This document shows, piece after piece, positions 1 to 64,000 of a stretch of DNA of 64,000 nucleotides. This stretch comes from Methylocystis sp. ATCC 49242. GTDB taxonomy: Bacteria > Pseudomonadota > Alphaproteobacteria > Rhizobiales > Beijerinckiaceae. The notes below the pieces were generated by a model. It worked only from the letters and a program-made list of their open reading frames with translations. It did no database searches and was not told where the DNA came from. The stretch's first letter is position 1; every line of letters starts with the position of its first letter. Position numbers and translations under genes: made by a program. The stretch lies in the NCBI RefSeq assembly GCF_000188155.2, contig NZ_KE124774.1, forward strand, positions 2,486,356 through 2,550,355. Direction: 5' to 3'.

Positions 1-485
1 TCGTCGGAACGCGCGTCGAGGCGCTCCAGAGTCAGTTTCGCGTTGCGGCCTTCGCCTTCGACCGCCTGAATAACGCCGCGAAAGCGCTTGCGGCCCGATT
101 CGACCGGATGGGTCAGCTCTATCCGCGCCTCATGCCCGACGGCGCGGGCGAAATCTGAGACGCGCACCAGCGGCCGATCGACCCCCGGCGACGAGATTTC
201 GAGGCGATATTCATTGGCGATGACGTCGGCGACATCGAGTTCCGGCGACAACGCCTGGCTCGCCGCCTCGCAATCGTCGATGGTCATGGTTCCGTCGGGC
301 CGCTCCGCCATGATCTGAAGGGTCTGGCCGTTCTGCTGCAAGAGCCGCACGCGAACGAGACGGAAGCCGAGCTGCGCCAGCACCGGCTCGGCGAGATGCG
401 CCACGCGCGCGGCGACGCCCGTCTCGGAGACGAGACGCGGCTCGTCCAGCGGGGCGTCGATGTTTGCGGCGTCGTTCTGCGTCAA
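1..485 (-). CDS. rimP: Ribosome maturation factor RimP, 3' end beyond the window
   Basis: The minus-strand translation has the RimP pattern: an N-terminal alpha/beta domain ([21 protein letters not shown], then IDDCEAAS), the signature [15 protein letters not shown], and the start of the C-terminal SH3-like domain. RimP binds the 30S subunit and assists late maturation of the small subunit. I place the start at a TTG at 485 because an AGGA lies 7 nt upstream; another in-frame TTG at 515 almost touches the attenuator T-tract and lacks a ribosome-binding site. The C-terminus is missing because the gene runs off the left edge. The family normally heads a rimP-nusA-infB operon, which would continue leftwards; that is inference. 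Confidence 0.9.
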
Positions 486-516
486 GCCCTGGTCCTGCGC
501 TTTCGGGTCCGCCAAA

Positions 517-549
517 CAAAAAAGAGCGGGTCCCCGAGGGGCCCACTCT
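517..549 (-). terminator. Terminator-like attenuator in the rimP leader
   Basis: On the minus strand GAGAGTGGG, CCCC-TCG-GGG and CCCGCTCTT form a long, nearly perfect hairpin followed immediately by a run of six T. It sits about 30 nt upstream of the chosen rimP TTG start, so it lies inside the 5' leader and not at a gene end; no gene on this strand ends just upstream. A Rho-independent terminator directly before rimP is the arrangement described for rimP-leader attenuators of nusA operons. Sequence and position are seen; a role in attenuation is inference. Confidence 0.7.
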
Positions 550-654
550 CAATCGGCGATCACCCGAGAATGATCGTTTATGAGATGGAATTTGGGGCCT
601 TATACACCTGAAGGGCGACGGAACGCAAGGAAAACCGCCGAGCCGCCGAGCGCC

Positions 655-846
655 TCACCTTACGTCGATTTCCGTCTCGACGATATGCCGCAGCGGCGTG
701 CCATCGGCCTGCAGCGTCATGCGCAATTTCAGCTTGCCGCCGGGTATGTCGTGTTCACGCACCACGCGCTCGATTTCCCGCTGCGAGGTGACGCCGACTT
801 CCTTGAGAAACTTGCGCACGGCCATGTTGAAAAAATCTTCGTCCAT
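655..846 (-). CDS. DUF6494 family small protein
   Basis: 63 aa, beginning MDEDFFNM and containing KFLKEVGVTSQREIE, the conserved core I associate with DUF6494, a family of about 60-70 residues of unknown function in alphaproteobacteria and other Pseudomonadota. No signal peptide or membrane segment is visible; the middle looks like a helix-turn-helix-sized bundle and the end like a beta hairpin. It lies 55 nt downstream of the phosphopantetheinyl transferase gene on the same strand, so it may be the last gene of that operon. Function unknown. Confidence 0.75.
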   Translation of the reverse strand: MDEDFFNMAVRKFLKEVGVTSQREIERVVREHDIPGGKLKLRMTLQADGTPLRHIVETEIDVR

Positions 847-901
847 GCCGCATCTCCGGCGTTACGAAACCTCTCGGTAACTATCGCCCGTCGGAACCAC
901 T

Positions 902-1594
902 TCAATCCGCGTGGCGCAAAAGAGCGGCGGCGTCCCGTTCTTCGAAGGTCGCCTTCGCATCGACGCATTGCGCCGCAACCGCGAAATGAAACAATCCCCG
1001 CCGCCAATGCGCGGCGCTCCAATTTTGCGCCGAGCCGTCGCGCATCGTGACGCGCGGCGGATCGAACGCCACGGCGAAACTGTCCAGCGCCCGCACGAGC
1101 CCCTGGCCGGTCGCCTTCACGACCGCCTCTTTCAGCGTCCAGATCGCGAAAAACGCCTCGCGGCGCGCGTCGCCGTCCAGGGCGCGGAGCAGCGCGACCT
1201 CCTCGGGCGAGAAGAAGCGTTCGGCGACTTTCATGTTGTCGGCGCGACGGTCCGCCGACTCCGCATCGACGCCGATCTCGAGGCCCTCCGTGACCGCCAC
1301 GGCCGCCATGCCGCGCGTATGCGTCAGGCTGAAGCGCAGATCGCGCGGCGGATCGACGAGATAGGGCTTGCCCCGGGCCGCCGCGGCGAAGCGCCAGTCC
1401 TGCGGAGGCCGGTCCGCGCGTTTCGAGAGTTCCGCGCGCAGCAGGGCGTGGGCGGCGACATAAGATCGCCGGTCGTCTTCGAAATGAAAGCGCGCGGCCC
1501 GCGCGCGCTCGTCCTCGTCCAGCATCGCGGCGAGCGCCGGCCACTCTTCGGGCGCAACGCCCGAAACCTCCAGCGCCCGGACCGCGACCTTCAC
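902..1594 (-). CDS. 4'-phosphopantetheinyl transferase, Sfp type
   Basis: 230 aa. Transfers the phosphopantetheine arm of CoA to a serine of acyl, aryl or peptidyl carrier proteins. The Sfp signature motifs are present in order: a substrate/CoA-binding GKPY segment, FSLTHTRG, the Mg-binding GVDAES, FFSPEE, and WTLKEAVVKATGQGL. The length suits the Sfp/Gsp class and not the 120-aa AcpS class. The start lies 2 nt beyond the stop of the ferredoxin-NADP reductase gene, so the two are probably co-transcribed and perhaps translationally coupled. Its carrier protein cannot be told from this window; no polyketide or peptide synthetase genes are near. Confidence 0.88.
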   Translation of the reverse strand: MKVAVRALEVSGVAPEEWPALAAMLDEDERARAARFHFEDDRRSYVAAHALLRAELSKRADRPPQDWRFAAAARGKPYLVDPPRDLRFSLTHTRGMAAVAVTEGLEIGVDAESADRRADNMKVAERFFSPEEVALLRALDGDARREAFFAIWTLKEAVVKATGQGLVRALDSFAVAFDPPRVTMRDGSAQNWSAAHWRRGLFHFAVAAQCVDAKATFEERDAAALLRHAD

Positions 1595-1596
1595 GC

Positions 1597-2715
<1,119 letters not shown>

Positions 2716-2876
2716 TCACGAACCGTCGCGAGGGATCGGGGGCGCAGACGTTTGCTATCGCGGGCGCAACCGGCCGACCGGCGGATGCTCGATCCGCCGC
2801 GCAAGGTTCGTCTATAGCATTTGTCGGGCGATGCAACACGAATCCGCTGCGGCGGGTTTGCGCCGCAGCCGGAGCG

Positions 2877-3266
2877 TCAGCCCTGCTGGGCGGGAGTGGT
2901 CACCACGAGGCCGTCAAGCTCGGGACGGACCGTGATCTGGCAGCACAGGCGGGAGTTCGGCTTCACGTCGAAGGCGAAGTCGAGCATATCCTCTTCCATC
3001 TGCGACGGCTTGCCGGCCTTTTCCGTCCAGTTTTCGTCGACATAGACATGGCAGGTGGCGCAGGCGCAGGCGCCGCCGCATTCTGCGGCGATCTCGGGAA
3101 TGTCGTTGCGGCGCGCGGTCTCCATCACAGTGGAGCCCACTTCGCCCTCCACCGTGCGCGCCTGACCCTGGGAATCGACGAAGGTGATCTTCACCTTGGT
3201 CGGCGCGCCGCCGCCCGGTTCGGCACCGTAGCGGGCCACTGTGTCGTGGAAGTTCATTTTCACCAT
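2877..3266 (-). CDS. Adrenodoxin-type [2Fe-2S] ferredoxin
   Basis: 129 aa. The cluster ligands are C63, C69 and C72 (pattern C-x5-C-x2-C within ECGGACACATCHVY) and C109 in RLCCQI, the adrenodoxin/putidaredoxin/FdxB-like class. This class shuttles single electrons to cytochromes P450, Rieske oxygenases or Fe-S assembly. The N-terminal 20 residues are a Gly/Pro-rich extension. I prefer the ATG at 3266 to a longer ATG-less extension reading into an Arg-rich tract. The gene lies 230 nt upstream of the ferredoxin-NADP reductase on the same strand, and an unrelated methyltransferase diverges from it. Its physiological acceptor is not visible here. Confidence 0.88.
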   Translation of the reverse strand: MVKMNFHDTVARYGAEPGGGAPTKVKITFVDSQGQARTVEGEVGSTVMETARRNDIPEIAAECGGACACATCHVYVDENWTEKAGKPSQMEEDMLDFAFDVKPNSRLCCQITVRPELDGLVVTTPAQQG

Positions 3267-3555
3267 GACGCCTGTCTCTTCCCTGTGAGATCGCCGGCCG
3301 CGCCGGGCCAAGCCGATTTTTCATAGCCCCGACGCAGCCTTGCCCGCCGTTCGGCCGCGTCGGACACAGCTCGATGCTTTGCCGTTCGATTAGCATCCGG
3401 CCGTTTGCCGCGCTAGCCCCTTGCGCAACTTGCGTGCAATCGCGGCGGCGGCGCCCGACGAATCCCCGGGGAGGAGCTGCGGACGGGCGCGATTCCCTGT
3501 GCAATGCTATCAAGCGCTCAGGTCGACGTTTTGCGAAAAAGTTGAGGCGAACCTG

Positions 3556-4362
3556 ATGAGCGATGTCGCAGTTGCATTCCGCGACGCGGACGGCCCCATG
3601 CAGGCCGATCTCCTGCACTGTCTCGATTTCATGAATGGATTGCCGTTCTTCAGGGCCTACAAGGCCAATACATGGGACGCGCTCGAGATAACGGGGAAAA
3701 AGCGAATCCTGGATGTCGCCTGTGGCGTGGGCTTCGACGTCATCGAAATGGCTAAACTTTTTCCGCAGGCGGAATTTGTCGGCGTCGACAGGAGCGAAAG
3801 TTTTCTCGGCGTCGCGAGATCGAGGGCCGCCCATCTGCCCAACGCCAGCTTTTTCAGCGGCGACGCGGTCCGCCTGTCCTTTCCGGACGATAGTTTCCAC
3901 GCCGCGAGAATCGATCGGTCGCTTCAGCACATGACGTCCCCCCTCGCCGCGATCGAAGAAATGATTCGCGTGACCCGGTCGGGCGGCCGGATCGTCGCTT
4001 CGGAGCCGGATTGGGGAACCTTCTTTTTATTCAACGGCGACGACGAGGCCGGCGCGAGGATGGCGGGAAAATGGCTGGAATCGATCGCCAACCCCCATAT
4101 GGGGCGGGAAATCGGCCAGCTGTTCGAAAAATCCGGCGTCGAGGAAATCCGCTGGCGCGCGCGGGCGCTCGTCCTGACGCGACTCGACGACGCGAACGTC
4201 GTTTTCGATCTGCCCAGATTGAAGAAGAATTGCGTCGCGGCGGGCGTATTGTCCGCGCAGGAAGCAGATGACTGGCAGGCCGCCGCCGAGAGGGCGTCCG
4301 GGAAGGGAACTTTTCTCGCCTGTCTGAATATTTTCGAATGCAAGGGGGTGGTTCGGAAGTAG
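3556..4362 (+). CDS. SAM-dependent methyltransferase, UbiE/class I
   Basis: 268 aa. Motif I is ILDVACGVGFDV, followed by the acidic loop FVGVDRSE, SGDAVRLSFPDDSFH (motif II) and VTRSGGRIVASEPDWG (motif III). This is the class I Rossmann methyltransferase fold; the substrate cannot be told. The start ATG follows a GAGGCGAACCTG tract. It stands alone, divergent from the ferredoxin gene and convergent with the lipid-transport lipoprotein, whose stop abuts its own stop. Its base composition is slightly more AT-rich than its neighbours, so acquisition is possible but weakly supported. Confidence 0.8.
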   Translation: MSDVAVAFRDADGPMQADLLHCLDFMNGLPFFRAYKANTWDALEITGKKRILDVACGVGFDVIEMAKLFPQAEFVGVDRSESFLGVARSRAAHLPNASFFSGDAVRLSFPDDSFHAARIDRSLQHMTSPLAAIEEMIRVTRSGGRIVASEPDWGTFFLFNGDDEAGARMAGKWLESIANPHMGREIGQLFEKSGVEEIRWRARALVLTRLDDANVVFDLPRLKKNCVAAGVLSAQEADDWQAAAERASGKGTFLACLNIFECKGVVRK

Positions 4363-4956
4363 TTACATCCTCCCTCGCGCCCAGACTGCAATTCGCGCCG
4401 CCACAGTCGCCGACGCCTCGCCGAGCGCATGGACGGCGGGAGCGCCGGTGTGCTCGGGCGCCGGCGCCTCGGCGGTGAAGAGCTGGGCCGCCCGGGTCGC
4501 GCCGTTCGACTCGCTGACGAGCCTCGCCTCGATCTCGACGACGGCGATGCTGCGCGCGACGTCGATCTCGAACCGGCGGATATCGGTCGCAAGCGCGGCT
4601 GTCGCGCCGAGGCTGATCTGCCCGGCGGGGACGCCGGCGCGCTGCATGGCCTCGATCAGGCGGTTCTGGAAAAGCCGCGGCAGGCGCTCCGACCATTGCA
4701 CGCCCGGCAGAACCGACACGCTGCCGTCCACGTCCCGCACGACGACCCTGTCGGAGCCTGTCGGCTGGACGGCGGCCGGCTCCCGCACGATCAGCGCGGG
4801 GCCCGACCTGAGCGGCGCGGCCCGCGCAGCCGAAACCGCGCCGGCGAGATCGAATGTCTGGCGGGGGGGCTGGGCGCAGCCGGCAAGCGCAAGCGCAAAG
4901 AGGACCAGCGCCCCCACCGCACCGCCGCGCGCCGTGCTGAACCCCTCGATCTCCAT
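4363..4956 (-). CDS. ABC-type transport auxiliary lipoprotein (PqiC/DUF330-like)
   Basis: 197 aa. A signal peptide with lipobox LALAGC gives a lipoprotein with Cys at about residue 27. The body (QTFDLAGA, VVRDVDGSVSVLPGVQWSERLPRLFQNRLIEAMQ split over two strands) matches the COG3218 family of auxiliary lipoproteins linked to MCE transporters. Start set at the ATG that places the signal peptide at the N-terminus; an in-frame ATG 24 codons upstream would add a charged extension. It is the last gene of the mlaE-F-D operon and probably forms the outer-membrane-facing part of this lipid transporter. Confidence 0.82.
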   Translation of the reverse strand: MEIEGFSTARGGAVGALVLFALALAGCAQPPRQTFDLAGAVSAARAAPLRSGPALIVREPAAVQPTGSDRVVVRDVDGSVSVLPGVQWSERLPRLFQNRLIEAMQRAGVPAGQISLGATAALATDIRRFEIDVARSIAVVEIEARLVSESNGATRAAQLFTAEAPAPEHTGAPAVHALGEASATVAARIAVWARGRM

Positions 4957-5043
4957 GCCGCCCCGTCGCCCCGTCTTCACATGCGGGCCATTTCGGCGCG
5001 CCATGGTCCTATTATCCAATTCGCCCAAAGACTTGAAGACGCC

Positions 5044-5949
5044 TTATCGCCCCTGATACTCCGGCACGGTCTGAGACGGACCGAAGATGAATTGCGACGG
5101 GTCCTTCTCGATCGAACGCAGGGTCCGGTCGAGCGTGTCGACAGCCTTGCGGCCGTCGACGGCGAGCGCCTCGTACTGGCGCAGGCCCGTGGCTGAGAAT
5201 TTGTTGATGTTGGCGGAAGCGCCGGCGATGTTGCCGGTAATCTCCTTGATCTTGCGCGGATCGATCGCCTTGAGCCTCGCCTCTCCGGCCGCGAGCACCT
5301 TGTCGAGCCGCGCCGCAACGGGCTTCAGCGAATGGGCGACGTCGGCGGCGTCGCGCATGAAGGCCGTCACCGCGCTCGAATTATCGGCGAGCGTCTTGGT
5401 GAAGGTCTCGGCGTTCTTCAACGTCGCGGTGATCGAGTCGCTGTTCTGGTCGAGGAGTTTGTCGAGCTTCACCAGAACTTCGGCGGCTTTCGTCGAGAGA
5501 TGCTGCACATTGCCGAGCAGATTCTGGATTTCCGAGCGTTCGGCCTGAATCTGCGGATAGCGCTGGCCCGGTTGCGCGACGAGCTTGGGCGCGCGGGGCG
5601 TTCCGCCGACGAGCAGCACGTCGGCGACGCCGGTGAAGCCGCGGGTTTCCAGGCGCGCGCGCGTATCGGTCTTGACCGGCGTCCTGTTGTCGATCTTGAC
5701 CTCGACGTCGACCTTGCTCGGATCGCTCTCCGATATGGCGAGATGCGTCACCTCGCCGACCTTGACGCCGTTGAACAGAACGCCCGAGCCGCGGGTCAGA
5801 CCTGACACCGCGCCCGAGAAGACGATCTGATAGGTCTCCTGCCGGCCGATCTGGCTCGGGCCGGAGAACCAGTAGACGAAGCCGAAGGCCGCGAAGGCGA
5901 TCGCCAGCGTGAAGGCGCCGATCAGGGCGTAATTGGCGCGGGTTTCCAT
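5044..5949 (-). CDS. MCE-family MlaD-like lipid transport protein
   Basis: 301 aa. One N-terminal transmembrane anchor (residues about 8-28, ALIGAFTLAIAFAAFGFVYW) precedes a single MCE domain: FSGAVSGLTRGSGVLFNGVKVGEV, then TRARLETRGFTGVADV. A long helical C-terminal region follows, as in MlaD/PqiB/YebT relatives that form hexameric lipid channels in the periplasm. Its start overlaps the end of the ATPase gene by 28 nt, indicating translational coupling. With the permease, ATPase and lipoprotein it forms a complete ABC lipid transporter; the direction and cargo (phospholipid, sterol, hopanoid) are not shown. Confidence 0.9.
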   Translation of the reverse strand: METRANYALIGAFTLAIAFAAFGFVYWFSGPSQIGRQETYQIVFSGAVSGLTRGSGVLFNGVKVGEVTHLAISESDPSKVDVEVKIDNRTPVKTDTRARLETRGFTGVADVLLVGGTPRAPKLVAQPGQRYPQIQAERSEIQNLLGNVQHLSTKAAEVLVKLDKLLDQNSDSITATLKNAETFTKTLADNSSAVTAFMRDAADVAHSLKPVAARLDKVLAAGEARLKAIDPRKIKEITGNIAGASANINKFSATGLRQYEALAVDGRKAVDTLDRTLRSIEKDPSQFIFGPSQTVPEYQGR

Positions 5950-6776
5950 TCTTCGTCCTCTTGGTCGGCGATCGTGGCGGTCAGTCTTCCGCCGCGAACG
6001 CCGTGGAAATAGGCGCGCAGCCAGGGATGGTCGGATGCGAGCAGGCTCGGCAGCGGACCGGCGGCGATCACTCGCCCTTCGGCCAGCGCCGCGACCCTGT
6101 CGCAGATGGAGTAAAGGCTGTCGAGATCATGCGTCACCATGAAGACCGTCAGCCCGAGCGTCTGCTGCAGCGTCGCGATGAGGTCGTCGAACTCTGCGGC
6201 CCCGATCGGGTCGAGGCCCGAGGTCGGCTCGTCCAGAAAGACGAGTTCCGGGTCCAGCGCCAGCGCGCGCGCCAGCGCGGCGCGCTTCACCATGCCGCCC
6301 GACAATTCCGACGGAAATTTGTCGGCGGCGTCCGGCTTGAGACCGACGAGCTCGATCTTGAGCATGGCGAGCTCGTCCATCAGCCGGGGCGAAAGGTCGC
6401 GCGTCTCGCGCATCGGCATCTGGATGTTCTGTTTCACGGTCAGGCCGGAGAACAGCGCGCCATTCTGAAACAGCACGCCCCAGCGCTGCTCCAGCGCCCG
6501 TCGCGCCGCGGGCGGCAATGCGTCCCGGTTCTGACCAAAGATGCGGATCGAGCCCGCGCGCGTCGGCACGAGGCCGAGGATCGCGCGCATCAGCACGGAT
6601 TTGCCCTGACCCGAGCCGCCCACGAAACCCAGCACCTCGCCGCGATAGACGTCGAGGTTCAGGCCATTCATGACGAGTTTTTCGCCGAAGCCCACGACGA
6701 GATCGCGCACGCTGATGATGACGCCGCTCGTCGCCGTCTGCAGCGCGTCCCGTGTGTTTGCGGAGAGGTTCGTCAT
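5922..6776 (-). CDS. MlaF-like ABC transporter ATP-binding protein
   Basis: 284 aa. Walker A GGSGQGKS, Q-loop LFQNGALFSGLTV, signature LSGGMVKRAALARAL, Walker B ELVFLDEPTSGLDP and the H-loop MVTHD are all intact. The GMVKR variant of the signature and the phrase QNGALF are typical of the MlaF/Ttg2A class that energises MlaE permeases. Start at MTNLSAN, 9 nt after the permease stop; longer reading frames run back across the permease gene. Located between the permease and MlaD genes in one operon. Confidence 0.92.
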   Translation of the reverse strand: MTNLSANTRDALQTATSGVIISVRDLVVGFGEKLVMNGLNLDVYRGEVLGFVGGSGQGKSVLMRAILGLVPTRAGSIRIFGQNRDALPPAARRALEQRWGVLFQNGALFSGLTVKQNIQMPMRETRDLSPRLMDELAMLKIELVGLKPDAADKFPSELSGGMVKRAALARALALDPELVFLDEPTSGLDPIGAAEFDDLIATLQQTLGLTVFMVTHDLDSLYSICDRVAALAEGRVIAAGPLPSLLASDHPWLRAYFHGVRGGRLTATIADQEDEEWKPAPITP

Positions 6777-6784
6777 CGGCTCGC

Positions 6785-7927
6785 TCAATAGTCGATCGAC
6801 GCAAAAAATATGGCGAAGAGTCCGTCGAGCACGATCACCATGAAGATCGACTTGACCACCGACGACGTCACCTGTCGGCCCAGCGATTCCGCGGAGCCCT
6901 TCGTCTCCAGACCATCCATCGCCGCGATCAGGCCGATGACCAACGCCATGAAAGGGGCCTTGATCATTCCGACGAGGAATGTGTGAAGGGCGATCGCCTC
7001 CTTCAGCAGCGACAGGAAGGCCGCCGGGCTGATTCCGCCGTAGCTCCACGACACCAGCAGGCCGCCAAACAGCGCCGCCATGTCGGCGATGAAGGTGAGA
7101 ATCGGCAGCGAGACGATCAGCGCCAGCACGCGCGGCGCGATCAGCACCTCGATCGGCGAGAGGCCCATGACGCGCAGCGCGTCGATCTCCTCGCGCATTT
7201 TCATCGAGCCGATTTCGGCGGTGATCGCCGAGCCCGAACGTCCCGCGATCATGATGGAGGTGAGCAATACGCCCAGTTCGCGCAGCACCAGAATGCCGAT
7301 GAGGCTGACGGTGTAGCTGGACGCCCCGAATTTCAGCAGCTGGAAGATGCCCTGCTGCGCGACGATGGCGCCGACCAGCAGATTGATGAGAACGATGATC
7401 GGCGCGCTGCGAAAGCCGATCGTCTCCATGTGAAAGACGAGCGACGTGAAGCGAAAATGCCCCGGGTGGGTGGCGACATAAGCCATCGCCGCGATGAATT
7501 CGCCGAGAAAGGCGACGCCGCGATAGAACTCGCGAAGCGCGTCGACGACAGAAGCGCCGAGATCGGCGAGAAGATCGACAATCGCGTTGAAGCGCCGGCG
7601 CGGCGGTTTCTCGAATTCCCGGAACGCCGCTTCCTCGAGCATGGTGTGATGCTCGGGCCGCGCGTGCGCGAGCGCTACGCCGACATCGGCGTGCGCGAGC
7701 TCATGCCGCGCGCGGTTGATGAGCCATGCGCCGGCGGTGTCGAGCTTCTCGACGCCGGAGAGATCGATCGTGACGAATTTCACGCGCCCGCCCTCGTCGA
7801 CGAGCTGCTGCGCCTTCTGCTCGAGCCGGCGCGAAGCGATAAGGATCCAGTCGCCCGAAAGCGCCAGACGCTCGCCGCCGTTTGCAATCACGACGTCGGG
7901 AGGATGATGAACGGCGTCGACGGTCAT
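6785..7927 (-). CDS. MlaE-type lipid ABC permease with N-terminal STAS domain
   Basis: 380 aa. Residues about 15-95 form a STAS-like domain (LSGDWILIA, VTIDLSGVEKLDTAGAWL), normally a separate protein (MlaB) in E. coli; here it is fused to the MlaE permease, which begins near residue 125 and carries the family motifs EFIAAM, LVGAIVAQQG, REL GVLLTSIMIAGRSGSA-ITAEIGSMK (in two parts) and EEIDALRVMG. Five to six membrane helices are predicted by eye. Start uncertain: ATG at 7927 or an in-frame TTG at 7954; neither has a strong ribosome-binding site. First gene of the operon. Confidence 0.9.
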   Translation of the reverse strand: MTVDAVHHPPDVVIANGGERLALSGDWILIASRRLEQKAQQLVDEGGRVKFVTIDLSGVEKLDTAGAWLINRARHELAHADVGVALAHARPEHHTMLEEAAFREFEKPPRRRFNAIVDLLADLGASVVDALREFYRGVAFLGEFIAAMAYVATHPGHFRFTSLVFHMETIGFRSAPIIVLINLLVGAIVAQQGIFQLLKFGASSYTVSLIGILVLRELGVLLTSIMIAGRSGSAITAEIGSMKMREEIDALRVMGLSPIEVLIAPRVLALIVSLPILTFIADMAALFGGLLVSWSYGGISPAAFLSLLKEAIALHTFLVGMIKAPFMALVIGLIAAMDGLETKGSAESLGRQVTSSVVKSIFMVIVLDGLFAIFFASIDY

Positions 7928-8048
7928 GCGAGCTCGTTTCGTAATGTCTTGCAAAATGTCTTAACTTCGTGAATTGCGGTCAGCAAGCGCGTCCGCGCAC
8001 ATTGCGAGCGCAAGAACCTGACGAAATGATTGTAATCGGAGCAAAAAC

Positions 8049-9032
8049 TTGCGTATCGAGCTGACGCTCGCCGTCGAGGCGTTTCCAATTGCGGGCCGAT
8101 TCGTGATTTCCCGTGGCGCCAAGACCGAGGCGCGCGTCGTAACCGCGACGCTGCGCGCCGGCGGCCAGATCGGGCGCGGCGAATGCGTGCCCTATGCGCG
8201 CTATGGAGAAAGCGTCGAGAGCGTCTGCGCCGCGATCGAAAGCGCGCGCGCCGAAATCGAGGCGGGGGCCGATCGCGCAGCGCTGCAAAGTCTTTTGCCC
8301 GCCGGCGCCGCGCGCAACGCGGTCGATTGCGCCATGTGGGATCTCGAGGCCAAGGCCGGCGGCCGGCGCGCCCATGCGGCGGCGGGCTTCGCGCGCCTTG
8401 TTCCCCTCGTCACCGCCTATACGCTCTCGGTCGGGACGCCCGAGGAAATGCGCGCCGCGGCCCTGATGGCCGCCGACCGGCCGCTGCTGAAGGTGAAACT
8501 CGCCGGCGAAGGCGACGACGCCCGGCTCGCCGCCGTGCGCGAGGGCGCGCCGCACGCCCGGCTCATTGTCGACGCCAACGAGGCGTGGAGCGAGGACTCG
8601 CTCGTCGCCCAGCTGGACGCCTGCGCCCGATTCGGCGTGGCGCTGGTCGAGCAGCCGCTGCCGGCCGGCCGGGACGAAATGCTCGCGAAAATCGCCCACC
8701 CGATTCCGATCTGCGCAGACGAAAGCGCCCATGAGACCGCTTCGCTCGCCGGCCTCAGGGGACGCTACGACGCGGTCAACATCAAGCTCGACAAGACCGG
8801 CGGCCTGACCGAGGCGCTGGCCATGGCGCAGGCGGCGCAGGCGCAGGGCTTCGCCATCATGGCGGGCTGCATGGTGGGCACGTCGCTCGCCATGGCCCCG
8901 GCGACGCTCATCGGGCAGATGGCGGAATTCGTCGACCTCGACGGGCCGCTGCTGCTTGCAAAAGATCGGGAGCCCGGCCTTGCCTATGAAGGCTCGACCC
9001 TGATGCCGCCGCCCCCGGCGCTGTGGGGCTGA
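8049..9032 (+). CDS. Dipeptide epimerase (L-Ala-D/L-Glu epimerase class, enolase superfamily)
   Basis: 327 aa. The muconate-lactonizing subgroup catalytic set is complete: K148-V-K150 (LLKVKL), metal ligands D175 (IVDANEAW), E201 (VEQPLP) and D224 (CADES), and K246 (NIKLDKTGG). The DxD-like ligand after the last lysine and the GCMVGTS segment are typical of L-Ala-D/L-Glu epimerases, which recycle murein peptides. The start is TTG at 8049, supported by GGAG 8 nt upstream; no ATG is suitably placed. Divergent from the Mla operon. The exact dipeptide specificity cannot be read. Confidence 0.85.
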   Translation: MRIELTLAVEAFPIAGRFVISRGAKTEARVVTATLRAGGQIGRGECVPYARYGESVESVCAAIESARAEIEAGADRAALQSLLPAGAARNAVDCAMWDLEAKAGGRRAHAAAGFARLVPLVTAYTLSVGTPEEMRAAALMAADRPLLKVKLAGEGDDARLAAVREGAPHARLIVDANEAWSEDSLVAQLDACARFGVALVEQPLPAGRDEMLAKIAHPIPICADESAHETASLAGLRGRYDAVNIKLDKTGGLTEALAMAQAAQAQGFAIMAGCMVGTSLAMAPATLIGQMAEFVDLDGPLLLAKDREPGLAYEGSTLMPPPPALWG

Positions 9033-9371
9033 CTACATCCCCTCGACAACCGGCTCGCCGGCGTTGAGCCAGGCGAGTATGCCGCCGCCGAAATGGGTGT
9101 CGGCGTCGCGGCGGCCCGCGAGCCGCGCCTGCTCCATGGCGCTCACCGACCGGCGGCCGGAGCGGCAATAGATCACGACCTTCTGGCCCTCGCCCGCGAC
9201 CGGCAGTTTCGAGGGATCGAATTTCGACAGCGGATTGAACAGCGCGCCCTCGATATGGCCGGCGGCGTATTCCTCCGCCTCGCGCACGTCCACGAGAAGG
9301 ATCGAGCCGTCGGCGAGGCCGGCCTTGAGCTCGTCGAGGGCGATGTCGTTGAAGGGGGCGGAGAGGGTCAT
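9033..9371 (-). CDS. Single-domain rhodanese
   Basis: 112 aa. A single rhodanese domain: LLVDVREAEEYAAGHIEGA, then the active loop YCRSGRRS with catalytic Cys69, and a closing GGILAWLNAG. Such proteins carry sulfane sulfur as a persulfide (GlpE-like). The start ATG is preceded by GGGGATAGAAAAG. It is convergent with the dipeptide epimerase, stop codons being adjacent, so the two are not co-regulated. No partner enzyme is visible nearby. Confidence 0.88.
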   Translation of the reverse strand: MTLSAPFNDIALDELKAGLADGSILLVDVREAEEYAAGHIEGALFNPLSKFDPSKLPVAGEGQKVVIYCRSGRRSVSAMEQARLAGRRDADTHFGGGILAWLNAGEPVVEGM

Positions 9372-9599
9372 CTTTTCTATCCCCGGAATTTTTGCGTCCC
9401 GCGTCCTTCGCACGCCGCTCGACGATCGTCCAGCGCCGATGTAGACAACTGTTTTTACAAAAGGATTTGGCAACCCTCCGGCGGTTCGCGGAAACTCCGT
9501 AGCTGAATCCGGCTGATCTGAAGATTTCCGCAACGCCGAATTTACAATTGTCGGCGAAGCTCTGGCGTCCGAAGCTTAAGCGCTGGAAGTTCTGCACTC

Positions 9600-11405
9600 A
9601 TGCAATTGCGGCATATCGCCAATCGCGGCGCAGAGGCCCCCGTTTCCCGTCCGCCCTCCTCCATCCTCAAGACGCCGCTCGCCCCGCCGCCGGCTGCGGC
9701 CGAGCCCGCCTTCGGTCCGGACGCGCGCGCGATCCTGTCGTCGATCGGAGAGGTCGTCTACCATTGGGACATTGCGACGGACCGGCTCGACTGGGGCGCC
9801 AATCTCGCGGAGGCGCTGGGGCCGATCGCCGCCTGCGATCTCGGGACGGGACTCGCTTTCGGCGAAAGGATCGCCACCGAAAGCGTCGCCTCCCGCTATG
9901 ACGTCGTCATGCAGTCCGAGGCGAAGGATTCCGGCGAGGGAGTCGCCTATCAGGTCGTCTATGCGCTCGCGCCCCCGCGCGAACATGGCCCGGCGCAGCC
10001 CGTCTGGGTCGAGGACACCGGCCGCTGGTTCGCCGATTCGGACGGACGGCCGGCGCGCGCCCATGGCGTCGTGCGCGTCGTGACCGAGCGCCATGAAATG
10101 GAGCGCAAGCTCGCGCTCGGCTCGCAGATCGATCCGCTGACCGGCGTTCTGAACCGCGCCCAGCTCTCCGAACACGTGCAGCGCTTCCTCACGCAGAGCG
10201 AACGCAACCGCAAGCCTTTCGCGGTCATGCTGGTCGCGCTGGAAAACCTCTTCGCGCTCAACCGCACCTATGGCTATGACGCGGGCGACGAGGTGATCGC
10301 GGGCCTTGCGCGGCGACTGCGGGCGAATGTCCGCGTCTGCGACATCGTCGCGCGGCACGCGGGCAACAAATTCGCGCTGGTGCTCGACAATTGCGACACC
10401 GAGCAGACGCTCTCCGTCGCCCGCCGCCTGCTCGATCTGGTGAAGGAGACGCCCTTCGAGACCTCGGCCGGCGCTATCCCGGCGACGATCCGCATCGGCG
10501 GCGTCATCGGGCCGCGCGAGGGCCGCGCGCCGCAAATTCTCTTCCAGCACGCCGAGGAGGCGCTCGACGTCGCCCGCCAGGGCAATGGCAAGCGCTTCGT
10601 CGCCTACACCGCCTCGCTCGCGCGCGAGGACGCGCGGCTGCGCGCCCTTCAGGTCGCCGACAGCATCGTTTCCGCACTGAACGACCGGCGTGTCGAACTC
10701 GCCTTCCAGCCGATCGTGCACGCCGCGAACGGCAAGGTCGCGTTCCATGAGGCGCTGCTGCGCGTGCGTCTGGCGGATGGTTCGATGGTCGCGCCGGCCA
10801 CGATCCTCCCGGTGGCGGAAAAGGCCGGCCTCGTCCGCCTTCTCGACCAGCGCGTGATGGAGCTCGCGCTCGAACGGCTCGCGGCGGAGCCCGATCTGCG
10901 CGTGTCGGTCAATTGCTCGATGGCCTCGATTCTCGATCCCGAATGGCCGGATCGCCTCGCGAGCGCGATCACGATCAATCCCAGCGTCGCGCAGCGTCTC
11001 ATCGTCGAGATAACCGAGACGAGCATGATCGAGGATTTCGAGACGACGCGAAATCTCATCGCCTCCTGCAAGCGCCTCGGAGTCAAGGTGGCGATGGACG
11101 ATTTCGGAGCCGGCCACACCTCCTTCCGCAATCTGCGCGATCTCGCCTTCGACCTCGTGAAGATCGACGGCGCCTTTGTGCAGAACATCTCGACCTCGGC
11201 CGACGACCGGTTCTTCGTGCGCACGCTCATCGACCTCGCGCGCCATCTCGAACTTGAGACGGTCGCCGAATGGGTCGAGGACGAAGAGACCGCCGAAATC
11301 CTCCGCGAATGGGGCGTGGATTATTTCCAGGGCGCCTATTACGGCCGCGCCGAGTCTCGCCCGGCCCCCGAGGAAGGGGCGCGGCGCGCGATTCCCGCGA
11401 TTTGA
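9600..11405 (+). CDS. PAS/degenerate GGDEF-EAL cyclic-di-GMP phosphodiesterase
   Basis: 601 aa, soluble. Domain order: a PAS-like sensor (about 40-165), a GGDEF-like domain (about 175-335) whose active-site loop reads AGNKF at 254-258, and an EAL domain (about 350-590). The EAL domain keeps the catalytic pattern: EALLR at 384, VNCS, ITETS, MDDFGAG, VKID and the late Glu in EWVEDEE. So it should hydrolyse c-di-GMP but not make it; the GGDEF-like part may act as a GTP-binding regulator, as known in such composites. Convergent with ppc, ending 27 nt before it. Confidence 0.85.
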   Translation: MQLRHIANRGAEAPVSRPPSSILKTPLAPPPAAAEPAFGPDARAILSSIGEVVYHWDIATDRLDWGANLAEALGPIAACDLGTGLAFGERIATESVASRYDVVMQSEAKDSGEGVAYQVVYALAPPREHGPAQPVWVEDTGRWFADSDGRPARAHGVVRVVTERHEMERKLALGSQIDPLTGVLNRAQLSEHVQRFLTQSERNRKPFAVMLVALENLFALNRTYGYDAGDEVIAGLARRLRANVRVCDIVARHAGNKFALVLDNCDTEQTLSVARRLLDLVKETPFETSAGAIPATIRIGGVIGPREGRAPQILFQHAEEALDVARQGNGKRFVAYTASLAREDARLRALQVADSIVSALNDRRVELAFQPIVHAANGKVAFHEALLRVRLADGSMVAPATILPVAEKAGLVRLLDQRVMELALERLAAEPDLRVSVNCSMASILDPEWPDRLASAITINPSVAQRLIVEITETSMIEDFETTRNLIASCKRLGVKVAMDDFGAGHTSFRNLRDLAFDLVKIDGAFVQNISTSADDRFFVRTLIDLARHLELETVAEWVEDEETAEILREWGVDYFQGAYYGRAESRPAPEEGARRAIPAI

Positions 11406-11431
11406 GGACAGCGCGCGCCGTCGATCGGCGC

Positions 11432-14248
11432 TCAGCCTGTATTGCGCAGGCCTGCCGACACGCCGTTGATCGACGTCAGAATGCCCTCGCGAATCTCGGC
11501 GTCGGTCATGCCGGAGCGATGGCGCCGGATGAGCTCGACCTGCAGATAGTTGAGCGGCGCGATATAGGGGAAACGGTGCTTGATCGAACGCGCCAGCGCC
11601 GGATTGTCCGCGAGCCGCTCCTTCGAGCCCAGAATCTTCTCCAGCGCGTCGACGGAGCGCGCATGCTCGGCCTCGATCATGCCGAAGATGCGGTCGGCCA
11701 GCGCGCGATCCTCGACGAGCCCGGCGTAATGGCGCGCAATCGAGAGGTCGGTCTTCGACAGGATCATGTCGATGTTGGACAGGAGCGAGCGGAAGAAGGG
11801 CCATTCATGGGCCATGCGGCGTAAAAGCTCGAGGCGCGCCTTGTGGTCGGTCTTCAGATAGCCCGCGATCGCCGAGCCGAAACCATACCAGCCGGGCAGC
11901 GCGACGCGCGCCTGCGCCCATGAGAAGCTCCACGGAATGGCGCGCAGATCCTCGATCTTGCGCGAGGGTTTGCGCGAGGCCGGACGCGAGCCGATGTTGA
12001 GCGAGGCGATTTCCGAGATTGGCGTCGAGGAGAAGAAATAGTCGACGAAGTCGTCGGTCTCGTAGACGAGCCCGCGATAGGCGGCCATGCCGGCCTGCGA
12101 AAGTTCTTCCGCGATCTCCAGAAACTCCGGCGGCGGCGCCTTGTGCTGGGAGAGGAGCGTGGCCTCCAGAGTCGCCGCTACGAGCAGCTCCAGATTGACA
12201 TGGCCGATCTGCGGATTGGCGTATTTCGCCGCGATCACCTCGCCCTGTTCGGTGAGGCGGATCTGGCCGTTCACTGTGCCCGGCGGCTGGGCGAGAATGG
12301 CGTCGTAGCTCGGGCCGCCGCCGCGCCCCACCGTGCCGCCGCGGCCGTGGAACAGCCGCATGGTGATGTTGGGCATGGAGGAGAAGAATTCCGCGAGCGC
12401 GGTCGAGGCGCGATAAAGCTCCCAGATGCTCGTGAGAATGCCGCCGTCCTTGTTGGAGTCCGAATAGCCGAGCATGATGTCCTGCTGGCCGCCGGAGCTG
12501 ACGACGAGTTTCGCGATGCCCGGCAGCGCATAGAAGTCGCGCATGATCGGGGCGGCGTTGCGCAGGTCGCCGATCGTCTCGAAGAGGGGCACGACGATGA
12601 GGTCGGCGGCCGAGGAATCGGCGTCGCGCGGATCGAGCGAGCCGCGCATCAGGCCGCATTCCTTCTGCAGCAGCAGCACTTCGAGAAGATCGCTGACCGT
12701 CTCCGTGTGGCTGATGATGTAATGGCGTATCGCCTCGTCGCCATAGAGACGGCGCATCTCGACCGCGCGTTCGAGGATCGCGAGTTCGCTCATGGCGCGC
12801 TCGCTGTAGATCCTTCCCGGCAGGCGCACGGGCCGCGGGTCGCGCAGGAGCTGCATCAGCAGCTGCTGTTTTTCCTCCTCCGGGAGAGCGGCGTAATCGT
12901 CGGCGATGCGCGCGACGGCGAGCAGCTCGGTGAGCGTCTCTTCGTGGCGGTCGGAACTCTGGCGCAGATCGAGCGTCGCGAGATGGAATCCGAAAACCTC
13001 CACCGCGCGGATCAGCGGTTCGAGGCGTTGCGTGGCGATCACCTCGCTGTGATGCACGCGCAGCGATTCGTCGATCGTCACCAGATCGGCGAGGAAAGCC
13101 CATGAATTGGCGTAAGGCTCGCCGGGCGCGAGCGCGTGGCGCACGGCCTGCCCGCCGGTGAGTTTTTCCAGCGTGCCGGCGAGGCGGGAATAGACGCCGA
13201 TCAGCGCGCGGCGATAGGGTTCGTTGTCGCGATGCGGATTGTCGTCGCCCGAACGCGCGGCGAGCTCCTCGAGCGCGCGGGTCGCGCCGGCGTAGCGACG
13301 GGAGATCGAAAGCTCCGCGCCGAGCTCGTGGACCTCGAGGAGATAATAGCGCAGCGCCGTCTCGCATTGCATGCGCATCGCGGTCGTGAGCGAATCGACC
13401 GTGACGTTGGGATTGCCGTCGCGGTCGCCGCCGACCCAGGCGCCCATGCGCAGGAAGGGCGGCACGCGCAAACCTTCGAGCCGCGCCTCGATCTCGCCGT
13501 AGAGCTTCGGGATTTCGCGCAGGAAGGTGGATCGGTAATAGCTCAGCGAGTTCTCGATTTCATCGCGCACCGTGAGCCGCGACTCGCGCAGAAGCTCCGT
13601 CTGCCAGAGCTGCGAGATTCGCGCGCGAAGCTGCAATTCATTCTGCGCGCGCTCGGTCTTGCCCTTCAGATTCTCGCGCGCGGCGAGCAGGGTGAAGATC
13701 GCCCGTTCGGCGTCGAGCAGGCTCTTGCGGCGCACTTCGGTCGGATGGGCCGTGAGCACGGGCGAAATCCAGCCGCGCGACAGGGCCGCCGCGATCTTGC
13801 CTGCGCCGACCGCCGCCTTGCGCAATGTCGCGAAGGAGCGGGCGAGGCTCGGCCCCCCCGTCGGCGCACCGCCGGCGGCCTGCGCCCGCGCGCGCTGCTG
13901 CAGCGGATGCAAGTCTTCCGCGATATTGGCGAGATGGGAAAAATAGCTGAAGGCGCGGATGACGGCGCCGGCCTCCTTGGCGGTCAGCGACCGCAGAAGC
14001 GCGTCGAGCTTCTCGGCCGCGTCCTTGTCCTTGTTGTGGCTGGCGGCGACCGACAGCCGGCGGATCGTCTCGATGCGCTCGAACGCCTCGGCCCCCTCGT
14101 GCTCGCGCACGGCGTCGCCGAGGAGGCGCCCCAGCAGACGAATGTCCTCGATCAGGGAGGCGTCGCTGCGCGCGGCCTCGGCTTCGGCCGGAACCGGAGC
14201 CGGAACTGCGGCTGCCTGCGCTTCCTTCGTCTGTGCGTCGACCTGCAT
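11432..14248 (-). CDS. ppc: Phosphoenolpyruvate carboxylase
   Basis: 938 aa, full length. Carboxylates PEP with bicarbonate to oxaloacetate, refilling the TCA cycle and, in serine-cycle methylotrophs, serving as a main carbon-fixing step. Signature motifs are intact: TAHPTEVRR (catalytic His), [32 protein letters not shown] and the C-terminal RNTG. The N-terminus carries an Ala/Pro/Glu-rich extension of about 30 residues. No serine-cycle or TCA gene is adjacent, so its main role here is not shown. A 330-nt divergent intergenic region separates it from the next gene. Confidence 0.96.
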
Positions 14249-14577
14249 GATCCCTCTGAACCCTTGAAATTCGAATGCGCCCCCGAGACGCCGTCTTGCT
14301 GCTATAGCAGGCTTGCGGCGGGTTTTCGACGCGGCCCGGAAAAATGGAGGACCTCCGGCGGCGGACGTCAGGGCTGACCGGCGATTTCCGGCGCGGTCGG
14401 GAAGCGATCGGTCCGGAAGCTGAGCTGGCGCATCCTCGAAGTCCTTCGCGGAGGGGGAGCGCTTCCGCGCCCGGGCGCGGGGGTCGGCACTTGTTCCAAA
14501 CCGCCCCGCCGCTTATAGACCACCCGCGGCCAAAATTCGTCAATCACCCGCGCTCTCGCGGTCTACACGGTCACGTC

Positions 14578-15057
14578 ATGCTCGACACTATGGAAATCGC
14601 CCTTTTCTCCGGGCTCGGACTGTTGTTCGCCATTGGCCTCGCCGTCCTTTCGCGCTGGTCGAAGACGCGGCCGGGGCTGCTCGCGGCCTATGCGCTCATC
14701 GCTGTCTCCTTCCTTTACGTCGGCTTCGCCATCCGCGCGGAGAATTACGAGACCTGGATCGGCTTCGAGATGACCGCCGTCGCCTTCTTCGGCACGCTCG
14801 CCGGCCTGTCGATTGTCGGGTCCCCCTGGTTCGTCGTCGCGGGCTTCGCGCTGCATCCGTTCTGGGCGCTTTACGTGCATTATATCGGCGCGGGCTCGGC
14901 CTTCGCCCCCGCGCCCTTCGTGCTGGCGACCGTCGGCTTCGACGTGGGCGCGCTGCTCTATGTGGGTTATATGGCGTTGCGCGGACGCGCCGACGCCAAG
15001 GCGCAGACCGCGGCGCCGGAGCGAAAGCTCGCCGCGCGCTCGCAGAACAGAAAGTGA
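14578..15057 (+). CDS. Small polytopic membrane protein
   Basis: 159 aa with about five hydrophobic segments ([39 protein letters not shown], a [17 protein letters not shown] helix, [18 protein letters not shown], and [19 protein letters not shown]) and a basic Ala/Lys-rich tail. It may belong to the DUF6010 group, but I am not certain. Start chosen at ATG 14578 with the first helix directly behind it; longer frames are Arg/Pro-rich and lack membrane character. The stop overlaps or abuts the biotin synthase gene, implying co-transcription, though a link to biotin is not evident. Confidence 0.65.
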
Positions 15058-15065
15058 GCTGCGGC

Positions 15066-16043
15066 ATGAACGCTCCCGCCGACTTCAACATCCGCCACGA
15101 CTGGACCATCGACGAGATCGTCGCGATCCACGACCTGCCGCTGCTCGACCTCGTCGCGCAGGCCAACGCCGTCCACCGCCGTTATCATGACGTCAACGAC
15201 GTGCAGAAAGCGGCGCTCCTCTCGATCAAGACCGGCGGCTGCCCGGAGGATTGCTCCTACTGCCCGCAGTCGGCGCACCACCGCGAGGTCAAGCTCGACC
15301 GCGTCGATCTCATGCAGACATCGGACGTGCTCGACGCGGCGAGAGCCGCGAAGGAAGCCGGCGCCGATCGTTTCTGTATGGGCGCCGCTTGGCGCTCGGC
15401 TCCCCGGGACAAGCGTTTCGACGCGGTCATCGACATGGTGCGCGGCGTGCGCGAACTCGGCATGGAGGCCTGCGTCACGCTCGGCATGATCGACGAATCG
15501 CAGGCGAGGCGCCTCGTCGAGGCGGGGCTCACCGCCTACAATCACAATCTCGACACGGGGCCGGAATTCTACGGCGACATCATCACCACCCGCACCTATC
15601 AGGACCGTCTCGAAACGCTGAAGGCGGTGCGCGGCGCGGGGCTGGAGATGTGCTGCGGCGGCATCATCGGCATGGGCGAGAGCGTGCGCGACCGCGCCGG
15701 CATGCTGCAGGTTCTCGCCGGCTTCGATCCGCATCCCGAAAGCGTGCCGATCAATACGCTTGTCGCCGTCGAGGGCACGCCGCTCGCCGAACGCGAGCAG
15801 GTCGATCCGCTCGATCTGGTGCGCATGATCGCCACGACGCGCATCGTCATGCCGAAGGCGCGCGTGCGCCTGTCGGCCGGTCGTTCCTTCCTGACTCGCG
15901 AGGCGCAGATCCTCTGCCTCGTCGCCGGCGCCAATTCGATCTTTTACGGCGAGAAGCTGCTGACAACCGGCAACGCCGGCGTGAACGAGGACGACGCGCT
16001 GTTCACCGCGCTAGCAGGGCGCGGAGCTTGCGCGCAGGCCTGA
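15066..16043 (+). CDS. bioB: Biotin synthase
   Basis: 325 aa radical SAM enzyme that inserts sulfur into dethiobiotin. The [4Fe-4S] motif [13 protein letters not shown], the YNHNLDT segment, the [12 protein letters not shown]-contact loop and the SAGR motif with the Arg of the 2Fe-2S auxiliary cluster are all present. Start ATG 15066 is preceded by GTGAG; an alternative GTG at 15054 overlaps the upstream stop. The C-terminus is slightly short compared with E. coli BioB. bioF, bioD and bioA are not nearby. Confidence 0.95.
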
Positions 16044-16049
16044 GCCGGG

Positions 16050-16072
16050 GCGCGCCCGACATTCGGGCGCGC
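16050..16072 (+). terminator. GC-rich hairpin after bioB
   Basis: GCGCGCCCG and CGGGCGCGC form a perfect 9-bp stem around ACATT, 7 nt after the bioB stop. No T-tract follows on either strand, so it could be a transcript-stabilising hairpin or a weak terminator. Confidence 0.45.
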
Positions 16073-16664
16073 ATAGCAGCCGCTCCGCCGGGCTATGATC
16101 TCGGCGTCTGGCGTTACGGGTCGTCAACCAATCCGAAAACAACACTTCGAGAGGCGGATGTGGTCATCGGACCGCATGACAATGCAGTCGCCTCGCACGG
16201 GGACGACCTTCGAGTTCTGCTTGCGCCAAAGCCTCGGTTTGAAATGACAGCCCAGAGCAAATTCGGTGAATTCCCGAAATGGCTGAGGTTTTATTTCACA
16301 TCGCGAGCCCGCAGAACCCAGCCAGAATGGTCGTTGTTGGACGTCGGCGCGAATTCGACCACGATGTTGTCCGCCATTGGCGCGATAATTGAAGCAGATG
16401 TCGACCGGCTGTGGCGACGCATGAACCGTTTGTCGTCATGATGAGGTCGATCGGCTCCGATTTTTAGAGCGCGCCATTTCGACCGGCAGACTTTGCGCCG
16501 GTCATCGCATCTGCTCAACGACATTCAATTCCTTCAAATCATAACTTGCTGAAAAAATTAGATTACAATCCGCAAGGCCCTTCACTGCCGATGGTTGCAA
16601 AAGGGATGAGGCGCATGCTTATGTGGCTGATCGAAACGCGATCAACGCCTGCGGAGAAAACTGG
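16073..16664. other. About 590 bp with no recognisable gene
   Basis: Between bioB and the glycosyltransferase gene I find no frame with family motifs or a credible ribosome-binding site on either strand. Open frames here are continuations of shadows from bioB. Base composition drops toward the glycosyltransferase, consistent with a junction of transferred DNA. No terminal inverted repeat or tRNA was seen. Confidence 0.5.
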
Positions 16665-17813
16665 ATGCTCATCAGACGCATCGATGCGCCCAGGACAAAT
16701 GCGGGCAACGTCGCCTCGACACTGCCTGATTCCTGCCAAGGCGACTTTCAGCGCTTTGATTTTGAACCTCCGCAGCCCCATCGTCACACGCACTTTTTTT
16801 CTGTCCTGAACGCCAGGTCCATGGAGCCATTCAAGAACGAACTCTGGCTTAATCGTAGTGGGCTTGGAGGCGTTTCAGCGCTGATCGCCAGAAATATACG
16901 TGTCGTCGGGGCCAGCGTCCTATATTCGAAGGACGCCCTATTTTTGCCGGATGAGGAGTTCCCCGGCTACCTGGAGCAATTATTCAGCAACCCCGTCAGG
17001 AAAAATAAGCACGATCAATTCAACTCTGCGCCGCCAGATCTTGTTCTTGAGCATGCCTTCGTCATCAGTCATTTTCTTTCGAAAATTTATGGGCACTCCT
17101 TACTTGAGGTTTTTCCGAAGCTGGCGCTCGTAAAGCATTACTATGATCACGGCATGAAAATCCCGATTCTGCTCGGCCACTCCGAGCCGGGGTTCGTTGC
17201 TGATTTCATCCGCATTGCCATTCCCGATGCGGTCATAGTGGAGATGTTGAGTGAAGAGGGAGCGCTGGTGAAAAACTGCCTGATTCCTTCTCAATGTAAA
17301 ATGTATTTGCTTACTCCCTTTCACAGGAAATTTTTCGACGAGCTGGCGAATAAATGCCAATCTTTATATGCCAACGACGTCATGCCTGACAAGATTCTCG
17401 TGTCGAGGGAGAACATCGCCGCCAATTTCCGCGACCTCGAAAATTGGGAGGAAATCAAGCGGATTGCAATAGATTATGGCTACTCCGAAGTGTGTCCCGA
17501 GAAATTGCCGCTGGCGCAGCAAATTTCGATGTTTGCCCGAGCCAAGAGCATCCTGGGTGAATATGGCTCAGCGCTGCATAATTCCATCTTTGCGCAACAA
17601 AAAACTCACGTAATTGCGCTCAACTGGATAAACATGGTCCAGCAAGCAATCGGTCTCGTTCGGGGACAGGCAAATATTTTTATTCTCGGCGATGACGGCA
17701 AGCCGGTGCTGGCGCCGCCGCCTAATACGGCGGGCCCTATTCCCATCCAAAAATTCAGCGTGCCCTGCGACGTAGTTTCACAAGCGTTAGACTTTGTGAA
17801 CGGAGAAATGTAA
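16665..17813 (+). CDS. GT61-family glycosyltransferase (DUF563)
   Basis: 382 aa. The GT61/DUF563 pattern is visible: an N-terminal beta-rich half (VGASVLYSKDALFLPDEEF), a central region with EVFPKLALV and HSEPGFVADF, MPDKILVSREN (the 'kiyisR' position), and the family hallmark GEYGSALHNSIFA, which corresponds to the common GxHGAGLTN segment. Enzymes of this family add sugars in capsule or exopolysaccharide synthesis. Start ATG 16665 has GGAG 8 nt upstream. Its stop TAA overlaps the next ATG (TAATG), so it is coupled to the sulfotransferase. Lower GC than the flanks suggests transfer. Confidence 0.75.
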   Translation: MLIRRIDAPRTNAGNVASTLPDSCQGDFQRFDFEPPQPHRHTHFFSVLNARSMEPFKNELWLNRSGLGGVSALIARNIRVVGASVLYSKDALFLPDEEFPGYLEQLFSNPVRKNKHDQFNSAPPDLVLEHAFVISHFLSKIYGHSLLEVFPKLALVKHYYDHGMKIPILLGHSEPGFVADFIRIAIPDAVIVEMLSEEGALVKNCLIPSQCKMYLLTPFHRKFFDELANKCQSLYANDVMPDKILVSRENIAANFRDLENWEEIKRIAIDYGYSEVCPEKLPLAQQISMFARAKSILGEYGSALHNSIFAQQKTHVIALNWINMVQQAIGLVRGQANIFILGDDGKPVLAPPPNTAGPIPIQKFSVPCDVVSQALDFVNGEM

Positions 17814-18400
17814 TGCCGCTCTATAAGATGGACGGTAAGTTGGCGCTTTTTGTGCATGTTCCCAAGGCGGGGGGAACCACTATCGAATTTTGCCTTGCGC
17901 GCTACTGCGTTGGCTTTCTCGATCGAGAGTTTCGTCCGGGCGTCTTTCCATGTTCGCCTCAGCATTTTCACGGCAAAATGATCGAGCAGCTCTTCAATGT
18001 GAAAGAACTGGATTATATTTTCATGACCGTTCGCCATCCGGTTTCGAGGCTGAAGTCAGAATACAAGTGGAGACGCCGCTTCTTCAAGCTCGAGACTGAA
18101 TTCAACGAATGGCTGGTTTCCAGCCTCGCCGCCTTTCAAAAAAACAACTTTGTCTATGACAACCATCTGCGGCCAATGGTCGATTTCCTCCTCCCTTCCG
18201 CGGAGGTCTTCAAACTGGAGGATGGGCTGAGCGCCGTGACGGCCAGACTGGAAGCTCTGATGCCCGGAACCAAACTAGCATTAAGTCCCGGGCATGAAAT
18301 GTCGAGCGGCGATGCGCCTGAAAACCTGGCTCTATCGAAAGACGCTCTGAGCCTCGTCGAAAATATTTATCGCGAGGACTTTGATCGATTTGGGTATTGA
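17813..18400 (+). CDS. Sulfotransferase family 2-like protein
   Basis: 195 aa. PAPS 5'-phosphosulfate loop HVPKAGGTTIE near residue 15, and the 3'-phosphate site VRHPVSRLKSEYKW near residue 78, the same arrangement as heparan/chondroitin-type Sulfotransfer_2 proteins; later DNHLRPMVDFL is also typical. It would sulfate a glycan. Its start overlaps the glycosyltransferase stop by one base, so the two likely build or decorate one surface polysaccharide. AT-richer than the core genes. No PAPS-synthesis genes lie in the window. Confidence 0.8.
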   Translation: MPLYKMDGKLALFVHVPKAGGTTIEFCLARYCVGFLDREFRPGVFPCSPQHFHGKMIEQLFNVKELDYIFMTVRHPVSRLKSEYKWRRRFFKLETEFNEWLVSSLAAFQKNNFVYDNHLRPMVDFLLPSAEVFKLEDGLSAVTARLEALMPGTKLALSPGHEMSSGDAPENLALSKDALSLVENIYREDFDRFGY

Positions 18401-18640
18401 CATCGCCGCGCAGAATCCCCCTCGCCCGCGAAGTTGATACGCCGTAGGTTCCATCGGATCACGAATGTCTCACGGTTCCTGAGCGACAACCGACTTTTGC
18501 CGAAGCTCACCCGCCTCACCCGTTCCCCGGCTCGAACTTCCGGGCTGGCGAAACGGCCGGCCTCGCAGCAAGAATTATGGTCGCGGCATGTTCAACCATT
18601 GTATCGGTCGATATACGATCATCACTGACCGAGGGCCCCG

Positions 18641-19486
18641 ATGCGATCCCACAACCACCGCTTTCTTCTCGCCGGCGTAATGGGCTGGCCCATTTCCCAC
18701 TCGCGCTCGCCGAAAATCCATAACTACTGGATGAGCCAGTACGGGATCGACGGCGTCTATGTGCCGCTCGCGATCGAGCCCGGCAAGCTCGAGGCCGCTC
18801 TGCGCGCCCTGCCGGCGTTGTGTTTCGCGGGCTGCAATCTCACCATCCCGCACAAGGAAGCGGCGCTGAACTTTCTCGATCGTATCGAGCCGGCGGCGGC
18901 GCGCATCGGCGCCGTCAATTGCGTCGTCGTGGGACAGGACGGCGAACTCATCGGGCGCAATTACGACGGCTATGGCTTCATCGCCTCTCTACGCGAAGCG
19001 GCGCCCGATTGGGGCGCCGCGCGCGCGCCCTGCGTCGTTATCGGCGCCGGCGGCGGCGCGCGCGCCATCGTCTCGGGGCTGATCGAGGCGGGCGCGCGGG
19101 AAATCAGGCTGTTCAACCGCACGATGGAACGCGCGAAGGCGCTCGCCGCCGATTTTGGCGGGCCGGTCCGCGCCTGCGCATGGCAGGAGCGGCATGAGGC
19201 GCTGGCGGGCGCGGGGCTACTCGTCAATACGACAAGCCAGGGCATGGTCGGCCAGCAGCCGCTCGATCTGTCGCTCGCCGCCCTACCCGCGACAGCGCTT
19301 GTCGCCGACATCGTCTACGCGCCGCTGGAGACGCCTCTTCTCGCAGAAGCCCGGCGGATGGGCGCGACGGCGGTCGACGGACTTGGCATGCTCATGCATC
19401 AGGCGCGGCCGGCCTTCCGCGACTGGAGCGGCGTCATGCCGGAGGCGACGCCGGAGTTGCGCGCGCGGATCGTCGCGACGCTGTAA
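18641..19486 (+). CDS. aroE: Shikimate dehydrogenase
   Basis: 281 aa. Reduces 3-dehydroshikimate with NADPH in aromatic amino acid synthesis. Motifs: substrate loop GWPISHSRSPKIHNYW, catalytic Lys in NLTIPHKEA, IGRNYDGYGF, the nucleotide-binding VIGAGGGARA, NRTMERA and the C-terminal DGLGMLMHQA. All residues expected of AroE (not the quinate type) are visible. A 240-nt stretch upstream, without a gene, separates it from the sulfotransferase. It converges on the phasin genes across a strong terminator. Confidence 0.94.
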   Translation: MRSHNHRFLLAGVMGWPISHSRSPKIHNYWMSQYGIDGVYVPLAIEPGKLEAALRALPALCFAGCNLTIPHKEAALNFLDRIEPAAARIGAVNCVVVGQDGELIGRNYDGYGFIASLREAAPDWGAARAPCVVIGAGGGARAIVSGLIEAGAREIRLFNRTMERAKALAADFGGPVRACAWQERHEALAGAGLLVNTTSQGMVGQQPLDLSLAALPATALVADIVYAPLETPLLAEARRMGATAVDGLGMLMHQARPAFRDWSGVMPEATPELRARIVATL

Positions 19487-19488
19487 GG

Positions 19489-19532
19489 TAAAAAAGGCGG
19501 CGCCGGCGGCCTGGAGACCGCCGGGCGCCGCC
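19489..19532 (-). terminator. Rho-independent terminator of the phasin operon
   Basis: On the minus strand GGCGGCGCCCGGCGG and CCGCCGGCGCCGCC form a 14-bp stem with a short loop, followed by TTTTTT. It lies 20 nt after the stop of the second phasin gene and just past the aroE stop, so it ends phasin transcripts and may also slow aroE transcripts from the other side. Confidence 0.85.
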
Positions 19533-19552
19533 CGTAAAAGGCTGCGAGTTCG

Positions 19553-20074
19553 TTACGCTGCGCGCGCGCCGCACAGCGGCGCGACCGATACGGTCGCCAT
19601 GCGCTGCGCGAGCGTCATGACTTCCTTCGACTGGCGAAGGAAGGCTTCGAAACGCTCGCCGGCGAAGCGCGACTGGAGGGCGGCGGCCTCCTCGAAGGTC
19701 TTCGCCCGGGCGATCTGCTCGGCAAGGTCGAGGAACGCCTGAGCGTTCTCCGCCCAGAGCTCGAAATATTTTTTCGACCAAAGCGACGCGTCGAAATCGA
19801 AAGCCGCGCTGAACTCTTGCGAATCAACCGATTCGGCGACCACGGGGGTCGGCAGAATCGCGACGGCGGTCGGTTCCGGCGCCTTGGCTTCGCTCATGAT
19901 CTCTATTGTTTTCGCTTCAACCACGGGCGCGTCAGCGGCGGCCGCCTCGGCGATTGCGTCTTTCGCGACCGTTGTATCCTGCGGCGCGGCCGCGGGAGCC
20001 TCCCGCTTCGTCTCCGCAGGCTTCGATTCGCCGGACTTCATTGGCTTTCCAGCATTGCTGTTCTGCGTCGCCAT
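19553..20074 (-). CDS. Phasin family protein (long, acidic N-terminal tail)
   Basis: 173 aa. The N-terminal 85 residues are a low-complexity Ala/Glu/Pro/Thr tail; residues about 90-160 form the helical phasin domain (AFDFDASLWSKKYFELWAENAQ, then ARAKTFEEAAALQSRFAGERFEAFL in separate stretches). Phasins coat polyhydroxybutyrate granules. The gene lies 24 nt downstream of a second phasin gene and upstream of a terminator, so the two form an operon. The disordered tail is longer than in most phasins. Confidence 0.8.
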   Translation of the reverse strand: MATQNSNAGKPMKSGESKPAETKREAPAAAPQDTTVAKDAIAEAAAADAPVVEAKTIEIMSEAKAPEPTAVAILPTPVVAESVDSQEFSAAFDFDASLWSKKYFELWAENAQAFLDLAEQIARAKTFEEAAALQSRFAGERFEAFLRQSKEVMTLAQRMATVSVAPLCGARAA

Positions 20075-20098
20075 CTGATCGCTCCTTATGGTTGAAGA

Positions 20099-20458
20099 TC
20101 AGGATTTGGTGGTCGTCGAACGCTGAAACGCGGCGCCGAGCTCCTTCGTCTGCTCCTGAATTGCGGTGAGCTGGGATTTCACGAATTCCGACTGGAGCTG
20201 GAAGACTTCCTGCGGATCCTTGGCGTGGACCAGCTTCTGCGCAAGATCGAAGGCGGCGTTGACATTGGCTTCCGCGAAGGAAAGCGCCTTGACGCCGACG
20301 TCCTTCGCGCCGGGGGGCACGATCGGCAGATCGGTCGTGGAGTTCAGCGCCTTCTGGGCGGCGCCGGCGAAACCTTCGAATGCCTTGCGCGCCTGCTCGA
20401 CGCTCTTTTCCGCAAAATCGCGCACTTCGTTCGGAACCTGATAAATTGGATCTACCAT
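20099..20458 (-). CDS. Phasin (PHB granule-associated protein)
   Basis: 119 aa, fully helical. Matches the Phasin_2 pattern common in Hyphomicrobiales: VPNEVRDFAEKSVEQARKAFEGF, a PIVPPGAKDVG linker and HAKDPQEVFQLQSEFVKSQ. Coats PHB granules and controls their size and number. Start ATG follows a GGGACAAC region. First gene of a two-gene phasin operon; a perfect dyad lies 108 bp upstream and may be its operator. Confidence 0.88.
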   Translation of the reverse strand: MVDPIYQVPNEVRDFAEKSVEQARKAFEGFAGAAQKALNSTTDLPIVPPGAKDVGVKALSFAEANVNAAFDLAQKLVHAKDPQEVFQLQSEFVKSQLTAIQEQTKELGAAFQRSTTTKS

Positions 20459-20565
20459 GGACGTTGTCCCTCATTCATGTGTCGCCGCCCCTGAAACCAA
20501 GAATGGCGCGGCGCGCCCCGATTTCGACGCTCGGCCGATGGGCAGGAGAGACTCTGCCTGAATTG

Positions 20566-20582
20566 ATATTGCAATGCAATAT
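20566..20582. promoter_or_regulatory. Perfect dyad upstream of the phasins, PhaR-like operator
   Basis: ATATTGCAATGCAATAT is a perfect 8+8 inverted repeat around one base, containing TTGC-N3-GCAA. PhaR/AniA repressors of PHB genes in alphaproteobacteria are known to bind TGC-N3-GCA type sites. It lies 108 bp upstream of the phasin start and 200 bp upstream of the histidine kinase. The dyad is seen; assignment to PhaR is inference. Confidence 0.55.
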
Positions 20583-20781
20583 AAATTGTGCGGCGCGTCA
20601 ATCTGTCCCGCTGGCGCGCAAAAAAGTGGCGGAAATCCGTGAAGTGACATGGACCGCCTCGATTCGAGCGATTAAGTTCCTGTTAACTGGCAGCGCCAAG
20701 CCAAGGGCGGCGGTCTCCTCGTCCCGCTCGGCGTTGCGTCAGTCGTTCAGTGGAGTTCCGTCGATTGGGGCGGCAAGCGAG

Positions 20782-23433
20782 ATGAGCGGTTCGGACGTGA
20801 ACCTTGACGAGGGCGGTCTCGCGGCCAGGCGCATTGCGGCGGACCCCGCCTTTTCGGCGCTCGACGCCTCGGGCGCGCCGATCGTCGCCGCGAGCGGCGA
20901 CCCGCTCGCCGTCGTCTACCTCAACGCCTCCGCACGCCACATTTTCGGCGAGGACGCCGAACGTCTCGGCGCGCGGCTGTTTTTCGGCGACGAGCCAGGC
21001 GCCCGGCGCCTCGCCGAGCTCGTCGAGTCGGTGCGCCATGGCGCGGCGTTGCGACTCGAGCGTCTGCGTTTTGATCTTGGCGACGAGCCCCGCACGATCA
21101 CCGTCCTCTGCCGCAAGCTTGCGGGCGAGGACGGCGCGCCCTGTTTCGTCATCGCCGCGCTCGGCGTCCGGGCCGAAGCGCCGCAGGCGCCTTCTGCGCC
21201 GCCGTCGCCAGCCCCGGCTTCCGCTCCTGTCGCTTCCGGCGGCCTTTCCGCCGCGACGATCGCCCTTCGGGAGAGGCTCGTCGCGCGCCATGGCGCCCGC
21301 GCCCCGCGTTTTCTCTGGAAAACGGACGCCGTCGGCCGGTTCATCGACATCACCCATGTGCTCGCGGATGTGGTGGGTGAAGAAAGCGCTGATATTCTTG
21401 GCCGCCCGGTAGACGAGGTGGCGAGGAGCTTCTCGCTCGACTCCGCCCTGACGCAGGCCATCGCCGCCCAGAAATCCTGGAGCGGCGTCGACGTCGACTG
21501 GCCTCTCGAAAATCTTTCCGAACGCGTGCCGATGACGCTCGGCGCCCTTCCGACGACCGATTCCGATCGCCGCTTCGCCGGTTTCCAGGGCTATGGCGTG
21601 CTGCATCTTTCGCGCGCCTATGTCGCCCCCGGCCAGCAGGCCGGGGCGGGCGCGGCGCCGCCACCCGAAAAGGAAAAGCCGCCGCCGTCCGCTCCCGCGC
21701 CGGAACGGGACGACATCGGCTATCGCGCCGACAATGTCGTGCCCCTGCGTCCGTCTGCGGCCACGCCGCGGATCGAAGAACCCCGCGACCCGGCGGCGGA
21801 CGCGACGCTGACCGCCTCGGAGCAATCGGCCTTCGACGAGATCGCCCGCGCGCTGCTCGCGGGCGACGCCAGCGGCGATGACGCGGCGGGAACGCCCGCC
21901 GACGCGCTGGAGGAAACGGAATCCGCGCCGGCGGAAGCCGAACCGGCCGCCGCCCCCCGCGCCCGCGACCGCACGGTGGAGGAAGTGCTCGACCGCCTGC
22001 CGGTCGGCGTCCTGATCGCGCGAGGGGCGGACACGCTTTTCGTCAACCGCACCCTGCTCGACTATCTCGGTTACGCCGACCGCGCCGCCTTCGACACTTA
22101 TGGCGGTCTCGCGCGCATGTTCTTCGGGCGCGGTCCGGGCGAGCCCAACGGCCACGCCGGCCCCGCCGCCGTGCAGTCGAGCGACGGCGAAAGGCTGGAC
22201 GTCGACGTGCATTTGCAGACGCTCGAATGGGAGGGCGAGGCGGCGACGCTGCTGACCCTGCGCCGCAACCACCACCGCCCGCGCGGCCCCGACGAAAGCG
22301 CGCTGGCGCTCGCCCGCGAGATGGAGGCGCGGCTCGCCCGCGTGCGCGCAAACAATAATCTTCTGCGCGCCGTTCTCGAATCCGACGGCTCCGCGATCGC
22401 GATCGTCTGCGATGACGGGCTGATCGAAAGCGCCACAGCGGGCTTCGCCGCGCTGTTCGGCGCCGAGACGGGCGCCTTCGACGGGCTCCCTCTCGCGTCG
22501 CTCTTCGCGGCGCAGGAAGGGCGCACGATCGCCGGCCTCATCTCACGGGTGAAGAGCGAGCAGAACGAAACCGCCCGCCTCACCGCCCGGGCCCGCGGCG
22601 TTCCCATCGAGGCGTCCCTGCAGCGCCTGCCTGTCGGCGCCGGCAAGATCTGCGTGCGCCTGAAGGAGCCGGCGGCCGATCGCCGCAACGACGAACTGGA
22701 GGCCGCGCGCGTCGCCGCCGAACACGCCAGCGCGGCGAAATCCGACTTTCTGGCGCGCGTGAGCCACGAAATCCGCACGCCGCTCAACGCCATCATCGGC
22801 TTTGCGGAAGTGATGATGGAGGAGCGCTTCGGCCCGATCGGCTCCGAGCGCTACAAGGAATATCTCAAGGACGTTCACGCGTCGGGAACGCATGTGCTCT
22901 CGCTCGTCAACGATCTGCTCGATCTCTCGAAGATCGAGGCCGGAAAGCTGGAGCTTTCCTTCGAGCGCGTCGACGCCAACGCCATCATTTCCGAATGTGT
23001 GTCGATCATGCAGACGCAGGCCAATCAGGGCCGCGTGGTGGTGCGCCTCGCGCTCGCGCAGCGCCTGCCGCCGATCCGCGCCGACGAGCGCTCGCTGAAG
23101 CAGATTTTACTCAACCTTCTTTCCAACGCCGTGAAGTTCAACGAACCCGGCGGACAGGTGATCGTCTCTACCGCGCTGACCGAAGCGGGCTATGTCGTGA
23201 TCCGCGTGAAAGACACGGGCGTCGGCATGTCCGACGACGAAGTGGAGACGGCGCTCGAACCCTTCAAGCAGATCGCAACCTCGCGCAAGGTGCGCGGCAC
23301 TGGCCTCGGCCTGCCTCTGACGAAAGCGCTGATCGAGGCGAACCACGCGTCCTTCACGATCAAGAGCCGCAAGAACGAAGGCACGCTGATCGAAGTGGCG
23401 TTTCCTCCGCCGCAGGTGCTGGCGGCGGAGTGA
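20782..23433 (+). CDS. Multi-PAS sensor histidine kinase, PdhS/PleC/DivJ-like
   Basis: 883 aa, soluble. Up to four PAS-like regions (about 30-115, 165-270, 395-490, 525-620) joined by Pro/Ala/Glu-rich linkers precede a kinase core: H-box FLARVSHEIRTPLNAIIG, KDVHASGTHVLSLVNDLLDLSKIEAG (dimerisation helices), N-box NLLSNAVKFN, G1 DTGVGM and G2 GTGLGLPL. The core resembles cell-cycle kinases PdhS/PleC/DivJ that act on DivK. No receiver domain and no adjacent response regulator, as usual for that group. Start set at ATG 20782; longer readings cross the phasin promoter region. The target DivK/PleD is inference. Confidence 0.8.
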   Translation: MSGSDVNLDEGGLAARRIAADPAFSALDASGAPIVAASGDPLAVVYLNASARHIFGEDAERLGARLFFGDEPGARRLAELVESVRHGAALRLERLRFDLGDEPRTITVLCRKLAGEDGAPCFVIAALGVRAEAPQAPSAPPSPAPASAPVASGGLSAATIALRERLVARHGARAPRFLWKTDAVGRFIDITHVLADVVGEESADILGRPVDEVARSFSLDSALTQAIAAQKSWSGVDVDWPLENLSERVPMTLGALPTTDSDRRFAGFQGYGVLHLSRAYVAPGQQAGAGAAPPPEKEKPPPSAPAPERDDIGYRADNVVPLRPSAATPRIEEPRDPAADATLTASEQSAFDEIARALLAGDASGDDAAGTPADALEETESAPAEAEPAAAPRARDRTVEEVLDRLPVGVLIARGADTLFVNRTLLDYLGYADRAAFDTYGGLARMFFGRGPGEPNGHAGPAAVQSSDGERLDVDVHLQTLEWEGEAATLLTLRRNHHRPRGPDESALALAREMEARLARVRANNNLLRAVLESDGSAIAIVCDDGLIESATAGFAALFGAETGAFDGLPLASLFAAQEGRTIAGLISRVKSEQNETARLTARARGVPIEASLQRLPVGAGKICVRLKEPAADRRNDELEAARVAAEHASAAKSDFLARVSHEIRTPLNAIIGFAEVMMEERFGPIGSERYKEYLKDVHASGTHVLSLVNDLLDLSKIEAGKLELSFERVDANAIISECVSIMQTQANQGRVVVRLALAQRLPPIRADERSLKQILLNLLSNAVKFNEPGGQVIVSTALTEAGYVVIRVKDTGVGMSDDEVETALEPFKQIATSRKVRGTGLGLPLTKALIEANHASFTIKSRKNEGTLIEVAFPPPQVLAAE

Positions 23434-23520
23434 GGGGAAGAACGCCGCCCAGCGGACCTTTGTAATTAATTGTAAGAGATTCATTCGCGGCGACGTACGA
23501 AGAAAAAGAAACATTGGCGC

Positions 23521-24435
23521 ATGTCCATTCCTGATTATCAATCCCTGATGCTTCCGGTTCTTTTGGCTTGCGCCGGCGGAGAAACCCGTATCGGAGAAGT
23601 CATCGAGAAACTCGGTGATCAACTTGCGTTATCGCCCGAGGATAGGAGCCAGTTGCTGCCGTCAGGCGCACAAACGGTTTTCGCGAACCGGGTGCACTGG
23701 GCAAAGACATATCTCGGCAAGGCTGGCTTGGTGGAGAGCACTCGACGCGGTTATTTTCAAATCACGGCGCGCGGGCGCGAAGTCGTTGCAAAGAAACCCG
23801 TCCGGATCGACAATGCGTTTCTTCGTCAATTCGAAGAGTTCGAAAAATTTACACGGGGATCGCCTGAAAAAAGCTCGCATGACCAAGGTGCGAGCGAGCC
23901 GGCCGTTGAAGTCGAAGAGACGCCCGATGAACTCATGCGACTGGCGCACAAGAAAATTGAGGCGTCGCTCGCAAGGGACTTGCTCGAGCGCGTTCGCAAG
24001 GCGCCGCCCGATTTCTTTGAACGTCTTATTGTCAGTCTGCTGCTGAGCATGGGTTACGGGGGATCGGTGACGGACGCGGGTCGCGCGCTCGGTCGAAGCG
24101 GTGACGATGGCGTCGACGGCGTTATCGACCAGGACGCGCTCGGATTGGATCGCGTCTATATACAGGCGAAGCGTTATGGCGAAGGCAATAGCATCGGATC
24201 GGGAGCCATTCGCGACTTTTTCGGCAGTCTGGATCGACATAAGGCGACAAAGGGACTTTTCGTAACAACTTCCGGTTTCTCTCCATCAGCCATCGAGACA
24301 GCTCAATATCTGAGCAAGCGCATTGTGCTTATCGATGGCGTGCAGCTGTCGAAGTTGATGATTCGGCACAATGTCGGCTGTCGCGTCGAAGACACGCTAC
24401 AAATCAAAAAAATCGACGAGGATTTTTTCGAATAG
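23521..24435 (+). CDS. mrr: Mrr-type restriction endonuclease
   Basis: 304 aa. N-terminal winged-helix Mrr_N domain (residues 1-95: MLPVLLACAGGETR, FANRVHWAKTYLGKAGL) and C-terminal Mrr_cat domain with the PD-(D/E)XK-like signature GDDGVDGVID at about 194-203 and QAK at 215-217, followed by GSGAIRDFFGSLD and GLFVTTSGFS. Mrr enzymes cleave methylated DNA without a cognate methyltransferase (type IV restriction). It stands alone between the kinase and the hpnP-like gene. Catalytic residues appear intact, so activity is likely. Confidence 0.9.
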   Translation: MSIPDYQSLMLPVLLACAGGETRIGEVIEKLGDQLALSPEDRSQLLPSGAQTVFANRVHWAKTYLGKAGLVESTRRGYFQITARGREVVAKKPVRIDNAFLRQFEEFEKFTRGSPEKSSHDQGASEPAVEVEETPDELMRLAHKKIEASLARDLLERVRKAPPDFFERLIVSLLLSMGYGGSVTDAGRALGRSGDDGVDGVIDQDALGLDRVYIQAKRYGEGNSIGSGAIRDFFGSLDRHKATKGLFVTTSGFSPSAIETAQYLSKRIVLIDGVQLSKLMIRHNVGCRVEDTLQIKKIDEDFFE

Positions 24436-24479
24436 TGGAAAAGAGGCGTTCGCCATTGAGCGAGCGAATCGTTGCGCGC

Positions 24480-26120
24480 CTACCTCACCTTCGCCGAATA
24501 ATTAGACGCGTTCAGCTTTCCCGCGCAGGCCTTGCGCGCATAGGTGATCAGATGCTTGGCGAGAATGCCGACGCTGATCACATCCTCGATCCGCCCCGTC
24601 TTGATGCGCGGCCAGGCGTAGTCCCAGAAAATTCGGCGATAGTTTGCAATGACGCCGAGCTTCCAGCAGATCTTGAACAGCATCGTGAATCCGCGCCGCA
24701 CATTCTTTGGCGTCACCTGCCCCGGCGGGCGCGGACGCGGCCGGCGGTTGGGGAAAGTGTGCTGCGTGAGATGATGGTAGCGCGCAAAGAGCCGGGCGGG
24801 ATCATAGGCGTGGCGCAGGCAATTGCGCCATGTCGCCACCGTCTCGTCATAGGACCGCAGGAACACGACATTCGACTCGCGCCCCTCGTCGTTGCACAGC
24901 CGCCCCTCCTTCTCCAGCCTGTCCCATAGCGGCGTCTTTGGCAAGGCCTGCAGCAGATTGATGGTCAGCATCGGTATCTGCGAGGCTTCGATGAAGTCGA
25001 TGATGCGCTGCTGCGTTTGCGGCCCGTCCGTGTCGAGCCCGACGATGATGCCGGCGACAACCTCCATGCCATGCGCATTGAGCCGCCGCACCGCCTCCAG
25101 AATCGGAAGCGTCATGTTCTGCTCCTTGTCGAGCGAAACGAGCGCATCCTCCTCCGGCGTCTCGACGCCGACGAAAATCGTCGTGAAACAGGCGAGACGA
25201 AGTTGCGAGAGAAGATCGTCGTATCGCGCGATATTGAGCGTCGCCTCGAAGGCGAAGGAGAGCGGAAAGGAATTCTTCTCCTGCCATTCGATGAGCACGG
25301 GCAGCAATTCGCGCAGCGCGCGCCGATTGGCGATCAGATTGTCGTCGACGAAATAGACGGAGGTCGTCAGCCCGCATTCGCGCAGCTTGTCGAGCTCCGC
25401 CACGATGCGCTGCGGCGACTTCAGGCGCGGCACGCGGCCGTAAAGCCCCGGAATGTCGCAGAACTCGCAGCGATAGGGGCAGCCGCTCGAAAACTGGATA
25501 GAGCCGATGAAATAGTTTTCGAAACTCACCAGCTCATAGGCCGGGATCGGAAACTCCTCGAGCGGCGTGCGCTCGCGCGTCTCGAATCTGATCTGCTTCT
25601 CGGGCCGCGCGCAATCGCGCGACAGGCGCGCGAAAAGCTCGCGCGTGGCGTCGCCCATCTCGCCGATGTGGAGATAGTCGAAATCGGGATAGAACTCGGG
25701 GCACGCCGAAACCGAGGGCCCGCCGAGCGCCGCGGGCTTGCCGTATTTTTGCGCGCGGCGGCGGATGTCGTCGATCTGGCGCCGCTGCACATGCATGCCG
25801 GAGACGAAGACCGCGTCCGCCCATTTGAAGTCGCTGCGTTTGGCGCGCGCAATATTCTCGTCGACGAAACGCGCCTCCCATCCTTCCGGAAGCGCGGCCG
25901 CGATCACGAGCAGCCCCTGCGGCGGCATGAAGGCGCGCAGCGTTCCGGTGATGTCATAGGCGTATTCGAGAGAACCGAGCGACGGCTCGTAGCGCGGGAA
26001 GACGCAAAGTATGCGGCGTGCAGGGCCTGAAAGCTCAGGCGAAAGCCCGACATTGTCGGCGCTGGCTTGATTGGCCGGCCCCGCGTCTACATTTTGTGTG
26101 TGGTCCGCCGCGTCGAGCAT
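24480..26120 (-). CDS. hpnP: B12-binding radical SAM methylase, hopanoid C-2 methylase-like
   Basis: 546 aa. N-terminal cobalamin-binding domain (FPRYEPSLGSLEYAY, FMPPQGLLVIAAALPE, VSGMHVQRRQIDDI, GGPSVSACPEFYP), then the radical SAM core with Cys214, Cys218 and Cys221 in SSGCPYRCEFCDIPG, and a C-terminal DUF4070 domain. From memory of HpnP of Rhodopseudomonas palustris, the match extends through LYGRVPRLKSP, VYFVDDNLI, NLLQALPKTPLWDRL and the ending NASNYS. HpnP methylates hopanoids at C-2 to give 2-methylhopanoids. Start ATG 26120 chosen; a TTG at 26171 is possible. No other hpn gene is adjacent. A paralogue of unknown substrate cannot be excluded. Confidence 0.78.
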   Translation of the reverse strand: MLDAADHTQNVDAGPANQASADNVGLSPELSGPARRILCVFPRYEPSLGSLEYAYDITGTLRAFMPPQGLLVIAAALPEGWEARFVDENIARAKRSDFKWADAVFVSGMHVQRRQIDDIRRRAQKYGKPAALGGPSVSACPEFYPDFDYLHIGEMGDATRELFARLSRDCARPEKQIRFETRERTPLEEFPIPAYELVSFENYFIGSIQFSSGCPYRCEFCDIPGLYGRVPRLKSPQRIVAELDKLRECGLTTSVYFVDDNLIANRRALRELLPVLIEWQEKNSFPLSFAFEATLNIARYDDLLSQLRLACFTTIFVGVETPEEDALVSLDKEQNMTLPILEAVRRLNAHGMEVVAGIIVGLDTDGPQTQQRIIDFIEASQIPMLTINLLQALPKTPLWDRLEKEGRLCNDEGRESNVVFLRSYDETVATWRNCLRHAYDPARLFARYHHLTQHTFPNRRPRPRPPGQVTPKNVRRGFTMLFKICWKLGVIANYRRIFWDYAWPRIKTGRIEDVISVGILAKHLITYARKACAGKLNASNYSAKVR

Positions 26121-26218
26121 GACCCGCACACAAAGCCAATTCGCCCCTGAAAGCAATAGCGCCTGTCGCAAGCGCCCGCGAACCCTTAGAAAGCGATTGT
26201 CCCATCCGCGGCCCGGCC

Positions 26219-26995
26219 ATGACGAAAACCTCGCAATTCCTTGATCTCAACGCCGATCTCGGCGAAGGCTACGGCCCGTGGCGCATGGGCGACGACACGG
26301 CCATGCTGGACGTCGTGACCAGCGCCAATGTCGCCTGCGGTTTTCATGCGGGCGATCCCGACATCATGGCGGAGACCTTCGCGCGCGCGAAAGAGAAGGG
26401 CGTGGCCATCGGCGCCCATGTCGCCTTTCCCGATCTTGCAGGTTTCGGGCGACGCGCGATGGCGATGACGCCGCGCGAGATCGAACGCGCCGTCGCCTAT
26501 CAGATCGGCGCTGCGCAGGCGCTCGCGGCCTACGCCGGGCATCGCGTGACCCATGTGAAGGCGCATGGGGCGTTGGCCAATATCGCCGAGCGCGAGGCCG
26601 CCGTCGCCGACGCTCTCGCCAGGGCGACGCGCGCGGTGGACCCTGAGCTGACGCTCCTCGCCATCGCGCTGTCCGAACAGACGCAAGCGGGCGAACGCGC
26701 GGGGCTCAGGGTTGCGCATGAGATTTTCGCCGACCGGGCCTATGTGGACGATGGCCGGCTGCAACCGCGCAAGGAGCCCGGCGCCGTCATCACGGACAGC
26801 GGGCAGGCGATCGCCCGCGTGCGGGAGATGCTCGCGGAAGGCGCGCTCGTGACCATCACCGGCAAGCGCCTGCCGACGCCGATCGACTCGGTCTGCGTCC
26901 ATGGCGACACGCCCCATGCCGTGCAGATGGCGCGGCGGCTGCGGGCGGAGCTGGAGGCGGAGGGTCTTGTCCTGCGCCCATTCATCGAGGCCTGA
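26219..26995 (+). CDS. pxpA: 5-oxoprolinase subunit A (LamB/YcsF family)
   Basis: 258 aa. Family signature at the N-terminus LNADLGEGYGPWRMGDD, then ANVACGFHAGDP, GAHVAFPDLAGFGRR, VKAHGALAN and SVCVHGDTPHAV with metal-binding His residues. With PxpB and PxpC it hydrolyses 5-oxoproline to glutamate using ATP, removing a damage product of glutamine and glutathione. First of three tightly packed genes; the next starts 1 nt after its stop. Divergent from the hpnP-like gene with 98 nt between. Confidence 0.93.
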   Translation: MTKTSQFLDLNADLGEGYGPWRMGDDTAMLDVVTSANVACGFHAGDPDIMAETFARAKEKGVAIGAHVAFPDLAGFGRRAMAMTPREIERAVAYQIGAAQALAAYAGHRVTHVKAHGALANIAEREAAVADALARATRAVDPELTLLAIALSEQTQAGERAGLRVAHEIFADRAYVDDGRLQPRKEPGAVITDSGQAIARVREMLAEGALVTITGKRLPTPIDSVCVHGDTPHAVQMARRLRAELEAEGLVLRPFIEA

Positions 26996-27736
26996 ATGCT
27001 TTACGAAAGCCCGCGCTTTCTCGATCAGGGCGAGGCGACGCTGACGGTCGAGTTCGGCGACGCGGTCGATCCCGCGATCAACGCCCGCGTGCTGGCGCTG
27101 GATTCGGCGCTGCGCATCGCGGCGCCGCCGGGCGTGAGAGAGACGACGCCGACCTATCGCTCGCTTCTGGTGCATTACGAGCCGCTGGAGATTTCGCGCG
27201 CCGAGCTGATTGCGCGGATCGGCGGACTGCTTTCCCCGCTCCCCGACCCTGCCTCGCATGAGGAAACCGGCGCCGCGCGCTGGATCGTGCCCTGCTGTTA
27301 CGATCCACAATTGGCCGAAGACATTGCAGAGGCCGCCGCCCTGCTCGATCTGTCGACCGACGCGCTCGCGCAGCTTCACGCCGGCGCCGACTACCGGGCC
27401 TACATGTATGGGTTCGCGCCCGGCTGGTGCTATCTCGGCGGCCTGCCGGCGCCGCTCGCGATTCCCCGGCGCCTCGCGCCGCGTGGGCCGACGCCGCAGG
27501 GCGCGGTGCTTATCGGCGGCGGGCTGTCGCTCGTTGCGACGAACCCGATGCCCACCGGCTGGTATGTCGTCGGCCGGACGCCGGAGCGCCTTTTCTCTCT
27601 CGGCCGGGAGCCGCCGTTCCTCGTCGCGCCCGGCGACATCCTGCGATTCGAGCCGATCGACGCGCATAGCTTCGCGACTCTCGAAGCGCGAGCCGGGCGT
27701 GGCGAGACCATCGCGCGGCGCGAGGACGCGGCGTGA
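26996..27736 (+). CDS. pxpB: 5-oxoprolinase subunit B (KipI family)
   Basis: 246 aa. N-terminal LTVEFGDAVDPAINARVLALD (in parts), then YRSLLVHYEP, CCYDPQ, and the conserved MYGFAPGWCYLGGLP and PRRLAPRGPTPQGAVLIGGG of the carboxyltransferase C/D family. Longer than plain KipI only at the C-terminus. The stop overlaps the GTG start of pxpC (GTGA), so the subunits are translationally coupled, as expected for a PxpBC heterodimer. Confidence 0.92.
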   Translation: MLYESPRFLDQGEATLTVEFGDAVDPAINARVLALDSALRIAAPPGVRETTPTYRSLLVHYEPLEISRAELIARIGGLLSPLPDPASHEETGAARWIVPCCYDPQLAEDIAEAAALLDLSTDALAQLHAGADYRAYMYGFAPGWCYLGGLPAPLAIPRRLAPRGPTPQGAVLIGGGLSLVATNPMPTGWYVVGRTPERLFSLGREPPFLVAPGDILRFEPIDAHSFATLEARAGRGETIARREDAA

Positions 27737-28731
27737 CCGCGCGGCTTCTCGTCCGCGCCGCCGGCCCCGGCGTCACCGTGCAGGACGCCGGACGCTTCGG
27801 CCATTCGCGCTTCGGCGTCACGCCCGCGGGGCCGATGGACAAGGCCGCCTTTCTCGCCGCGACGCGGGCCGTCGACGCAGTGGCGGCGATAGAGGTTTCG
27901 CTCGGCGGCGCGACCTTCGAGGCCGGGGGCGCGACGCTGATGGTCGCGCTCGCGGGGGGCGCATTCGATATTCGGCTCGACGGTGAGAAACTGCCCGTCG
28001 CCTGCGTAACGCCGCTGCCGCCGGGTTCGCGCCTGTCGGTGCGGGCGGGCGCCTCGGGCGCCTGGTGCTATCTCGCGGTCGGCGCGCGTTTCGAGCTCGC
28101 TCGCGCGCTGGGATCGCTCGCGACCCACGCCCGCTCCGGGATCGGCCCGAAGCCGCTCACGGCTGGCGACGCCCTGCCACTCTCGCATATCGCCGATCCC
28201 CCTTGCGAAGTTCGCGCGCTTCATGCGCCCGCGCTGGCGCGCGGCGACGCGCCGATCCGCGTCATGCTCGGCCCGCAGGACGACTATTTTTCTCCCGAGG
28301 CGATCGAGACCTTCCTCTCGGCGGAATGGCGCGTCGGCGCGCGCAGCGACCGCATGGCCTATGCGCTGGAAGGCCCGCGGCTCGCCCATTCGCGCGGCCA
28401 CGACATCGTCTCGGACGGAGCGGCGATGGGGGCGGTGCAGATTCCGGGCTCCGGCGCGCCCTTCGTGCTGATGGCCGACCGCCAGCCCACGGGCGGCTAT
28501 CCGAAGATCGCCTGCGTGATCGGCGCCGATCTCGGCCGGCTGGCGCAACTGCGGCCGGGGGAGCGCCTGCGCTTCAGGGCGGTGAGCTGGGAGGAGGCCG
28601 TCGCGGCGCGGCGGGCCCTTGAAACGGCGACGGCGGCGGAGGCGGATCTTCCGCCTCTCGCCGCCGGGCTTTCTTCCGAGGCGCTGCTGGCGACGAACCT
28701 CGTCAGCGGCGTCGTCAGCGCGCGGGACTGA
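27733..28731 (+). CDS. pxpC: 5-oxoprolinase subunit C (KipA family)
   Basis: 332 aa. Starts at a GTG overlapping the pxpB stop. Biotin-dependent carboxyltransferase-like fold with VTVQDAGRFGHSRFGVTPAGPMD, GSRLSVRAGASGAWCYLAV and the C-terminal SDGAAMGAVQIPGSGAPFVLMADRQPTGGYPKIA (broken here into its conserved parts). Forms the ATP-dependent 5-oxoprolinase with PxpA and PxpB. It converges on the DUF5765 gene with adjacent stops. Confidence 0.92.
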   Translation: MTARLLVRAAGPGVTVQDAGRFGHSRFGVTPAGPMDKAAFLAATRAVDAVAAIEVSLGGATFEAGGATLMVALAGGAFDIRLDGEKLPVACVTPLPPGSRLSVRAGASGAWCYLAVGARFELARALGSLATHARSGIGPKPLTAGDALPLSHIADPPCEVRALHAPALARGDAPIRVMLGPQDDYFSPEAIETFLSAEWRVGARSDRMAYALEGPRLAHSRGHDIVSDGAAMGAVQIPGSGAPFVLMADRQPTGGYPKIACVIGADLGRLAQLRPGERLRFRAVSWEEAVAARRALETATAAEADLPPLAAGLSSEALLATNLVSGVVSARD

Positions 28732-29556
28732 TTACTCCGCCGGCTCCTCGAGCTTCGCGAGGGCGGGCGCTTCCACGGGCGCTGCGACCGCCGGCGCATG
28801 GGCCGCCTTGCGGCGCTTCCACCACTTCCAGATCATCATCCACCACGGATCGCCGACATGGAGATGGTAGCGCAGCGGCGTCTTGATGATGGCGAGCACG
28901 AGGCCGATCGAGAACAGGCACCAGACGGCCGGCCATTCGTTGATGTTGCTGGTCGTCAGGCCCGCGAGGAACGGACCGGCGAGATAGGAGAACAGGGTGA
29001 AGCGCCAGCTGCCGATGAGGCTCGGGAGCAGGAAGGCGGTCAGCGGATAGGAGAGATAGCCGCGGCCGAGATAGGCGTTGTCGGCCATGCTGTTGCCGAT
29101 GCCGTTGGTCGGAAGCAGCCAGGCGATGTGCCATTCGCCGCGCACCGTGCAGAGCACGTCGCCGCAGAGCGGACGGCCCGCCGCGCAATGCCCCGCCCAG
29201 CTGAACGGATAAAGCTGGATCAGCATGGCGATGGCGGAGAGGAAGCAGGCGAAATAGACCCACGGCGCGATGACCCTGGCGCTGTCCTTGGGCATGAAAT
29301 AAAGAGCGACGGCGTTAATAAAGAACGGCTGAAAAGTTATGTGAAGATAACCGAACATGGTCATCATCTGATTTAATGGCGAATCGCACTGGTTCAGCAC
29401 AGAATAGGCGACCGCCTGGAGCGACTCCATGCTGGCGAAATACAGCAGGCAGACCCAAAGCGCCAGGGGCTCTGGGTCTTTCTTCAGCGCGGAATAGGCC
29501 GCCCCCGCGATTCCGGTGGCCGCCAATACAGTAGAGGCTTCTCCGCTCCAGCACAT
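28732..29556 (-). CDS. DUF5765 membrane protein
   Basis: 274 aa. Begins MCWSGEAS, the hallmark I recall for DUF5765, and has about seven membrane helices (TVLAATGIAGAAYSAL, LWVCLLYFASMESLQAVAY, YLHITFQPFFINAVALYFM, VYFACFLSAIAMLIQLYPF, PLTAFLLPSLI, LFSYLAGPFLAGL, VWCLFSIGLVLAII), ending in a basic and Ala/Pro/Glu-rich tail. Two Cys-containing loops (WAGHCAAGRPLCGDVLC) lie between helices 4 and 5. Function unknown. Start supported by AGGAAA about 9 nt upstream. Confidence 0.8.
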   Translation of the reverse strand: MCWSGEASTVLAATGIAGAAYSALKKDPEPLALWVCLLYFASMESLQAVAYSVLNQCDSPLNQMMTMFGYLHITFQPFFINAVALYFMPKDSARVIAPWVYFACFLSAIAMLIQLYPFSWAGHCAAGRPLCGDVLCTVRGEWHIAWLLPTNGIGNSMADNAYLGRGYLSYPLTAFLLPSLIGSWRFTLFSYLAGPFLAGLTTSNINEWPAVWCLFSIGLVLAIIKTPLRYHLHVGDPWWMMIWKWWKRRKAAHAPAVAAPVEAPALAKLEEPAE

Positions 29557-29776
29557 TGGGTGTCGTTTCCTCTTATTACTTGTCCCGTCCCGATACACTA
29601 TCCGCCCGGCAGGGCAAACCCCCGCTTGACGCGGCGGGCGAAAATCCATGGCGGCGGCGGCTTCGTATTCGCCGGGGACGGCCTGGCGTGACGATTCAGG
29701 GTCGGGACAGTTCTCAAGCCCGGCGCGGCGGCTCCACCGCGCATCCCTCACCCATGCCCGCATGCGGACAATAAGG
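29557..29776. other. Gene-free stretch upstream of the sRNA candidate
   Basis: No frame with recognisable protein features on either strand. Contains the DUF5765 ribosome-binding site and presumably its promoter (minus strand) and, if the sRNA is real, its promoter on the plus strand; a TTGACG at 29632 is a possible -35 box without a convincing -10. Confidence 0.4.
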
Positions 29777-29921
29777 CCTCCGCCGCATTCGGCAAAATCG
29801 AAAGCCGGATGCGACGGAGGAAGTCGGGGAGGAAGAGTCACGGGGAGCAAAGGAAACGCCGTGGCGCCTGAGGCGCCGGGCGCGGCCAAAGGCCCTTTCG
29901 ATCAGGGTCTTTGGCTTTTTT
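29777..29921 (+). ncRNA. Candidate structured small RNA with terminator
   Basis: Within 400 nt without a gene, three hairpins follow each other on the plus strand: a 44-nt arm, CCTCCG-c-CGCAT-t-CGGC pairing with GCCG-g-ATGCG-a-CGGAGG around AAAATCGAAA; a GGCGCC-TGA-GGCGCC stem; and GCCAAAG-CCCT pairing with AGGG-CTTTGGC, followed by six T (29916-29921). The last is a good Rho-independent terminator, but no plus-strand gene precedes it. A small RNA of about 150 nt or longer is the simplest reading. The 5' end and promoter are not defined; it matches no family I recognise (not 4.5S, tmRNA or RNase P). Confidence 0.5.
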
Positions 29922-29956
29922 CGACCGGAGCGGACGGGCCCGGTCGGCGGGAGCGG

Positions 29957-30424
29957 TCAGCTCCAGAGCGCGGCCCAGGTCTTTGCGCCGACGATTCCGT
30001 CGACCTTCAGCGGATTGCCGTCGAAATCGAAGAAGTCGGCCTGGAACGCTTTCACCGCGGTTTCGGTCGTCGGGCCGAAATCGCCGTCGACCGCGCCGGG
30101 GTCATATTCGGGAACGGCGAAGCTCTTGAGGATCCCCTGAAGCAGTCGCACGCCGGCGCCCTTCGACCCCTTTTTCACTTCCGCGGGAGCGAGCCTGAAC
30201 CATGTCGCCGGCCCAATAATGCCGTCGACCTTCAGGGGGAAGGAAAAGGCGAAGAACTCCGTCGCCGAACGATCGAGTTGATACCGCAAGACTTTCGACA
30301 ATGTGACGGGACCGAATACGCCGTCGTCCATTCCCGGATCGAGATAATATCTCTCAATGAGAGCTCTCTGCGCTTTCTTAACAGCGTCGCCTTTCGAGCC
30401 CAATTTGATAATGGGATCAGCCAT
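29957..30424 (-). CDS. Protein of two peptidoglycan-binding repeats
   Basis: 155 aa made of two PG_binding_1 modules and no enzyme domain. Repeat 1 (about 5-72): LGSKGDAVKKAQRALIERYYLDPGMDDGVFGPVT to VDGIIGPATWFRL; repeat 2 (about 82-153): KGSKGAGVRLLQGIL, VDGDFGPTTETAVKAFQ, VDGIVGAKTWAALW. No signal peptide is visible, so export would need another route, or it may bind intracellularly. It could be a stand-alone wall-binding or phage-like endolysin-associated module. It stands next to an IS110 element, in an accessory-looking zone. Confidence 0.75.
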   Translation of the reverse strand: MADPIIKLGSKGDAVKKAQRALIERYYLDPGMDDGVFGPVTLSKVLRYQLDRSATEFFAFSFPLKVDGIIGPATWFRLAPAEVKKGSKGAGVRLLQGILKSFAVPEYDPGAVDGDFGPTTETAVKAFQADFFDFDGNPLKVDGIVGAKTWAALWS

Positions 30425-30555
30425 TGCAATTATCCTTTTATTTGAGCAACTTGAACAATAAATGCCGAAAATGACTTCAAAGACCGAAATCAATTTCGGC
30501 CGATTGTTCATCTACTACAAAAATCGTAGAAAGTCAGACGATATGACCATGCGGG

Positions 30556-30581
30556 TGGGAGACGGGGTAGCCCGTCTCCAC
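30556..30581 (+). repeat. Hairpin before the IS110 transposase start
   Basis: GGAGACGGG and CCCGTCTCC form a perfect 9-bp stem around GTAG in the 95-nt left non-coding end. It could be part of the left-end recognition structure or limit read-through translation into the transposase. Confidence 0.5.
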
Positions 30582-30645
30582 GATGTGCAATCAGCGAGGG
30601 TTACGCCATAAGCGCCTATCCTCATGCACAGGGAGACGGACCGCC

Positions 30646-31758
30646 ATGGAGTTTAACAGCTACATCGGGCTCGATGTCCATAAGGAAACGATTGCCGTAG
30701 CCATCGCAGACGCAGGCCGAAATGGCGAAGTCAGATTCTTCGGAGAAATTGCCAACAACCCGGACGCGGTGGCGAACTTGCTGAAGAAACTTGGTGGCCG
30801 GCGCAGCAAGTTACACTTCGTCTATGAGGCCGGACCGTGCGGCTATGGTCTCTACCGCCAGATCCTCGCCGCCGGTCATGCCTGCGATGTCATCTCACCG
30901 GCCCACACACCGAAGCGCGCCGGCGATCACGTTAAAACCGATCGACGCGACGCGGCCATGTTGGCGCGCCTGTCCCGCGCCGGCGAACTCACATCGGTCT
31001 GGGTTCCGGACGAGACACACGAAGCGATGCGGGATCTCATTCGAGCTCGCGAGGTCACGACGAAGGATGTGCGTCAGGCGCGTCAGCGCATCCAGGGTTT
31101 TCTCCTCCGTTACGGTCGCCGCTATGTCGGCGCCGTATGGAAAAAGCGGCATAGAGTCTGGCTCGCCAATCAGAGCTTCGATCACCCTGCACAGCAGATC
31201 GCCTTTCAAACCTATCTGAACGCCATGGATCAGGCGATCGCCCGCAAGGATCTCGTCGAAGCGCAGATCGAAGCTCTCGTGCCGGAATGGTCCCTCGGTC
31301 CGGTCGTCGAGGCTCTCCAGGCGTTGCGCGGCGTCGCGCTCGTGGTCGCCGCCGGCGTGGTGGCCGAAATCGGCGACATGCGGCGCTTCGACAATCCCCG
31401 TCAGCTCATGGCGTTCGTCGGCCTCGTCCCCGGAGAGCATTCGAGTGGAAACAGACGCAAATTGACCGGCATCACCAAAGCAGGCAGCGTCGTCGCGCGG
31501 CGACTGATCGTAGAATCCGCCTGGGCCTATCGCATGCCGGCGAAGATCGGTCAGGCGATGCTGCTGCGGCAGCAATCGATCGCCGTCCCGATCCGTGAAA
31601 TCGCATGGAAGGCGCAGATCCGACTGTGTGGCCGATATCGGCGCATGCTGGCGCGCGGCAAAAAGGCGCCGATCGTCATCACCGCAATCGCTCGGGAACT
31701 CCTCGGCTTCATTTGGGCAATCGCGCGGCAGGTCGAACCAAAGACGATCGCCGCGTAA
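30646..31758 (+). CDS. IS110/IS1111 DEDD transposase
   Basis: 370 aa. RuvC-like N-terminal DEDD domain: D in YIGLDVHKETI, E in VYEAGPCGYGLYR, D's in VKTDRRDAAMLARL. C-terminal Transposase_20 domain with a helix-hairpin-helix ALQALRGVALVVAAGVVAEIGD, FVGLVPGEHSSGNRRKLTG (with the catalytic-Ser region) and GITKAGSVVARRLIVESAW. Start ATG 30646 is preceded by GGGAGACGG. Intact, so probably functional. IS110 enzymes use a serine plus DEDD chemistry guided by a bridge RNA. Confidence 0.92.
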   Translation: MEFNSYIGLDVHKETIAVAIADAGRNGEVRFFGEIANNPDAVANLLKKLGGRRSKLHFVYEAGPCGYGLYRQILAAGHACDVISPAHTPKRAGDHVKTDRRDAAMLARLSRAGELTSVWVPDETHEAMRDLIRAREVTTKDVRQARQRIQGFLLRYGRRYVGAVWKKRHRVWLANQSFDHPAQQIAFQTYLNAMDQAIARKDLVEAQIEALVPEWSLGPVVEALQALRGVALVVAAGVVAEIGDMRRFDNPRQLMAFVGLVPGEHSSGNRRKLTGITKAGSVVARRLIVESAWAYRMPAKIGQAMLLRQQSIAVPIREIAWKAQIRLCGRYRRMLARGKKAPIVITAIARELLGFIWAIARQVEPKTIAA

Positions 31759-32032
31759 CGCGCGACAGCATCGAGGCAACGGCCAGGGCGCCGGCGCCGG
31801 TCAAGGGATCCTCCGGCAATTTTAGGAGCGGCACGACCGATCTCCGTGAGTCAGACCGAGGCTCCCCTACGACGAAAGCTCCGTATGCGGTAGCCAATCC
31901 GCGCATGAGAAACGGCTCAACCGTCGAAATCACGCCGGCGTCCTGACCTCTGCCTCGCCGAACATTTTGTGCTCCTTGCCGGACAGGCACGGGATCGCTG
32001 GCGCACGCAGATTGCGCTTGAAAATGGTCATA
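31759..32032 (+). ncRNA. Putative bridge (seek) RNA region of the IS1111-type element
   Basis: 274 nt between the transposase stop and the right inverted repeat have no coding features. They contain several potential stems (for example GGCGCCGGCGCC near 31787 and paired GGAGC/GCTCC segments near 31825-31855). In IS1111-type elements the guide RNA lies here. The position is seen; that an RNA is made, and its loops, are inference. Confidence 0.45.
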
Positions 32033-32149
32033 AGAATATTTCAAGCCAAGTTACAGCAACCTTGCCGATCCGGCGAATACTTGCGCTCGCGGTCTGGCCA
32101 TCGTCTCCCGGCCAATCCTCAGCCCGTCAATACAGCGCGAGAACAGGCG
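32033..32149. other. Right flank of the IS110 element
   Basis: A short gene-free stretch between the IS right end and the stop of the cupin gene. Nothing further seen. Confidence 0.4.
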
Positions 32150-32590
32150 TCAGGCCTCGTCAGGGATCGATCCCGGCGCTGCGATCTCGAAACGGGCGAA
32201 TTCGAAGCCCGGCGCCACGGTGCAGCCGACAAGCGTCCAGGCGCCGAGGCTTTTCGCCGACTGCCAGACGCCGGCCGGCACGATCGCCTGCGGCCGCTCC
32301 CCGGCGGCAAGATCGACGCCGAGCCGATGGACCCTGCGCTCGCCCGCGTCGAACAGGGACACTTCGAGCGGCGCGCCGGCATAGAAGTGCCACAGCTCCG
32401 CGGCGTCCACCCTATGCCAGGCCGAAACCTGTCCATCGGGCAGCAGATAATAGATCGCCGTCGAGACCGCGCGTCTGCCGACGGCGGCGGGATCTCGAAA
32501 GGTCTCGCGATAGAACCCGCCCTCGGGATGCGGGGCGAGATCGAGCAGGCGCACGATCTCCTGCGCCGGAAGGCCGTCGAGCGCGCTCAT
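32150..32590 (-). CDS. Cupin family protein (DUF985/Cupin_5)
   Basis: 146 aa. Starts MSALDGLPAQEIVRLLDLAPHPEGGFYRETF, followed by STAIYYLLPDG, SAWHRVDAAELWHFYAGAPLEV and VPAGVWQSA, the DUF985 cupin pattern with the metal-type His/Glu positions (HRVDAAE-x-WH). Enzymatic role unknown; the family is often linked to sugar or small-molecule epimerisation without proof. The ATG overlaps the gloB stop (ATGA), so it is translated from the gloB transcript. Confidence 0.85.
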   Translation of the reverse strand: MSALDGLPAQEIVRLLDLAPHPEGGFYRETFRDPAAVGRRAVSTAIYYLLPDGQVSAWHRVDAAELWHFYAGAPLEVSLFDAGERRVHRLGVDLAAGERPQAIVPAGVWQSAKSLGAWTLVGCTVAPGFEFARFEIAAPGSIPDEA

Positions 32591-33363
32591 GCGACGAAAC
32601 GGTTCTTGCGCTCGCGCATCTCGGCGAAGACGGCGAAGGGATTGGCGTCGTCCATGCCCATCGCCTTCTTTACGAGCGGGTCTTCGACGCGAAGGAAGGG
32701 GTTCGTGGCGTTCTCGAGCGCGATCGTCGACGGCAGGGTGAATTTTCCGGCGGCGCGCAATTCGTTGACGCTGTTGGCGCGGTCGAGCAGGACGGGGTTT
32801 TCGGGATCGACCGTCAGCGCGAATTTCGCGTTGGTCTGCGTATATTCGTGTCCGCAATAGATGCGCGTCTCGCCCGGCAGATTGGCGAGCGTTTCCAGGG
32901 AAAGGCGCATCTGTTCCATCGTACCCTCGAACACGCGGCCGCAGCCCAGCGAAAACAGCGTGTCGCCGACGAAAACCGCGTCGTCGTCCGCGAAATGATA
33001 GGCGACATGGCCGAGCGTGTGGCCGGGCGTCTCGATCACGCGCGCGCGGGAGGCGCCGAGCATGACCCCGTCTCCGTCCCCGACGGCGATGTCGAGCGGC
33101 GGCAGGCGGTGGGCGTCCTTTTTCGCGCCGACGATCTTCATCTGCGGGAAGCGCTTCTTCAGCGCTTCCGCCCCCTCGATGTGATCGAGATGGTGATGCG
33201 TGAGCAGCAGATGGGTGAGCGGCCAGCCGCGCCGCTCGGCCTCGGCCGCGATGGCCGCGCCGTCGGGCGCATCGACGCTCGCCGTCGCGCCCGTGGCGAC
33301 ATCGTGGACCAGCAGGCCGAAATTGTCCGTCAGGCAGGTGAATTGTACAACCTCAATCGGCAT
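32587..33363 (-). CDS. gloB: Hydroxyacylglutathione hydrolase (glyoxalase II)
   Basis: 258 aa. Metallo-beta-lactamase fold with THHHLDH at 55-61, ETPGHTLGHVAY, FVGDTLFSLGCGRVFEGT and CGHEYT, and a C-terminal glutathione-binding HAGH_C domain (ENPVLLDRAN, LENATNPFLR). Converts S-lactoylglutathione to lactate and glutathione in methylglyoxal detoxification. Divergent from a methyltransferase gene, an arrangement common in alphaproteobacteria; the cupin gene follows in the same operon. Confidence 0.93.
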   Translation of the reverse strand: MPIEVVQFTCLTDNFGLLVHDVATGATASVDAPDGAAIAAEAERRGWPLTHLLLTHHHLDHIEGAEALKKRFPQMKIVGAKKDAHRLPPLDIAVGDGDGVMLGASRARVIETPGHTLGHVAYHFADDDAVFVGDTLFSLGCGRVFEGTMEQMRLSLETLANLPGETRIYCGHEYTQTNAKFALTVDPENPVLLDRANSVNELRAAGKFTLPSTIALENATNPFLRVEDPLVKKAMGMDDANPFAVFAEMRERKNRFVA

Positions 33364-33464
33364 TTGGGGTCTCCGCGCGCGTTGGGGCCATCATAAACGC
33401 GCTGCGCAAAAATGCGACCCGAAGCCGTCTTGCGTCGAAACCCGATTGCGAAGATGATCGGGTC

Positions 33465-34211
33465 ATGTCGCTCGATGTCGTGGAACTTAGGGCTTTTTAC
33501 GAGACCGCCCTGGGCGAGGTCGCGCGGCGCCTCGTGTCGCGCCTGCTGCGCGCGCGCTGGGAGGATCACGCCGGACTGCGCGTCCTGGGGATGGGCTACG
33601 CAACGCCTTATCTCGGCGAATTCCGCGAGAAGGCGCAGCGCGTTCTGGCCTTCATGCCGGCGACGCAGGGCGTGGTGCACTGGCCGCTCGACGGCCGCTC
33701 CGCCACCGCGCTGGTCGAAGCCTCGATGACGCCGCTGCCCGACGCGAGCATCGACCGAATCCTCCTTGTTCACTCGCTGGAGGTGGAGGAACATCCGCAG
33801 GATCTGCTCGAGGAGGTCTGGCGCATTCTGGCGCCGGGCGGCCGCGTGGTCATCGTCGCGCCGAGCCGAACGGGGCTCTGGGCGCGGGTCGACACGACTC
33901 CCTTCGGCCACGGCCATCCCTATTCCCGCGGCCAGCTGCAGAGCCTGCTGCAGGGGGCGCAGTTCCTACCCGTCTTCTGGGGCGAGGCGCTTTACGTTCC
34001 GCCCTTCCAGCGCGCGTCGCTGTTGCGCTCGGCTCCAGCCTTCGAGCGCATCGCCGGACGTTTCTCGCTGCCGGGCGGCGGCGTGCATCTGGTGGAGGCC
34101 ATGAAGCAGCTCTACCGCCCGGTGCTGCGCCGCGCCGTGCGCCGTGTAGCGCTGCCGGTGGAGCCGGAGCTGGAGCCCGTCCTCGAACCCGAGGGCGCCG
34201 AGCCGGCGTAA
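33465..34211 (+). CDS. SAM-dependent methyltransferase, class I
   Basis: 248 aa. Begins with a short helix, then LRVLGMGYATPYLGEF in the motif I position (glycine pattern weakened), LPDASIDRILLVHSLEVEE (motif II) and LAPGGRVVIVAPSRTGLWAR (motif III). The C-terminal 30 residues are Glu/Pro-rich. Widespread in alphaproteobacteria divergent from gloB; substrate unknown. Motif I differs from the canonical GxGxG, so activity is not certain. Confidence 0.75.
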   Translation: MSLDVVELRAFYETALGEVARRLVSRLLRARWEDHAGLRVLGMGYATPYLGEFREKAQRVLAFMPATQGVVHWPLDGRSATALVEASMTPLPDASIDRILLVHSLEVEEHPQDLLEEVWRILAPGGRVVIVAPSRTGLWARVDTTPFGHGHPYSRGQLQSLLQGAQFLPVFWGEALYVPPFQRASLLRSAPAFERIAGRFSLPGGGVHLVEAMKQLYRPVLRRAVRRVALPVEPELEPVLEPEGAEPA

Positions 34212-34269
34212 CGGCCTCGAAAGGGCCTGGAAAAGTCGCTTCTTCCCGCAACCGCGCCCGGCGATCGCG

Positions 34270-34962
34270 TCAACGCCCGCGCGGAGAAAAGTCGACGCGC
34301 ACCCCGAAGGACTGCGCCAGAAACAGCGCGCCATGGATGAGGCCGGCGTTGTCGATGCCGTGGCCGAGTCCTGCGGAAAGGTGCCATTGCGTCGGCACAT
34401 TCATGTCGGCGAGCGCATTTGCCGACATCATCAGCGCCTCGACGGGAATCATTTCATCCTCCTCGCCATGGGCGAGAAGGACGGCGGGCGGCGGCTCCTG
34501 ATGCGGGCGCTCGCCGCCGGGCTGATCCGGGCCGAGGACGAGAACGCCCGAATAGCCGACGATGGCGCGCGGCGCGACGCGCCGGCGCAGGCCCGTATGC
34601 AGCGCCATCATCGTGCCCTGGCTGAAGCCGACGAGCGCGAGCGCCCGCTCATCGAGGCCGCGCTTTTCCAGCTCTGCGTCGAGAAAGGCGTCGAGCGTCG
34701 GGCGAGCCGCGATGCAGCCGCGCCAGCGCTCGGTCTGATCGCGCATGGTCAGCGGAAACCACTGCCGCCCCATCGGCGACATGGCGCAACGCTCGGGCGC
34801 ATGGGGGGCGACGAAATCCGCGTCGGGCAGGAAGGACCGCCATTGCCGGCCGATCTCGATGAGATCGTTCCCGTCCGCGCCATAGCCGTGCAGGAAGACG
34901 ACGAGCTGGCGGGGTTTTCCCGATTTTGCCTGAACTCTCGGACCGTCGATCGCCGCCGCCAT
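34270..34962 (-). CDS. Carboxylesterase/phospholipase family serine hydrolase
   Basis: 230 aa alpha/beta hydrolase of the Abhydrolase_2 group. Oxyanion segment VVFLHGYGADGNDLIEI, nucleophile elbow VGFSQGTMMAL, the Asp in LAHGEEDEMIPVEA and the His in GLGHGIDNAG complete the triad. Cleaves carboxyl esters, possibly lysophospholipids or thioesters. Monocistronic, facing the methyltransferase gene. Confidence 0.88.
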   Translation of the reverse strand: MAAAIDGPRVQAKSGKPRQLVVFLHGYGADGNDLIEIGRQWRSFLPDADFVAPHAPERCAMSPMGRQWFPLTMRDQTERWRGCIAARPTLDAFLDAELEKRGLDERALALVGFSQGTMMALHTGLRRRVAPRAIVGYSGVLVLGPDQPGGERPHQEPPPAVLLAHGEEDEMIPVEALMMSANALADMNVPTQWHLSAGLGHGIDNAGLIHGALFLAQSFGVRVDFSPRGR

Positions 34963-35090
34963 TTCCCGCGCTCCCTTTTGAAACCGCCGAAGCTGTCGGC
35001 GGTTCGGGCGCGAAGGTCAAGAGGCGGATCGGCGAAGACCTGATATGGACGGGCGCCGCGGATTTGCCGAGCCGGCGCCGCCTTGGCCGA

Positions 35091-35204
35091 TCACATGGTC
35101 ACAATAGCGAATTTCAGAATCTTGAAAGCAAAGATGAAGGCGCCGGCCAGCGTGCCATGCTTGACCATCGTCATCGCGAAATAAATATGATCCGGCCTCA
35201 TCAT
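35091..35204 (-). CDS. Possible 37-aa membrane peptide
   Basis: Starts MMRPDHIYF after AGAGG with 9-nt spacing, and ends with a hydrophobic helix (GTLAGAFIFAFKILKFAIVTM) that would span the membrane once. It lies in 570 nt without other genes between the esterase and DUF2905. Small size and lack of recognised homologues make it uncertain. Confidence 0.35.
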   Translation of the reverse strand: MMRPDHIYFAMTMVKHGTLAGAFIFAFKILKFAIVTM

Positions 35205-35531
35205 CGTACAAAACCTCTTCATGACGCGCAAAGCCGCGCGCAGGCGCTCGCAGTCGCTGCGAAGTGAAAGAGACGTCGGCGCTGCAAGGGTCAGGGGGCC
35301 TGCGTCTCGTGAGGCCCTTGCGAAAGGCGCGCCACACGCGCCTTTGTTCGATGGAGCTTCCCGGCGCACGGCTGCGCGCACAAAGAACGCTTTTTGTTCG
35401 AACCCTTCGAAGCGCAAGTAATTTTTTGCGGCGCAGGGGTCAAGCGAAGGTCTTAACTAATCGACTGCTCGCGACAATATGTCACGAGCCTGCGACTCGA
35501 CTGCAACCGTCTCGAAAGAGGGGTCGACACC
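35205..35531. other. Gene-free stretch before DUF2905
   Basis: About 330 nt without a convincing frame on either strand. The last part carries the ribosome-binding site AAAGAGGGG of the DUF2905 gene. Nothing else seen. Confidence 0.4.
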
Positions 35532-35732
35532 ATGCCCAAACTATTGATTCTGGCTGGCGTGACGCTGATCGCGCTGGGCCTTGTCTGGATGGCCGGCGAA
35601 CGCTTCGGCCTGGGCCGCCTCCCCGGCGACATCATGCTGGAGCGCGGGAACTTCCGTGTCTATTTCCCGATCACGACCTCGATTTTGCTGAGCGTCCTGC
35701 TGAGCGCCGTCTTCTGGCTGCTCAACCGTTGA
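35532..35732 (+). CDS. DUF2905 family membrane protein
   Basis: 66 aa with two transmembrane helices (LLILAGVTLIALGLVWMAGE and ITTSILLSVLLSAVFWLLN) separated by the family loop GRLPGDIMLERGNFRVYFP. This arrangement defines DUF2905, common in Gram-negative bacteria, function unknown. Start ATG is preceded by GAAAGAGGGG. The DUF4239 gene follows 38 nt later and may be co-transcribed. Confidence 0.9.
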   Translation: MPKLLILAGVTLIALGLVWMAGERFGLGRLPGDIMLERGNFRVYFPITTSILLSVLLSAVFWLLNR

Positions 35733-35770
35733 GCGGTTATACGGGGGGCTGACGCGCGAAGGAGACGCTC

Positions 35771-36562
35771 ATGGAACCTTTTTTGAAAGATCTTAGTACG
35801 TTCCAGATGGCTCTGCTTTTCAGCGTCGCCTTCCTCGCCCCCTCGTGGCTCGGCATACTCGTCCTTCGTCCCTACGCCCGGCGGTGGATCCACGCCCGCC
35901 GCAGCGCCAATGACATGATCGGCTTTGCGCTCGCCAGCTATGCGACGCTTTACGGCATTCTGCTCGGCCTCCTCGCGGTGGAAGCCTATCAGGACTTCGC
36001 CTCCGTGCAGGATACGGTTTCAAAACAGGCTTTGACGCTCGCGACGCTCTATCAGGATCTCGACGGGCTCCCGCAACCGTTGCGCGGACAGCTGCAGTTC
36101 CGACTGCGCGATTACGCGCGGGAAGCGGTCGAAACGCACTGGGCGGCGGGTTCCGCCTCCAGGCCCTCGATCGGCGCTTCGCCGCGCCTTCGAAGCCTTC
36201 TGGACCAGCTCCTGACGTTTCAGCCGAAGACCAAGGGCGAGGAGCTCGTGCAGGCGGAAGGCCTGCGACGGGTCAACACACTTATCGAGCAACGCCGCAC
36301 GCTTCTGGCGAGCGCGGGCGGCAGCATACCGGGAGCCCTGTGGTGGGTGGTCGGCCGCGGCGCGCTGCTGTTTCTGCTGCTCATGTGCCTGTTCGACATG
36401 GAGCTGCATGCACATTTCGTCCTCAACGGCGCGCTTGCGCTCTTCCTCGCCGCGGTGGTTTTCATCATTGCGACGCTGGACGATCCCTTCGGCCGCGGCG
36501 TGACCGTCACGTCCGAGCCGATCCAGTCCGTCCTCGACCAATTGATGAGGCAGGAGGGCTGA
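35771..36562 (+). CDS. DUF4239 family membrane protein
   Basis: 263 aa. Two helices at the N-terminus (MALLFSVAFLAPSWLGILVL and DMIGFALASYATLYGILLGLL), a long soluble helical middle (KQALTLATLYQDLDGLP, LRDYAREAVETHW) and two helices at the C-terminus (ALWWVVGRGALLFLLLMCLF, FVLNGALALFLAAVVFIIA) ending DPFGRGVTVTSEPI. This bestrophin-like topology is typical of DUF4239; an ion channel role is speculation. Good ribosome-binding site AAGGAGA. Confidence 0.85.
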   Translation: MEPFLKDLSTFQMALLFSVAFLAPSWLGILVLRPYARRWIHARRSANDMIGFALASYATLYGILLGLLAVEAYQDFASVQDTVSKQALTLATLYQDLDGLPQPLRGQLQFRLRDYAREAVETHWAAGSASRPSIGASPRLRSLLDQLLTFQPKTKGEELVQAEGLRRVNTLIEQRRTLLASAGGSIPGALWWVVGRGALLFLLLMCLFDMELHAHFVLNGALALFLAAVVFIIATLDDPFGRGVTVTSEPIQSVLDQLMRQEG

Positions 36563-36696
36563 GGACGCGCAGGCGCGCGCGGCGCGGAAGAAATTTGTTA
36601 AGATTTCGGAGACGATCGCTTCGTTCACACGCCATTGAGCGACGACCCACGGAGCACGCTGGTCGCGCCAAACCAGCGACGGGACAGCGGCTTGAT

Positions 36697-36741
36697 TGGC
36701 GGTCCCGAAGGGATTCGAACCCCTGACCTTCGGTTTAGGAA
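36697..36741 (-). repeat. attL: displaced 3' half of tRNA-Arg
   Basis: 45 nt match the 3' half of the tRNA-Arg(CCT) gene at 46.8 kb, with four differences that largely preserve pairing of the T-stem. The uninterrupted core TGACCTTCGGTTTAGGAA (36724-36741) is identical in both. It includes the T-arm, acceptor strand and encoded CCA, but no D-arm, so it is not a functional tRNA gene. Confidence 0.88.
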
Positions 36742-36909
36742 GCCTCGGGCAAAAGCGCCAATTCAAAGCCTTATCGATCGCCGCGCTGTAAAACCTTTTA
36801 CGGGAAAACAGCGACTTACGTACTCTTTGTCAAACCCGAACGTTTCACGATCGCCCCGCGCAATCGTGAAAATCAAAGTCGCTTCCGAAGATTTTGATCG
36901 GGGGCGGGA
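36742..36909. other. Left end of the element before its first gene
   Basis: Gene-free; presumably holds the promoter for the leftmost genes. The nearest ribosome-binding site is GGGGGCGGGA before the ATG at 36910. Confidence 0.4.
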
Positions 36910-37248
36910 ATGAGCGCCGTCGCAGCCCGTTGGGCGAAAAAGCAGACGGCCGGCGGCTCAGGCCGCAAAGCTGTCCTGATGATGCTGGCGCACCTTGCCG
37001 ACAAGAGCGGTGTGCTCCACGCGAGCGTCGCCGCACTCGGCGAGGCCTGCGAAATGAGCGCCGACGTGGTGAGGGATCATCTCGACCACTTGGCGAAATC
37101 TGGGCTAATCGAGCGCGCGGCCTCTTACCGGGACGATGGCGGACGAGCTGCTAATAAGATCGTTGTGCGCCACAAACCGCGCCAGCGGGTCGACCCCTCG
37201 CCGCAGACCGAAACGGGCGCCCCTATCGGTCAATGGGGGCGCGCATGA
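36910..37248 (+). CDS. Winged-helix DNA-binding protein of the element
   Basis: 112 aa. A helix-turn-helix/wHTH of the replication or MarR-like type is visible: AVLMMLAHLADKSGVLHASVAALGEACEMS (in pieces) and VVRDHLDHLAKSGLIERA, with a wing SYRDDGGRAANKIVV. Such proteins are often the first replication gene in alphaproteobacterial prophages. The stop overlaps the next start (ATGA), so both are co-translated. Its exact role (replication initiation versus regulation) is not shown. Confidence 0.65.
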   Translation: MSAVAARWAKKQTAGGSGRKAVLMMLAHLADKSGVLHASVAALGEACEMSADVVRDHLDHLAKSGLIERAASYRDDGGRAANKIVVRHKPRQRVDPSPQTETGAPIGQWGRA

Positions 37249-38240
37249 CGCAGACGATCTTCCGGCCTGCCAGGCGCGCTCAATACACGGTCGTCAGCAA
37301 TGCGCTGATGAATGACGAACGGATCTCCGCTGATGCCTTGGGCGCGCTCGTCTATCTTCTCTCGCGTCCTGACGATTGGGTCATTCATCGTGAACAGTTG
37401 ATGTCGCGCTTCAAGATTGGCCGCGACAAGTTTCAATCCATCTTTCGGGAGTTGAGCGTCCTCGGCTATGCACGGCTCGAATCCGTGTCGGATGCCGAGT
37501 CAGGCCATCTCGCTGGAAAAAGATGGGTGATTATCGAGGAACCGGATGCCTGCGACCGAGAGACGGAAAACCCGTCTCTCGGTGACGCCGCCGACGAACG
37601 GGTTTCCCGACAGTCGGCAAAACCGACGGTCGGAAAACCCGGCCATATAATAAATACTGATCTTAGACCTATTACTGAATCTCAACCAAAGACTGTCTCT
37701 CCCCCTACCCCCAACGTGACGCGGGAGGGGGGAAAAGGGCTTTCCGATGATGGGAAGGCGGCGAGCGTCGCCGTGCAACCCGACGCGTGGGAATGCTTCA
37801 AGGCCGCTTGGCCCTGGCAGGATGGGCAATCCGAAAGTGTCGACGCGGCCAAGCGGGCGTTCAATCGCCTGAGCGGTGCGGACAGAGAGCTATGCGTCAA
37901 AGGCGCTGAGGCATTCCAGCCGCGACCTGGCAGGGTTTGCGCGGCTGTTTTCATCGCCGAGCGACACTGGTCTTTCAAGCCGCGCCGATCGCCGGCGGCT
38001 TCCAGCACGAGCGCGCCGAGCGCAAGCAGCTCCAAGGCTCAAAGGCGGCCAGACGGAACATGGTGGCTTGCGCCGGACTCGCCGCAATTGGAGCGCTGGC
38101 ACGAATTCGAACGGCGGACCAGTCCCGATCGTCGGGCCAAAGCCGGTTGCGTTCGGCCGGCCGAATGGCCTCCCGGCAACCCGTCAAATCTGCCGATCGG
38201 CGGAAAGGGGATACCCCCCTTAAGGACGGCAAGCCCTTAA
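37245..38240 (+). CDS. Replication-type helix-turn-helix protein of the element
   Basis: 331 aa. N-terminal wHTH (ISADALGALVYLLSRPDDWVI, then MSRFKIGRDKFQSIFRELSVLGYARLE in parts) is followed by a long, variable, Ser/Pro-rich middle and a basic C-terminus containing DGTWWLAPDSPQLERW. This layout (helix-turn-helix plus disordered tail) is common in replication initiators or DnaD-like proteins of small prophages. Start ATG overlaps the upstream stop. Assignment is by layout only. Confidence 0.55.
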   Translation: MTQTIFRPARRAQYTVVSNALMNDERISADALGALVYLLSRPDDWVIHREQLMSRFKIGRDKFQSIFRELSVLGYARLESVSDAESGHLAGKRWVIIEEPDACDRETENPSLGDAADERVSRQSAKPTVGKPGHIINTDLRPITESQPKTVSPPTPNVTREGGKGLSDDGKAASVAVQPDAWECFKAAWPWQDGQSESVDAAKRAFNRLSGADRELCVKGAEAFQPRPGRVCAAVFIAERHWSFKPRRSPAASSTSAPSASSSKAQRRPDGTWWLAPDSPQLERWHEFERRTSPDRRAKAGCVRPAEWPPGNPSNLPIGGKGIPPLRTASP

Positions 38241-38425
38241 CCCGCCACCGGATGCCTAAGAACGTGAAAAACGCCGCGATATTTTTAAATACTTTTTTTT
38301 GATGTGAAATATGAGGCGCGGCGCCTGTATTGCGTTTAATGTGCCAACACACTGTTTTTAGTTGCCTTTTCGACTTCACGCCACCATCGCTGCGTTTCAA
38401 TTTTGAAAATACGAAAGGGATGAAA
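38241..38425. other. AT-rich gap between replication-type genes and tape-measure gene
   Basis: Markedly AT-rich compared with the surroundings (runs of A and T around 38270-38300), no gene. Likely promoter or, less likely, replication origin of the element. Confidence 0.4.
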
Positions 38426-40762
38426 ATGACCGATATCAAAGAAACAATCGAACTGAGCCTGAAGGCGACCGGGTTCGACAAGGGTGCCGCCGACGTGAAG
38501 GCGCTTGGCGCGTCGGAAAAGGATGCGGCGACGCAAGCCGAATTGCTCGCCCGCGCGCAAACGACCGTCGAGAAATCGCTGACCCGCGTTCAATCTCGCA
38601 TGGTAGCTTACACGGCTTCGCTCGATCCGGCCGAAAAGGCGCTGAAGAAACTTGAGCAGGGCGAGGCCATCGTCGCGGCGGCGCGCTCGCGCGGCCTCAC
38701 GGTTACGGACGCAATGACGCGCTCGGTCGAACTGGCGCGCGAGCGTTTCGAGCGGCTCAAGGTCGAGTCGACCGGCGCAGCCGGCGCTCTCGCCCTTACA
38801 CGAAATGAAAGCCTCGCCCTGACCTATACGATTAACGACGTCGTCGCGTCGCTATCGTCTGGCGCGTCGCCGATGACGATCATGATGCAACAGGGCGGGC
38901 AATTGACGCAGGCTTTCGGCGGCGTGCGCGGGACGTTCGAAAAGCTTCTACCCATGCTCGCGCGCTTCGCGCCGCTCGCCGCCGGCGCGGGCGCGGCGGC
39001 GCTCGCCTTCAAGGAAGTTCTAGGATCTTACGAAGAGCTGAAAAAGATAAACGAGGGCGCGTCGAGCGTCGGCGTATCGACCGATCTTTTTCAAATCTGG
39101 ATAAACCACGCGACGCGCCTTCGCCTCACGGTCGAAGACGCCGAAAAGGCCATCGTTCACGCCGGGCAAACGCTCGCCGGGCAAGTCGATAATTTTTCCG
39201 CCTTGAGCCTCGACGGCGGAAAGTCGCGCGTCGCCGAGCGGGCCAACAATCTGTCCGACGTCATCGGCCGCGACGTTCCGTCAAAAGGCCTCGCGGCCGA
39301 TGCGGCGACGCTCGACGAAATGCACCGCGCCGCCCTGCAGCTTGTGCAAGACTATCTGGCGGCGGTGAATGAACTCGACGGCCATGGCCGTTTGCTCGAC
39401 GCCAACCAGGCGCGCCTTGAAGCCATAACCGCCGCAACCGAAGTATGGGGCGACGCGGGCCGCAAGATCGCGGAAGGGCTGCGCGACGGAACGATTACCG
39501 CCGACGAATTTCTTTCGAAGAGCGAAGACGCGGGCCGCGTATGGAGCGACGAAATCCTCGAGGCGCAAACGCGTGTTTCGCAAGAGATCACGACCGCAAA
39601 CGAGCATTTGTCGCGGGCGCTCAACCCGGCGACGGAAGAGCTGCAAAAGCTGACGATCAACGTCTTGCACGCATGGGCCGACGTCGTGGACAAAATCGCG
39701 AGCGCTGTCGAATGGGCGCATAAATGGCTCACAATCATGCGAGCGGCGTCGGGCGTCGTGAGCGGTATCGTGCGGGATGGCGGCCTCGCGCCAGCGTCAG
39801 GGCCAGCAACCTCGGGGCGCATGGGCCGCATCGTCTCGCTTGAGGGCGACACGAGCGAAGGTCACTCTATGCGCGACCTGACGGGGGATTCCGCGCCCTT
39901 GCCGCCCTCGCGCCCGGAAGGACTCGGCAAGGCTGCGCCGGCGGCGCGCGGCGGCCGCGCAAGCCGCGCGGGCGCGAAAGAGGCTCATGACGAACTGAAA
40001 GGCTATCTCGAAAGCCTTGAGAAGACGATTGCGCTGCTCGACGCCGAGGCCGGCGCGCAAGGCAAATCGAACGCCGGGAAAGAGCGCGCGATCGATCTGG
40101 CGAAGGCTGAAGAAATCGCCAAGGAGCGCGGCCGCCCGCTCACGCAAGCGGAAATCGACGCGGTAACGGCTCTCGCCGATCGTCACGCGGCCTTGCGCGC
40201 GCGTATCGACGAAACGCGCGAGGCGCAGCGGGCGGCGAACGAGCAGAGCCGCTTTTTCGCCGAAACGGCCTTTGGCGCGATCGACCGGTTAACGACCGGG
40301 ACGGCGAAACTGACAGATGTTGTGCAATCGCTCGCGCGGTCGCTCGCGCAAGCCGCGCTGAAAGCGGCGCTGCTCGGCGAGGGACCGCTTGCCGGACTCA
40401 TTGGAGCCCAAGGCCAAAATGGCGCGATCGGCAGGCTTTTTGGTCAGCTATCCAGTGGGTTGAGCGGCGGTTTTGCGGGGTACTTCGCCGAAGGCGGCGC
40501 GATTCCTTCCGGCCAATGGGGCATCGTCGGCGAGCGCGGGCCGGAAATGGTTTATGCGGGCGTTAGTGGCGCGAATGTCTTCCCGGCGGTCTCGGCCGCG
40601 TCATTGGCGCGCGCCAGCGGAACCGTCAACAACTCGAAGGTAGTTCACAGTCCCATCAACGTGACGATCCAGACACCGAACGCGCAGAGCTTCGCCCGCA
40701 GTGAAGGCCAGATAGCAGCGACGCTCGCCCGCGCCGTGGCCATGGGCCAGCGGGGGCTTTGA
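38426..40762 (+). CDS. Phage tail tape-measure-like protein
   Basis: 778 aa. Largely helical and Ala/Glu/Lys-rich, with NDVVASLSSGASPMTIMMQQGGQLTQAFGG (split), the lambda-type tape-measure N-terminal signature, a hydrophobic Ala-rich segment near residue 195, and the C-terminal EGGAIPSGQWGIVGERGPEMVYAG typical of tape-measure ends. It sets tail length and helps DNA entry. No other tail gene was found around it, which is odd. Start chosen at the second ATG because AAAGGGA is then 5 nt away. Confidence 0.75.
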   Translation: MTDIKETIELSLKATGFDKGAADVKALGASEKDAATQAELLARAQTTVEKSLTRVQSRMVAYTASLDPAEKALKKLEQGEAIVAAARSRGLTVTDAMTRSVELARERFERLKVESTGAAGALALTRNESLALTYTINDVVASLSSGASPMTIMMQQGGQLTQAFGGVRGTFEKLLPMLARFAPLAAGAGAAALAFKEVLGSYEELKKINEGASSVGVSTDLFQIWINHATRLRLTVEDAEKAIVHAGQTLAGQVDNFSALSLDGGKSRVAERANNLSDVIGRDVPSKGLAADAATLDEMHRAALQLVQDYLAAVNELDGHGRLLDANQARLEAITAATEVWGDAGRKIAEGLRDGTITADEFLSKSEDAGRVWSDEILEAQTRVSQEITTANEHLSRALNPATEELQKLTINVLHAWADVVDKIASAVEWAHKWLTIMRAASGVVSGIVRDGGLAPASGPATSGRMGRIVSLEGDTSEGHSMRDLTGDSAPLPPSRPEGLGKAAPAARGGRASRAGAKEAHDELKGYLESLEKTIALLDAEAGAQGKSNAGKERAIDLAKAEEIAKERGRPLTQAEIDAVTALADRHAALRARIDETREAQRAANEQSRFFAETAFGAIDRLTTGTAKLTDVVQSLARSLAQAALKAALLGEGPLAGLIGAQGQNGAIGRLFGQLSSGLSGGFAGYFAEGGAIPSGQWGIVGERGPEMVYAGVSGANVFPAVSAASLARASGTVNNSKVVHSPINVTIQTPNAQSFARSEGQIAATLARAVAMGQRGL

Positions 40763-40996
40763 TTATCCGATACGGTCCCGGAGCCGCACGCCGGGGCCGG
40801 CGCCGTTCTGGTCAATGAAAACGATACCGGCCGATTCGAGTGCGGCGCGGATGGCGGCTAACGCTTCCTCGCTACCCGCATATTTGCCGGTTTCAAAATT
40901 AGAAATCGTGTTTCGGTGGACACCGGACGCGTCTGCAAGGTCCGCTAATGTCCAATTTAGCGCGGCCCTAGCCATTCGCACTTGTGCAGGCTTCAC
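40763..40996 (-). CDS. XRE-family helix-turn-helix regulator
   Basis: 77 aa. Classic Cro/C1 HTH: PAQVRMARAALNWTLADLADASGVHRNTISNFETGKY (two pieces) followed by a short tail ending GPGVRLRDRIG. Start GTG at 40996, with AGGGA 9 nt upstream; homologues begin MKPAQ-. The only minus-strand gene of the element, convergent with the tape-measure gene and divergent from the genes to its right. A candidate repressor; the dyad upstream (41011-41038) is its likely operator. Confidence 0.82.
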   Translation of the reverse strand: MKPAQVRMARAALNWTLADLADASGVHRNTISNFETGKYAGSEEALAAIRAALESAGIVFIDQNGAGPGVRLRDRIG

Positions 40997-41010
40997 AAGT
41001 TTATGTCCCT

Positions 41011-41038
41011 GTGATAATTTCACATGTGTGAATATCAC
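41011..41038. promoter_or_regulatory. Dyad operator between the XRE gene and its divergent neighbour
   Basis: TTCACA-TG-TGTGAA is a perfect inner dyad, flanked by GTGATA on one side and TATCAC on the other, together a nested inverted repeat of about 28 bp. It lies 15 bp upstream of the regulator start and ahead of the divergent ORF, the usual place for autoregulation. Binding is inference. Confidence 0.6.
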
Positions 41039-41112
41039 GGGCCGATTCTATGAGCAACGCCGGAAATCCTTTTCTGGCGGAGGGTATTATCACGTCAAAT
41101 TGGAGAGAACCA

Positions 41113-41576
41113 ATGACGACAGAAGCGTCAATTTTTGTGTGTGCCAGCGATTTCAACGGGTCGCAGGCGGCGACGGCAAAGGCCGTCGATGCAGTGGCGG
41201 AGGCGCTGTCAGTTCTGGCGCGCTCAGAGGAACGCATTCGCGCCGCGGGGGTATTTATTGGCCGATCCTGGATAAGGTTTCGGGGACGAGCTCGAGCAAA
41301 CATTCGGACGAAGCGCAACGCCTCGCGCTGTCTGTTGCCGGCGCCGAATTTGAAGCCGCCTGTCACGATTGCAGGGAGGCGCAGCGAGCCGTGCTCAATG
41401 CGGAGCCAAGAACTTTGGCGTCGGCTCTCGCTTTACTGGATTTCATCTCGCGACGCCCAGGATTCGGAGCAAATGGCGTCGCAACCGAGGCATGGGCTGT
41501 TCGGACTGCCATCGCTCGCGCTGTCGCCTGCATCACCGCTGCGACCGGTGTTGCTCCCCAATCTGCCGCTGCATGA
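41113..41576 (+). pseudogene. Frameshifted element ORF of unknown function
   Basis: A start MTTEASIFVCASDFNGSQAA with GGAGAG upstream runs in one frame to about 41245. The convincing helical continuation DEAQRLALSVAGAEFEAACH to the stop at 41576 is in the frame one base back. The switch lies at a GGGGG run, so a single-base change (or sequencing error) joins them into about 155 aa. No family recognised. The combined product would be helical and Ala-rich. Confidence 0.5.
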
Positions 41577-41737
41577 TCCGATCAGTTATCCACAAGAAAA
41601 CGGGGCAGGGCGAGCGGACGCCAGCGGAAGCAAATGGGCGAAAATGGGAGGCGATGGGAGACGTGCTTTGCGCCGCATTTACTTTGTTAAGTCCGCAAGG
41701 TGTTTTTCCGGGCGTGTCTTCGTGACAGTCTCACGAA

Positions 41738-42280
41738 ATGACAAACGTATTTGAGAAGAAACCCGCAGTATTCACCCCTTTGGAAGCTGAAAGGCTTACA
41801 GGGGTCGGCCGCGCTCTTCAGCGGGATTGGCGGCGACGGGGCTTTATGCCCAAGAACGACGGTCACGCCCGTTTCGAACTGTTCGAGCTGGCGCAGATGC
41901 TGACGTTTCGGCTCTTTTCAGATGCTGGGCTCGGGTTGGAGCAGGCCAAAGAATGGATGCCGTTCGTTCCCGCCACGATCATCAAGCACGCCCTGTCTGT
42001 CCCTGGCGCGATCGAGGGTGACGGAGAGCGTTACAAGGCGCTGGCTGGCCCGCTGTACGCCGGAAACATCGCTCGCCAGTTCTCGAATGTCTTTTGTGGC
42101 GGCCCCCTCATGATCTGGGCCGATAATACGACGGAAATCGTCGCGGACCCCGAAACGGCGCAGATCTCGGCGCCGCCAGAGAAAATATTCGGTGTCGTGA
42201 GGATCATCGATCTTGAGATTGTCGGCGAAGAGCTGGCCCGACGCGCCGGTCGCGCCCTTGTGCGCGTGCAGTGGATTTAG
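41738..42280 (+). CDS. MerR-like helix-turn-helix protein of the element
   Basis: 180 aa. A MerR/excisionase-like wHTH at residues 12-62 (FTPLEAERLTGVGRALQRDWRRRGFMP, in pieces, then FELFELAQMLTFRLFSDAGL) is followed by a mixed C-terminal domain with PLMIWADNTTEI. Similar proteins precede the capsid gene in related small elements as regulators. Function inferred only from the fold. Confidence 0.6.
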   Translation: MTNVFEKKPAVFTPLEAERLTGVGRALQRDWRRRGFMPKNDGHARFELFELAQMLTFRLFSDAGLGLEQAKEWMPFVPATIIKHALSVPGAIEGDGERYKALAGPLYAGNIARQFSNVFCGGPLMIWADNTTEIVADPETAQISAPPEKIFGVVRIIDLEIVGEELARRAGRALVRVQWI

Positions 42281-42375
42281 ACCGCCACTGGCCGCAACCA
42301 ATTCTCGAATCGCCCGCCTGCGCGGGTGGTGGCCCGCCGCGAGGCGCGGACGTCCTTAAGCTGGAAGGAATCAGC

Positions 42376-43635
42376 ATGCACCGTTTGCCCGACCTGATGG
42401 AAAAACGTACCGGCCTCGTCGCCGAGATGAGCGGCCTTGTCGCGAAAGACCTAGCCGGAACGCTCGGCGACGAGGAACGCGCCCGCTTCGAAACAATCGA
42501 TAGCGACGTGAAAGCGCTCGACGCCAAGATCGACCGTGCGCGCAAGGTGGAAGCCTATGAGCGCATTGCCGACGCCTCGCCCGTCACGGGCGGCCCTGGG
42601 GCGCGCGACCTTCGCGGCTATTCCGTTTCGCGCGCTCTGCGCGGCTCGCTCGGCGGGCGGCTCGATGGCCTCGAAGGCGAGATGCACGCCGAGCTTTCCA
42701 AGGGCCGCGAAACGCGGGGCATCATGATCCCCGTGAGCGTCTTGCTTGGCGATCGGCGCGCGGCCGAGACGCGCGCGCTCACGACGGGCGGCAGCGCCGG
42801 CGCGTTGAAGGGAACCGACCTCATGTCGGAAGCCTTCATCGATCGTCTGCGGCCCGTTATGGCAGTGGAGCGGCTCGGCGCGACCGTTCTCGGCGGACTC
42901 GCCGGCAACGTCGATATTCCGCGCCTCACGGGCTCGGCGACCGCTTCGTGGGTCGCGGAAGACGGCGCGTCCTCGCGCTCCGACCAGACCTTCGACAAGG
43001 TGAGCCTCTCGCCCAAGACGGTCGCGGCCGAAACGCAGTTCTCTCGCCGCCTGATGTTGCAGTCCAACCCGGCGATTGAAGGCGTGGTGCGCAACGACCT
43101 TTCCACCATTTTGGCGACGGCGCTGGACGCCGCTGCGATCAAGGGCGGTGGCGCGAATGAGCCGGTTGGCGTGCTCGCGACGGCCGGCCTGCAGACGGTC
43201 GCGCTCGGCACGAACGGGGCCGCGCCAACGCCGGACAACATGGCGGACCTGATCGCGCTCCCGCGTATCTCCAACGTCTCGTCGCCAGCGGCGTTCCTGA
43301 CAAACGAAAAGGTCCGCAAGGTCGCCATGAAGGCGAAGGACACCACCAGCGCTTACTACGGCATTCCGCAGTTTTTCCAGAATGAGCCCGTCGCCTTCTC
43401 CAATTCTGTCCCGAGCAATCTCACGAAGGGCACGGGCACGAATTTGAGCGCCGTCATCTATGGCGCCTGGTCCGACCTGTTCATTGCCTACTGGAGTGCG
43501 GTCGACGTGCTGGTTAATCCCTATCATCAGGACGTCGCCAGCAAGGGCGGCGTGCTGGTTCACGCCTTCCTCGACGCCGACATTGCGCCGCGCCATCCCG
43601 AGAGCTTCGCCGCCATCGTGGACGCCATCGCATGA
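42376..43635 (+). CDS. HK97-family major capsid protein
   Basis: 419 aa. N-terminal delta (scaffold) domain (about 1-60: LMEKRTGLVAEMSGLV, RFETIDSDVKALDAKIDRA) and an HK97-fold shell from about 140: ALTTGGSAGALKGTD, FIDRLRPVMAVERLGATVL, ATASWVAEDGASSRSDQTFDKVSLSPKTVAA (split), RRLMLQSNPAIEGVVRNDL, ending FAAIVDAIA. The cleavage site should lie near residue 110. Start ATG has GGAAGGA upstream. The stop overlaps the start of the protease gene (ATGA). Confidence 0.92.
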   Translation: MHRLPDLMEKRTGLVAEMSGLVAKDLAGTLGDEERARFETIDSDVKALDAKIDRARKVEAYERIADASPVTGGPGARDLRGYSVSRALRGSLGGRLDGLEGEMHAELSKGRETRGIMIPVSVLLGDRRAAETRALTTGGSAGALKGTDLMSEAFIDRLRPVMAVERLGATVLGGLAGNVDIPRLTGSATASWVAEDGASSRSDQTFDKVSLSPKTVAAETQFSRRLMLQSNPAIEGVVRNDLSTILATALDAAAIKGGGANEPVGVLATAGLQTVALGTNGAAPTPDNMADLIALPRISNVSSPAAFLTNEKVRKVAMKAKDTTSAYYGIPQFFQNEPVAFSNSVPSNLTKGTGTNLSAVIYGAWSDLFIAYWSAVDVLVNPYHQDVASKGGVLVHAFLDADIAPRHPESFAAIVDAIA

Positions 43636-44171
43636 CGATCGAACGGCGCGCCCTTCCTCTCGAAATCCGGGCCGCGCGGGGCAACCCGCGCCGCCTGGAG
43701 GGCTACGCCGCGACCTTCGGAGTCGAGACGCGCGTCGCCGATTTTGTCGAGACGATCCGGGCCGGCGCATTCGCCGGCTCGATTGCCAGCGGGCGGGATA
43801 TTCTCGCCCTCGCCGATCACGATCCGGGCCGCGTGCTCGGGCGCACGAAAAGCGGGACGCTGCGCCTCGTCGAAGACGCGCGGGGCCTCGCCTTTTCGCT
43901 GGACCTCCCCGACACGCAGGCCGCGCGCGACGTTCTCGCCCTCGCCGAGCGCGGCGACATTGGCGGCATGTCCTTCGGCTTCACGGCCGACCCTGGCGGC
44001 GACGCCTGGACCGGCAACCGGCGCGAACTGCGCGCAGTGACGCTCTACGAAATTTCCGTTGTGTCGGCTTGGCCCGCTTACGACGGAACGTCTGTGGAGC
44101 CCCGCGCCCGCCAGCGCGGCCCCGCGACGCGCTCGCTCGCGCGACGCTATCTCGAAATTTTGAGGCGTTGA
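43632..44171 (+). CDS. HK97-family prohead protease
   Basis: 179 aa. Catalytic His63 in ALADHDPGRVLGRT and Ser114 in IGGMSFGFTA mark the serine prohead protease family; N-terminal LEGYAATFGVETR is typical. Cleaves the delta domain of the capsid protein during head maturation. Located downstream of the capsid gene and upstream of the portal gene, the reverse of the usual portal-protease-capsid order. Confidence 0.92.
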   Translation: MTIERRALPLEIRAARGNPRRLEGYAATFGVETRVADFVETIRAGAFAGSIASGRDILALADHDPGRVLGRTKSGTLRLVEDARGLAFSLDLPDTQAARDVLALAERGDIGGMSFGFTADPGGDAWTGNRRELRAVTLYEISVVSAWPAYDGTSVEPRARQRGPATRSLARRYLEILRR

Positions 44172-44172
44172 G

Positions 44173-45411
44173 ATGACCTTTCCATGGGGCCGAATCGCTC
44201 AATTTCTTGGCGTCGAGAAGCGGGCGGCCGTGCCTGCGGACGCCTTCCTTGCGGAATATTTCGGCGCGCGCGGCGTTGGCGCCGGGGCGGTTTCAGCAGA
44301 TCAGGTGCTGTCCAATTTGGCGATTGCGACGGCTTGCGTGTCGCGGCGCTCGCAAGGCCTTGCCAGCGTTCCTCTCAACATTCATCGGAACATCGGCCCT
44401 TCAAACGCAGAGCGCGCCGAAGATCATCAGCTCTATGACATTTTGAACGTCCGGCCGAACGAATACCAAAGCGGGTATGAGTTTCGTGAGTTCATGGGCC
44501 GCTCGCACGATGTTTTCGGCAACGCCTATGCGCGCATTGAGCGCGACGCGAGGGGCCAGATCGTCGCTTTACATCCTTTCCTCCCGGCAATGGTCGCGAT
44601 CGAGCGCCTTGCAAGCGGCCGGCTGCGCTATCGCGCGACCGATTGGACGGGTAAGGTCTGGACACTCCTGCAAGAGGAAATGCTGCATATTCGCGGACCA
44701 AGTCGCGACGGAATTTATGGCCTCTCGCCGATCCAGATCGCGCGCGGGAGCGTGTCTCTCGCGCTGGCGCAAAGCGAGACGGCGCAGAGCTTCATGTCCA
44801 ATGGTCTGCCGCCGTCCGCATTGGTCATGCCTCCCATTGGCACGAAATATACCGAAGTCGCCCTGCAAAAGCTCCAGCGCGGGTTCGCAGAGTATCAGAG
44901 CGGAAGAAATGCGGGAAAGGTGATTGTCGCGCCCGAGAAAATGGAAATCACACCTTTCAACTGGACGCCGGAAGACAGTGAATTTCTCGACAATCGTAAG
45001 CTCTCGAATGAAGACGTTGCGCGCATTTTCGATTGTCCTCCAACGAGCGTCGGCATCGTGGACCGCTCGACCTATTCGAACACAGAACAGGAAGCGCTTG
45101 CGCTTGTGCGCAACTGTCTTGCGCCGCTGGCCTCCCGCTTCGAAAGCGCCTTCGCGCGCTGTCTACTGACCAACGCCGGGCGGCGCTCCTACTTCTTCCG
45201 GCACGATTTCAGCGAACTCCTGCGCGGCGATATGAAAACGCGCTTCGAAGCGTATCGCCTTGCGCGAGAAACTGGCGTCTACAGCCCCAATGATGTGCGA
45301 CGCTTGGAAAATGAAGCGCCTGTCGCCGGTGGCGACGTCTACCACATGCCGGCGAATTGGACGCAGCTCGGACAGCCGCAGAGCGGCGCGCCGCAAAATG
45401 CGACGGTGTGA
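44173..45411 (+). CDS. HK97-family phage portal protein
   Basis: 412 aa. Portal pattern: ACVSRRSQGLASVPLNIHR, NEYQSGYEFREFMGRSHDVFGNAYARIERD (split), MLHIRGPSRDGIYGLSPIQIAR, AGKVIVAPEKMEITPFNWTPEDSEFLDNRK (split) and AARIFD-like VARIFDCPPTSVGIVDRSTYSNTEQ. Forms the dodecameric DNA gate of the head. Follows the protease gene by 1 nt. No terminase gene is next to it, although one is expected. Confidence 0.92.
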   Translation: MTFPWGRIAQFLGVEKRAAVPADAFLAEYFGARGVGAGAVSADQVLSNLAIATACVSRRSQGLASVPLNIHRNIGPSNAERAEDHQLYDILNVRPNEYQSGYEFREFMGRSHDVFGNAYARIERDARGQIVALHPFLPAMVAIERLASGRLRYRATDWTGKVWTLLQEEMLHIRGPSRDGIYGLSPIQIARGSVSLALAQSETAQSFMSNGLPPSALVMPPIGTKYTEVALQKLQRGFAEYQSGRNAGKVIVAPEKMEITPFNWTPEDSEFLDNRKLSNEDVARIFDCPPTSVGIVDRSTYSNTEQEALALVRNCLAPLASRFESAFARCLLTNAGRRSYFFRHDFSELLRGDMKTRFEAYRLARETGVYSPNDVRRLENEAPVAGGDVYHMPANWTQLGQPQSGAPQNATV

Positions 45412-45414
45412 TTG

Positions 45415-45651
45415 ATGGCCAGCGCGACTTTGCAGCTCAACATTATTCCGAAGCGGATGCTGACCAAGGCGGAAGCTGCGCATCATTGCGGCCGGCCGGT
45501 GAAGCGCTTCGAAGTTGAGTGCGGCGTCGCCCCCGTGCGCTTTCCAAATGGCGACTTGCGATTTGACGTTAAGGATCTCGACGCTTGGCTCGATAGCCTG
45601 AAGGGCGGATCATCGAGCGACGCGGATGACATCGTGTCGAGGCTCGCATGA
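45415..45651 (+). CDS. Excisionase/AlpA-like helix-turn-helix protein
   Basis: 78 aa. KRMLTKAEAAHHCGRPVKRFEVECGVAPVRFPNGDLRFDVKDLDAWLD (read in pieces) is an excisionase/MerR-type wHTH that would bind DNA near att sites. Its stop overlaps the integrase start (ATGA), so it is co-translated with the integrase, supporting a role in excision. Small size and fold only; not proven. Confidence 0.7.
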   Translation: MASATLQLNIIPKRMLTKAEAAHHCGRPVKRFEVECGVAPVRFPNGDLRFDVKDLDAWLDSLKGGSSSDADDIVSRLA

Positions 45652-46721
45652 CAAATATAAAGCTCCGGGGCTTTCAGCTCTTCAAGGATCGGCATGGCCG
45701 CTGGCGCTGCTACCATCGAAAGTCGCGGACGCCGATCGACTTGGCCCGTTTCCCGCTCGGCTCGGCGGAATTCATCGCGGAGTGCGCGCGAATTGTCGCC
45801 TTGAAGGAGGCGCAGACTCCGAAGGAGAAGCCCGGCGCGCTTGGGATGCTGATTTGCGACTATCGGGCGTCGCCGGCTTTTCTGGATCTCTCAGCCCGGA
45901 CGCAAGCAGACTACCAGAAGCATTTTGACTATCTGCGGCCGATCGCTGACACGCCTCTCGCGCGCTTCGATCGGCCGCTTGTGGTGCGCATCCGCGACAA
46001 GGCGGCGGCGGCGAAGGGTCGCCGCTTCGGAAACTACCTCAAGGCGACGCTTTCCGTTGTCTTCGGTTGGGGCCGGGAGCGGGGCTATCTCGCCGACAAT
46101 CCCGCCTCGGGCATCAAGGCGATTCGCCGGCCAAAGGGCGCGCCGGATGCGAACCGGCCATGGTCCGACGCCGAGCGCCACGCCGTTCTGGACGCCGCGC
46201 CGGCGCATATGCTCCCCGCCATCGCCTTGATGATGATGACGGGCCTTGGTCCGAAAGACGCGCTCGCGCTCCCGCGCAACCATTGGCGAGACGGCGAGAT
46301 TGCAACCAAGCGCGCGAAGACGGGCGAGCCGGTTTTCTGGCCCGTCCCAGAGCCGTTGGACGCGATCTTGCGCGCTGCCCCCCGTCACGACGCTGTTACG
46401 CTCTGCGCCAGTTCGACGGGCCGCCCCTGGACGCTGGACGGCTTCCGGGCCTCTTGGCGGACACTCCGCCTGCGGCTCGAAGCTCAGGGCGCGATCGGAC
46501 CGGGGCTGACCCTCTACGGCCTGCGCCACACGGTCGCGGTTATCCTTCGCGAAGCGGGATTTGACGAGCGCACCATTGCGGACGCGCTCGGGCAGAAGAC
46601 GATTGAGATGGCGCGCCGCTACGCGCGAGGCGCGGATCTTCGTCCGAAAATGCGGGGCGTTGTCGCCTCATTCGACGCCGAACTGAACAAGCGCCGAACA
46701 AAACTTGTCAAACCTAGCTAG
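45648..46721 (+). CDS. Tyrosine recombinase (integrase)
   Basis: 357 aa. N-terminal SAM-like core-binding region and a catalytic domain with YGLRHTVAVILREAGF (Arg293, His294) and the nucleophile Tyr325 in ARRYARG. The first catalytic Arg, normally in TGLR, is replaced: TGLGPKDALALPR has Gly201; K203 or R210 would be nearby. This variant wording is familiar in alphaproteobacterial integrases, so it may still be active. Located 70 nt from the tRNA-Arg att site, as expected for its attachment module. Confidence 0.88.
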   Translation: MTNIKLRGFQLFKDRHGRWRCYHRKSRTPIDLARFPLGSAEFIAECARIVALKEAQTPKEKPGALGMLICDYRASPAFLDLSARTQADYQKHFDYLRPIADTPLARFDRPLVVRIRDKAAAAKGRRFGNYLKATLSVVFGWGRERGYLADNPASGIKAIRRPKGAPDANRPWSDAERHAVLDAAPAHMLPAIALMMMTGLGPKDALALPRNHWRDGEIATKRAKTGEPVFWPVPEPLDAILRAAPRHDAVTLCASSTGRPWTLDGFRASWRTLRLRLEAQGAIGPGLTLYGLRHTVAVILREAGFDERTIADALGQKTIEMARRYARGADLRPKMRGVVASFDAELNKRRTKLVKPS

Positions 46722-46791
46722 AAAAAGTGTCAAACCTTCCGGCGACGGAAAAGGGCCGAAAGAGAATGGATAACCAATTCAGCAGCTTGCG

Positions 46792-46868
46792 TGGCGGTCC
46801 CGACAGGATTCGAACCTGTGACCTTCGGTTTAGGAAACCGCTGCTCTATCCTGCTGAGCTACGGGACC
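46792..46868 (-). tRNA. tRNA-Arg(CCT), target of the element (attR)
   Basis: 77 nt, including encoded CCA. Acceptor GGTCCCG/CGGGACC, D-arm GCTC/GAGC, anticodon loop TTCCTAA (anticodon CCT, Arg AGG codon), T-arm ACAGG/CCTGT with TTCGAAT and discriminator G. The 3' half (46792-46836) is repeated at 36.7 kb, so the present 3' half came from the element and recreated a working tRNA. Anticodon stem GCGGT/ACCGA has one mismatch at its outer pair. Confidence 0.95.
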
Positions 46869-46937
46869 GCGCGGTCCCACATCTACCACAGCGCGCTTTT
46901 TTGAAAAGTTTATCTTGTCGGGCCAGAGGAGGCTTTC

Positions 46938-48419
46938 ATGTTCGAATCCGCACGGCTGCCCCACGCCATGACGAAGGCGGACTTCGCCGATTTCGAGGCC
47001 CGGCTGCGCGACAGCCTGCTCAACGCCCAGTTCGACCTGGCCGAAAAGAAACGCGCCGCCGTGCTGGTGCTGATCAATGGCTCCGACGGGGCCGGGAAGG
47101 GCGACGTCGTCAATCGCCTTTACGACTGGCTCGACGACCATTTCGTCGAGACCCTCTCCTACGGCAAGCCGACCGACGAGGAGCGGGCGCGGCCCGGCGC
47201 CTGGCGCTACTGGCGCGACATGACGGCCAAGGGGCGGATCGGGCTCGTGCTGGGGTCCTGGCACCACCGGGCCCTTCGCAATCGCGCGCTCGGCCGGCTC
47301 GACAAGGCGGCCTATGACAATGTTCTCGAGGAAATGAACCGCGCAGAGGAAATGCTGCGGCTCGAAGGCGTGCACCTGCTGAAAATCTGGCTCCATCTGG
47401 ATGATGGCGAGGCGCGCCGTCGCCTCGACAGGCTGCGCCAGGGAAATGGCGCGCTGCGCCGCCCCGCCGTGATCGAATGGGAGGAAATCAAGAAGCCCAG
47501 GGAGCTGGCCCGGTTGAACGACGCCGCGCTGGAGATGATCGAGATGACCTCGACCGGCGGCGCGCCCTGGGCCGTTGTTCCCGCGCAGGACCAGCATTAC
47601 CGCGACGCCGCCGTCGGCGATCTGCTGTTGCAGACCCTGACCCGCGCCGCCGGCGCGGCGCGCGCCGCCATGCGCACGAGCGCCCTCGCCGCGCCGGACC
47701 TGGAGATGCCGCGGCCGAGTCTGGTTTCGGCCCTCGATCTGACGCAGAAGGCCAATCCCGACGTCTACAGCCAGGAGCTGCGCGCCCTGCAGCGGCGCCT
47801 CACAGAGGCCACGACCACGAAATCCTTTCGCAGCCACGGCCTCGTGCTCGTTTTCGAGGGCAATGACGCCGCCGGCAAGGGCGGCGCCATACGCCGCGTG
47901 CGCGAGGCGCTCGATCCGCGCCGGTTCCGCGTCCATGGCGTCGCCGCGCCGACCGACGAGGAGCTTGCGCGGCCCTATCTGTGGCGTTTCTGGCGCAACA
48001 TCCCGCGGCGCGGCGATGTCGCAATCTTCGACCGCAGCTGGTATGGGCGCGTGCTGGTCGAGCGCGTGCAGGGCTACGCCTCGCCCGACGACTGGATGCG
48101 CGCCTATCAGGAGATCAACGACTTCGAGCGCCAGCTCAGCGAGACCAGCTATCTCGTCGTCAAATTCTGGCTCGCCATTTCCGCCGACGAGCAATTGCGC
48201 CGCTTTCAGGATCGCGAAGCGAAATCCTTCAAGCGCTACAAGCTCACGCCGGACGACTGGCGCAATCGCGAGAAGTGGGACGCCTACGAACAGGCGATGA
48301 CCGACATGGTGGACCGCACCAGCTCGCGGCAGGCCCCCTGGACCCTCGTCGAGGCCAATGACAAGAAATTCGCGCGTTTGAAGGTGCTGCGCACGATCGT
48401 CGAGCGGCTCGAGGCGTAA
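46938..48419 (+). CDS. pap: Polyphosphate:AMP phosphotransferase (two PPK2 domains)
   Basis: 493 aa with two PPK2 domains in tandem. Domain 1 has LINGSDGAGKGDVVNRLYDWLD, domain 2 LVFEGNDAAGKGGAIRRV, both with Walker A; later FDRSWYGRVLVERVQGY (Walker B-like) and FLAISADEQLRRF are typical. Two-domain PPK2 enzymes phosphorylate AMP to ADP with polyphosphate. The N-terminal domain diverges in its catalytic segment (GSWHHRAL replaces the D-x-x-WY motif), which usually marks the inactive half. Starts about 70 nt from the tRNA. Confidence 0.9.
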   Translation: MFESARLPHAMTKADFADFEARLRDSLLNAQFDLAEKKRAAVLVLINGSDGAGKGDVVNRLYDWLDDHFVETLSYGKPTDEERARPGAWRYWRDMTAKGRIGLVLGSWHHRALRNRALGRLDKAAYDNVLEEMNRAEEMLRLEGVHLLKIWLHLDDGEARRRLDRLRQGNGALRRPAVIEWEEIKKPRELARLNDAALEMIEMTSTGGAPWAVVPAQDQHYRDAAVGDLLLQTLTRAAGAARAAMRTSALAAPDLEMPRPSLVSALDLTQKANPDVYSQELRALQRRLTEATTTKSFRSHGLVLVFEGNDAAGKGGAIRRVREALDPRRFRVHGVAAPTDEELARPYLWRFWRNIPRRGDVAIFDRSWYGRVLVERVQGYASPDDWMRAYQEINDFERQLSETSYLVVKFWLAISADEQLRRFQDREAKSFKRYKLTPDDWRNREKWDAYEQAMTDMVDRTSSRQAPWTLVEANDKKFARLKVLRTIVERLEA

Positions 48420-48527
48420 GGTCGCGCACAAGCTTCGCGCCAGCCACGCAGCCTAACCTCACACTTGCGTCATGTTCGAATGCCCGGCCCTCCCGACGCG
48501 GGAGGAGAGACGCGATGCGAGGACAAA

Positions 48528-48824
48528 ATGACTGTCACTGATGCGATGGCGCTCCTGCGTTGCGCCGATGCCGAATTTCTGTCCGCCGCAGGCCCGGCCG
48601 TTTTGCGGCTCAAACTCCTCGAAGTCACCCATCTCGCCCAGAATCGCCGTCTCACGGGGGAGATGCGGGAAGCCGCGCGCGTGGCCGCGATCGAGCTGCG
48701 CCAGCTCATCGCCGAAAGGCCCTGCGTGTCGCTGGTCGACCATGCCGCGAAAAACGACATAGCGAATGCGCGCCGCGCCGCCGCGCCGCTCGCCTGTCGC
48801 ATTTCCGCGCCGGGCCATGCGTGA
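48528..48824 (+). CDS. Hypothetical helical protein
   Basis: 98 aa. Starts MTVTDAMALLRCADAEFL with GAGGA 5 nt upstream, then helices VLRLKLLEVTHLAQNRRL and ARVAAIELRQLIAERP. No signal peptide, membrane helix or known family. Downstream and in the same direction as pap, about 110 nt away; convergent with galE. Function unknown. Confidence 0.55.
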   Translation: MTVTDAMALLRCADAEFLSAAGPAVLRLKLLEVTHLAQNRRLTGEMREAARVAAIELRQLIAERPCVSLVDHAAKNDIANARRAAAPLACRISAPGHA

Positions 48825-48942
48825 GTCGCGGCGGAGAGCGGTCGCAAGGCATGACGCGTTTCGACCGGCGACGAACATGACTCGCTCCTGTTCTGACCTC
48901 CCGTCGACCGAGGGGAAGCGACGCGGCCCCCTTCAACAGCCT

Positions 48943-49929
48943 TCAGGACTGACGTTCGGCGAGGCGCTTTTCCCAGTCGAGCGCCTGACGGACGATGGCG
49001 TCGAGATCGTCATGCTTCGGCGTCCAGCCGAGCGCGTGACGGACGCGATCATTGGCCGCGACGATGGCCGCCGGATCGCCCGGCCGGCGCGGCGCATATT
49101 CCACCTCGAAGTCGACGCCGGAGATGCGCTTGACCGCCTCGATGACTTCCAGAACCGAGAAACCTCGCGCATAGCCGCAATTTGCGACCATGCTCGCGCC
49201 GCCATTGCGCAGATAGCGCAGCGCGTCGAGATGGGCGCGGGCGAGGTCCGTCACCTGGATATAGTCGCGCACGCAGGTGCCGTCGGGCGTCGGATAATCC
49301 GTGCCGAAGACCTGCATTTTCGCGCGCTTGCCGAGCGCGGTCTGCGACGCGACCTTGATGAGATGCGTCGCGTTGGGCGTCGACTGCCCGGAGCGCCCCT
49401 TCGGATCGGCGCCGGCGACGTTGAAATAGCGCAGCGCCACATAGGATAGGTCGTGGGCGTGCGACGTGTCCTCCAGCATCCATTCGACCATCAGCTTGGA
49501 CCGGCCGTAGGGCGAAACGGGCTTCAACGGTTCGTCCTCGGTGACTGGGTGATGCTGCGGCTCGCCATAGACGGCCGCAGTCGAGGAGAAGATGAAGCGC
49601 GGGATGTCGCAGCCGACGGCGGTCGCCAGCAGCGTGCGGGCTTTCGCCGTATTGTTGAGATAGTAGCCGAGAGGATCGGCGACCGACTCCGGCACGACGA
49701 TCCTGGCGGCGAAATGGATGATCTCGTCGATGTCGTAGCGCGCGATGGTTTCCGTAACGAGATCCTCGTCGCCGAAATCGCCGACGACGAGCGGCGCGCC
49801 ATCGGGCACGGCCCATCGGAATCCGGTGGAGAGATCGTCGAGCACGACGGGCTTTTCCCCGGCGTCGAGGAGTTCGAGAACCGTATGACTGCCGATATAG
49901 CCGGCGCCGCCCGTGACCAGAACCGCCAT
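48943..49929 (-). CDS. galE: UDP-glucose 4-epimerase
   Basis: 328 aa. Extended SDR fold: VTGGAGYIGSHTV (NAD site), VVLDDLSTGF, HFAARIVVPESV, SSTAAVYGEP with catalytic Ser, and YGRSKLMVEW with catalytic Tyr/Lys; C-terminal RRPGDPAAIVA typical of GalE. Interconverts UDP-glucose and UDP-galactose for surface polysaccharide. Divergent from galU, so the pair supplies UDP-glucose and UDP-galactose. Confidence 0.94.
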   Translation of the reverse strand: MAVLVTGGAGYIGSHTVLELLDAGEKPVVLDDLSTGFRWAVPDGAPLVVGDFGDEDLVTETIARYDIDEIIHFAARIVVPESVADPLGYYLNNTAKARTLLATAVGCDIPRFIFSSTAAVYGEPQHHPVTEDEPLKPVSPYGRSKLMVEWMLEDTSHAHDLSYVALRYFNVAGADPKGRSGQSTPNATHLIKVASQTALGKRAKMQVFGTDYPTPDGTCVRDYIQVTDLARAHLDALRYLRNGGASMVANCGYARGFSVLEVIEAVKRISGVDFEVEYAPRRPGDPAAIVAANDRVRHALGWTPKHDDLDAIVRQALDWEKRLAERQS

Positions 49930-50066
49930 CTCTCCTCCCGTCGCCCCTTGCGCTTGTCACCCGAAATTAACGCCGCAAGCCTAAAATTTGCGTCAATTGC
50001 GCGGTCCTTCTCGCGGGACGGCGCAATCTGGCGTTCCCGTCATCTCAACTCGTAAACGGACCCTCT

Positions 50067-50951
50067 ATGACCAAGCGCATTCGCAAGGCTGTCTTTCCCG
50101 TCGCCGGTCTCGGCACGCGTTTCCTTCCCGCCACCAAGGCGGTTCCGAAAGAAATGCTCACGGTCGTCGATCGTCCGGTCGTGCAGCATGTCGTCGACGA
50201 GGCGCGCGAGGCGGGCATCGAGCATTTCGTCTTCGTCACGGGTCGCGGCAAGGCGGTGATCGAGGACCATTTCGACATGGCCTATGAGCTGGAGGACACG
50301 CTGCGCCGGCGCAACAAGACGAGGGAATATGACGCGCTGATGGCGGACCTGCCCAAGGCCGGCGCCACGAGCTTTACCCGCCAGCAGGCGCCGCTCGGAC
50401 TCGGCCACGCGGTGTGGTGCGCGCGGGACATCATCGGAGACGAACCTTTCGCGGTGCTGCTGCCCGACATGATCACTCTCCCCGCCGCCGGCAAGACCGC
50501 GCGCTGCCTGGCGCAGGCGGTCGAAGCCTATGAAAGGCACGGCGGCAACATCATCGCGGTCGAGGAGGTGAAGCCGGAGGAGACGCATCAATATGGCGTT
50601 GTCGCCACCGGCAAGGATTATGGCGCGACCTTCGAAATCACCGGCATGGTCGAAAAACCGCCGCAGGGGACGGCCCCGAGCAATTTCATCATCTCGGGGC
50701 GCTATATTCTGGAGCCGGAGATTTTCGCGCTGCTGGAGAAGGGCGAAAAGGGCGCCGGGGGCGAAATCCAGCTCACGGACGCCATGATCCAACTCGCCAG
50801 GACGCAGCCTTTCCATGGCGTGCGCTTCGACGGCCGCACTTATGACACGGGCTCGAAGCTCGGTTTCCTCGCCGCCAATGTGGCCTTCGGTCTCGCTCGG
50901 CCGGATGTCGCGGACGGGCTGCGCGCGGAACTGAAGAAGCTTCTCGGCTGA
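50067..50951 (+). CDS. galU: UTP-glucose-1-phosphate uridylyltransferase
   Basis: 294 aa nucleotidyltransferase: [23 protein letters not shown] (split), the Kx[13 protein letters not shown] segment, [33 protein letters not shown], and [13 protein letters not shown]. Makes UDP-glucose from UTP and glucose-1-phosphate. Divergent from galE and convergent with the secreted protein gene across a terminator. Confidence 0.95.
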
Positions 50952-50958
50952 TCGGGAA

Positions 50959-50984
50959 AAGGGCGGCGATATTTTCGCCGCCCT
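50959..50984. terminator. Bidirectional hairpin between galU and the secreted protein gene
   Basis: AAGGGCGGCGA and TCGCCGCCCTT form an 11-bp stem around TATTT between two converging genes. Short A/T runs on each side serve as weak U-tracts in either direction. Confidence 0.7.
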
Positions 50985-50997
50985 TCGAATTCGGCGC

Positions 50998-52506
50998 TCA
51001 GCCGTTACAGCTCGCCTTGTAGGTCTGGAGCGTCGGCAGCGGCGTCTGCGTCTGATTCGGCAGGCCCTTCGGTCCGCCGACGGTGATCACGAGCCCGGTT
51101 CCGGGCGCGCTCTTGAAGGCTATGCCATCGTCGACCGAGAAGGCGTAGGCGTTCGTCTGGATCGTCTGGTGCAGCAGCGGCACATAAGGATTGAAGATGT
51201 CCAGCTGCGGCGTTGTCGGGTCCAGATAATTGTACTGAAGGTCGCAGTAATCCGCGAAAGCCGCCTTGTAGCCGGGCGTCGCAGCGAGATTATACTGCGG
51301 GCCCTGCGGGCAATTGGGGAACTCGACCCAGCCATAGACATCGCGCATCAGCGACCATGTCGGCGGCAACGGAAGCGGAAGGCCGCAGGTCTCTGTGTAG
51401 TTGCGCTTGAAGAACGCATAGACGTTCCTGAGCTTGACGCAGGTTTTGCTCGTGTTTGTCGTGCTCGATGTGCATTTGTTCCACAAGGTCACCATTCTCT
51501 GCGCCACTGTGCCGAGTTTGGTCACGCCATTGACGTTCGAGGTGAGCACCGGAGGAGCCGGCGTCGGCCTTCTGTACGATTCCGCCAGCACGAAATTGGC
51601 GGAAGGAACCTGAGGCTGAGGATAGGGCTGGACTCCGGCGGGAGGACTGGGAAGCGGCGTCTGCGGGTTTTGCGCAGTGTAATAGGCCGGAACGAAAATC
51701 GGCCATTTGTTCCCTGCGTCCGCAAAAACGGCGAGCTGGGCTCTGAAATCGTCCGCCGCCTGCACGGTGCCGAGATACTGGACATTCGCATTGCCGAGCA
51801 CGCCCATGGCGGCCGGCATGTAGACCGAGTCCACGCCGGAAATATTGAAATTGACGATCCTGTAGTCGATGCTGAATTTCGGCTGAAGCGGCGGGCCGTT
51901 CGCCGCGGCGAAGGTATATTCGAGCAGCTGCGCCGGAATGGGCCAGGGATAGCCGACGCCATAGGACACGAGCGTCGGCGCCTCGCAATTGAAGGCGTTA
52001 TTCGGCGCACAGGTCGGAATCTGCGCGCCGGCGAGCGGATTGACGGGCGTTGGAGGAATGGTCTTGCCGGCAGAGTCGTTATTGTAATTGAAAGCCGCTC
52101 TCGCAGCCGTCACGCCATCGAACAGATAGACGCGCATGGCGTTCCACCAGTCGATATACTGATCTGGATAATCGCCATTCGTGACGGGCGTTACGGGCAG
52201 CAACTGAGTATAAAAGGGCACCCTGATCGATACGGACTGCCCGGGGAGGACCCCTTTCTGTCTGTTGATGTAAGCCTTGTACAACTTGGTGCTGCCGAAT
52301 GGCTGTCCTGCAGCGTGCGGAACATTGAAATGCGCCTGCAACCAGAGGTCATTGGCGCGAATTGGCGCCTGGATTACGGGATATATCGTCTGTGTCTTGG
52401 AGTTGTTGTAAATGACGATCGTCTTGACGGGGACGGTTTGCGCGGCGGCCGAACCGGCAAACCATAGGGAAAGAAAGCACGACAAGGGTGTCCATAAGCG
52501 TTTCAT
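50998..52506 (-). CDS. Large secreted protein of unknown function
   Basis: 502 aa. Signal peptide MKRLWTPLSCFLSLWFAGSAAAQ with cleavage after AAA-Q. The mature part is beta-rich with many Tyr, Asn, Thr and Pro, and nine or so Cys that could pair in the periplasm or outside. TIVIYNNSKTQTIYPVIQAP and VLPGQSVSIRVPFYTQL resemble a thaumatin-like/glucanase beta sandwich, but I do not recognise the family with confidence. Alone between galU and the acyltransferase. Its content differs from its neighbours, suggesting a specialised exported role. Confidence 0.7.
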   Translation of the reverse strand: MKRLWTPLSCFLSLWFAGSAAAQTVPVKTIVIYNNSKTQTIYPVIQAPIRANDLWLQAHFNVPHAAGQPFGSTKLYKAYINRQKGVLPGQSVSIRVPFYTQLLPVTPVTNGDYPDQYIDWWNAMRVYLFDGVTAARAAFNYNNDSAGKTIPPTPVNPLAGAQIPTCAPNNAFNCEAPTLVSYGVGYPWPIPAQLLEYTFAAANGPPLQPKFSIDYRIVNFNISGVDSVYMPAAMGVLGNANVQYLGTVQAADDFRAQLAVFADAGNKWPIFVPAYYTAQNPQTPLPSPPAGVQPYPQPQVPSANFVLAESYRRPTPAPPVLTSNVNGVTKLGTVAQRMVTLWNKCTSSTTNTSKTCVKLRNVYAFFKRNYTETCGLPLPLPPTWSLMRDVYGWVEFPNCPQGPQYNLAATPGYKAAFADYCDLQYNYLDPTTPQLDIFNPYVPLLHQTIQTNAYAFSVDDGIAFKSAPGTGLVITVGGPKGLPNQTQTPLPTLQTYKASCNG

Positions 52507-52913
52507 TCAGCCCCTCCTCAGTCACAAATATTGCGAATGCTGTCTCGTTGCGCCCTTCTTTTCTGACGCAGCCGAACAAGAAAGTCGGGGCTCGCTCGAT
52601 GCCGAGATCAGGAACCGACCGCCGATAGCAAATATGTAACTTCCGACTCAGGGTGTAACAGTTCAGGGATTTTGCCAAGCGCTTAGTTCACATTTATCGC
52701 ACAAAGTTGCCACAATTCCTGAAAAATTATCGATGGCTCGCGAGCCGTTCAACACAGCTCAAGCTTGCAGCTTTCTGTAACTCTGCTTCCGCCGCCTTTC
52801 GTTTGAACAGCGTAGACGCGGCAGAAAACGACCGTCGCGTGAATGAAGCCCCGCATGGGAATTCAGGCGCCTGAGCGAGACGACGGCGGCGTCGACTCAC
52901 TCCGCCGGCGCGC
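52507..52913. other. Upstream region of the secreted protein; no gene
   Basis: About 400 nt without a recognised gene. Contains the ribosome-binding region GAGGGGCTG before the ATG of the secreted protein and probably its promoter; AT-rich at 52650-52740. The downstream end of the acyltransferase gene abuts it. Confidence 0.4.
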
Positions 52914-54110
52914 TCAATTGGGCGACGTTTCCCGCTGCGCGGCATGTGCCGCCGCGTCGGGCTGAAGCGTCTTTTGCGAAGGTCGTGACAGCCGCCCGGC
53001 GAGCCGTTTGCCAAGCGCGATCGAAGGCGCCTCGGCATAGACATGAATCGCAATCGCGACGCCGGTCACAAGCGCCAGCGCGGCAGGGAAGGCCACGAGA
53101 TAAGGCAGACCGGCCGCCATCATGAGCCGCATGGCGACATAGCCCAGCAATGGATGGACGACATAGAGCGGATAGCTGATGTCGGCGAGAAACTGGAACG
53201 CCGGGTTCAACCTGACCCTGTCGCGGAAAAAATAGAACGGGAGAAAAATCAGCAGGCCCCAGAAAAACGCGAGACCATACACCGCGCCAAGCGCCGGCGC
53301 CGACGACAGAGGGACGGCCGCGGCGAAGCAGCCGAGCAGGAAAGCGACGCCGAAGGCGGTCTGCCGGTCGCTGATGAATTTGCGATAATGCGCATAAAGG
53401 ACGGAACCGATCAGCATGTAGATGATGAACGCCGCCTCCCATGTGAAACGCGAAATGAAGCCCAGACGGCCCCAGCAGGCGGCGACGTCGCTGCTTTCGC
53501 AGCCGGAAATCGCAAACCAGTAGCCCGCGACCACGCCGGCGCCCCAGAGCAGGACGCGCGACAGCGACCCCTTGCGCAGCGACGCGTGAAACAACGGCGC
53601 GAGCAGATAGAATTTCACCTCGATCTGCAGCGTCCACATCACCGAGATGATGTCGAGCCGCCCGAAGAAATCCGCAATGAGAAAAGTGTTGGCGAAATAA
53701 TCGACGACGGTATGCGTGACCGGCTTCGACCAGTAGGCGGCGGAAATGTAGGTCGCGGCGACGCCGATCGCGAGCGCCGCCCAATAGGTTGGGAAGATGC
53801 GCAGCAGACGTTTCAGCAGATAGCCGGGCACGCTGGCGCCGTCGAGCGAGAGCGGAATCACGAAGCCGCTGATGAGAAAGAAAACGGCCACCCCTATGCC
53901 GGGAAGATTGAAAATCGAATAGAGCGACTCGATTACGGCGGGAAAGGCGACGGGCTGGATCGGCTCGCCCATCGTGATCCCCGCGACGACCTGGGGCGCC
54001 TGGAGGTAAAGCACGATGAAGTGTCCGAAAACGACCGTTGGTGCGGCAAGGCCGCGCAGGACATCAGCGAAAGCCAATCTTTCGGGGGTCGACTGAGCAC
54101 GGATCGTCAA
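52914..54110 (-). CDS. Acyltransferase family 3 membrane protein (OafA/YrhL-like)
   Basis: 398 aa with about ten membrane helices. N-terminal RLAFADVLRGLAAPTVVFGHF carries the catalytic His position, FFLISGFVIPLSLDGASVPGYLLKRLLRIFPTYWAAL (split) and MWTLQIEVKFYLLAPL the WSLxxE-like motif of this family. Transfers acyl (often acetyl) groups to sugars of LPS, capsule or glucans. Start at a TTG at 54110 with AGGGGGCG upstream; longer frames run into an Arg/Cys-rich tract. Fits with other envelope genes nearby (galE, galU). Confidence 0.82.
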   Translation of the reverse strand: MTIRAQSTPERLAFADVLRGLAAPTVVFGHFIVLYLQAPQVVAGITMGEPIQPVAFPAVIESLYSIFNLPGIGVAVFFLISGFVIPLSLDGASVPGYLLKRLLRIFPTYWAALAIGVAATYISAAYWSKPVTHTVVDYFANTFLIADFFGRLDIISVMWTLQIEVKFYLLAPLFHASLRKGSLSRVLLWGAGVVAGYWFAISGCESSDVAACWGRLGFISRFTWEAAFIIYMLIGSVLYAHYRKFISDRQTAFGVAFLLGCFAAAVPLSSAPALGAVYGLAFFWGLLIFLPFYFFRDRVRLNPAFQFLADISYPLYVVHPLLGYVAMRLMMAAGLPYLVAFPAALALVTGVAIAIHVYAEAPSIALGKRLAGRLSRPSQKTLQPDAAAHAAQRETSPN

Positions 54111-54272
54111 AACGCCCCCTGTGAACAAAGCGCGGCAGCAGAGTTCGACGGGATGACCAGAAAAATCAGGCCTTGTCAAAGCCCGAACGTGACATTTTCG
54201 GAAAGCGCGATTGTCACGAGGCGGCTCCCTCATGGAGCCGGCGGTTGCGGCGCAGTTCGAGCGATCCCGCGC

Positions 54273-54752
54273 TCAGCCCTTTTTGGGACGGATGCGGATG
54301 ATGACGTCGCAGCCGACGATCTCCATTCCCTCCGGCGGCGCCGGCAGGCGTGCGAATTCGATGGAGCCGTCGGCCACGTCGAACATGCGGCTCGTCGCCT
54401 CGTCCATGAAGTGGTGATGCGGCGAGGTGCGCGTATGGAAATAGGTGCGCGGGCCCTGAACGGCGATCTCGCGCAGCAGGCCAGCCTCGGCGAATTGATT
54501 GAGCGTGTTGTAGACGGTCGAGAGCGACATTGTCAGCCCGGCCTCGCGGGCCTCGGCGTGAAGCGCCTCCGCGCTGACGTGACGATCGCCCTTGCCGAAC
54601 AGCAGCCGGCTCAGCGCCAGTCGCTGAACCGTTGGACGAAGGCCGGCGCTGCGCAGCCGGGTCTTGTGATCAGCCGGTTTTTCGACGCCGGCAGGCTGTT
54701 CGCGCAGGCGCAGCGAGTTATTGAAACTCGTGGTCAGAGGCTGATGTGTCAT
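54273..54752 (-). CDS. irr: Iron response regulator, Fur family
   Basis: 159 aa. Fur fold: LRSAGLRPTVQRLALSRLLFGKGDRHVSAEALHAEAREAGLTMSLSTVYNTLNQFAEAGLL (in pieces) for DNA binding, and the dimerisation domain with HHH at 112-114 (SPHHHFMDE), the histidine cluster implicated in heme binding of Irr. The heme-regulatory GCPWHD motif of the Bradyrhizobium protein is absent, as in many Hyphomicrobiales. Irr represses heme and iron-using genes when iron is scarce. Start ATG 54752; longer starts add an Arg-rich stretch. Confidence 0.88.
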   Translation of the reverse strand: MTHQPLTTSFNNSLRLREQPAGVEKPADHKTRLRSAGLRPTVQRLALSRLLFGKGDRHVSAEALHAEAREAGLTMSLSTVYNTLNQFAEAGLLREIAVQGPRTYFHTRTSPHHHFMDEATSRMFDVADGSIEFARLPAPPEGMEIVGCDVIIRIRPKKG

Positions 54753-54886
54753 TCGGGCCGACAGCGATTTTTCTCGCTTCCCTGAAATTGTGCAGTTGCT
54801 ATGAACAGTAGACGGCAGCGCTTCGCCCCTGTCAAACGAAATGGCCGAAGATGTAATATTTCCAAAGAAGCGCGTTGGGGGGAGAC

Positions 54887-56107
54887 ATGATGAAGCAAGC
54901 TGACGCCGCGCCCGCGACTGCGCCCGACCGCCGACTTTTGCTGCGCGCGGCGGCTCTCGGCGCCTGCGCCGCGATCCTCCCCACATGGCCGGCCCGAGCG
55001 GCGGATTTCGCCGGATTTCTCGAAGGTTTGTGGCCCTCCGCCCAGGCGGCCGGCGTCTCGCGCGAGACCTTCGACGCCGCAATTTCCGGCCTGACGCCCG
55101 AAACAGCCGTGCTCGCAAAGCCCAAGGCGCAGGCCGAATTCACCATCTCGATCCCCGCCTATCTGGCCGGGACCGTGACGAATAGCCGCGTCGCGCGCGG
55201 GCGCTCGGTCGCCGCCGAGCTTGCCGGCCCCCTGCGCCGGGCCAGCGCCCGCCATGGCGTTCAGCCCGAGATCATCGTCGCGATACTTGGCGTCGAGAGC
55301 AATTTCGGGACGGCGACGGGCGCCGCCGACGCGCTGCGCGTGCTGGCGACGCTCGCCTGGAAGGGTCATCGCGCCGAAACCTTTATCGAGGAATTCGTCG
55401 CCGCGCTGGTGATGCTGGAGAAGGGCTACGCGACGCGCGGCCAGCTTCGCGGCTCCTGGGCGGGCGCGATGGGCCAGCCGCAGTTCATGCCCTCCGCCTA
55501 TCTGAAATACGCCGAGAGCGACGACGGATCGAGCGCGCCGGACATCTGGCGCTCGCACGCCGACGCAGTCGCCTCCATCGCCAATTTTCTGGCGAAATCC
55601 GGCTGGGTCGCGGGACTCCCGGCGGTGGTGGAGGCGCGGTTGCCGGAGAATTTCGACTACGCGGCGTTCGATCTCGACTTCGGGCGCTGGCGGGCGTTGG
55701 GCGTCACCCGCGCCGACGGCGACGCGCTGCCCACCGGCGGCGCGGCCAGCCTTTACCTCCCCGCGGGCGCGGCCGGCCCCGCCTTTCTCATCAGCGACAA
55801 TTTCGAGGCGATCAGGCAGTACAACACCTCCGACGCCTATGCCATGTCGGTGGCGCTGCTGGCCGAGCGCATCGCCGGACGGGAGATTCCGCTCACTCCC
55901 TGGCCAAAGGTCGCGCCGCTCTCGACCGCGGAAGTGAAGTCGATGCAACAGCTTCTCGCCCAGCGCGGGCTCTATCACGGGACGCTGGACGGCAAGCTGG
56001 GGCGCACGAGCCGCAACGCCGTGCACGCCTTCCAGCTCAGCGAAGGGATTCAGCCCGCCGACGGTTTTGCGACCAGGGAAGTGCTGGCTCGGCTGAAGGG
56101 GCGCTGA
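54887..56107 (+). CDS. Lytic murein transglycosylase (MltB-like) with PG-binding domain
   Basis: 406 aa. Tat-like/Sec signal (RRLLLRAAALGACAAILPTWPARA), then an SLT_2 (MltB) domain: FDAAISGLTPE, HGVQPEIIVAILGVESNFG (catalytic Glu in VESNFG) and GSWAGAMGQPQFMPSAYLKYA, and a C-terminal PG_binding_1 module (MQQLLAQRGLYHGTLDGKLGRTSRNAVHAFQ, split). Cleaves peptidoglycan to anhydro-muropeptides. Twin Arg and the AxA site suggest Tat export. Divergent from irr with about 135 nt between. Confidence 0.9.
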   Translation: MMKQADAAPATAPDRRLLLRAAALGACAAILPTWPARAADFAGFLEGLWPSAQAAGVSRETFDAAISGLTPETAVLAKPKAQAEFTISIPAYLAGTVTNSRVARGRSVAAELAGPLRRASARHGVQPEIIVAILGVESNFGTATGAADALRVLATLAWKGHRAETFIEEFVAALVMLEKGYATRGQLRGSWAGAMGQPQFMPSAYLKYAESDDGSSAPDIWRSHADAVASIANFLAKSGWVAGLPAVVEARLPENFDYAAFDLDFGRWRALGVTRADGDALPTGGAASLYLPAGAAGPAFLISDNFEAIRQYNTSDAYAMSVALLAERIAGREIPLTPWPKVAPLSTAEVKSMQQLLAQRGLYHGTLDGKLGRTSRNAVHAFQLSEGIQPADGFATREVLARLKGR

Positions 56108-56110
56108 GTC

Positions 56111-56632
56111 TCAGCGAACCGGCGCCGAAACGAAGCCGAAGGCGACGCGGGTGAGCATGTCGGAGCCGAAACGCTCTTCGGCCCGCCGTACGGTCTGGCC
56201 GCCGAGACTGCGATAGAAATGGAGCGCCTTGTCATTATCGGCGAGCGCCCAGACGATCGTCGACAGATAGCCGTGTTCGGCAAGCTCCCGCCGCGCGGCG
56301 TTGAACAGCCGCCGTCCGAAACCGAGACCCTGGTGTTGAGGCGCGAGATAAAGCTCGAACACCTCGCCCGAATAGGGCATCGACGGCACGCGGTTGCGGC
56401 CATAGGTCGAATAGCCGACGATCTGGCTGTCGTAATCCAGCACCAGCAGGCCGGTGCCGCGCACGATCGCCGAATGCCACCAGCTCGGGCCGCGCCGCGC
56501 AATCATCCGCTCCAGCTCGACGCCGGGGATCACGCCGCGATAGGCGTCGCGCCAGGAAGCGTCGTGGACGCGCGCGATTTCCTCGGCGTCGCCGGGACGG
56601 GCGTGGCGAATGGAGACGGCGGTTTTGACCAT
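56111..56632 (-). CDS. GNAT family N-acetyltransferase
   Basis: 173 aa. RHARPGDAEEIARVHDASWRDAYRGVIP (split) is the typical N-terminus; acetyl-CoA site LAPQHQGLGFGRRLFNAA, then WALADNDKALHFYRSLGG. Substrate unknown. Its stop lies 3 nt from the transglycosylase stop (convergent). Confidence 0.88.
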   Translation of the reverse strand: MVKTAVSIRHARPGDAEEIARVHDASWRDAYRGVIPGVELERMIARRGPSWWHSAIVRGTGLLVLDYDSQIVGYSTYGRNRVPSMPYSGEVFELYLAPQHQGLGFGRRLFNAARRELAEHGYLSTIVWALADNDKALHFYRSLGGQTVRRAEERFGSDMLTRVAFGFVSAPVR

Positions 56633-56834
56633 GGGCGAATGTTAGGGCTCAATTCGCGGATTCGGCAAGAGGCGGATTTGGCCGGAAAGAAAAAAATAAG
56701 ACCCCGCCGAGTGAACTTTTCTTAATCATTCGAAAGCACTGCCGATGTGACGACTGGTCCTTGCCACCTGCCGCCCATTTGCTTTATTCTGCGGCGTCTC
56801 GGCCGTGCGGCCGTCAATGCGAGGACAATCGCCC
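56633..56834. other. leuA upstream region
   Basis: Contains the promoters diverging toward the acetyltransferase and, on the plus strand, toward the leader peptide and leuA. AT-richer stretch with CTTAATC near 56720. No other gene seen. Confidence 0.5.
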
Positions 56835-56954
56835 GTGGCCGTTATCGCCGCCACATATGGAGCCGGAACGACGCGCGCCAGAACGCGTGGCGCGATTTGC
56901 GTCGCCGCAGCCCCGCGCCGTCTCGCCGACCTGCTGCTTCTTCGTCGCCCCTGA
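56835..56954 (+). CDS. leuL: leuA leader peptide with four consecutive Leu codons
   Basis: 39 aa from GTG 56835 to TGA 56952-56954, with GAGGA about 10 nt upstream. Near the end the codons read GAC CTG CTG CTT CTT CGT CGC CCC TGA, i.e. Asp-Leu-Leu-Leu-Leu-Arg-Arg-Pro-stop. Reading Leu codons stalls when charged tRNA-Leu is low. Directly followed by alternative hairpins and, 95 nt later, by leuA. Leucine attenuators with Leu-rich leaders are known upstream of leuA in alphaproteobacteria; this copy is seen, its regulation is inferred. Confidence 0.75.
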   Translation: MAVIAATYGAGTTRARTRGAICVAAAPRRLADLLLLRRP

Positions 56955-56963
56955 TCGCCCGCA

Positions 56964-57024
56964 GGGCTCCCGCCCAGGCTGTCAGGGGATGCGACGCGAC
57001 CACGACAGGAGCCCGCAAACGGGC
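56964..57024 (+). promoter_or_regulatory. leuA attenuator: mutually exclusive hairpins
   Basis: GGGCTCC (56964-56970) can pair with GGAGCCC (57008-57014), with CTGTC/GACAG extending the arm. The competing hairpin GCCCG-CAAA-CGGGC (57011-57024) overlaps the second strand, so only one can form. No strong U-tract follows, so control may be at leuA translation or by a weak terminator. Position right after the Leu-codon run fits attenuation. Confidence 0.6.
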
Positions 57025-57048
57025 GCAGCAGAGCAGGAACTTATCGAG

Positions 57049-58620
<1,572 letters not shown>

Positions 58621-58659
58621 GGCCACTGCGTTACTTGAATTCGCAGACTATTTTAACTG

Positions 58660-58687
58660 AAAGCCCGGCCACGACGGTCGGGCTTTT
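58660..58687 (+). terminator. leuA terminator
   Basis: AAAGCCCG-GCC and GG-T-CGGGCTTT form a strong stem around ACGAC, followed by TTTTT. It lies about 40 nt after the leuA stop. Confidence 0.88.
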
Positions 58688-58764
58688 TGCGTCGAAAGGC
58701 AATTGAAAGACGCAAAGTCCGGCGCGTCGCGGATCAGCGCCTGTCCGGCCCGCGCGCCCAGGAG

Positions 58765-58791
58765 AAAAAAGGCCGCTGACAATCAGCGGCC
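58765..58791 (-). terminator. Minus-strand terminator for the truncated gene
   Basis: On the minus strand GGCCGCTGA and TCAGCGGCC form a perfect 9-bp stem around TTG, followed by TTTTTT. It lies about 33 nt after the stop of the gene fragment at 58825, showing that the fragment's 3' end and terminator are original. Confidence 0.8.
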
Positions 58792-58824
58792 CAAGTCAAG
58801 GGAGGAATTGCCCAAGGAGAGCAA

Positions 58825-59030
58825 TTATTCAAAGGGACGATCAATAAGTGGCGGAATTGTGATCCCGTGGCGGTATTTGGTCTTCAAACAACCAACCTGT
58901 CGCCTATATGCAACATCTTCTTCGATCTTCGCGCCATTATCGAAGAAGACGACATCGTTCTTGATCGCATCCATTTCTTGTTTTGCTTGGGACGGTTGAC
59001 GCGCGATCTGGCTGACCGCGACAAACGAAT
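58825..59030 (-). pseudogene. Fragment of a gene cut by the IS630 element
   Basis: About 68 codons run into the IS left end from IAR..; the end reads NDVVFFDNGAKIEEDVAYRRQ, VGCLKTKYRHGITIPPL and IDRPFE. The 3' end has its own terminator, while no start with ribosome-binding site exists before the IS. The rest of the gene is not found on the far side of the element. No family recognised. Confidence 0.5.
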
Positions 59031-60203
59031 GATACCAACCCGCACTGATCAGAACCGATATGCCCAATCACGCATGCCGATGGGCATGATGCGCCATGGC
59101 TGGTCGGTGAGATTTGTCCAAGCTGCGCAGCAGTGATCGACGATGTCGTCGTAGCCGGCGAACACACGGTTCGAGAGCCAATTGTCTCGCATGAACTGCC
59201 AGATGTTCTCCTGGGGGTTCAACTCTGGACATTTGGCCGGTAGCGGCAGGATCGTGACGTTGTGCGGAACGTCGAGCTTGTTCGTCATGTGCCATCCGGC
59301 CTGATCGAGCATCAGCACGGCATGGTTCCCGGGCGCGACGTGTCTGGCGATTTCGGCCAGGTGCAGGTTCATCGCATATGTGTCGCATTTGGGCAGGACG
59401 AGCGCCGCGCCCTTGCCCTCCTTCGGCGCGATCGCGGCGAAAATATAGGTCGACGCCGTGCGCTGATCTTTCGGGGCGCTGGGGCGCGAGCCGCGCTTCG
59501 CCCAGCGCCGCGTAATCTTGTTTTTCTGGCCGATGCGGGCTTCGTCGGCGAACCAGATTTCTATGCGGTCGGCGTCGACGCCTTTTTCGCGGCCGATCTC
59601 CTCCAGCCGCGCGGGGAAATTTTTTTGAACGCCTCGATCGCCCCGTCCTGTTGCGCGTGATGGCGCGGACGCGCCGAGAGCTTGCGATAACCCATTTTGC
59701 GCAGCTCGCGGCTCATGGTCGTTTCGGAGACAGACAGCCGGAACTCGTCGAACAGCCATTGGCAGAGATCGACGATCCGCCAGCGCACGACGCCATGGAC
59801 AGCAGCGATCGGCCCGTCTTCGACGATGCGCGCCAGAGCGGTCCGGTGCGCGTCCTGCATCAGCGACGCCGGCCCCGGCGCCTTGCGGTCGAGGAGGCCA
59901 TCCGGCCCATGGGCGTTGAAGCGCAAAACCCAGTCGCGCACGATTTGCAGCGTCACGCCGCCGATCCTGGCGGCTTCGCTGCGCGGCGCCCCTCGTAGAT
60001 CGCCGCCAACGCCAGTAGCCGTCGCGCCTGCGGCCCGTCTTTCGCGCCGCGGGCCAGCGCCCGAAGCCGATTCGCATCGAAATCGCCCCGCAACCGCACC
60101 GCCGCAGCCATGACGAACCTCCATCGGTTCATCGCATGGATTCAGATATTTCCCGATTCGGGAACCCGCAGTGAGTCACGCCCCGCGCCGCTTGGTATGA
60201 ATC
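59026..60203 (-). mobile_element. IS630-family insertion sequence
   Basis: About 1.18 kb. The ends read inward GAATGATACCAACCCGCACTG and, on the other strand, GATTCATACCAAGCGGCGCGG; 15 of 21 positions match, including ATACCAA, giving imperfect terminal inverted repeats. Between them lies a frameshifted IS630 transposase. A TA target duplication, usual in the family, is not clear at the left end. Confidence 0.65.
59049..60112 (-). pseudogene. IS630-family transposase in three frame segments
   Basis: Starting at ATG 60112 the segments are: MAAAVRLRGDFDANRLRALA to IYEG (frame 1); APRSEAARIGGVTLQIVRDWV to EAFKK (frame 2, one base back after a GGGG run near 59994); and NFPARLEEIGREKGVDADRIEI to the end (frame 3, one base back at AAAAAAA near 59627). 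The DDE catalytic residues (WFADEARIG, LMLDQAGWH, PELNPQENIW) are in the last segment. The A7 site could be programmed -1 frameshifting; the G4 site looks like a 1-base loss. Probably inactive. Confidence 0.8.
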
Positions 60204-60780
60204 TAACCACGCAAATTAGCGGACCCGCCGCCCGGACAGATCACGTTCGATCGAACCGAGCATGGCACCATCACAGCGGCGGGCAACCCCATCACCTTCT
60301 CGGCTCACTCCCCTCGTCAATAAGTGCGCAAATCCTTTTGTCGACATGGCGGCGTCACTTCAGCCCGCTCTGCACAGACCCGTACAGTTTTGCATTGGCA
60401 TGACCTGAAGTCTCCGGATCAGAGATTTTTGAGGGCCGATTTACTCCCGGATGGCCTGCACAATTTTGCGACGCCGATCGTGCGGCCCCGCATCATCTGC
60501 GCTGACGGTTTTGCTGTCGGAGATTTTGCCGCGCCGGGAATGTGGCAAAGAAGGTCAACATGCGGCCATTGATCGAACTCGATCAATGACGCCCCGAACG
60601 CCCCGCCCCCGCGGCGACACGCGCCAGGGGATCGGCGGCGCGGCTTTGCCACATGACGCAAACAGAGTTAAGAATCGTTGCGCATTCTTTGACGCGACCA
60701 GGTCTGATGCGGTGCTAATTCCGGCCCGCGCCGCCCCGCGGGCCCCCAATACGTCTCGAGCCGCCACACGGAGCCGTACC
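60204..60780. other. About 580 bp with no recognisable gene
   Basis: Right flank of the IS630 element. A short frame with PITFSAHSPRQ near 60290 and one with DGLHNFATPIVRPRIICADGF near 60440 look like gene remnants, but I recognise no family. The region holds the dyad at 60567-60588 and the upstream region of the GYF gene. Confidence 0.45.
60567..60588. repeat. Perfect 10+10 inverted repeat
   Basis: CATTGATCGA and its exact complement TCGATCAATG are separated by AC, a 22-bp dyad about 190 bp upstream of the GYF-domain gene. Arm spacing differs from the FNR/FixK box TTGAT-N4-ATCAA. It may be an operator of an unidentified regulator or a hairpin. Confidence 0.5.
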
Positions 60781-61566
60781 ATGCAGCATGAACAGCTAAA
60801 GCGTATTGGAGGTCGCGCGCTTGAAACCTCAAAGAAATTATTGGCGATAGCGTTATATATCTGGGTGTTGCTGACGCTTTTTGCTCTTCATAAAGCTCTC
60901 CTGCTTGGAGAGAGCAACCTTGGATATCATATCGGCTTCGCGTTCCTCAATGCGCTCGCTCTCGCGAAGGTCGTGTTTGTCGGACAGGAGTTGCGCATCG
61001 GCGATAAATTGAGAAACAGGCCGCTGATCGTGCCGATACTTTTCAAAGCCGCGATTTTTGCCGGGTTGCTATTTTTCTTTCGCGTCATCGAGGAAACCGT
61101 TCTAGACATGTGGCACGGCAAGAGCGCGGCGCAAGGCGTAGCCGCCTTCTTCTCGACGCTAGGGGGTGCAAAACTTACTGGCACCGTACTTGTTTGCACC
61201 ATCATGTTTGTCGCATTGATCCCGTTTTTTGCCTATCTCGAAATAGAACAAGTCATAGGAGCACAAAAGCTGCGCTCGATCTTGTTCGGAGGCCAAAGAG
61301 AGAAACGCGCCCGGACACAGGATGAAGACGTCGCCGCCGCGCCGCTTTCCCAGCCGCACGAGGCAACGCCACAAGTCGAGGACGGCGCGTCTGCGGGCGT
61401 CTGGTATTATGAAAAAGCGGGTTCTGTCGTCGGTCCGATCACATGGCGCGAAATGCAGGCGCTCCTGAAATCGCGAGAGATCGACGGCGACACTCTCATT
61501 TACAATACATCGACAGGGGAGCAATGGCAGAGACTGCAGGACACATTTCTCGATCGCAGGGTCTGA
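60781..61566 (+). CDS. Membrane protein with C-terminal GYF_2 domain
   Basis: 261 aa. Four hydrophobic helices (LLAIALYIWVLLTLFALHKAL, YHIGFAFLNALALAKVVFV, LIVPILFKAAIFAGLLFFF, TGTVLVCTIMFVALIPFFAYL) and a C-terminal GYF_2/DUF4339 module (VWYYEKAGSVVGPITWREMQALLKSREIDGDTLIYN, split) of the type that binds peptides. Low-complexity linker between. Function unknown; AT-richer than core genes, in a zone with IS elements. Confidence 0.75.
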   Translation: MQHEQLKRIGGRALETSKKLLAIALYIWVLLTLFALHKALLLGESNLGYHIGFAFLNALALAKVVFVGQELRIGDKLRNRPLIVPILFKAAIFAGLLFFFRVIEETVLDMWHGKSAAQGVAAFFSTLGGAKLTGTVLVCTIMFVALIPFFAYLEIEQVIGAQKLRSILFGGQREKRARTQDEDVAAAPLSQPHEATPQVEDGASAGVWYYEKAGSVVGPITWREMQALLKSREIDGDTLIYNTSTGEQWQRLQDTFLDRRV

Positions 61567-61871
61567 TATGCGCCACTGATCATTTAAAAGACGCGTGCAA
61601 CGCAATCTGATGATGGCCTGTTAACGATCGTTCCGACAATCGCCGCCTTTTCCGGGACATTTCGGCCTTCTCTGTCGCCCCGACCATGTCCCACGTTGCG
61701 GAAGACAAGTGGCGCCCCTGCGTTAAATCGAATCTTTCGAGCCTGCGTCTTCAGGCATCGTTACCGGAAATCGTCATTTACTGACCAAAATATCGAAATA
61801 GGCTTTGATAACGGCCGTCTTATCAATCCTCATCCGCCTCTGAGGCCATGACCTTGGATGGGCAGGATTCA
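61567..61871. other. Gene-free stretch after the GYF gene
   Basis: About 300 nt between two converging genes. No clear terminator or ORF; nothing else seen. Confidence 0.4.
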
Positions 61872-62429
61872 CTATCCAATCCAGCGAAGCCGTGGCGGCT
61901 TGCGCGGCGGGTGGGGGGCAGACACGCGCGGGTAACCGACGACGATCGGCGCAAATGGCGTTTCAGTCTCGGGAAGACCAATCATCTGCTTTCCTTCCCG
62001 CGTCGAGAGAAAAGGTTGCGAAAGGCCGATCCAGCAAGTCCCCAGGCCACAAGCGTGCGCGGCAATCATGAGATTCTCCGCAGCAAGCGCGCAATCCTCT
62101 GCGATCCAGGGCCCCTTTGCTTCAGCCGCAACGACGATCAGCGCTGGCGCATGATAAAAAACATGGAAATTCGGATCGGCGAGCTTCTCGTATAGTTGCT
62201 CGGGTAGTTCAAGCGGCCGCGTGCTCGTCATGAACGCCTTGGCGCCGTCAGAGATCTTGTCGAGCAACGCGCGGTCTCGCACCACCAGAAACGACCAAGG
62301 TTGACGATTCACGGCGCTCGGCGCCTGGGTCGCGGCCTCTATGAGCGCCACGATCTTGTCCCTCGAAGGCGCCTCGGGCAAGAAATCTCGAATGGAGCGG
62401 CGGGTAGAGATTGCTTCGAGCACGTCCAT
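61872..62429 (-). CDS. Nitroreductase family protein
   Basis: 185 aa. FMN-binding nitroreductase fold: AISTRRSIRDFLPEAPSRDKI (split), EAATQAPSAVNRQPWSFLVVRD, WIAEDCALAAENLMIAAHACGLGTCWIG (split). Reduces nitro or other electrophilic substrates, or acts in flavin or quinone chemistry. Start ATG with AGGAG and TTGATC spacer is strong; a longer start adds 21 residues. Confidence 0.88.
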   Translation of the reverse strand: MDVLEAISTRRSIRDFLPEAPSRDKIVALIEAATQAPSAVNRQPWSFLVVRDRALLDKISDGAKAFMTSTRPLELPEQLYEKLADPNFHVFYHAPALIVVAAEAKGPWIAEDCALAAENLMIAAHACGLGTCWIGLSQPFLSTREGKQMIGLPETETPFAPIVVGYPRVSAPHPPRKPPRLRWIG

Positions 62430-62734
62430 GATCAACTCCTGAATCAACCTTTTGCAAGCGCCAGAGTAGCCGCGCGCGCCCGTACTCTGCAATGGATCGA
62501 CGAGGGTGGAAGACCGGCTGTTCGAATTGTCGATCGGTGGAACCCCTGCTGAAGTCGCCAGCCGTCAATAAACCGCCAGCCATGCCTGTGGATGTGGCGT
62601 GGGCGACTGCCTTTTTCCATGCCGATCAACTCCACCCATTTTCAAACTGACCGTCTTTCCGGGCGGGATCATGAGCGAAAATCGCGCGCTGCCTGGCATG
62701 GATACTGGAGTCGCGCGACGGAAGGCCGTAGGCG
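62430..62734. other. Gene-free stretch upstream of the nitroreductase
   Basis: About 300 nt, presumably with the nitroreductase promoter on the minus strand; left of the degraded region. Nothing else seen. Confidence 0.4.
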
Positions 62735-63178
62735 CCGTCAATGATGCGCGGCTTTTTGCATGACGAGGCTCGCTACAGGAAATGCTGTCTCGGCGATCGT
62801 TACCTCACGGGTGATCTCGCGCGCCACGATAGCGACGGATATTTCTGGTTCGTCCGACACGCCCACTCCGTCATCAAATGATCAGGCCGTCTGATCGGCG
62901 CGTTCGAGGTGGAAAGCGCGCTGATAGAGCATCCCGCGGCGGCGGAGGTAGCCGTTATCGGCGAGCCGGACGCGATCGCCGGCGAGAGCGTCAACGCCTT
63001 CGTCGCCTTTGAGCTTGGTTTCGAAGCGGATGAAGCGATGCGCAAGACGCTGCTCGACCATGCACGCTGGTGTCTCGACGCCGTCGTCCAAGGAAACTGG
63101 GTTCCGCACAAATCTGTCCAATGTGCGCGAAGGCTTTCTGCCGGCGGGCGACATTTCGACACCGGAAAGCGACAAGCT
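62735..63178 (+). pseudogene. Eroded acyl-CoA/acetyl-CoA synthetase (C-terminal part)
   Basis: Fragments in shifting frames match the C-terminal region of AMP-forming acyl-CoA synthetases: MMRGFLHDEARY, YLTGDLARHDSDGYFWFV (which should continue GRADDVIK but reads RHAHSVIK then stop), HPAAAEVAVIGEPDAIAGESVNAFVAFELG, and a closing GFLPAGDISTPES. The first 400 or so residues are absent and frame changes and stops interrupt the rest. Clearly non-functional. Confidence 0.75.
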
Positions 63179-63420
63179 ATGAGCCAGAAGGTCCATCTCG
63201 ATCAGCTCATTTGCTCTATCTACTGTGGGCGATGATCCACATCGGGCGATGCGAGGCGAATTGCTTCGCGTAGCATCAAGCGCAGTAGAAGCAAGGCTTC
63301 CGCCATCTCTGCGACGGCGAGGAGGCCGTTTCTGGGGTGTGCCGGAGACCTTGACGCCGAATGACGCCGTCGTCGAAAATCGAAAGAACGCGATCGAGGT
63401 TGCAGTCTTACGGAGTACGC
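63179..63420 (+). pseudogene. Eroded pyruvate/acetoin dehydrogenase E1-alpha subunit
   Basis: In pieces: HLLYLLWAMIHIGRCEAN resembles the E1-alpha start (HLLxLLRxMxxIRRxE), LCDGEEAV resembles the LYxGEEAV segment, and LTPNDAVVENRKNA resembles LTPDDxVVxxYRxH. Frames shift between pieces. It directly follows the acyl-CoA synthetase remnant, as if both came from one old acetate/pyruvate operon. Assignment by motif memory. Confidence 0.55.
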
Positions 63421-63624
63421 CCTCTCCGAAACAAGAATTCCGGAAGGCGAGCGCGAGCCTGTCGAGACTGTGCTGCCGTTGATCGTGCCTCCCAGCGGCC
63501 CGCGGACGGACTGCCGATATCGGCGACAACATGTGTCGCAATGAGTTCAGCAACGCTTAAAAATACGCCCCACGCGGCAATTTACGGAGCTCTGAACTTG
63601 CCTCTCCCACTTTTACCGTTACTA
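63421..63624. other. Remnant region before the IS5 element
   Basis: No intact gene. Possibly further decay of the same operon; a short frame with EYALSETRIPEGEREPVETV is open but unrecognised. Confidence 0.35.
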
Positions 63625-64000
63625 GAGGGTGTTATGCACCTTGGATCATGAAATCTGCTGCGCGCTTGAGCATGAGACATGCGAAGGCGACGACGTGGAG
63701 TCCTGCGAGGGTCTGAGCATAGCGCTCGTAGTCTTTGACGAGCCGCCTGCATCGCGTCGCCCAGGCGAATGAACGCTCGACCACCCAGCGCTTGGGCAGC
63801 AACACGAAGCCTTTTTTGGCCTCGGCGAGTTTGACGACGCAAAGCTCGGCGCCCTGCGCCTTTGCGGCCTCGGACGCCTTTTCGCCGGTGTAGCCCTGAT
63901 CGACATAAACGAGTTCGACGCTTTCGCCTGTCACATCCTGCACGGCTGCGATGAGCTTGCCGACCTCGGCGCGGTCATCGACATTCGCCGGCGTGACATG
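63625..64000 (-). mobile_element. IS5-family element, cut by the window edge
   Basis: Left end appears at GAGGGTGTTATGCACC, directly after CTA of a CTAG sequence, consistent with the IS427 group, which duplicates TA at CTAG. The transposase gene starts beyond the window. Interior half seen only. Confidence 0.7.
63632..64000 (-). CDS. IS5-family transposase, C-terminal part
   Basis: The visible 122 codons contain VTPANVDDRAEVGKLIAAVQ, LVYVDQGYTGEKAS (second catalytic Asp), LPKRWVVERSFAWATRCRRLVKDYER with catalytic Glu, and LHVVAFACLMLKRAADF, all typical of IS5/IS427-type DDE transposases. The N-terminal half lies beyond the right window edge. Catalytic motifs in view are intact. Confidence 0.88.
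   Translation of the reverse strand, partial: HVTPANVDDRAEVGKLIAAVQDVTGESVELVYVDQGYTGEKASEAAKAQGAELCVVKLAEAKKGFVLLPKRWVVERSFAWATRCRRLVKDYERYAQTLAGLHVVAFACLMLKRAADFMIQGA

Follow-up and report, generated by a model that had tools for sequence, protein, structure and literature searches.

A 10.1-kb element (36724..46836) integrated in the tRNA-Arg(CCT) gene of the methane-eating bacterium Methylocystis sp. ATCC 49242 is, judging from its sequence, probably a capsid-encoding satellite that lacks a terminase. It would be packaged by the terminase of a group of tailed phages represented by G542, L091 and G526, at a cos-like site that it shares with them, and its particles would probably carry chimeric tails. 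Positions refer to the window, which is the whole 64,000-nucleotide stretch of DNA that we analysed.

Gene content and integration site

The element is bordered by an 18-bp direct repeat, TGACCTTCGGTTTAGGAA, and both copies proposed by the first-pass annotation were located in tRNA-Arg(CCT) (Table 1). A search with the inner 17 bases, in which up to 2 mismatches were allowed, returned two exact matches in the window, compared with a mean of 0.01 in shuffled windows. The repeats are nested in a 45-bp imperfect repeat corresponding to the 3' half of the tRNA, and the few differences between its copies are read as lying in the T-stem. The left copy has 100% identity over its 45 bp to the intact tRNA-Arg of a genome of the same genus (G659), indicating that it is the displaced native half. 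The host had also been described as methylotroph-like, a label that suits a genome with two pmoA/AMO-family genes.

Table 1. Positions of genes and sites in the integrated element
Feature	Position	Strand	Match or remark
attL, displaced native 3' half of tRNA-Arg(CCT)	36697..36741	+	includes 18-bp core 36724-36741
rep1, replication-initiator-like winged-helix protein, 112 aa	36910..37248	+	phrog_1032 3.2e-14
rep2, replication-initiator-like protein, 335 aa	37233..38240	+	phrog_4707 8.4e-14; 68% identity in satellite L038
block A, palindromic part of cos-like site	38206..38251	+	AGGGGATACCCC...AAGGAC...ACCGG; overlaps rep2 3' end
block B, 53-bp part of cos-like site common to tailed phages	38247..38299	+	phage copies between HNH and TerS
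tape-measure protein (TMP), 778 aa	38426..40762	+	Pfam TMP_2 2.9e-16
XRE-type repressor	40763..41038	-	Pfam HTH_3 1.7e-09; relatives carry related proteins at equivalent place
two overlapping frames, possibly broken small gene	41113..41576	+	no family match in Pfam or PHROGs
g6, 180 aa	41738..42280	+	homologues 36% in L010, 32% in L199
HK97-type major capsid protein (MCP), 419 aa	42376..43635	+	Phage_capsid 6.4e-32; TIGR01554 1.3e-34
prohead protease, S78 family	43632..44171	+	Peptidase_S78 1.5e-40
portal protein, HK97 type	44173..45411	+	Phage_portal 1.2e-90; TIGR01537 1.7e-68
xis, excisionase-like protein (weak match)	45412..45651	+	phrog_66 0.0024; 88% in G542 element, same tRNA
tyrosine integrase, 357 aa	45648..46721	+	Phage_integrase 4.6e-08; 89% in G542 element, same tRNA
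tRNA-Arg(CCT), restored across attR	46792..46868	-	ARAGORN; core 46819-46836; repeat

Profile matches in Pfam and PHROGs confirmed every gene class that had been read from the letters, namely the integrase, capsid, protease, portal, tape-measure, regulator and replication-type genes. The element therefore has its own MCP, head protease and portal, as cf-PICIs do, a satellite-encoded TMP of the kind that marks PLE satellites, and an integrase together with att repeats. The same type of integrase is also present in contigs of 36-58 kb and is thus no marker of satellites. A scan of viral contigs with rep2 matched only L038. The g6 protein, which had no family match in Pfam, PHROGs or a further profile search, is read as regulator-like from the start of the protein. 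We dropped 41113-41576 as a single clear gene, since it consists of two overlapping frames and neither has a family match.

The genes that were reported missing were missing also from the profile searches, in which the TMP was the only terminase, tail or lysis homologue within the element. Neither the 10 proteins submitted to Pfam (xis omitted) nor the 10 submitted to PHROGs (integrase omitted) included a tail-tube, baseplate or lysis gene. TerL and TerS had no match among these proteins except for the XRE repressor, which matched a TerS family at the chance level (E 0.04), and terminase profiles built for this analysis matched none of the element's open frames. No HNH endonuclease was matched in the element. 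The submitted proteins likewise gave no match to a head-tail connector, an absence by profile, or to a tail assembly chaperone, and the neighbors of the TMP gene are rep2 and the XRE repressor.

Relatives of the element and the distribution of TerL

The head genes fall in an alphaproteobacterial satellite family. The order MCP-protease-portal-integrase recurs, next to tRNA or tmRNA genes, both in IMG/VR contigs and in the genomes of several families of Alphaproteobacteria, which is not what a one-off deletion would leave. With the tests for internal terminase, tail and lysis genes and for a one-off deletion both negative, the initial interpretation as a capsid-encoding satellite is supported. 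Origin as the remnant of one prophage was not supported either: the portal is 44-68% identical to those of satellite loci and 31-35% identical to those of phage records (8 listed of 1834 matching); the TMP matches the phage group of L091, whose portal shares about 28% identity with that of the element.

TerL (phrog_9, 1.6e-133) is encoded by 30 of the 36 portal-tree rows whose state was judged, with 8 further rows unjudged, suggesting that its absence from our element is probably derived. The tree omits the near-duplicates L041, L042, L050 and L051, the too short L067, and L022 and L068-L070. The TerL-less rows are the window element and five relatives of the same layout: L038, which has a 123-bp end repeat and is probably circular for that reason; L089, which has att-like sequence at both ends; L203, which is the satellite of G526; L260, which corresponds to G589; and L039, whose left side is cut off. 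HNH is present in L038 and in 27 TerL-bearing satellite loci. The latter are the 29 loci with HNH and TerL matches minus L091, a phage, and L076, whose TerL is partial and which lies outside the portal family; they include the near-duplicates L016/L040/L041, L020/L051, L028/L065 and L053/L055/L057/L058.

TerL is missing from other arrangements as well. L023 and L031 (Pinisolibacter; L031 had no judged state in the tree but later turned out to be TerL-less) consist of MCP, protease, portal and integrase only, in about 4.4 kb between tRNA-Leu repeats, and L135 has another capsid type and its own TerS-like gene. L063, whose TerL state is unjudged, has neither TerL nor block B in its 8.3 kb. Defence-like cargo was seen in two related elements, a retron II-A in L135 and a HEC-01-like pair in L038.

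We asked whether the element could be a decaying satellite, immobile, with its terminase block deleted and its TMP gene as chance cargo. HNH and TerL are missing as decay would predict, one small gene is apparently broken, no block B phage is resident in the host genome, the TMP gene is found in only one of the six TerL-less elements of this layout (the window element itself), and L023 shows that reduced 4.4-kb forms occur. Nonetheless, the TerL-less relatives include the end-repeat contig L038 and the att-bounded L089, and the TerL-less label requires three changes on the portal tree, at least two of them by well-supported branches. The phage-type block B is retained in six of six. The head genes and TMP gene have no stops and NG86 dN/dS values of 0.16-0.27, which, with dS mostly about 1 or above, largely mirror shared history; only NG86 values are given because the ML values were unstable (dS from 0.2 to 28). 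Taken together, these data make decay unlikely.

The cos-like site and candidate helper phages

The two parts of the cos-like site differ in distribution. A strict pattern for block A matched 4 of 397 family genomes and only 12 of the 27 TerL-bearing loci. Block B is present in all six TerL-less elements of the window layout and lies between HNH and TerS/TerL in 7 phage loci; outside the six satellites, pattern searches for it matched one tailed-phage group only. The exact pattern was found in 9 IMG/VR contigs, of which 5 have phage HNH/TerL genes and 4 are TerL-less satellites, and in 5 of the 397 family genomes, where three of the sites are of phage type and two belong to TerL-less elements, the one in the window among them. 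G526, both of whose sites are one T off the exact pattern, is excluded from this count. The reversed pattern had no match among the matches listed for the 397 genomes. None of the 27 satellite loci with both HNH and TerL has block B, nor does L076.

A matrix built from 6 phage sites only gave scores of 43.9-58.3 for the six TerL-less satellites, and 54 of 65 loci scored 16.7 or less in a scan limited to the opening 25,000 bases of every locus (longer phage records were separately scanned whole). The phage sites that it scored are its training sites, except L263. Some block B sites are identical (L261, L263 and G482; L091 and L267), so that not every phage contig counts as an independent case. 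The TerL-less L023/L031 and L135 scored -4.1 and 10.4 and have no block B; L023 and L135 somewhat lower our confidence in the proposed packaging model and in the satellite class suggested with it below.

Block B of the element matches that of the candidate helper phages, as would be expected if its packaging site resembled the helper's, and we infer that it is a candidate packaging (cos) site. It could be a regulatory site instead. The satellite might, for example, depend on a helper while sharing with it a late promoter, terminator or replication signal in block B, and be packaged by a terminase that a TerL-bearing sister satellite supplies, or by another route. The 3' end of block B is a T-run, and the gap between HNH and TerS could house transcription signals. 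Block A is common to some TerL-bearing satellites, and L023 and L135 manage without block B. However, the TerL-bearing satellites, which have no block B, would need late signals too, and the HNH-TerS gap, where the phage copies of block B sit, is the position of cos in HK97. The HK97 TerS binds a 15-bp stretch next to an A-tract, immediately downstream of the cut (PMC11331095). Predicted folding of block B was not clearly better than that of shuffled sequences (z of 0.28 for the window, -1.45 for L039 and 1.90 for L089), leaving no terminator hairpin evident and a terminator at this place unlikely. The shared signal as a whole appears quite improbable, and we continue with block B as a putative packaging site.

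The shared cos-like site and the TMP together allow candidate helpers to be named, namely the G542/L091/G526 group. The TMP is 69% identical to that of phage contig L091 and 68% identical to that of the G542 prophage, and G526 harbors a prophage of the block B phage group together with a satellite that has no TerL, each with block B. We discarded the idea that the TMP serves to alter tail length, as its 778 aa nearly equal the 794 aa of the candidate helper's. The primase region of the element found in G542 has 85% DNA identity to the prophage that resides in the same genome.

The first-pass annotation had also suggested a search for helper prophages that share terminase and tail genes. Block B and the TMP brought out candidates in other genomes, but none was seen in the host, whose genome has no second exact block B site and therefore no visible cognate helper. 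The second PF04860 portal of the host was rejected, since it belongs to a GTA-like cluster that has no block B and consists of a portal split over two frames, a short TMP and a gp15-like protein. Block B is likewise absent from the two remaining TerL-like places of the host, L281 and L282, which were also rejected; their only similarity to proteins of the candidate helper was a weak match of a primase in L282 (27%).

A possible packaging route and comparison with known satellites

We propose that the satellite would excise by Int/Xis once a tailed phage of the G542/L091/G526 group is growing in its host cell. It would replicate with rep1/rep2 and make its own small head from its capsid, protease and portal. 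TerS, TerL and HNH of the helper would then recognize the cos-like site (38206-38299) and fill the satellite heads with DNA, the helper terminase presumably docking on the satellite portal. Connectors and tails of the helper would complete the particle, with the satellite TMP substituting for the helper's and probably entering chimeric tails. The element would then still be mobile. We also suggest, tentatively and as a proposal that may just as well fail, that such elements form a class of satellites that keep their own capsid and have given up a terminase of their own in favor of the helper's. When HNH and TerL were lost, the right half of cos would have been replaced by the terminase-recognition block of the helper, the freed slot would have become a place for exchangeable cargo, including the TMP of the helper group, and the particles would be chimeric in both motor and tail.

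If this is true, the lineage has kept its capsid genes and left packaging to the helper, and dependence would shift piece by piece. A short shared DNA site would mark the hand-over of packaging and name likely helpers from sequence alone, and naming the helper phages is usually the hard step. In the portions of the literature that we searched, a set to which the original cf-PICI paper does not belong, no TerL-less capsid-encoding satellite with a helper-type cos is described.

It is very improbable that the element is an interference island whose capsid, portal and TMP serve chiefly to disrupt assembly of the helper and to shield the host, with no transfer of its own: related elements do have the defence-like cargo noted above, and defence systems are known to act on tail assembly (PMC10884400 and PMC12987554), but a complete set of protease, capsid and portal genes together with a conserved site of the packaging type would exceed the needs of interference.

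The element was compared with known systems, first with those described in PMC10690885. The cf-PICIs are likewise small integrated elements with their own capsid, protease, portal, integrase and replication genes, and they rely on the helper for tails; in our element the TMP gene is the only tail gene found. They are defined, however, as having their own terminase and taking only tails from the helper. Most judged relatives of our element resemble them in carrying TerL, whereas the element itself has no TerL, TerS, HNH or connector that we could find and does have a TMP and a cos-like site of the phage type; membership in the cf-PICIs fails on terminase and HNH. The Mulch and Flayer satellites of Streptomyces phages also encode capsid genes, but they differ in having a head-tail adapter and both terminase subunits, small and large, of their own, and their helpers are virulent phages. 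In cos-type SaPIs/PICIs, cos sites are used by the helper terminase, as the putative site here would be, but these satellites redirect helper capsids, unlike an element with its own capsid genes.

The PLE satellites of Vibrio cholerae phage ICP1 encode their own TMP, as our element does, and have been shown to incorporate it into chimeric tails (PMC12987554). PLE virions hold the helper's capsid protein, in contrast to the capsid genes encoded here, and PLE11 also has TAC and BhuB, while no TAC or hub was found in the window element. The present element adds TMP-carrying, otherwise tail-less elements to the picture soon after these chimeric tails were demonstrated. Extended Data Fig. 10 of PMC12987554 also gives putative tmp genes for a sample of cf-PICIs.

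Gene content and insertion site of the element

We compared the proteins of the window element with Pfam, PHROGs and NCBIfam. The matches were an HK97 major capsid protein (MCP), an S78 protease, an HK97 portal, two replication-initiator-like proteins (rep1 and rep2), a tape-measure protein (TMP), an XRE repressor, a tyrosine integrase and, by a weak match, an excisionase (xis). The C-terminal part of the TMP was similar to the RcGTA tape measure (1e-12, under the curated cut-off). The first-pass annotation had described the element as devoid of terminase, tail-tube, baseplate and lysis genes, and this held: none of these, nor a connector, was matched among the proteins submitted, and large-terminase (TerL) profiles made from relatives found nothing in the open frames of the element. 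Two overlapping open frames may be a small gene split by a frameshift.

The comparison covered capsid, protease, portal, TMP, integrase, xis and rep2; none of these genes had an internal stop, and changes were concentrated at third codon positions. The NG86 dN/dS of the capsid, protease, portal and TMP was 0.16-0.27, a ratio that reflects shared history more than recent time because dS was mostly about 1 or above. The host genome has two AMO/pmoA-family genes, in line with a methanotroph. It also contains a gene-transfer-agent-like head-tail cluster (L024/L025, G000:C6 about 1655000-1671000), with the portal in two frames.

The 18-bp direct repeats reported in tRNA-Arg(CCT) were recovered at both ends, the right copy inside the tRNA gene. 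The inner 17 bases gave two exact matches against 0.01 expected, and an imperfect extension of the repeat covers the 3' half of the tRNA. The uninterrupted tRNA of a same-genus genome, G659, matches the left copy without a difference over 45 bp, so the native 3' half was moved left and the element brought a substitute half at the right, as usually happens when an integrase inserts an element into a tRNA gene. The site appears empty in seven genomes of the same genus (G515, G659, G699, G618, G472, G654 and G679), where the surrounding 10-11 kb contained just one att core, embedded in full tRNA sequence; ARAGORN was applied to two of these seven sites (L185 and L188).

Features of the element in window coordinates
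Feature	Position	Strand	Remark
Window element	36724-46836		18-bp repeat at each end
tRNA-Arg(CCT)	46792-46868	minus	contains right repeat copy
Block A of cos-like site	38206-38251		overlaps rep2 end
Block B of cos-like site	38247-38299		directly after block A; ungapped; common to six TerL-less members
Two overlapping open frames	41113-41576		no family match

Relatives with and without TerL

Of the 397 genomes searched from the order, 12, host counted, matched the capsid protein at 1e-20, and some of the matching loci (L032-L034) show ordinary-phage gene order. The portal search returned 8 loci in the genome collection and 40 in IMG/VR, the final 4 of which were distant (22-32%). Related genomes searched for the same gene set, as the first-pass annotation had suggested, showed the order MCP-protease-portal-integrase repeated in Brevundimonas, Methylobacterium, Reyranella and others. 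The gene adjoining the integrase, where found, was a tRNA for Gly, Glu, Leu, Arg, Ala or Ser, or tmRNA. Upstream, many relatives have a primase, an HNH gene and TerL, the last about 545 aa long (phrog_9, 1.6e-133). Direct end repeats of 98-127 bp were present in 3 of 41 loci checked (L038, L056 and L060), as would be expected of circular molecules.

Six members have a replication-regulator-head-integrase layout without TerL: the window element, L038, L039 (left end truncated within a primase gene), L089, L203 in genome G526 and L260 in genome G589. Among these, L038 has the end repeats, and L089 carries att-like sequence at each end. The portal tree, with 44 rows of which 42 differ, held 6 TerL-less rows, 30 with TerL and 8 unjudged. 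The six TerL-less rows, L089 on a long branch, sit in a supported set of nine, and the other three, of which two are identical, are TerL-bearing. Three changes of TerL state are required by the tree, at least two by well-supported branches, so the presence of TerL appears to have shifted more than once. The segment separating the cos-like site from the repressor differs among the TerL-less members: it holds the TMP in the window element; a HEC-01/PARIS-like AAA ATPase with a small partner (weak match) in L038 (2071-4030), in the TerL slot of relatives; and no assigned gene in L203, L039 and L089.

A cos-like site shared with candidate helper phages

Block A is the palindrome AGGGGATACCCC..AAGGAC..ACCGG. 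In some of the TerL-bearing relatives it sits at the end of HNH, with TerL following immediately, and the TerL-less members of window-type layout retain it. The strict form was found in 16 loci, comprising 4 without TerL and 12 of the 27 showing HNH and TerL, with 0.65 matches expected over the whole set; block A is also present in L260 and, in variant form, in L089. For a longer exact pattern, 4 IMG/VR contigs matched, as did 4 of 397 family genomes, among them the host with one copy.

None of the eight TerL-bearing relatives in the alignment had block B, but a prophage of genome G542 and phage contig L091 did. An exact search of 397 family genomes found five (the window, G589 and three phage-type loci), with no reversed pattern among the matches listed, and the IMG/VR search found nine contigs, five with phage HNH/TerL genes and four TerL-less satellites. 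A weight matrix built from six phage sites gave the TerL-less satellites 43.9-58.3 (54.0 and 58.3 for G526/L203), and 54 of the 65 loci scored reached at most 16.7; none of the 27 loci showing both HNH and TerL had block B. The window copy is the only exact block B in the host genome, so no cognate helper was seen there.

Three further loci gave no TerL. A Pinisolibacter locus (L023/L031; L023 is Pinisolibacter aquiterrae B13, 8152-12660) carries capsid, protease, portal and integrase only, with a 16-bp copy of tRNA-Leu sequence on either side, the two separated by about 4.4 kb; neither replication genes nor block B (best score -4.1) were found in it, and this unit is either a minimal element or a remnant. 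L063, which is cut off, showed neither TerL nor block B within its 8.3 kb. L135 (1961-12417; G542:C1:3401961-3412417), a 10.46-kb element of G542 in the same tRNA-Arg(CCT) as the window element, has a different capsid type and encodes a primase, a small-terminase (TerS)-like protein, a type II-A retron (NDT and RT), XRE, a protease-capsid fusion, xis and integrase; its portal was not found and block B was absent (score 10.4).

In seven phage loci, block B stands between HNH and TerS, followed by TerL, with portal and TMP where the sequence reaches; by gene set these look like siphophages. HK97 has its cos in the HNH-TerS gap. According to PMC11331095, HK97 TerS binds 15 bp that start 15 bp downstream of the cut, beside an A-tract, and according to PMC9410871, cos cleavage is promoted by the HNH protein gp74. 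The window TMP is 69% identical to that of L091 and 68% to that of the G542 prophage. In the primase region, the G542 element and its co-resident prophage share 85% DNA identity, indicating that this phage group swapped genes with such elements. In G526 (L257-L259, G526:C1:1511001-1571000), block B is present both in a TerL-less satellite and, about 34 kb away, in a prophage of the candidate-helper group. A 49-kb IMG/VR record spans apparently the same region as one provirus.

The window element resembles the capsid-forming PICIs (cf-PICIs) in encoding its own head and differs from them in being without terminase and HNH and, by profile, without connectors. It is probably a capsid-encoding satellite, a variant outside cf-PICI membership on terminase and HNH. 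Most likely, it would depend for packaging and tails on a tailed-phage group that can be named, the one represented by G542, L091 and G526.

Tape-measure proteins in the integrase group

The PLE satellites of Vibrio cholerae phage ICP1 build their own TMP into chimeric tails, and deletion of this TMP lowers transfer by 96 to about 99.9%, according to PMC12987554, whose authors also note putative tmp genes in cf-PICIs. The window and candidate helper TMPs differ by 16 aa in length, which, at the 10-15 nm of tail per 95 aa used in that paper, amounts to a change of about 2 nm. The benefit would more likely lie in compatibility, or in evading interference directed at tails, than in tail length.

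Two IMG/VR contigs with the same integrase type, L202 (15.4 kb, G778) and L198 (17.4 kb, G775), are bounded by att-like sequence and carry other head/terminase genes and TMPs of other families (phrog_28, 4.5e-39; phrog_8892, 1.3e-67); their further proteins submitted gave no other tail match. L202 encodes TMP, TerS, TerL, portal and a protease-capsid fusion. L198 and its sibling L199 (G774, right end not seen) both contain head and packaging genes and measure some 16-17 kb, and after TerL one of the pair has a 753-aa TMP where L199 has a 233-aa protein. With the unlike TMPs of the window element, L202 and L198, there are thus at least three cases in this integrase group of a TMP carried by an element that otherwise has no tail genes. 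The integrase type is not confined to satellites, since contigs of 36-58 kb have it as well.
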